Positions 1-22,554 of a DNA stretch of 22,554 nt are shown in pieces; position 1 is the stretch's first letter, and every line of letters starts with the position of its first letter. The position numbers were made by a program, and so were the translations under genes. The notes beneath the pieces were generated by a model. That model saw nothing but the letters and a program-made list of their open reading frames with translations, ran no database searches and was not told where the DNA came from. Source of the stretch: Lachnospiraceae bacterium UBA3863 (GTDB lineage Bacteria; Bacillota; Clostridia; Lachnospirales; Lachnospiraceae); assembly GCA_002392385.1 (NCBI GenBank), contig DGGX01000057.1:1-22554 (forward strand). Reading direction: 5' to 3'.

Positions 1-103
1 GACAATGGTCATTACATATCAGTTTATATTAATGCACTTCTTAAAACTAGTTATACTAAAAATATATATTGTTTGCAATTGTTTCCGACGTATTTATTTA
101 AAA

Positions 104-131
104 ATTGTTCAAATGACCCTTTTTGTACAAT
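104..131 (+). promoter_or_regulatory. Weak candidate promoter in AT-rich leader of the methyltransferase-like gene
   Basis: The first ~130 bases are very AT-rich, in contrast to the GC-rich genes that follow. A TACAAT hexamer at 126-131 could be a -10 box. The best upstream match is TTGTTC at 105-110 with a short 15-bp spacer, or ATTGTT at 104-109 with 16 bp. Other hexamers, such as TATACT near 53-58, are also possible. Nothing else is recognised in 1-235 apart from the ribosome binding site before 236. Confidence 0.3.
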
Positions 132-235
132 GATCCCATGAGGACCGAAGAAAAGGGGAAAACAGAAGTACACCCCTTATTTGCGGACAGCGGGGCGGAC
201 AGAGGGGTGGTCAGAACGGATCGGAGGTTAAGGGT

Positions 236-1336
236 ATGATTATTGAACAGTCACAGGAAGTCAGGGACGGGATCATCCGTCTGTCCAGAGAGCTGGCGGA
301 ACAGGAGGATCTCAACTACCGGATCGGGGAGATGATCGAGAGGCGCATGGTGGTGCCGCTGGATGACCGTGACAAGCTCAATACGGTCTCGGAGCTGGCC
401 GGCTTCTTCCAGGTCACCAAAAAGCGGATCTACCCCCTGGTGGTGCTGGGCCGCCGGATCGGTCTGGGGCAGGTGGAGCTGGGAGCCTTCCTGGAGAGGA
501 TGCTGCCCTATACCACCGTCTACAGCGCGGAAGAGCTCATGCAGAATCCCTACATGCAGAAGATCCGCAGCATTCCGGCCCGGGAAGGGGCCTTCCGCTT
601 CGAGGAGACCAGGTTCTACAGCGGCGAGCTGTTTTTTGACAGGGAACCGGCGGCGGACGGGAGCCGGCGGATCAATACCCTGGGCATCCTGGACGGCGAG
701 CTGTATTATCCGGCCTTCTACGAGGGCGACCGCTGCTGGATGAGCATCACGCCCAACGAGACCGTGACCATGGAGCAGCCCATCGAGGAGGCCTCCGGCG
801 ATGTCCTGACCCTGGGTCTGGGCCTGGGCTACTATGCCTACATGGCCCACCGCAAGGACAATGTCCGGTCGGTCACCATCGTGGAGAGAGAGCCCGAGGT
901 CATCCGGATCTTCAAGGAGACCCTCCTGCCCCAGTTCGACCATCCGGACAAGATCCATATCATAGAGCAGGACGCTCTGGACTTTCTGGAGCATCTGGAG
1001 GACGGCGCCTACGATTACTGTTTTGCCGACATCTGGCAGAATCCTGTGGACGGCATGGACGACTACCTGCGGGCCAGGACCCTGGGCAACCGCTTCCGTA
1101 AGATGCGCTGCAGCTACTGGATCGAGGAGAGCTTCCTGGGATTCCTGGAGCAGTCCATCGCCAACCTGCTCCAGTTCGAATTCCTGGAGGAGGACGACAG
1201 CCAGATGCTGCGCACCCCCGGCTACGGCCTCATGAAGACCCTCCTCAAAGACCACGAGATCAAAAGCGAAGAGGACATCCGCGCCATGTTCGGCGGAGAC
1301 TTCGTCCGCGGCCTGCTGGACAGACAGGGAGTATGA
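236..1336 (+). CDS. Class I SAM-dependent methyltransferase-like protein, substrate unknown
   Basis: This 366-residue protein appears cytoplasmic, with no signal peptide or membrane segment. The start is supported by GGAGG about 8 bases upstream. Residues ~190-300 look like a Rossmann-fold methyltransferase of the spermidine-synthase type: a glycine-rich loop (LGLGLGY, from L193), an acidic strand end (TIVERE) for the SAM ribose, a following IEQDALDFL segment, and YDYCFADIW where catalytic residues lie in relatives. The first ~150 residues form a separate module (helical by composition) that I do not recognise. The extra N-terminal module and lack of obvious aminopropyltransferase signature residues argue against calling it SpeE. 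It stands alone: the next gene is ~680 bp downstream across a repeat array. The fold call is fairly secure; substrate and reaction are unknown, and it may be a catalytically divergent member. Confidence 0.75.
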   Translation: MIIEQSQEVRDGIIRLSRELAEQEDLNYRIGEMIERRMVVPLDDRDKLNTVSELAGFFQVTKKRIYPLVVLGRRIGLGQVELGAFLERMLPYTTVYSAEELMQNPYMQKIRSIPAREGAFRFEETRFYSGELFFDREPAADGSRRINTLGILDGELYYPAFYEGDRCWMSITPNETVTMEQPIEEASGDVLTLGLGLGYYAYMAHRKDNVRSVTIVEREPEVIRIFKETLLPQFDHPDKIHIIEQDALDFLEHLEDGAYDYCFADIWQNPVDGMDDYLRARTLGNRFRKMRCSYWIEESFLGFLEQSIANLLQFEFLEEDDSQMLRTPGYGLMKTLLKDHEIKSEEDIRAMFGGDFVRGLLDRQGV

Positions 1337-1346
1337 GGGGAGCCGG

Positions 1347-1400
1347 CCGGGAACTGCCTTGGGTCTGCCCGGCAACTGCTTTAGATCTGCCCGGCAGGAA
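1347..1400 (+). repeat. Short 22-bp direct repeat after the methyltransferase-like gene
   Basis: A unit beginning CCGG(G/C)AACTGC recurs at 1347, 1369 and, truncated, 1391, with a 22-bp period. The arms GCCGGG (1346-1351) and CCCGGC (1368-1373) could pair, but no T-tract follows, so this is not a convincing terminator. Confidence 0.5.
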
Positions 1401-1433
1401 GATTGAGAAGGACCGGCGCAGAATATAATTGTA

Positions 1434-1463
1434 TTGCAAGGAGTAAGGGCGGGAAGGTATACT
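1434..1463 (+). promoter_or_regulatory. Candidate sigma-A promoter upstream of the 53-bp repeat array
   Basis: TTGCAA at 1434-1439 and TATACT at 1458-1463 are separated by 18 bp, giving 4/6 and 5/6 matches to the housekeeping consensus. If active, it would start a ~550-nt leader carrying the whole repeat array ahead of the first L,D-transpeptidase gene. No better promoter is seen between the array and that gene. Confidence 0.35.
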
Positions 1464-1527
1464 GATTGTAACGAGATTGTAATAAATGATGATCGGCTGC
1501 ATGACCGGGGGCGGATCAGCAGTCGTT

Positions 1528-1985
1528 CAGGTGCTGTGGACAACCCGGAAGGTTGTCGGCGAGAGTTTGGGGTGATAGTTCAGGTGCTGCGGTCAACCCG
1601 GAAGGTTGTCGGCGAGAGTTTGGGGTGATAAGCCAGGTGCTGTGGTCAACCCGGAAGGTTGTCGGCGAGAGTTTGGGGTGATAGTTCAGGTGCTGCGGTC
1701 AACCCGGAAGGGTGTCGGCAAGTGTTTGGGGTGACTTACAGGTGCCAGTATCAACCCAAATAGAATTGAAGTTACTATCTGGGTTGAGAACAAGTCACGC
1801 GAGTCATCCCGCATGACACTAGAAGACAGAATGGGTTGAGAACAAGTCTACGCGAGTCATCCCGCATGACACTAGAAGACAGAATGGGTTGAGAACAAGT
1901 CACGCGAGCCATCCCACATGTTATCAGCAGACAGAATGGGGTGGGAGCAAGGGCCAGACAGGTCGCCCCAGGACGGAATCACACA
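1528..1985 (+). repeat. Tandem array of about nine ~53-bp units with central inverted repeats
   Basis: Aligning on the core GTCA(A/T)CCC places units at 1539 (GACAACCC), 1592, 1645, 1698, 1750, 1803, 1856, 1908 and 1962, i.e. steps of 52-54 bp. Units 1-4 are near-identical GC-rich copies (type A). Units 6-7 are near-identical to each other (type B), while units 5, 8 and 9 are degenerate. Each good unit has a small hairpin at the same place: GACAACC/GGTTGTC in unit 1 (one mismatch in units 2-3) and GTCAT/ATGAC in type B. TCAACCCA (1751-1758) and TGGGTTGA (1780-1787) form a perfect 8-bp inverted repeat at the A/B boundary. The region lacks a supported gene. Function is unknown. Confidence 0.85.
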
Positions 1986-2005
1986 TCGGCAGAGGTCCTG
2001 CCGGG

Positions 2006-2014
2006 AAAGGAGAG
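2006..2014 (+). promoter_or_regulatory. Ribosome binding site that fixes the start of the first L,D-transpeptidase
   Basis: AAAGGAGAG lies 4 bases before the ATG at 2019. An in-frame ATG at 1941 has no comparable site and would add 26 residues ahead of the signal peptide, inside the degenerate last repeat unit. The start at 2019 puts the basic MRRKR segment at the N-terminus, as expected for a secreted protein. Confidence 0.85.
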
Positions 2015-2018
2015 ACGG

Positions 2019-3974
2019 ATGAGAAGGAAGCGTTCTCCGGGAAACAGAGCGGTAAGGCTCCTGGCTGTGGTTCTTGCCGCCTTTCTTTCTGTAAGCGCTC
2101 CTGCGGCCGTTCTTGGGGCGGAGGAGACCGGACAGGAGGCTGTGCAGGAGCCTGCCGGTCAGTCGCAGGGCGCCGAAGAGAAGCAGAACGAGCAACCCGC
2201 CGTCACGACTGAAGGTGTTTCTGAAACAAAGACAGAAGAACCCGAAGTCACGACGGAAAACGTTACGGAAGGCACAACCGAAGCAGCTCCCGCCGTCACG
2301 ACGGAAGGACAGTCTGAGGGCACGACGGAAAGCGCGCCTCAGATAACGACGGAAGGAGAATCTGAAGGTACGACCGAGGGGCAGTCCGAAGTCACGACGG
2401 AAGGACCTTCTGAAATTATTACAGAAGGAGGATCCGAGGGCACGACCGAAGAGACGCCTGGGGAAGAGGTTTCGGAAGCGACGACAGAAGTCACGGACGC
2501 TTCCATGACCGCGTCTGCGCAGGAGGAAGCGTACGCCGGCGACTGGGTGAAGAGCGGCAAGAAGTGGAGATTTCTCCTGCCGGACGGCGCTTATGCCAGA
2601 AACAGGTTCGTGACGGTCGACGGCGAGATCTATTATCTGGATGCCAAGGGTTACATGAAGACCGGCTGGATCACCGTGGGCAAGAGGAAATACTATGCCC
2701 GCGGGAGCGGCGCCATCCAGAGGGGCTGGAAAGACTTCCGGGTCACTGAAAAGATCAACGGCAAGAATCAGAAAGTCACGCGCTATTATTATTTCGGCCC
2801 TGCCACGGGAGTGATGAACACCGGCTGGCGGACCATCGGCGGCAAGTATTATTACTTCACTTCCGACGGGAAGAACCAGAAGAGCACCGGCTGGAAGAAG
2901 ATCAGCGGGAAATGGTACTACATGCAGAAGGACGACGACGGGCATATCTGCGCGGCTGTCGGCTGGAAGCAGGTCAAGGACAGCAAGAAGGTCCTGCGCT
3001 GGTATTATCTGGAGCCTTCGAAGGAACTGCACGGCAGGATGAAGACGGGCTGGTTTACGGAAGAGGGCAAGACTTACTACTTCAACAGCAGCGGCGCGTC
3101 GGTGAAGGCCGTACAGACGATCAATAAGAAGAAATATCTGTTTATCAATGAGGACGGCCGGGGCGTTCTCGCCACCGGGAGCGGGCCCACCGTGATCGAT
3201 GGAAGGACCTATTATTTCGGCAGCGGCAACGCGCTGAGGACCGGCTGGATCACAGAGAACGGCAAGACCTATTACTATTGGAGCCACATGGCTACGGGCT
3301 GGAAGAAGATCAGCGGGAGCTGGTACTACTTCAACGGCGACGGAGAGAGGCAGACCGGCTGGCTGACGCTCAGCGGCAAGACCTATTACCTGCAGCCCGG
3401 CAAGAATGGGGCCATGGTCACGGGCTGGAAGACCATCGGCGGGGCCAGATACTATTTCAAGGGCGGCGGCGCTATGGCGGTCAATACCGTCGTGGATGGC
3501 ATGAAGCTGGGTGCGGACGGCAAGATGACCGGTCCGGCACCGGATGCCATGGACAGGAAGGCCCAGGGCTACAGCTCCTCCACCCGGTATCTGATCCTGG
3601 TCAATCGGAGCACCCACAAGGTGTCCGTCTATCAGGGCTCCAAGGGCAAGTGGACCCGGGTGAAGCGGTGGAGCTGCGGAGACGGCGCCAGGGCCACGCC
3701 GACACCGGAGGGGACCTTCAAGGTCGGCATCAAGCTCAAATATTTCGACACAGCGGCCAATAACCGCTGCTGGTATGCCACCCAGTTCTGGGGCGATTAC
3801 CTCTTCCATTCGATCCTGTATGTGAAGTCCGGCTCGCCATCCAAGGTGAGGGGCAGCACCTCTTCACAGCTGGGCCGGGCCGTGTCCCACGGGTGCGTGC
3901 GGCTCACCCTGGACAACGCCAAGTGGATCTACAACAATATCCCTTCGGGGACCAAGGTGGTCGTCTACCACTGA
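2019..3974 (+). CDS. Secreted L,D-transpeptidase (YkuD) with cell-wall-binding repeats
   Basis: The 651-residue product begins with a signal peptide (basic MRRKR, hydrophobic core to about residue 32, likely cleaved after VLGA). A Thr/Glu-rich linker with repeated TTEG motifs runs to about residue 170. About a dozen GW...YYF choline/cell-wall-binding type repeats (CW_binding_1 family) fill ~175-515. The last ~125 residues are a YkuD L,D-transpeptidase domain with the conserved His (H597, LFHSILY) and the catalytic SHGCVRL motif (H624, C626, R628). Such enzymes make 3-3 cross-links between meso-diaminopimelate residues or attach proteins to peptidoglycan; the repeats should hold it on the wall, possibly by choline or a wall glycopolymer. 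It is a paralogue of the next gene. It carries its own terminator and appears monocistronic. Family assignment is firm; the natural substrate and the repeat ligand are inferred. Confidence 0.93.
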   Translation: MRRKRSPGNRAVRLLAVVLAAFLSVSAPAAVLGAEETGQEAVQEPAGQSQGAEEKQNEQPAVTTEGVSETKTEEPEVTTENVTEGTTEAAPAVTTEGQSEGTTESAPQITTEGESEGTTEGQSEVTTEGPSEIITEGGSEGTTEETPGEEVSEATTEVTDASMTASAQEEAYAGDWVKSGKKWRFLLPDGAYARNRFVTVDGEIYYLDAKGYMKTGWITVGKRKYYARGSGAIQRGWKDFRVTEKINGKNQKVTRYYYFGPATGVMNTGWRTIGGKYYYFTSDGKNQKSTGWKKISGKWYYMQKDDDGHICAAVGWKQVKDSKKVLRWYYLEPSKELHGRMKTGWFTEEGKTYYFNSSGASVKAVQTINKKKYLFINEDGRGVLATGSGPTVIDGRTYYFGSGNALRTGWITENGKTYYYWSHMATGWKKISGSWYYFNGDGERQTGWLTLSGKTYYLQPGKNGAMVTGWKTIGGARYYFKGGGAMAVNTVVDGMKLGADGKMTGPAPDAMDRKAQGYSSSTRYLILVNRSTHKVSVYQGSKGKWTRVKRWSCGDGARATPTPEGTFKVGIKLKYFDTAANNRCWYATQFWGDYLFHSILYVKSGSPSKVRGSTSSQLGRAVSHGCVRLTLDNAKWIYNNIPSGTKVVVYH

Positions 3975-3990
3975 TTCCGGATCCTGAGAG

Positions 3991-4063
3991 ATCCCGGCCT
4001 GCCGGCACAGGCTGCCCGCGGTGACTCCGCGCGGCGTCTTCTGTACCGCAGGCCGGGATTTTA
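3991..4063 (+). terminator. Long-stem terminator after the first L,D-transpeptidase
   Basis: ATCCCGGCCTGC (3991-4002) pairs perfectly with GCAGGCCGGGAT (4048-4059) and is followed by TTTATT. The 45-base loop contains a second GC-rich inverted repeat (around CCCGCG...CGCGCGG). It is an unusually large loop for an intrinsic terminator, but the position 17 bp past the stop fits. Confidence 0.75.
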
Positions 4064-4112
4064 TTGCACATTTACAAAAATAAAGAAATTGTTACAAAAC
4101 TGAAACAAATAC

Positions 4113-4141
4113 TTCACAAATAGACTGAAAGGGTGTATAAT
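4113..4141 (+). promoter_or_regulatory. Sigma-A promoter for the second L,D-transpeptidase
   Basis: TTCACA (4113-4118) and a perfect TATAAT (4136-4141) are separated by exactly 17 bp, in an AT-rich stretch just past the upstream terminator. Transcription should start near 4148, leaving a leader of about 285 nt before the ATG at 4432. Confidence 0.8.
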
Positions 4142-4147
4142 CACACT

Positions 4148-4431
4148 TGAAAGTTCGAAAACAGGTTCTCCGCACCGATGAGTGCCGGCTGCTTGTTCTT
4201 TTTTGTCATATTATACGTGCTTTTTTACAAACTTTTCACAATTTTGTACAGAATTATGATGGAAAAAAGAACTGATCAGCGGTACAATAACGGAGTGTCT
4301 CTATGCCCCGCTCACAGTCGGAGCTGTGAAACGGAAACAGAACAGACGCTGCAGACATCGCCAAGGAGAGCCCGAGGAGATGTTTTTGGCATATAGTAAC
4401 AAGTTATTCAAAACTGTGAAGGAGTGAAACG
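4148..4431 (+). promoter_or_regulatory. Long 5' leader of the second L,D-transpeptidase gene
   Basis: This untranslated stretch is more AT-rich than its surroundings. It holds an imperfect hairpin (4160-4197) followed by six T residues (4199-4204), which could act as an attenuator. Further down is a clean hairpin TCACAG/CTGTGA with a six-base loop (4312-4329). I recognise no known riboswitch consensus. A good ribosome binding site (GAAGGAG) ends the leader. The regulatory role is inferred only from length and structure. Confidence 0.4.
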
Positions 4432-7296
4432 ATGGGTATGTTGAAGAGAAGGCTTGCAATGCTGCTCGCGGCGGCCATGCTGTTCACATCTGTGCCGGTC
4501 ATGGACGTGACCGCTGCGGAGAACGGTGAACCCGCTGTGGAAGAGACGACAGAAAGCAGCACCGAGGCAACCACAGAGACACCTGCCCCCACCGGCGGTG
4601 ACACGACGGAGGGCGAGACCCCTGCCCCCGAAGGCAATGAGGGAGGCGCTGCAGGGGAAGAGACGACCACTCCCGCAGTGACCGAGGGTCAGGGAACCGA
4701 ACAGACCACTGAGCCCACCACGGAGGGTCAGGAGGGCACTGTTCCCGCTGAGAACCAGGGAACAGAGGAGACCACAGAAGAGCTTGTGGATGGAACCGTT
4801 GTTGACGAGGCCGCTGACGCTGTCGTGAAGGCGGAGTCCGTCAAGATCGTGCAGAAGGGCAAGAAGACGACCCCGACCAAGGTCAATGTCGGCTCGAGTC
4901 TTGCGCTGGAAGTCGTGGCGGAGCCGGAAGGCGCTGAGATCGGCGAGGTGATCTGGAGCTCCTCTGATGAGAGCGTCGTCACCGTATCTGCGGACGGCGT
5001 CGTCAAGGGCATCGTCGGCACCACGCCGGAGAACGCAGTGACCATCACGGCCAGGTCTGCGGATGATTCTTCCCTGACCGCATCCATCACCCTGCAGTCC
5101 TATGCCGGCACGTGGGTGAAGAAGAACGGCAAGTGGAAATTTAAGCTGCCCAACGGCAAGTATGCCAAGAACAAGTTTGTGACCATCGACGGCAAGATCT
5201 ACTATCTGGCTTCCGATGAGTACATGGAGACCGGCTGGTTCACCGCCAGCAAGAAGAAATACTATGCCAACGGCAGCGGTGTGGTCCAGAGGGGCTGGAA
5301 GTCCATCAAGGTCACCGAGAAGGTCAACGGCAAGAACAAGAAAGTCGCCCGCAACTACTATTTCGGCCCCGCGACGGGCATGATGAACACCGGCTGGCGG
5401 ACCATCAACGGCAAGTATTACTATTTCGCCTCCGACGGCAAGAACCAGAAGAGCACCGGCTGGGCCAAGATCAGCGGGAAATGGTATTACATGGAGAAGG
5501 ATGAGGACGGCCACATCTGCGCGGCGACCGGCTGGCAGGAAGTCAAGGGCAAGTGGTATTATCTGGATCCCTCCAAGAGCCTTCACGGCGAGATGAAGAC
5601 CGGCTGGTTCACTGAGACCGTGCAGGTCGCGGCCACCCAGGCTGTGGATGCGGCCATCGAGGGTGATGAGATCACTGCCGACATGGAAGAGCAGACTACG
5701 GCGGAAGAAGCTGTCATGGCAGGCACCGTTACCAAGACCTATTACTTCAACAAGAGCGGCGCGTCCGTGACCGGCCTGCAGACCATCAGCGGCAAGAAGT
5801 ATCTGTTCGTTGAGGAAGGCGGCAAGGGCGTTCTTGCGGAGGCCGACTGGACCAGTTACAAGGACAACTGGTACTATGTGAACCCTACCAACAACGTCGT
5901 GACCACCGGACAGGCCACCATTGATGGCGAGGGCTATTATTTCGACACCAAGACCGGCGTTTCCAGGAGCGGTCTGATCTCCATCACCACCGGGTCTGGC
6001 AAGAGCGCTGTCACCAAGAGCTTCTACTATGAAAAGGATGCCCAGGGCAAGGGCGTTATGGTTAAGGATCGTTGGATCGACGACGGCCCCAAGCACTATC
6101 TTGCGGGTGCCGACGGACAGCTCCTCACCGGCAGCCAGGAGAGGGACGGACAGTTCTACTACTTCGACGCCAAGACATGCGCAGCCAAGGGCGGCGTGAT
6201 CAAGATCGACGGCAAGTCCTACCTTTACGCAGACAATGCAGACGGACGTCCGGCCCGCGTGACTACCCCCGGCAAGTATGTTTACAACAACAAGCCCTAC
6301 TTCATCAATGATGATGCGGAGCATTCTCTGAAGACCGGTTTCGTGAAGGACGGTGAGGATACCTATTATTACAAGTCCGATTTCAACATCGCGACCGGCT
6401 GGCAGAAGGACAACAATATCTGGTACTACTTCGATCCTGATACCGGTAAGATGCAGACCGGCTGGATCAAGCTCAAAGATATCTGGTACTACCTGAAACC
6501 TGAGAATGGCGCAATGGTGACCGGACCGCTGACCATTGAAGGCGACGGCACATACTATTTCGGCAAGAGCGGTGCCATGCAGAAGGGCGTTGTGCCCAGA
6601 GACGGCGGCTACTATGCCTACGACAACAACGGCCGGCTGGTGACAAGCAATGACAGCTGGAAGGATCCGGAAGGCAATACCTGGAAGGTCGATGCCAACG
6701 GCAAGATCACCAATTACAACAAGAAGATCGCGGAAATGGATGCCAAGGCCAACAAGGGGTCCGGCGCTTCCTCCAGCACTAACTGGCTGATCATGGCCAA
6801 CAAGTCCAACCACATGATGGGCATCTATGAGAAGTCAGGCGGCAAGTGGGTCCGCAGGAAGACCTGGGCTTTCCACAGCGCGGACGGACAGAGAGACTGG
6901 AAGACCGGTCAGAGACATATCACACCGAGCAGGAAGTCCTCTATCGCGAAGTCCATCAGCTCCCGTAAGAGCAACCACACCACCGGTACCAACGGTGTCA
7001 GGCAGAGAGATTTCGGCGGTTCCACCGGTTTCTACTGCACCTACATCAACAGCGGATTCTTCATCCACACGCTGCTGTACAAGAAGGGGACACGTCTGGG
7101 CAGCAACGACGGCGAGAGCAGGGCGGAGCCCAAGTCGGCTCTTCTGGGCGGCCAGACGCTGAAGGACGGCATTAACGCCTCCGGCGGCAAGAACATCTCC
7201 CACGGCTGCATCCGTGTCAACTGGGCCAATGCCAAGTATGTGTACTTCCACATTCCGGGCGGAACTGCTGTCTGGGTATATGGAGGCTCCTTCTAA
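4432..7296 (+). CDS. Secreted L,D-transpeptidase (YkuD) with Big-2-like domain and cell-wall-binding repeats
   Basis: The 954-residue product has a signal peptide (MLKRR then a hydrophobic core, cleavage near VTAA, ~30), a Thr/Glu/Pro-rich linker to ~130, a bacterial Ig-like (Big_2-type) domain at ~135-222 (VIWSSSDESVVTVSADG), many GW/YYF cell-wall-binding repeats from ~225 to ~765, and a C-terminal YkuD domain with H879 (FIHTLLY) and SHGCIRV (H924, C926). The first repeats match its upstream paralogue almost residue by residue. Two differences stand out: a 39-residue acidic insert (396-434) splitting one repeat, and a longer loop (45 residues rather than 26) between the two active-site histidines. 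It should act outside the membrane on peptidoglycan, making 3-3 cross-links or anchoring polymers. It is transcribed from its own promoter and closed by a strong terminator. Enzyme class is firm; the specific job that distinguishes it from its neighbour is unknown. Confidence 0.93.
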   Translation: MGMLKRRLAMLLAAAMLFTSVPVMDVTAAENGEPAVEETTESSTEATTETPAPTGGDTTEGETPAPEGNEGGAAGEETTTPAVTEGQGTEQTTEPTTEGQEGTVPAENQGTEETTEELVDGTVVDEAADAVVKAESVKIVQKGKKTTPTKVNVGSSLALEVVAEPEGAEIGEVIWSSSDESVVTVSADGVVKGIVGTTPENAVTITARSADDSSLTASITLQSYAGTWVKKNGKWKFKLPNGKYAKNKFVTIDGKIYYLASDEYMETGWFTASKKKYYANGSGVVQRGWKSIKVTEKVNGKNKKVARNYYFGPATGMMNTGWRTINGKYYYFASDGKNQKSTGWAKISGKWYYMEKDEDGHICAATGWQEVKGKWYYLDPSKSLHGEMKTGWFTETVQVAATQAVDAAIEGDEITADMEEQTTAEEAVMAGTVTKTYYFNKSGASVTGLQTISGKKYLFVEEGGKGVLAEADWTSYKDNWYYVNPTNNVVTTGQATIDGEGYYFDTKTGVSRSGLISITTGSGKSAVTKSFYYEKDAQGKGVMVKDRWIDDGPKHYLAGADGQLLTGSQERDGQFYYFDAKTCAAKGGVIKIDGKSYLYADNADGRPARVTTPGKYVYNNKPYFINDDAEHSLKTGFVKDGEDTYYYKSDFNIATGWQKDNNIWYYFDPDTGKMQTGWIKLKDIWYYLKPENGAMVTGPLTIEGDGTYYFGKSGAMQKGVVPRDGGYYAYDNNGRLVTSNDSWKDPEGNTWKVDANGKITNYNKKIAEMDAKANKGSGASSSTNWLIMANKSNHMMGIYEKSGGKWVRRKTWAFHSADGQRDWKTGQRHITPSRKSSIAKSISSRKSNHTTGTNGVRQRDFGGSTGFYCTYINSGFFIHTLLYKKGTRLGSNDGESRAEPKSALLGGQTLKDGINASGGKNISHGCIRVNWANAKYVYFHIPGGTAVWVYGGSF

Positions 7297-7330
7297 GGAA
7301 CGGGCGTTGACAATCTGCATAGCAAGCATG

Positions 7331-7360
7331 AAAAGCTGCCGCTTCCGCGGCAGCTTTTTT
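7331..7360 (+). terminator. Intrinsic terminator after the second L,D-transpeptidase
   Basis: A perfect GCTGCCGC/GCGGCAGC stem (7335-7342 with 7347-7354), a TTCC loop, an upstream A-tract and six T residues (7355-7360) form a textbook intrinsic terminator. The A- and T-tracts make it potentially bidirectional. Confidence 0.95.
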
Positions 7361-7405
7361 CTATAATTAAATCAATCCAACCGTCCCAATCTACGTACTA
7401 TCGTA

Positions 7406-7411
7406 TATAAT
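7406..7411 (+). promoter_or_regulatory. Candidate -10 box for the giant secreted protein gene
   Basis: A perfect TATAAT lies ~75 bp before the ATG and just after the preceding terminator, so a promoter is expected here. No good -35 hexamer is seen 16-18 bp upstream. The nearby TACGTACTATCGTA is a partial palindrome that could be a regulator site; that is speculative. Confidence 0.4.
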
Positions 7412-7483
7412 AAGAAGAGGCGGTTGCCGCCGCCCTGAGGAACCATATCACATATCAGACCTAAAGACAGGGGATACATCATC

Positions 7484-10400
7484 ATGAAGAAAAGAGCTAT
7501 ATCCATCCTTTTGGCAATCGTCATGACCATGTCGCATGCCGCTGTCCTGTACGCGCAGGAAGACACTGCGCCTGCGGCAATGGAAGAAGCGGCAGAGCAG
7601 GCGGAAGAGCCTGCCGCAGAGAAGGAGGCGGAGCCTGCGCAGGAGCAGAAACCGGCACAGGAGCCGGTCCAGGAAACGCCGCAGGAACCGGTGCAGGAGG
7701 TAGTGCCTGCTGCCGGCCAGGAGACGGATGTTACAGAAGAGGCTGAGGAGCCTGCTCCGGAGGCGCCCGCCGCGGAGGAGGCCGGCCAGACCGAGCTTGA
7801 AGAAGAGACAGTAGAAACGACTGTCACCGAGCAGACGGAGATCGTGGAGGAGGAGACCGAGGAGACGACTGCCGCGGATCTTCCTGTGCTGTCTCCCGCC
7901 GGTCAGTCTTACAGGCCCGGCGGCAGCACGGACCCGGACGAGCTCTTCGCGTCCTATTTTGAGAACGCCATGAAGGGCGGCCCGTCCTCGGGCAGGAAGC
8001 TTCTGAAGAAGAGCGCGGCGAGCAGGCTCTCGGGCATGAACCTGGCGCTCTATGGAAAGATCATGGAGCAGATCCCCCTGATCGCCAGCGGCGAAAGGGC
8101 CTCCACGGTCATCGAGATCCCGGTGGAAGAGCTAGTGGGACAGGACAGATGGACAGCTCAGGAACTGGGCGTGGAGACGATCTTCGCGGACGGGGCCTTC
8201 ACAGAGGAGGCACTGGCGGCTGTCGACAGCAAACTCAGCTATGACCTGAGCCTGCTCATCGATGTGCTCCTGGCGGAGAATCCCTACCAGATGTACTGGT
8301 ATAACAAGACAGCCAGCACAGGGACGACTATGCCCGATTACGTGGGCGGGGTCGATGAGAACGGTGAACAGTATATTGAATGTCAGGGAAATATCACGAT
8401 CTCCTTCCCGGTCGTGTCAAAATACGCAGCAGGGGAGTATACCGTCAACACAGAGATCGGCAGCAGCGTCGGATCGACGGTGACCGCGGCCCATGAGATC
8501 GTGGATCAGTATGCCGGCGCCACCGACTACGAGAAGCTTATCGGCTATAAGAACGAGATCTGCAGCAGAGTCAACTACAACCATGCCGCCGTGGATGAGA
8601 ACCAGGAGTACGGTGATCCCTGGCAGCTGATCTGGGTCTTTGACGATGATGCCTCTACGGACGTGGTCTGCGAGGGTTATTCCAAGGCCTTTAAATATCT
8701 GTGCGACCTCTCTTCCTTCTCCGGCAATGTCAGCTGCATCACCGTGACCGGCAATATGGACGGCGGCACGGGAGCGGGCGGCCATATGTGGAACATGGTC
8801 TCCATGCCCGACGGTCAGAACTATCTCGTGGATGTGACCAACTGCGACGACGGCAGTATCGGCGCGCCGGACCTGCTGTTCCTGGCCGGCACGACAGATA
8901 CCATAGAGGCTGACGGCCTCCAGACAGGCTATACCCTGCACCCGGACGGTGCGGACATCCACTATACCTATGACAGAGGCGACGCTACAGGCAGCAGCTC
9001 CGATATGTTCGCTGTTTTTGACGCCGCCGATCTGATGATCGCCGGATATAATTATAATTCCGCCGGCGATGAGCCTGTTGTGCACACGCACACGCTCACA
9101 GAAAATCCCGGGGCAGAGCCCGACTGCTGGAACGAAGGCATGATCACCTACTGGGTCTGCGACGAATGCGGGAAGATCTTCCGGGATGCTGCGGGAGAAG
9201 AAGAGATCACCATGGAGGACACGGTCCTGCCGCGGACACATGTGCTGGTCCATGAAGAGGGCCTGACGGTCGACGGGACTGCGGAATACTGGTACTGCGA
9301 GAACTGTGGCAGCATCTTCCTCGATGCGGAGGGCCTCTATGAGACAGAACTGGCGGAGACCATCATGGCGGAGGACCTGTATGTCTCCCTGCCCGACGAT
9401 CTCTATGTGGGCGATGAGAAGCCGGCCCTGGTGACGATCCTGCCGGAGGACGCGACAGACAAGTCCGTGACCTTTGATTTCATAGACGAGAGTATCGCGG
9501 AGGCTTACCGCGGCGATGACGGTCTGTATTATATCCGTGCCCTGCGGGCAGGCACCACGGATGTCGATGTGTATACCAATGACGGGTCTGACCTCTTATG
9601 GGAGGGTACGCTTACCGTCCATGGGGAGACCAGCGCGTGGCTGAATGACTTTTATGCGGAGTACGATCAGTACGACGATGCGATCTCCCTGTATTCCTAC
9701 CAGGGAGAAGGGACTGACATCCTGATCCCCGACAGCGGCATACTGGACGGCATCGAATCCGACAGGATCCGCGTCAATCATGGTGTTTTTCCTGCCGGTA
9801 TCCGTTCTCTGACCCTGGAGCCCGGCGTGCTCCTGCCGGATGTCTGCGAGGGAGCCTTCCAATACTTCGCAGAACTGGAAGAGCTGCATCTGGCCGGCCT
9901 GGATGTCACGGGACGTACGGACATGTCGCAGATGTTCGAGGGCTGCGAGAGCCTCCGGACCCTCGACCTGACCGGCTGGGACACCCGTGATGTGGTCAAG
10001 ATCACCCGGATGTTCAAGGGCTGCAGCAGTCTGGAGGAGCTGGATCTGAGCGGCTTCGATCTCTCCTCTGTAGCCGGTGTGAATGAAGATGTTCTGGCCG
10101 GCATGGACGCCCTCCGCGTGATCCGGGCGCCCCTGCACCTGAAGAAAGAGATCGCCCTTCCTGCCGTGTTCAGCACACCGGACGGAGAGCTCGTCACAAC
10201 GCTCCCGCTGAATCTCTCGGAGAGCATCACCCTCACCTATGACCATCCCCTGGATGCGAGTGAGACCACGGTGAAGGAGGCTAAATGGAAGATCTCCGGC
10301 AAGGGCTCCAGCCTGACCCTGACCTTCTACGGAAACGGCTCCCTGAAGGGAATCAACCCCAATAAGGTTCCCTGGAAGTCCAAGAATGACAAGATCATCA

Positions 10401-13144
10401 AGATCGTGTTCGAAAACGGCGTCACCGACATGGGAGATCTGCAGTTTTATTACCTCAGGAATCTGCAGACGGTGCAGATCGGCTCCGGCATCCAGGTGAT
10501 CAACCCCGCCGCTTTTGGCATGTGCTCTAAGCTCAAGACCGTCAAGCTGTCTCAGGGCCTGAAGGAGATCAGAGAATCGGCCTTCATGGACTGCACCGGG
10601 CTCAAGACCATTACCCTGCCGGAAGGTATCGAGATGATCGGCGAGTATGCTTTCTCCTATGCCGACAACCTGACCGCCATTAATCTGCCGGACAGCCTGG
10701 AGGCCATCGGAGAAGGTGCCCTGATGGGCACACAGATCCAGAAAGCGGTCATTCCCGACTCGATCACCCGGATCTCAGACTCTCTGTTCTGGGGCTGCAG
10801 GAAGCTGCAGAGTGTAACGATCCCGGATACGGTCACCCATATCGGTAACAGTGCCTTCGGTGAGTGCACGGCCCTTCCCGGTATCGACCTGCCTGCAGAC
10901 CTGCAGGAGATCGGCTCTGGCGCTTTTGCCAACTGCCCGAAGATCAAGGGCTATACCCTTCCTGCCGGGACCAGGAAGATCGGCGAGAATGCCTTTGAGG
11001 GAGGATATACCGGCTATCTGGTGCTTCCCGCGGGCCTTGAGCAATTCGACGGCCAGGAGCCCGGCCTCGTCTACAGGGGCAACATCTACTACGGAGGCTC
11101 CAGGGCACAGTTCGATCAGCTTTTCGAAAAGATGGCGTCTTACTATGGCAGCATGGAGGATTTCGAGGACAATTTCCGCATCTTCTGCGGCATCAGCACC
11201 ATCATCCCCGCAGAGAGCCTGTCCGTGGAGCTGCCTGACCTGGTGGACTATGAAGCGACAGACGGACCCTTCACGGCGGAGATCGGACCCTACTATGCCA
11301 CCTGCCGGGATATGACCCTGGAGAGCAGCGATGAAGACATCCTCTCTCTTTCTGAGGAGGCAGACGGCTGGTACATGAGCGGCATGGAGGACGGCTGGGT
11401 CCGGGTCACAGCCACTGTCAACGACGGCTCCGGCGTCAGCTATTCCAAGATCATCCGCGTGTCGGGCAACGAAGCCTACGCCAGGAACAAGTTCACGGTA
11501 GTCTTCAACGCCAACGGCGGCACCGGCAAGATGAGTAATCAGACCGGTATTCCCTACAAGAACGGCAAGGCGCTGACAGCCAATGCCTTTAAGCGCAAGG
11601 GCTACCGCTTCACCGGCTGGAACACCCGCAAAGACGGCACCGGCCTGGCCATCGCCAACAAGGGCGTGGCTAAAGAGCTCACAAGGACCAACAACGGCAA
11701 GGTCACACTCTACGCCCAGTGGGAGCTGATCGATTACACGATCACCTACAACCTGAACGGCGGCACCAATAACGAGAACAATCCCGCCGCCTACACCGTT
11801 CTGGACGCGGTCACGCTGCAGAAGCCTGTTCGCGAGAACTACGTCTTCAGCGGCTGGTACACCGACAAGAAGTGTAAGACCAAGGCCGGCAACATCAAGA
11901 AGGGCACCACCGGCAACAAGACCTACTACGCCAAGTGGACCCCCAACAAGTATAAGATCACCTTTGTTAAGAACGGGGCCACAGGCGGTAAGATGTCCGA
12001 CATGACCGGCATCGCCTTCAATGCAGAGAAGACCCTGACGGGCAACGCCTTCAGCCGCAAGGGCTATAAGTTCGTCGGCTGGAACACGGTACAGAATCCC
12101 ACGGAAGAGAACCCCGGCGAAGCCTATACTAACAAATGTAAGGTCAAGGGCCTGTCTATGGATAACGGGGCTACGGTCAAGCTCTACGCCCAGTGGCAGC
12201 TCATTGACTACAAGATCACCTACAGCCTGAACGGCGGCACCAACAGCGAGGAGAATCCGGCGACCTACCAGGTCGTCACCGATACCATCACCCTGAAGAG
12301 CCCCACCCGCACCGGCTACACCTTCTCCGGCTGGTACAGCGACAAGAAGTTCAAGACCAAGGTGACGGCCATCAAGAAGGGCAGCACCGGCAACAAGACC
12401 TTCTACGCCAAGTGGACAGCCAATAAGTACAAGGTGGCCTTCGACAAGAATGATCCGGAAGCCACCGGCACCATGAAGATCCAGACGCTGACCTATAACA
12501 ACAGCGCCAAGCTGACGGCCAACGCCTTTAAGAAGAGGGGCTACACCATGACCGGGTGGAACACGATGCCTGACGGGACCGGTACCGCCTATGCCAATGC
12601 CCAGGCCAAGCCCAACGTCACCCCCAACAAGGGTGAGACAGTGACCCTCTACGCACAGTGGAAGCTGACCAACTACAAGATCAACTACAATCTGCCTTCG
12701 GGCGCGGTCAACAACGAGCTGAACCCCGCCACCTATACCATGGACGATCCCACCTTTGAGATCCAGGCACCCAGCCGTCCCGGCTATGATTTCGTCGGCT
12801 GGTACACGGACGCCAAGCTCACAAAGGCAGCGAAGCTGACCATCGAGAAGGGCTCCACAGGTAATAAGACCTTCTATCCCAAGTGGAGGGCACACAAGTA
12901 TACGGTAGTGTTCGACAAGAACGATCCGGACGCCAAAGGGACCATGAAGGAACAGAATCTTACCTACGGCAGCAGTCAGACACTGACCAAGAACGCCTTC
13001 ACCAAGGCGGGCTATACCTTCGTCGGCTGGTCCACCCAGGCGGACGGCAGCGGCGATACCCGCAAGAACGGGGCCAAGGCCGCCAACCTGACGACGGAAG
13101 ACAACGGAGTAGTCACCCTTTTCGCCCAGTGGAAGAAGAAGTAA
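7484..13144 (+). CDS. Giant secreted protein: transglutaminase-like, BspA-type LRR and Flg_new repeats
   Basis: The 1886-residue product starts with a signal peptide (MKKRAISILLAIVM, cleavage near LYAQ, ~25) and a Glu/Pro/Ala-rich linker to ~140. A transglutaminase-like domain follows at ~320-470 with a plausible Cys-His-Asp triad: C396 (VVCEGYSKAF), H434 (GGHMWNM) and D450 (LVDVTNC). Next come two short modules with CxxC pairs (C559/C562 and C605/C608) and the YW-C--CG-IF-DA pattern, a Big-like segment, DUF285/BspA-type leucine-rich repeats (~765-1190) and seven Flg_new (Listeria-Bacteroides) repeats (~1336-1886). The start is preceded by AGGGGAT. There is no LPXTG sorting motif or C-terminal membrane anchor; it ends QWKKK. 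The LRR and Flg_new parts suggest adhesion, and the N-terminal domain could cleave or cross-link peptides. Only 36 bp without a terminator separate it from the ATP-grasp gene, so it may be co-transcribed. Domain calls are strong; the function is inferred. Confidence 0.9.
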   Translation: MKKRAISILLAIVMTMSHAAVLYAQEDTAPAAMEEAAEQAEEPAAEKEAEPAQEQKPAQEPVQETPQEPVQEVVPAAGQETDVTEEAEEPAPEAPAAEEAGQTELEEETVETTVTEQTEIVEEETEETTAADLPVLSPAGQSYRPGGSTDPDELFASYFENAMKGGPSSGRKLLKKSAASRLSGMNLALYGKIMEQIPLIASGERASTVIEIPVEELVGQDRWTAQELGVETIFADGAFTEEALAAVDSKLSYDLSLLIDVLLAENPYQMYWYNKTASTGTTMPDYVGGVDENGEQYIECQGNITISFPVVSKYAAGEYTVNTEIGSSVGSTVTAAHEIVDQYAGATDYEKLIGYKNEICSRVNYNHAAVDENQEYGDPWQLIWVFDDDASTDVVCEGYSKAFKYLCDLSSFSGNVSCITVTGNMDGGTGAGGHMWNMVSMPDGQNYLVDVTNCDDGSIGAPDLLFLAGTTDTIEADGLQTGYTLHPDGADIHYTYDRGDATGSSSDMFAVFDAADLMIAGYNYNSAGDEPVVHTHTLTENPGAEPDCWNEGMITYWVCDECGKIFRDAAGEEEITMEDTVLPRTHVLVHEEGLTVDGTAEYWYCENCGSIFLDAEGLYETELAETIMAEDLYVSLPDDLYVGDEKPALVTILPEDATDKSVTFDFIDESIAEAYRGDDGLYYIRALRAGTTDVDVYTNDGSDLLWEGTLTVHGETSAWLNDFYAEYDQYDDAISLYSYQGEGTDILIPDSGILDGIESDRIRVNHGVFPAGIRSLTLEPGVLLPDVCEGAFQYFAELEELHLAGLDVTGRTDMSQMFEGCESLRTLDLTGWDTRDVVKITRMFKGCSSLEELDLSGFDLSSVAGVNEDVLAGMDALRVIRAPLHLKKEIALPAVFSTPDGELVTTLPLNLSESITLTYDHPLDASETTVKEAKWKISGKGSSLTLTFYGNGSLKGINPNKVPWKSKNDKIIKIVFENGVTDMGDLQFYYLRNLQTVQIGSGIQVINPAAFGMCSKLKTVKLSQGLKEIRESAFMDCTGLKTITLPEGIEMIGEYAFSYADNLTAINLPDSLEAIGEGALMGTQIQKAVIPDSITRISDSLFWGCRKLQSVTIPDTVTHIGNSAFGECTALPGIDLPADLQEIGSGAFANCPKIKGYTLPAGTRKIGENAFEGGYTGYLVLPAGLEQFDGQEPGLVYRGNIYYGGSRAQFDQLFEKMASYYGSMEDFEDNFRIFCGISTIIPAESLSVELPDLVDYEATDGPFTAEIGPYYATCRDMTLESSDEDILSLSEEADGWYMSGMEDGWVRVTATVNDGSGVSYSKIIRVSGNEAYARNKFTVVFNANGGTGKMSNQTGIPYKNGKALTANAFKRKGYRFTGWNTRKDGTGLAIANKGVAKELTRTNNGKVTLYAQWELIDYTITYNLNGGTNNENNPAAYTVLDAVTLQKPVRENYVFSGWYTDKKCKTKAGNIKKGTTGNKTYYAKWTPNKYKITFVKNGATGGKMSDMTGIAFNAEKTLTGNAFSRKGYKFVGWNTVQNPTEENPGEAYTNKCKVKGLSMDNGATVKLYAQWQLIDYKITYSLNGGTNSEENPATYQVVTDTITLKSPTRTGYTFSGWYSDKKFKTKVTAIKKGSTGNKTFYAKWTANKYKVAFDKNDPEATGTMKIQTLTYNNSAKLTANAFKKRGYTMTGWNTMPDGTGTAYANAQAKPNVTPNKGETVTLYAQWKLTNYKINYNLPSGAVNNELNPATYTMDDPTFEIQAPSRPGYDFVGWYTDAKLTKAAKLTIEKGSTGNKTFYPKWRAHKYTVVFDKNDPDAKGTMKEQNLTYGSSQTLTKNAFTKAGYTFVGWSTQADGSGDTRKNGAKAANLTTEDNGVVTLFAQWKKK
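11491..13141 (+). repeat. Seven alternating Flg_new-type coding repeats (A-B-A-B-A-B-A)
   Basis: Two repeat types alternate at the C-terminus of the giant protein. Type A has V-F--N----G-M, NAF--GY-F-GWNT and VTLYAQW. Type B has ITYNLNGGTN, NPA-Y, GY-FSGWY-D, KKG(S/T)TGNKT and YAKW. Type A units begin near 11491, 11946, 12424 and 12895, giving a super-repeat of about 455-478 bp. The array ends the protein on a type A unit. Confidence 0.85.
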
Positions 13145-13180
13145 ATCAAAAATCAAAAGTAACACAAAGAAGGTACCGCC

Positions 13181-14371
13181 ATGAAGAAATTACTCATTCT
13201 GGGGGCGGGCATTTATCAGGTGCCCCTGATCAAAAAAGCAAAGGAAATGGGTCTGTATACGGTCGTCACCAGCATGCCGGGCAATTATCCCGGCTTCGCG
13301 CTGGCGGACAAGGTGTACTATGAGGACACGACGGATCTGGAGGCCGTACGCAGGATCGCCGAGCAGGAAGGCATCGCCGGCGTCGTGACGGCCGGAACGG
13401 ATGTCTGCGTGCCGACTCAGGGCTACCTGTGCGACACGCTGGGGCTCAGGGGACCGACCCTGGAGGCGGCGGAGAAGGCGCAGTCCAAACGGCTTATGAA
13501 GCAGGCCTTCCGGGAGTACGGCGTGAACACGGCACCTTTTATCTCGGTGCCGATGGACAATGAGGATCCGCGGGAGGTCTGTGAAGAGATCGGCTATCCG
13601 GTCATCGTGAAGGCCATCGACTCCTCCGGGAGCCGGGGGATCACGAGGGTGAACGGGCCGGAGGACCTGCCCCTGGCCTACCGGGAGGTGCGGAGCTGCA
13701 CACGGGCCGATACCTACCTGATCGAGAAGTTCCTGGTGGGAGAGGAGTTCGGCGCCCAGGCTTTTGTCTATGACGGGACGATCCGCTTCATCCTGCCCCA
13801 CGGAGACTACGTGTTCCAGGGGAGCACGGGCGTGCCGATCGGACATTTTGCCCCCTATGAGGTTTCTGAGGAGATCCTGGCCCAGAGCCGCGAGCAGCTG
13901 CAGAAGGCCGTCACGGCCATGGGCGTGGACAACTGCGCCATCAACGCCGATTTCATCCTGTGTGACGGCGTGCCCTATGTGCTGGAGATCGGCGCAAGGT
14001 CAGGCGCCACCTGTCTGGTGGAGATGACGGAGCAGTATTACGGTATCGATTATTATAAGCAGATCATCCGCTGCAGTCTGGGCGAGGAGCCGGACTTCAC
14101 GCCCGGCAACGACAAGAGGCAGCCCTGTGTGGTCATGCTGCTGCGCTCGGACGAGAGCGGGGTGATCGAGTCCGTGGATATGGGAGAGCAGACGGATCCC
14201 CGCGTTCTGGATCTGTCGCTGGATTATAAGGTCGGCGAGGAGATCCGGGCCTTCCGCAAGGGACCGGACCGGATCGGACAGTGCGTTGTGATTGCTGACA
14301 GCGTGGAGGAAGGGAAGAGGATCCTGGACGAGGCGCTTAGCAAAGTAAAGATTGAACTGAGGAAGAACTGA
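13181..14371 (+). CDS. ATP-grasp carboxylate-amine/thiol ligase family protein
   Basis: This 396-residue cytoplasmic enzyme has a Rossmann-like N-terminal domain (LLILGAGIYQVPLIKKA), an ATP-grasp fold with the nucleotide-binding strand GYPVIVKAIDSSGSRGI (from G138), and the LIEKFLVGEEFG and NADFIL...LEIGARSGAT segments (E269) expected to bind ATP and Mg. ATP-grasp enzymes of this PurK/CarB-like type activate a carboxylate as an acyl phosphate and join it to an amine or other nucleophile. AGAAGG precedes the ATG. It is 36 bp after the giant protein gene and 13 bp before the adenylate-forming enzyme. Context suggests a ligase that adds an amino acid or small acid to an envelope precursor. The fold is secure, the substrate is not known, and it does not look like purine or carbamoyl-phosphate enzymes proper. 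Confidence 0.88.
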   Translation: MKKLLILGAGIYQVPLIKKAKEMGLYTVVTSMPGNYPGFALADKVYYEDTTDLEAVRRIAEQEGIAGVVTAGTDVCVPTQGYLCDTLGLRGPTLEAAEKAQSKRLMKQAFREYGVNTAPFISVPMDNEDPREVCEEIGYPVIVKAIDSSGSRGITRVNGPEDLPLAYREVRSCTRADTYLIEKFLVGEEFGAQAFVYDGTIRFILPHGDYVFQGSTGVPIGHFAPYEVSEEILAQSREQLQKAVTAMGVDNCAINADFILCDGVPYVLEIGARSGATCLVEMTEQYYGIDYYKQIIRCSLGEEPDFTPGNDKRQPCVVMLLRSDESGVIESVDMGEQTDPRVLDLSLDYKVGEEIRAFRKGPDRIGQCVVIADSVEEGKRILDEALSKVKIELRKN

Positions 14372-14384
14372 AGGAGGAACAGGC

Positions 14385-15728
14385 ATGTCGTACAGTATGG
14401 ACAAGAAGCTGGAGAACATCTGGTATTTTCCCACGGATATGACCAAGGTCTACCGCAAGGTGCCCAAGGATCCCGCCAAGGTCAAGGCGATCCAGGACAG
14501 GAAGGTGCATGAGCTCATGCTCATCGCCTATGATATTCCCTTCTACCGCGCCCGCTTCGAGCAGTCGGGCACGACGCCGGAGGATTATCACAGCGCGGAA
14601 GACCTCTACAAGTTCCCCGTGCTGACCAAGGACGCTCTCCGGGACTGGTCCAATGAGGAGCTGGAGAAAAATCCCGAGAAGTACAAGGACTGGCATGTTT
14701 CGCCTACCAGCGGTTCCACGGGCATCCCGCTGAAGACCCCCTTCTCCCCCAGAGAGAATGCCATGGCCCACGCCAACTTCATGCGGTCCGTCATGATGGC
14801 GGGCTTCATTCCCGGCGTCCATAAGTGTATGCACAGGCCCAACAGCCTGCACGTGGTGACAGGCGGCAAGATGAGCCTGACCCAGAAGATCATCCAGACC
14901 CGCTGGAGAGATATGTCCGACGCCATCAAGAACAGGGTCCCTTCGGACGTCCTGCTCAAGGAGATCAACGACTTCAAGCCGGATTTCCTCTACATTCACA
15001 AGAACATCATGGTCCGGATCTGCCTCTATGCCAAGAGAAACGGGCTCTACATCCATCGTCCCAAGTGGTACGCGCCCATCAGTGAGATGCTGGACGCCTC
15101 CAGTGAGAAGCTCCTGCGGGAGATGCTGGGCGACGGCCTGATCAACCCCTACGGCCTCTCTGAGACGGGCACGGCGGCTGTGCGTCTGCCGGGAGATGAT
15201 TTCTTCCGCGTCAACAGCGACACCCATGTGCTGAATGTCTATGACGATGACGGTCAGCCCGCGGACAACGGCGTGGCGGTGATCACCCCCCTCTATAAGA
15301 CTGATTTCCCGCTTATCAACTATGTGGCCGGCGACAGGGTGGAGTCCCACATCGAGAACGGCCTCCGCATCATCACCACGGTCAAGGGCCGTGCCAACGA
15401 CGTGATCCGCCACAAGGACGGCAGCGTGACGGAGTGGGGCAACCTGGAGATCCACATCAACTATGCCAGCGGTCTCGGCATCGCCCAGAGCCGCTTCATC
15501 CAGGAGAGCTTCGACCGGATCCGGATCCAGTGCGTCAAGGATCCCGCCTGCGGCAAGACCAACGAGGAGATCGAAGAGGCCTTCACGGCCATTTTTGCCC
15601 CGGCCCTCAACAACGAGTTCACCCTGGAGTATGAGTGGATGGACGAGATCCCCATGGATCCCAACGGCAAGCTTCGCATGATCGTCTGCAACATCCCCGA
15701 GGAGGAGCTGAAGGCACATGCTGAATAA
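14385..15728 (+). CDS. CapK/PaaK-like adenylate-forming enzyme
   Basis: This 447-residue cytoplasmic protein belongs to the phenylacetate-CoA ligase/CapK branch of the ANL superfamily. Visible motifs are the phosphate-binding loop SPTSGSTGIPLK (S106-K117), the YGLSETG motif (Y256-G262, E260) that contacts AMP/Mg, and a short C-terminal domain with PNGKLRMI, whose K429 sits at the usual catalytic lysine position. Such enzymes adenylate a carboxylic acid and pass the acyl group to CoA or another acceptor. Family members called CapK are found in polysaccharide clusters. AGGAGG-like sequence precedes the start, and its last 11 bases overlap the next gene, so the two are translationally coupled. 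The substrate cannot be read from the sequence, and true phenylacetate degradation is unlikely because no paa genes are nearby. Confidence 0.88.
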   Translation: MSYSMDKKLENIWYFPTDMTKVYRKVPKDPAKVKAIQDRKVHELMLIAYDIPFYRARFEQSGTTPEDYHSAEDLYKFPVLTKDALRDWSNEELEKNPEKYKDWHVSPTSGSTGIPLKTPFSPRENAMAHANFMRSVMMAGFIPGVHKCMHRPNSLHVVTGGKMSLTQKIIQTRWRDMSDAIKNRVPSDVLLKEINDFKPDFLYIHKNIMVRICLYAKRNGLYIHRPKWYAPISEMLDASSEKLLREMLGDGLINPYGLSETGTAAVRLPGDDFFRVNSDTHVLNVYDDDGQPADNGVAVITPLYKTDFPLINYVAGDRVESHIENGLRIITTVKGRANDVIRHKDGSVTEWGNLEIHINYASGLGIAQSRFIQESFDRIRIQCVKDPACGKTNEEIEEAFTAIFAPALNNEFTLEYEWMDEIPMDPNGKLRMIVCNIPEEELKAHAE

Positions 15729-16155
15729 GTTTCTGGACAACCAACGCAATGTATATATCCTGGCGATCCTGGCCATCGTCTTCGAGAGTCTGTCTTCATC
15801 GGTGCTGAAGTTCAGCAAGGACTATGCCTTCCTCTCCCCCATGTACCTCTTCTGGTTCGTGGTGGCGGTGGGGATCATGGGCCTCTACGCCATTGCCTGG
15901 CAGCTCCTGCTGGAGCGGGTGCCCCTGACCACGGCCTACCTGCGCAAGGGCCTGACCTATGTGCTGATCTTCATCTGGGCAAGGGTCTTCTTCCATGAGG
16001 AGATCAGCGTGAAGCAGATGATCGGCATGGCCATCATCATCGCCGGCATGATCATCAGCATGTCCGGGGATATGCACGGCGACACCGCGGACAGCGGAGA
16101 GCCGGCTGCGGACGGCGCCCAGGCCCCTGCGGCCTCCGGCGGAAAGGAGGTGTGA
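15718..16155 (+). CDS. SMR-like four-helix membrane protein, first of a pair (Glu-containing)
   Basis: The 145-residue product has four predicted membrane helices followed by a polar Asp/Ala/Gly-rich tail of ~30 residues. It resembles small multidrug resistance proteins: the first helix, AIVFESLSSSVLKFS, aligns with the EmrE AILAEVIGTTLMKFS segment and keeps the membrane glutamate (E23, eight residues before the lysine). The third- and fourth-helix segments LTTAYLRKGLTYV and MIGMAIIIAGM also match the family. The start overlaps the end of the ligase gene by 11 bp. Next to a second SMR-like gene it probably forms a heterodimer, either an exporter or a lipid-carrier flippase like ArnE/ArnF. The tail is longer than usual for SMR proteins, and part of it doubles as the ribosome binding site of the next gene. 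Confidence 0.85.
   Translation: MLNKFLDNQRNVYILAILAIVFESLSSSVLKFSKDYAFLSPMYLFWFVVAVGIMGLYAIAWQLLLERVPLTTAYLRKGLTYVLIFIWARVFFHEEISVKQMIGMAIIIAGMIISMSGDMHGDTADSGEPAADGAQAPAASGGKEV
16143..16152 (+). promoter_or_regulatory. Strong Shine-Dalgarno inside the end of the first SMR gene
   Basis: AAAGGAGGTG is a ten-base, near-complete complement of the 16S rRNA tail, placed 6 bases before the ATG at 16159. It also encodes the last codons (GKEV) of the upstream protein, whose stop at 16153-16155 lies between this site and the next start. This supports tight coupling of the two SMR-like genes. Confidence 0.9.
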
Positions 16156-16158
16156 CCT

Positions 16159-16509
16159 ATGGAATTCACACCAGCATTCTGCTACGCCATCGCTTTTGTC
16201 GCGGTCTTCATCGCCACCGCCGGCCAGATCCTGCTGAAGAAACAGGCCGGCACCACGAAGGACAAGGGATTCCTCAGCAAGTTTCTGAACATCCGCGTGA
16301 TCGCGGCCTACGGCATGCTGTTCCTGTCGCTCTTCATGAATCAGATCGCCCTCAAGGAGGTGCCTGTCTCGGTACTGCCCTGCATCACCTCCACCAGCTT
16401 CATCTGGGTGTTTCTGTTCGGGATCCTGATCCTGCGGGAGAAACCGGGCCCCAGAAAGATCCTGGGAGTGGCCCTGATCCTGCTGGGCAATGCCATATCG
16501 AGGCTGTAA
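16159..16509 (+). CDS. SMR/ArnE-like four-helix membrane protein, second of a pair (Glu replaced)
   Basis: The 116-residue product has four predicted membrane helices and the size of an SMR/ArnE protein. The first helix IATAGQILLKKQAG resembles ArnE (SVAGQLCQKQA), and later segments LKEVPVSVLP and ILGVALILLGNAI fit the family. The position of the essential SMR glutamate, eight residues before K27, holds alanine (A19). It therefore cannot be a standard proton-coupled SMR pump on its own. With the upstream partner, which keeps its glutamate, it suggests an asymmetric heterodimer such as the ArnE/ArnF undecaprenyl-phosphate-sugar flippase. It sits between the ligase genes and a large membrane protein, which fits transport of a lipid-linked or small modified intermediate. 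Fold is fairly firm; the cargo is unknown. Confidence 0.83.
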   Translation: MEFTPAFCYAIAFVAVFIATAGQILLKKQAGTTKDKGFLSKFLNIRVIAAYGMLFLSLFMNQIALKEVPVSVLPCITSTSFIWVFLFGILILREKPGPRKILGVALILLGNAISRL

Positions 16510-16532
16510 GCAACTGACAGGGGGGGATAATT

Positions 16533-18338
16533 ATGAACAAAAACGACAGTATCCTTGCAAGCTGCACCCGGTATCTGGGCGCGGCGATCGTGCTGTTCTG
16601 CGGCTTTCTGACAGGACGGTTCACGGTAGACTATCCTAAACACACGGAGATTGCGGGGACCCTGGACCTGGCGCATCCGCTGGCCACCTTCCGGGAACAC
16701 GTGGAGCCCCTGTGGCATCTGTGCCTGCGCGGCATTCAGGCCGTCCTGCACTGCTCGCCACAGTCCGCCGGCGCCCTGGTCTCCGGCCTGGCCCTGGCGG
16801 TCTCCTACCTGATCGCCTGGCATGCCCTCCGCAGAGCCGTGCGGAGCGCCTCGGCCCTGCAGGTGACGGCCCTCTGCCTGGTCCTCCACCTCTGCGCCGC
16901 CATCTACGTTCCCTGGTTCAATGAGCACCCCTATCTGGGACAGGGCACCCCGAACGTATGGCATAATCCCACCCTGATCATGCTCCGGCCCATCGCCCTC
17001 CTGGCCTTCCTTCTGACTGCCTGGCAGCTCCAGAAGATCAAGGACAGCGGCTATGAGAAGAGCCTGTCCCCCATCGTCGGCATCCTGATCGCCATCCTGC
17101 TGGTCTTCGCCAACCTGGCCAAACCTTCCTACGCCCAGGTCTTCTATCCGGCGATCTTCCTTCTGATGCTGGGCTGGCTGGCCGCCTCCAAGGGCAAAGC
17201 CTGGAAGCACTGCCTGCAGTTCTTCTTCATGTGCCTGCCCTCTGTCATCCTGATGGCCTTCCAGCTGGTCTTCACCTTCCTGCGGGGAGGCGCTGAAGGC
17301 CAGGGCGCCGGACAGGCGGGCGGCATCATGATCGCCCCCCTGCAGGCGGCAAGCATCCACACAGACTCCATCCTGATCTCCACCCTCCTGGCCCTGGCCT
17401 TCCCTCTCTTCATGGCCCTGGTCACCCTGATCCGGCGCCGCTTCCGCCAGAGAGAGATCCTGGCCTGGCTCCTCCTTCTCACCGGCCTTCTGGAGAAGCT
17501 CCTGCTGGCCGAGACCGGCAACCGCATCGGCGACGGAAACTTCGGCTGGGGCTACCTGACTGCCCTCCTGATCGTCTGGTTCGTCAGTATCCGTGATTAC
17601 GCGGATGCCTTCCTCGTCGCGGAGGCCACCGTCAAGCCCGACACCCCCACCATCGCGGTGGAGGCCGCGCCAACCGTCTCAGAAGCCGGCACATCCGCCG
17701 GCGAGGCCGTCGGTACCGCCGCACAGTCCGTATTCGGATCTGTAGCGTCCGCCGTCGGAGCGGGTGAGGGTGCCACCGGTGCCGCCATGAAGCCGGAGAC
17801 CGCGGCTGCGGCAGCGTCTGCGGAAGCAATGCCTGCGGGTACTCTGTTTGAAGATGCCGCGAACCATGAAGACATTCCCGCCGCGACTGTGCCGGTCCTG
17901 GAATTCACCGAAGAGAGCCCGGTGATGCCGGACAGTGCCGCAGAGCCTGCGCCTGAACGGACCTTCCCTGTGCCTTCTGAGGAAGACGTCCATGCCGCGG
18001 AGCCTGTATCAATGACTCATCCTGTTCCTGTATCGATGACAGAGCCTGTTCCTGCATCGATGACGCACCCCGTGCCGGCAGAGGCGCCCATGTTTGCGGA
18101 GGAGCCCGCGCCTGCGGAGACGCCCGAACCGATGGCGGAGACCTCTGTGACAGAAGAGACCGCCGTGCCGGCGGATGCCGCCGAGACCGCGCCCGCCAAG
18201 GGAGGCGTCAAGGACTTCTTCATCCGCACCTTCCGGGGGATCGGTTTCGCTATCTCTTCCGTGATCCTGGCGGCCCACTTCGCGTCCGGCCTCTTCTACC
18301 TGGTCTATTGGCTGCTTCTGAAGGGAAATAAGATCTGA
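16533..18338 (+). CDS. Polytopic membrane protein, GT-C/polymerase-like, with long low-complexity insert
   Basis: The 601-residue protein has roughly eight to ten hydrophobic segments in residues 10-362, a ~190-residue Ala/Pro/Glu/Thr-rich, probably disordered region (363-555), and one last hydrophobic helix (SSVILAAHFASGLFYLVYWLL) near the C-terminus. A GGGGGG-type ribosome binding site precedes the ATG. After the first helix is a likely outer loop with acidic and His residues (DYPKHTE, D33-E39; D45). Another conserved-looking loop reads GTPNVWHNPT, and QETGNR-like ETGNRIGDGNFGWG precedes a late helix. This layout resembles GT-C glycosyltransferases or Wzy-type polymerases that use lipid-linked donors, but I do not recognise a defined family. 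The low-complexity region contains three 8-residue repeats (SMTxPVPx). In context it may use the product flipped by the SMR pair. The catalytic role is inference. Confidence 0.8.
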   Translation: MNKNDSILASCTRYLGAAIVLFCGFLTGRFTVDYPKHTEIAGTLDLAHPLATFREHVEPLWHLCLRGIQAVLHCSPQSAGALVSGLALAVSYLIAWHALRRAVRSASALQVTALCLVLHLCAAIYVPWFNEHPYLGQGTPNVWHNPTLIMLRPIALLAFLLTAWQLQKIKDSGYEKSLSPIVGILIAILLVFANLAKPSYAQVFYPAIFLLMLGWLAASKGKAWKHCLQFFFMCLPSVILMAFQLVFTFLRGGAEGQGAGQAGGIMIAPLQAASIHTDSILISTLLALAFPLFMALVTLIRRRFRQREILAWLLLLTGLLEKLLLAETGNRIGDGNFGWGYLTALLIVWFVSIRDYADAFLVAEATVKPDTPTIAVEAAPTVSEAGTSAGEAVGTAAQSVFGSVASAVGAGEGATGAAMKPETAAAAASAEAMPAGTLFEDAANHEDIPAATVPVLEFTEESPVMPDSAAEPAPERTFPVPSEEDVHAAEPVSMTHPVPVSMTEPVPASMTHPVPAEAPMFAEEPAPAETPEPMAETSVTEETAVPADAAETAPAKGGVKDFFIRTFRGIGFAISSVILAAHFASGLFYLVYWLLLKGNKI

Positions 18339-18351
18339 GGAAGGAAAGACG

Positions 18352-18807
18352 ATGCAACCGGTGATTACAGTACTATCCAACAAGATACTGCAGACAGGCG
18401 CCGCCGCCTGGGCCATCGCCCAGGTCCTGAAGATACTGATCCATGCCGCCGTGCACCGGAAGCTGGTGTGGGAGCGGCTGATCGGCGACGGCGGTATGCC
18501 CAGCAGCCATTCGGCCACGGTCACGAGCGTGGCGGTGACGACCGGGGTCCTTCAGGGATGGGACAGTCCGATATTCGCTGTAGCTGCCATCTTGGCCATC
18601 ATCGTGATGCACGACGCCATGGGCGTGCGCCGGGAGACCGGCAAACAGGCCATCGCCATCAACGATATCATCGATCACATCCTTGCGGATGACGCAGTAG
18701 ACCTGTCACCGGAGAAGGCCCTGAAGGAATTTGTGGGCCACACACCTTTACAGGTGGCGGCCGGAGGCGTCCTGGGCCTGGTCGTGGCAGTGGTTATGAA
18801 TTTGTGA
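18352..18807 (+). CDS. DUF212/YuiD family PAP2-related membrane protein
   Basis: The 151-residue protein matches the size and motifs of the DUF212 family (Bacillus subtilis YuiD), described as divergent PAP2/haloperoxidase-related. Key motifs are GDGGMPSSHSATVTS (residues ~44-58) and MHDAMGVRRETGKQA (~84-98), with several hydrophobic helices between and after. PAP2 enzymes remove phosphate from lipid phosphates; a role in recycling polyprenyl phosphate is possible here but unproven for this family. GGAAGGAAAG precedes the ATG, 13 bp after the previous gene. It is the last gene of the run, and a long hairpin follows 38 bp later. DUF212 genes also occur away from such clusters, so its link to the pathway is uncertain. 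Confidence 0.88.
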   Translation: MQPVITVLSNKILQTGAAAWAIAQVLKILIHAAVHRKLVWERLIGDGGMPSSHSATVTSVAVTTGVLQGWDSPIFAVAAILAIIVMHDAMGVRRETGKQAIAINDIIDHILADDAVDLSPEKALKEFVGHTPLQVAAGGVLGLVVAVVMNL

Positions 18808-18845
18808 GTGAGAAGATTTAGGATATCAAGATTCAAGATTCAAGA

Positions 18846-18906
18846 AAATCCGCCCTTCTGGAGGTCGTGAAGGATGCTCATGACCTCCAGAAGGGCGGAT
18901 TTATTA
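18846..18906 (+). terminator. Perfect 21-bp hairpin, probable terminator of the six-gene run
   Basis: The arms 18846-18866 and 18882-18902 are exactly complementary over 21 bp (AAATCCGCCC...GGGCGGATTT), with a 15-base loop. The stem ends in AAA/TTT and is followed by ATTAATG rather than a pure T-tract. It lies 38 bp past the last stop codon. A short direct repeat AAGATTC (twice) sits just before it. Confidence 0.75.
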
Positions 18907-18920
18907 ATGCTCGTGTCAGT

Positions 18921-19333
18921 CGTTATTTTCGCTGTGAAATAAGCCTGATATCACAGAGAAGATAACGTTTCTCCTGCCAGTCGTTATTTCCGCTGTGAAA
19001 TATGCCTGATATCACAGAGAAGATAACGTTTCTCCTGCCGGTCGTTATCTCCGCTGTGAAATTTGTCTTATTTCACGGTGAGAATAACGTTTCTCCTGCC
19101 GGTCGTTATTTCCGCTGTGAAATTAGCCTGATTTCACAGAGAAGATAACGTTTCTCCTGCCGGTCGTTATTTCCGCTGTGAAATTTGTCTTATTTCACGG
19201 TGAGAATAACGTTTCTCCTGCCGGTCGTTATTTCCGCTGTGAAATTTGCCTTATTTCACGGTGAGAATAACGTTTCTCCTGCCAGTCGTTATCTCCGCTG
19301 TGAAATATGCCTGATATCACGGCAATAATAACG
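18921..19333. repeat. Seven tandem 61-bp palindromic units between converging genes
   Basis: Units start at 18921, 18982, 19043, 19104, 19165, 19226 and 19287, an exact 61-bp period. Each has a ~47-nt imperfect palindrome (outer arms CGTTAT/ATAACG, inner arms CTGTGAAAT/AT(T/A)TCAC) and, except the last, a nearly constant 14-nt linker, TTTCTCCTGCC(A/G)GT. Right arms fall into classes: CACAGAGAAGATAACG in units 1, 2 and 4; CACGGTGAGAATAACG in 3, 5 and 6; a variant in 7. The loop is ~7 nt (TTGTCTT, TAGCCTG and others). The period is not a multiple of three, so it is not coding. It fills 18808-19381 together with the hairpin; the remaining ~48 bp before the ABC gene show only a weak CCCAC/GTGGG pairing. 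Confidence 0.93.
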
Positions 19334-19381
19334 CTCGCCCCCACTGGAGGTGGGAGGTGTCAATAGTTACCGACGCTCGTC

Positions 19382-21154
19382 TCAGAACTCCACCTGCTGC
19401 ATATAGAGTCTGTGGTAGTATCCGCGGAGGGCGAGGAGTTCCTGGTGGGTGCCCTGTTCCACGATGCGGCCGTCCTTGACGACAAGGATGAGGTCGGCGG
19501 AGACGATGGTGGAGAGGCGGTGGGCCACGACGAAGGAGGTGCGGCCGCGGGTCACGACGGAGATGGCGTTCTGGATGGCCTTCTCTGTCAGGGTGTCGAT
19601 GGAGGAGGTGGCCTCGTCGAGGATGAGGAGGCGGGGGTCGGCCAGGAGGGCGCGGGCGAAGGAGAGGAGCTGCTTCTCGCCGGTGGACAGGAGGCTGCCG
19701 CCCTCGCCGACTTCGCTGTCGAGGCCCTGTTCCATGCGGGCGACGATGCCGTCGGCGCTGACCAGCTGCAGGGCCTGCATGATCTCTTCATCGGTGGCTT
19801 CGGGACGGCCGTAGCGGAGGTTGTCCCGGATGGTGCCGGAGAAGAGGTGGGGGGACTGGAGCACGTAGCCCAGGTTCTCGTGAAGCCAGAGCTGGGACCG
19901 TTCGCGGGCGTCGCGGCCGTCGATGAGGAGCTGGCCGGCGGTGGGCTCGTAGAAGCGGCAGACCAGGTTGACGAGGGTGGATTTGCCGGCGCCGGTCTCG
20001 CCCACGATGGCGATATTGGTGCCGTGGGGGATCTTGAGGCTGAAGTGCTCCAGGACGTTCTCCTCGCCGTCCGGGTAGCGGAAGGTCACATCCCGGAATT
20101 CGATGTCGCCGTGCAGGGGCTCCCAGTTCTCCCTTTTAGGGTGGAAGGTGTCACCGTAGCGGGCGATGACCTCGGGGGAATCAGCCACGTCGGACCGCTC
20201 CGCCAGGAGGCCGGTCAGTCTCTCGATGTTGACCTGGATCTGCACGAAGGAAGCATAGTTGGCGATGATCATCTGCAGAGGCTCGATCATGTTGACGGCA
20301 TAGTTGACGAAAACGGACAGGGTACCGATCTGCAGGAGGCCTTCGCGGGTCAGGCTCCCGCCCTGCTGCAGGACCACGGACAGGGCCAGGGCGGACAGGA
20401 GGGTCACGGAGGCGGAGAAAAGGGCGGAGTAGTGCACGGCGTGCACGCTGGTCCGCCGCATGGTCTCCGTGTCAGACTCGAAATCCCGCTGCATTTTCCC
20501 GGCGGCGCCCAGGAGCCGGATGGCGCCGGCCCCGGTGATGCCCTCGTTGAAATCGCCGGTGATGGTGGAGTTGATCTCACGGATCCGGCGGTTGAGGGTG
20601 ACCAGCCTGCGCTCGAAGAAGGAGATCAGGAAGGAGGCGGCCACCATCAGGAGGATGATGGACAGGGCAAGCCTTGCATCGGTCAGGAGCATGACCAGAA
20701 CGGCAAAAAGGATATAGGCGCCGTTCCAGATACAGTCCATCATCCGCCAGGAGACGGCTTCACCGATCTTGCCGGTGTCGCTCATGACACGGGCGTGGAT
20801 GTAGCCGACGCTGTTATTGTTGAAATAGGAGAAGGACAGGGTCTGCAGGTGGTCGAAGGCGGCGCTGCGCAGGTCCCGGTCCACGGACATCTCCACCTTG
20901 CCGGCGTCCAGCATGCTGCGGTAGTTGATCACCACCTGCAGGGCCAGGACCAGGAGGTAGAGCAGGACCAGGCCGATCAGGCCGTCCGTGCGTCCCTCCG
21001 CCACGAAATGATCCAGCGCGTAGCGGGTGAAAAGGGGGTAGACAGCGTCGATCAGACTGCACAGTATGGCCAGGGACACCATGAAAATGATGGTGCCCCG
21101 GTATTTTTTCAGGTAGGGGAAGAGAAGAGGGAGACCGAAGAAACGTGTTTTCAT
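19382..21154 (-). CDS. ABC exporter half-transporter, consensus-site subunit (BmrD/YheH-like)
   Basis: The 590-residue protein has an N-terminal six-helix ABC exporter membrane domain (~1-310) and an ATPase domain with Walker A GETGAGKST (385-393), signature LSTGE (489-493), Walker B LLILDEA with catalytic E514, and switch H545 (VAHRLST). The signature deviates from LSGGQ, as is typical of one half of heterodimeric exporters. The ATG at 21154-21152 overlaps the upstream stop (TGATG), and a ribosome binding site (GGAAAGGGGG, 21162-21171) precedes it; an upstream TTG at 21157 would add only one residue. Pairing with the upstream gene should give an export pump for drugs, peptides or lipids. The type is clear; the substrate is not. 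Confidence 0.93.
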   Translation of the reverse strand: MKTRFFGLPLLFPYLKKYRGTIIFMVSLAILCSLIDAVYPLFTRYALDHFVAEGRTDGLIGLVLLYLLVLALQVVINYRSMLDAGKVEMSVDRDLRSAAFDHLQTLSFSYFNNNSVGYIHARVMSDTGKIGEAVSWRMMDCIWNGAYILFAVLVMLLTDARLALSIILLMVAASFLISFFERRLVTLNRRIREINSTITGDFNEGITGAGAIRLLGAAGKMQRDFESDTETMRRTSVHAVHYSALFSASVTLLSALALSVVLQQGGSLTREGLLQIGTLSVFVNYAVNMIEPLQMIIANYASFVQIQVNIERLTGLLAERSDVADSPEVIARYGDTFHPKRENWEPLHGDIEFRDVTFRYPDGEENVLEHFSLKIPHGTNIAIVGETGAGKSTLVNLVCRFYEPTAGQLLIDGRDARERSQLWLHENLGYVLQSPHLFSGTIRDNLRYGRPEATDEEIMQALQLVSADGIVARMEQGLDSEVGEGGSLLSTGEKQLLSFARALLADPRLLILDEATSSIDTLTEKAIQNAISVVTRGRTSFVVAHRLSTIVSADLILVVKDGRIVEQGTHQELLALRGYYHRLYMQQVEF

Positions 21155-22554
21155 CAATTTTCCCCCTTTCCGAACTGAAGGTCGTAGACCTTCCTGTAGA
21201 GTCCGCCCAGGGCCAGGAGCTCCTCGTGTGTGCCGGATTCGCGGATGCGTCCCGCTTCCATGACGATGATGCGGTCAGCCTGCATGAGGGTGGCGATCCG
21301 GTGGGAGACCAGGATGACGGTGGACTGTCCTGTGTATTCGCTGAGGCGGGACCGGATCCTGGCGTCGGTCTCGGCGTCCACAGCGGAGAGTGAGTCGTCG
21401 AAGATCATGACCGGCGGACGGCGGATCAGCATCTGGGCGATGGCTGTCCGCTGCTTCTGGCCGCCGGACAGGGTCACGCCGCGCTCGCCCACGAAGGTCT
21501 TGTAGCCCTGGGGGAAGCGGGCGATGGTCTCCTCCAGATCCGCCGTGCGGCTGGCGGCGTAGAGCTCCTCTTCGCCGGCGTCCTCCGCGGAGATGCGGAT
21601 GTTGTCCTCCAGGGAACGGGAGAAGAGGAAGGGCTCCTGCTGGACCATGCCGATGTTCTCCCGGAGCCAGGAGGCCCGGATGTCCGCGATGTCAACGCCG
21701 CCGATGGTGATCCGGCCCTCGCCGGGGCCCAGGTCATAGAGCCTCTCCAGAAGGTTGAGGAGGGTGGACTTGCCGCTGCCGGTGGCGCCCAGGATGCCGA
21801 CGGTAGAACCGGCGGGGACCGTGAAGCTGACATCGGACAGGACCTGGGTGCGTACCCCGTCCCGCTCGTAGGAGAAGGACACATGCTCAAAGGCGATGTC
21901 CCTGTCCATGGGCGGCATGACAGCGCCGTCCCTGTCTGTCTCGGGGGAGGCATTCATGATGGCCCGGAGACGGTCGATGGAGATGCCCGCCTTGCTCAGC
22001 TCGGCGATGACGCGGCCCAGGGACCGGACAGGCCAGATCAGCATACCGTTATAGGAGACAAAAGCGATGAACTGCCCGGGGGTCAGCTGGCCCCGGACGC
22101 AGTAGAGGGTGCAGAGGACCATGACCAGCAGGGTCTGCAGGCCGGTCATGACATCGCCGGTGACCCAGTTGAGGGTCAGGATCTTCATCAGATGGATCCA
22201 GTAGCCGGTGTATTTTTCATTCTGGGTGTGGAAACGCTGCCGCTCATAATTCTCCCGGCCGAAGGCCCGTACCACGCGGACGCCGGTGAGGTTCTCCTGG
22301 GCGATGGCGGAGAGACGGCCTTCCTCCGTGTCCGCCTTCTCGAAGGCCGACCCGATCCGGCTGTGGAAGAAGAGCGAATAGCTGACCACCACAGGGATGA
22401 AAAGGGAAGAGAGCAGGGTCATGAAGGGGTGGATCCGCAGCATGAAGGCCACGGCCAGGACGATCAGGACGATCACCCGCACCAGATTGGTCAGCTGCTC
22501 GGAGATGAAGACCTTGATGGACTCCACGTCGGAGGTGCAGCGCTGGATGATGTC
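21154..22554 (-). CDS. ABC exporter half-transporter, degenerate-site subunit (BmrC/YheI-like), N-terminus outside window
   Basis: The reading frame is open to the window edge, starting DIIQRCTSDVESIKVF, a segment normally found well inside the first part of an exporter membrane domain. The true start is therefore upstream and the GTG at 22527 is an internal valine. About 466 residues are visible. The ATPase domain has Walker A GATGSGKST (21763-21789), a canonical LSGGQ (21457-21471), Walker B VMIFDD with aspartate in place of the catalytic glutamate (21394-21396), and a switch histidine (VSHRIAT). This is the degenerate-site pattern of heterodimeric exporters such as BmrC and TM287. Its stop overlaps the partner's ATG by one base. 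Confidence 0.93.
   Translation of the reverse strand, partial: DIIQRCTSDVESIKVFISEQLTNLVRVIVLIVLAVAFMLRIHPFMTLLSSLFIPVVVSYSLFFHSRIGSAFEKADTEEGRLSAIAQENLTGVRVVRAFGRENYERQRFHTQNEKYTGYWIHLMKILTLNWVTGDVMTGLQTLLVMVLCTLYCVRGQLTPGQFIAFVSYNGMLIWPVRSLGRVIAELSKAGISIDRLRAIMNASPETDRDGAVMPPMDRDIAFEHVSFSYERDGVRTQVLSDVSFTVPAGSTVGILGATGSGKSTLLNLLERLYDLGPGEGRITIGGVDIADIRASWLRENIGMVQQEPFLFSRSLEDNIRISAEDAGEEELYAASRTADLEETIARFPQGYKTFVGERGVTLSGGQKQRTAIAQMLIRRPPVMIFDDSLSAVDAETDARIRSRLSEYTGQSTVILVSHRIATLMQADRIIVMEAGRIRESGTHEELLALGGLYRKVYDLQFGKGEN
21162..21171 (-). promoter_or_regulatory. Ribosome binding site at the TGATG junction of the two ABC genes
   Basis: On the minus strand GGAAAGGGGG lies 7 bases before the ATG at 21154, inside the end of the upstream gene. 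Together with the one-base stop/start overlap this indicates translational coupling and near-equal synthesis of the two subunits. Confidence 0.8.

What the first reader, a model, noticed from the sequence alone, without database searches (positions are those of the whole stretch)
13181..18807. Candidate undescribed envelope-modification operon: ATP-grasp, CapK-like ligase, SMR pair, GT-C-like protein, DUF212
Six genes with gaps of 3-36 bp or overlaps combine two different carboxylate-activating enzymes with an ArnE/ArnF-like pair, a polytopic membrane protein with polymerase/glycosyltransferase traits and a PAP2-related protein. The logical reading is: activate an acid, join it to a carrier or sugar, flip it, transfer it outside, recycle the lipid. 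I do not recognise this gene set as a named pathway.
Basis: partly seen in the sequence, partly recalled or inferred. Interest (0 to 1): 0.7.

Follow-up and report, generated by a model that had tools for sequence, protein, structure and literature searches.

The report
Acylated amino-sugar surface-decoration gene cassette
Six adjacent genes of a gut bacterium look like half of a machine that builds an unusual amino sugar on a membrane lipid, appears to cap it with an acid or amino acid, flips it outward and attaches it to the cell surface; the other half sits elsewhere in the same genome, and the whole set recurs in many related gut bacteria.

The parts
13181..14371 (+). ATP-grasp ligase with LAL_C2 domain ('type A'); proposed to acylate (aminoacylate) the 4-amino sugar
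   Evidence: Pfam; closest solved structure 4dim, 260 bits, then BacD alanine-anticapsin ligase; in 43 of 46 core loci an ATP-grasp match follows the GT2 match on the same strand within 339 bp; 13 of 13 genomes with a close relative have WecE
14385..15728 (+). CapK/PaaK-like adenylate-forming enzyme; proposed second acylating enzyme
15718..16155 (+). SMR-type protein 1 (ArnE/ArnF-like flippase subunit)
   Evidence: Pfam EamA and Multi_Drug_Res above cut-off; ArnE model below cut-off; a Wzx-like protein stands in other loci instead
16159..16509 (+). SMR-type protein 2 (ArnE/ArnF-like flippase subunit)
   Evidence: Pfam EamA above cut-off; ArnE model below cut-off; found with SMR1 in 28 of 28 loci that have either
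16533..18338 (+). GT-C-fold membrane protein with a lineage-specific low-complexity stretch; proposed Und-P-sugar-dependent transferase
18352..18807 (+). DUF212 (divergent PAP2) membrane protein; probably co-transcribed passenger or lineage-specific addition
   Evidence: Pfam 160.8 bits; in 1 of 80 CapK loci only, the sibling species
18851..18897 (+). Intrinsic-terminator-like hairpin after the operon
   Evidence: 20-pair stem, tail GATTTATTAA (3 sites found, 3.8 expected in shuffles, so only the stem length argues for it)

Best explanation
The six genes are the acylation, flipping and transfer half of a lipid-linked amino-sugar decoration pathway whose synthesis half (WecE, ArnC/GtrB-like GT2, RmlA, GtrII-like GT-C) lies on another contig. 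Inferred order: RmlA and RmlB make dTDP-4-keto-6-deoxyglucose; WecE turns it into dTDP-Fuc4N; GT2 loads the sugar on undecaprenyl phosphate; the ATP-grasp and the CapK-like enzyme acylate the 4-amine (most simply, ATP-grasp adds an amino acid and CapK a second acid, before or after loading); the SMR pair flips the lipid; a GT-C protein (gene 5, GtrII or YfhO type) moves the sugar to a surface acceptor, probably a wall polymer. Shown: gene content, conservation, folds, co-occurrence and the swaps. Inferred: substrates, order, acceptor.
For: (1) Genus-mate locus L070 has WecE-GT2-ATPgrasp-CapK-SMR-SMR-RmlA-GtrII together; the window's genome has the other half on contig C3 (WecE 65% and GT2 42% identical to the L030 queries; order; the C3 GT-C candidate is 46% identical to L070's GtrII). 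The sibling genome G180 shows the same split. (2) C3's aminotransferase passes NCBIfam's cut-off for the WecE equivalog (610.9 against 375) and its RmlA passes (456.5 against 360.65); RmlB beside the operon in L030 and L203 passes as well. (3) 46 of 80 CapK loci have GT2 and ATP-grasp; 31 of the 46 have WecE, 33 YfhO. (4) One genome per genus, 150 genomes, own genome counted: strong ATP-grasp 13 of 13 with WecE against 36 of 137; CapK 7 of 7; gene 5 7 of 7 (without the own genome 12 of 12 and p 4e-7, 6 of 6 and p 9e-4). (5) Flippase swap: SMR pair 28, Wzx-like 24, both 0, neither 28, of 80. (6) Acylation swap: a GNAT follows WecE in 18 of 22 evaluable sister-clade loci, 0 of 15 in the window clade, 0 of 80 CapK loci; its one NCBIfam match at 1e-10 is PseH, an N-acetyltransferase for a 4-amino-4,6-dideoxy sugar, below cut-off (46.2 against 93.1). 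(7) Two ATP-grasp types alternate: 5 of 5 genomes with the window's type lack an ATP-grasp at the WecE locus, 9 of 10 without it have one there (p 0.002). (8) GT2 closest to solved sll0501 and ArnC; gene 5 GT-C.
Against: No biochemistry exists for either ligase here. The GNAT/ATP-grasp swap separates two clades of one genus and may be a single event; the alternation of ATP-grasp types may be few events. Four sister-clade loci have neither GNAT nor ligase between WecE and GT2. 36 of 137 genomes without the strong ATP-grasp have WecE, so WecE has other uses. The genome has two GT-C candidates (gene 5 and GtrII-like), so which one acts is open. It is a 73% complete bin with 4.4% contamination, so the link between contigs rests on the sibling species and L070.
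Confidence: 0.72

Rival explanations
1. The same lipid-linked acylated amino sugar is made, but the acceptor is not a wall polymer: the GT-C enzyme glycosylates surface proteins or a glycolipid.
For: The best NCBIfam models for the GT2 (PgfS, 139.9 bits, cut-off 500) and for YfhO of L030 (PgfM1 92.2, PgfM2 89.7, cut-offs 1400 and 1500) are Streptococcus glycosyltransferases that I recall as protein glycosylation enzymes, all far below cut-off. The best structural matches of gene 5 include protein glycosyltransferases (OST, Pmt, PglB). A large surface protein gene lies 36 bp upstream of the operon.
Against: Fold and distant similarity do not reveal the acceptor. YfhO-type GT-C proteins, present in 36 of 80 loci, serve LTA or WTA glycosylation in Bacillus, Listeria and S. 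aureus (PMC8035078 and PMC7389260, passages). L,D-transpeptidase domains lie near 11 of 15 WecE loci of the window clade. The upstream surface gene is absent at this place in the sibling.
Confidence: 0.25
2. Only the ATP-grasp acts on the sugar amine; CapK belongs to a different pathway (for example a side-chain acid of a polysaccharide) and is often carried along.
For: Seven of the 15 WecE loci read in the window clade have WecE-GT2-ATPgrasp-SMR-SMR without CapK (L202-L207, L217), with CapK elsewhere in those genomes. GT2 and ATP-grasp adjoin even where CapK does not.
Against: CapK (E up to 1e-20) is in 33 of the 34 sampled genomes of the window's clade and 0 of the other 27, and it lies between ATP-grasp and SMR in other genera. 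The clade pattern may be one event.
Confidence: 0.25
3. ATP-grasp and CapK make a small secreted pseudo-dipeptide and the SMR pair exports it or drugs; the neighbours are coincidental.
For: An ATP-grasp and an amide bond synthetase work in tandem in the fungal E-64 pathway (PMC12568646, abstract). SMR drug exporters match gene 3 about as well as ArnE does (33.4 against 35.9 bits).
Against: The association with WecE and GT2 and the alternation of the SMR pair with Wzx-like proteins.
Confidence: 0.06

Closest known systems
Multi-component transmembrane glycosylation systems of Gram-positive bacteria (CsbB/GtcA/YfhO and kin)
   Same: Membrane GT2 that loads a sugar on C55-P, a flippase (GtrA- or Wzx-type in the review), and a GT-C transferase, YfhO among them (PMC8035078 and PMC7389260, passages).
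   Different: Here the sugar is predicted to be a 4-amino-4,6-dideoxy sugar made by WecE, the flippase is an SMR pair or Wzx-like, and ATP-grasp and PaaK-type ligases are part of the set. The review text has no occurrence of 'ATP-grasp' or 'amino sugar'.
Arn (pmrHFIJKLM) lipid A aminoarabinose pathway
   Same: DegT aminotransferase, ArnC-like GT2, SMR pair and GT-C (the Arn gene set itself is recalled).
   Different: The aminotransferase matches WecE far better than ArnB (NCBIfam 610.9 above cut-off against 191.4 below; solved chains 537 against at most 181 bits). The amine is not expected to be handled by ArnA formylation and ArnD deformylation (recalled, not searched) but by ATP-grasp/CapK, or GNAT in sister loci. 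Hosts are Bacillota and Eggerthellaceae.
Enterobacterial common antigen Fuc4N branch (RmlA, RmlB, WecE, then WecD N-acetylation; the branch is recalled)
   Same: RmlA, RmlB and WecE pass NCBIfam's cut-offs; a GNAT takes the acylation slot in the sister clade.
   Different: The sugar is predicted to be carried singly on Und-P for transfer outside rather than built into a repeat unit. WecD is not among the 26 solved sequences that the GNAT matched; its one NCBIfam match is PseH, below cut-off.
Tandem ATP-grasp and amide bond synthetase pathways (fungal E-64)
   Same: One ATP-grasp and one amide bond synthetase form two amide bonds in succession (PMC12568646, abstract).
   Different: Soluble inhibitor; no lipid carrier, flippase or glycosyltransferase in the abstract.

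Membership tests
Multi-component transmembrane glycosylation system | Membrane-linked GT-A enzyme that makes a C55-P-sugar | tested here: met
   GT2 on contig C3 with predicted membrane segments, best solved matches sll0501 and ArnC, ArnC and PgfS models below cut-off; by homology, product not assayed
Multi-component transmembrane glycosylation system | Flippase for the C55-P-sugar | tested here: inconclusive
   SMR pair or, in other loci, a Polysacc_synt (Wzx-like) protein, never both; ArnE/ArnF scores below cut-off
Multi-component transmembrane glycosylation system | GT-C-fold transferase | tested here: met
   Gene 5 GT-C by structure; YfhO in 36 of 80 loci; GtrII (PF14264) in L070 and L205; C3's own GtrII-like protein matches no Pfam family itself
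Multi-component transmembrane glycosylation system | Transfers the sugar to a cell wall polymer | not testable with these tools
   Needs chemistry of the wall polymers
Arn pathway | ArnB-type aminotransferase | tested here: not met
   WecE 610.9 bits above cut-off, ArnB model 191.4 against a cut-off of 631
Arn pathway | ArnE/ArnF equivalogs | tested here: not met
   ArnE 35.9 and 40.0 bits against a cut-off of 92; ArnF 31.3 and 22.4 against 99: works like, not a member
Arn pathway | ArnA formyltransferase and ArnD deformylase | not tested
   No dedicated search of the genome was made
GT-C superfamily | GT-C fold | tested here: met
GT-C superfamily | Acidic residue in the first outside loop | tested here: met
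   D33 right after helix 7-30, invariant in 37 rows; catalytic role recalled, not shown
PaaK/ANL adenylating enzymes | ANL sequence motifs | tested here: met
   T108-S109-G110-S111-G113, Y256-G257-E260, G335-R336-N338-D339, N427-G428-K429-R431 invariant in 12 (motif meaning recalled)
PaaK/ANL adenylating enzymes | PaaK fold | tested here: met
L-amino-acid ligase (LAL) ATP-grasp | ATP-grasp plus LAL_C2 domains | tested here: met
   PF18603 44.3 bits, PF13535 37.6 bits, both above cut-off
L-amino-acid ligase (LAL) ATP-grasp | Ligates an amino acid carboxylate to an amine | not testable with these tools
   Needs enzyme assay
WecE aminotransferase (contig C3 partner) | Passes the curated WecE equivalog cut-off | tested here: met
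   NF008687 610.9 against 375, TIGR02379 613 against 434.85; 4piw 1.6e-160, next family (perosamine synthetase) 2.1e-54

The most novel reading that the evidence does not exclude
A previously undescribed kind of Und-P-sugar: a 4-amino-4,6-dideoxy sugar whose amine carries an acyl-amino acid (or dipeptide-like) cap built by two different carboxylate-activating ligases, exported by an SMR pair and used to decorate a surface polymer. The ligase set acts as an exchangeable cassette (two ATP-grasp types, or a GNAT) that can move between genera and sets the chemistry and antigenicity of the surface. In part of the lineage the cap might also be a ligand for the choline-binding-like repeats of neighbouring wall enzymes; this last part is only weakly supported.
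Probability: 0.35. Interest if true: 0.8.

Novelty: new variant of a known kind. Interest (0 to 1): 0.62.

Why it matters
The envelopes of gut Lachnospiraceae and Oscillospiraceae are little known (my judgement). This gives a concrete, testable pathway that recurs in these families and in Eggerthellaceae, predicts a specific lipid intermediate, and offers a role for orphan CapK, ATP-grasp and SMR genes. If right, it adds an acyl-diversification step to the transmembrane glycosylation systems, a plausible source of surface variety towards phages and host immunity.

Tried and rejected
DUF212 as the lipid-recycling step: rejected as a conserved part (1 of 80 loci). SMR pair as drug exporter: disfavoured by the alternation with Wzx-like proteins. 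Cell-wall-binding repeats as readers of this sugar: genomes with the strong ATP-grasp are richer in PF19127 matches (9 of 13 with at least 10, against 34 of 137, p 0.002), but WecE shows no association (14 of 49 against 29 of 101, p 0.58) and 34 of 43 repeat-rich genomes lack the strong ATP-grasp, so no general link (the cut-offs for 'strong' and 'rich' were set by me after seeing the lists; one 'strong' genome, G105, has the gene in two pieces on two contigs).

Co-occurrence inside the genus (CapK in 33 of 34 genomes of one clade, 0 of 27 others) was not used as independent evidence because it may be a single event; the per-genus sample is the main test. The 80 named loci are the best 80 of 212 confirmed relatives; many sit on short contigs, so presence counts are lower bounds. 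GT2 and ATP-grasp hits under 38% identity were dropped before the counts (53 loci with any GT2 hit became 48; ATP-grasp stayed at 50). GT2-to-ATP-grasp gaps are between matched stretches, not between annotated genes. The first ORF caller chose wrong frames in GC-rich loci and was replaced by a codon-based one, which in turn fails in AT-rich loci such as L032. A GNAT very unlike the L215 reference would be missed. Two sister-clade loci (L229, L231) were dropped as truncated from the GNAT count; in L240 the contig ends inside the GNAT, counted as present, so GT2 is not seen there. Foldseek alone gave no hit of gene 5 under E 0.001, and a profile of its family found nothing in PDB sequences up to E 1. 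Rfam (gathering scores) and tRNA scans were empty. Literature: nine answered searches showed, among the papers listed (up to 20 each; several searches had more hits than were listed), no title or abstract start on this gene set; only open-licence full texts are held.
Full report
WHAT IS THERE. The window is contig C84 of a 2.4 Mb, 252-contig, 73% complete genome bin; the named record of its sibling (L102, the same contig as G180:C57) is a Lachnospiraceae bin. The six genes lie as described, with gaps of 13, -11, 3, 23 and 13 bp, followed by a 20-pair terminator-like hairpin. Upstream lie two genes with choline-binding-type repeats and YkuD L,D-transpeptidase domains (the second YkuD match is below Pfam's cut-off) and a 1886-aa repeat surface protein that starts 187 bp after the second. 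In the sibling genome G180 the same order is kept (two transpeptidase genes, ATP-grasp, CapK, SMR, SMR, gene 5, DUF212) without the large surface gene.

THE OTHER HALF. Relatives of gene 2 in other genera sit with a DegT aminotransferase, a GT2 with membrane segments, an ATP-grasp, YfhO, and in places nucleotide-sugar genes, an SMR pair or a Polysacc_synt (Wzx-like) protein. Searching the window's own genome with two of those partners found the aminotransferase (65% identical) and the GT2 (42%) side by side on contig C3, followed by RmlA and a 575-aa membrane protein 46% identical to the GtrII-like protein of genus-mate locus L070 (L070's protein matches PF14264, the C3 protein itself no Pfam family). 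In L070 the order is WecE-GT2-ATPgrasp-CapK-SMR-SMR-RmlA-GtrII; in the window's genome WecE-GT2-RmlA-GtrII stand together and the middle block is the window's operon. G180 has the same split on C47 and C57. C3's aminotransferase passes NCBIfam's WecE equivalog cut-off (610.9 against 375 bits) and RmlA passes its own (456.5 against 360.65); RmlB from the operons of L030 and L203 passes too (487.1 and 493 against 365.1). I did not search for RmlB in the window's own genome. Solved WecE structures match at 537 and 531 bits, the next family at 188. The product is thus most likely dTDP-4-amino-4,6-dideoxygalactose (Fuc4N). The GT2 matches solved sll0501 (118 bits) and ArnC (96 bits), and the PgfS and ArnC models below cut-off.

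HOW CONSERVED. A scan of the species-genome collection gave 212 relatives of gene 2, of which the best 80 were read. In these 80: GT2 48, ATP-grasp 50, YfhO 36, WecE 33, SMR1 28, SMR2 28, Wzx-like 24, RmlA 12, RmlB 11, gene 5 9, transpeptidase domain 9, GLF 4, DUF212 1, GtrII 1 (after dropping GT2 and ATP-grasp hits under 38% identity). GT2 and ATP-grasp join CapK in 46; 31 of these have WecE and 33 YfhO. In 43 of the 46 the ATP-grasp match follows the GT2 match on the same strand within 339 bp. The common order is YfhO-WecE-(gene 5)-GT2-ATPgrasp-CapK-SMR-SMR-RmlA-RmlB; in many Lachnospiraceae CapK and a Wzx-like gene face the YfhO-WecE-GT2-ATPgrasp run. Gene 5 homologs lie between WecE and GT2 in L104, L108, L111, L118 and L126, and beside WecE in L200. 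Three loci are Eggerthellaceae (L147-L149), so the system crosses phyla. The other 34 loci lack the pair; 20 of them belong to one 21-member CapK cluster, at least 13 of its members genus-mates, and others are on short contigs.

GENOME-LEVEL TEST. In 150 genomes drawn one per genus, the own genome among them, WecE (E up to 1e-100) is present in 49. All 13 genomes with a strong gene-1 relative have it, against 36 of 137 without (p 1.4e-7); all 7 with a strong CapK and all 7 with gene 5 have it as well (p 3e-4 each). Without the own genome these are 12 of 12 (p 4e-7) and 6 of 6 (p 9e-4). Of the 26 genomes with any gene-1 relative (E up to 1e-30) and WecE, 12 have the two within 11 kb, so the association does not rest on linkage alone.

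SWAPS THAT POINT TO FUNCTION. First, the flippase: of 80 loci 28 have the SMR pair, 24 a Wzx-like protein, none both, 28 neither. Second, the acylating enzyme: the 61 sampled genus genomes split into 34 with WecE at or above 74% identity and 27 others, 25 of which have WecE at 58-68% and two none at E 1e-60. In 15 WecE loci read from the first clade no GNAT was found; ATP-grasp adjoins in 9. In 24 WecE loci read from the second, a GNAT (PF13302 in L215) follows WecE in 18 of 22 evaluable loci, in all but L240 (contig end) ahead of GT2. None of the 80 CapK loci has this GNAT. Its best solved matches are diamine/spermidine acetyltransferases, and WecD is not among the 26 listed; its one NCBIfam match at 1e-10 is PseH, the N-acetyltransferase for a UDP-4-amino-4,6-dideoxy sugar, below cut-off. 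Third, two ATP-grasp types alternate: all 5 evaluable genomes with the window's type lack an ATP-grasp beside WecE, while 9 of 10 without it have the other type there (exception L208, p 0.002). A GNAT, an ATP-grasp of type A and one of type B in the same slot next to a maker of an amino sugar is the main reason to read the ligases as N-acylating the sugar. The second and third patterns lie within one genus, so the number of independent events is small and the p values overstate the case.

CASSETTE EXCHANGE. In trees of 44 rows each, the window's CapK groups with G180 and a Clostridia locus (L103, 74% identical) and its ATP-grasp with G180 and an Oscillospiraceae locus (L107, 73%), both with starred support, not with other genus-mates (42-50% and 22-55% identical); the SMR proteins are, after G180, most like L107 (79%). 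L103 has the CapK nearest to the window's outside the genus but the other ATP-grasp type. This suggests that the block moves between genera and that ligases are mixed; transfer was not tested formally.

MECHANISM AND LIMITS. The proposed order is in the best explanation. Shown: genes, order, folds, co-occurrence, swaps. Inferred: the substrate of each ligase, whether acylation comes before or after loading on undecaprenyl phosphate, the direction of flipping, which GT-C acts (the genome has gene 5 and the GtrII-like protein), and the acceptor. A wall polymer is favoured because YfhO enzymes decorate LTA or WTA in Bacillus, Listeria and Staphylococcus (PMC8035078 and PMC7389260, passages read) and because transpeptidase domains lie near 11 of 15 WecE loci in the window clade (0 of 24 in the other; the stretches read differ in length). 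Against it, the nearest NCBIfam models of the GT2 and of YfhO are the Streptococcus Pgf glycosyltransferases, which I recall as protein-modifying; all are far below cut-off. Tandem use of an ATP-grasp and an amide bond synthetase has a precedent in the fungal E-64 pathway (PMC12568646, abstract).

NOVELTY. It works like the multi-component transmembrane glycosylation systems and, in outline, like Arn, but it fails Arn membership on two tested features. The review of the former, searched for terms, has no mention of ATP-grasp or amino sugar, and the papers listed by nine literature searches showed nothing on this gene set by title and abstract start (open-licence papers only). I rate it a new variant of a known kind.

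Noticed in passing
18919-19333: 6.8 tandem copies of a 61-bp unit with internal palindromic parts just after the operon's terminator-like hairpin and before the converging ABC transporter genes; function not known.
   Followed up: no
L058:4818-7883 (own genome, contig C3): Near WecE lies a 1021-aa protein with choline-binding-type repeats and a metallo-beta-lactamase domain like pneumococcal phosphorylcholine esterase Pce/CbpE (2bib 1e-33, repeats included; 1wra 2.9e-15), which hints at teichoic-acid decoration.
   Followed up: partly
1941-3974 and 4432-7296: Two L,D-transpeptidase-like genes with choline-binding-type repeats upstream of the operon; homologous catalytic regions lie near 11 of 15 WecE loci read in the same clade.
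   Followed up: partly
7484-13144: 1886-aa surface protein with leucine-rich and Listeria-type repeats, 36 bp upstream of the operon; absent at this place in the sibling genome.
   Followed up: no
1525-1951: Two tandem arrays of 53- and 52-bp units (4.0 and 3.3 copies) between the first gene and the first transpeptidase gene, reaching its annotated start.
   Followed up: no
L215:7734-9665, L214:6700-8445: Sister-clade WecE loci hold a 580-640-aa membrane protein between WecE and the GNAT or GT2 with no Pfam match above cut-off; perhaps another GT-C family, not modelled.
   Followed up: partly
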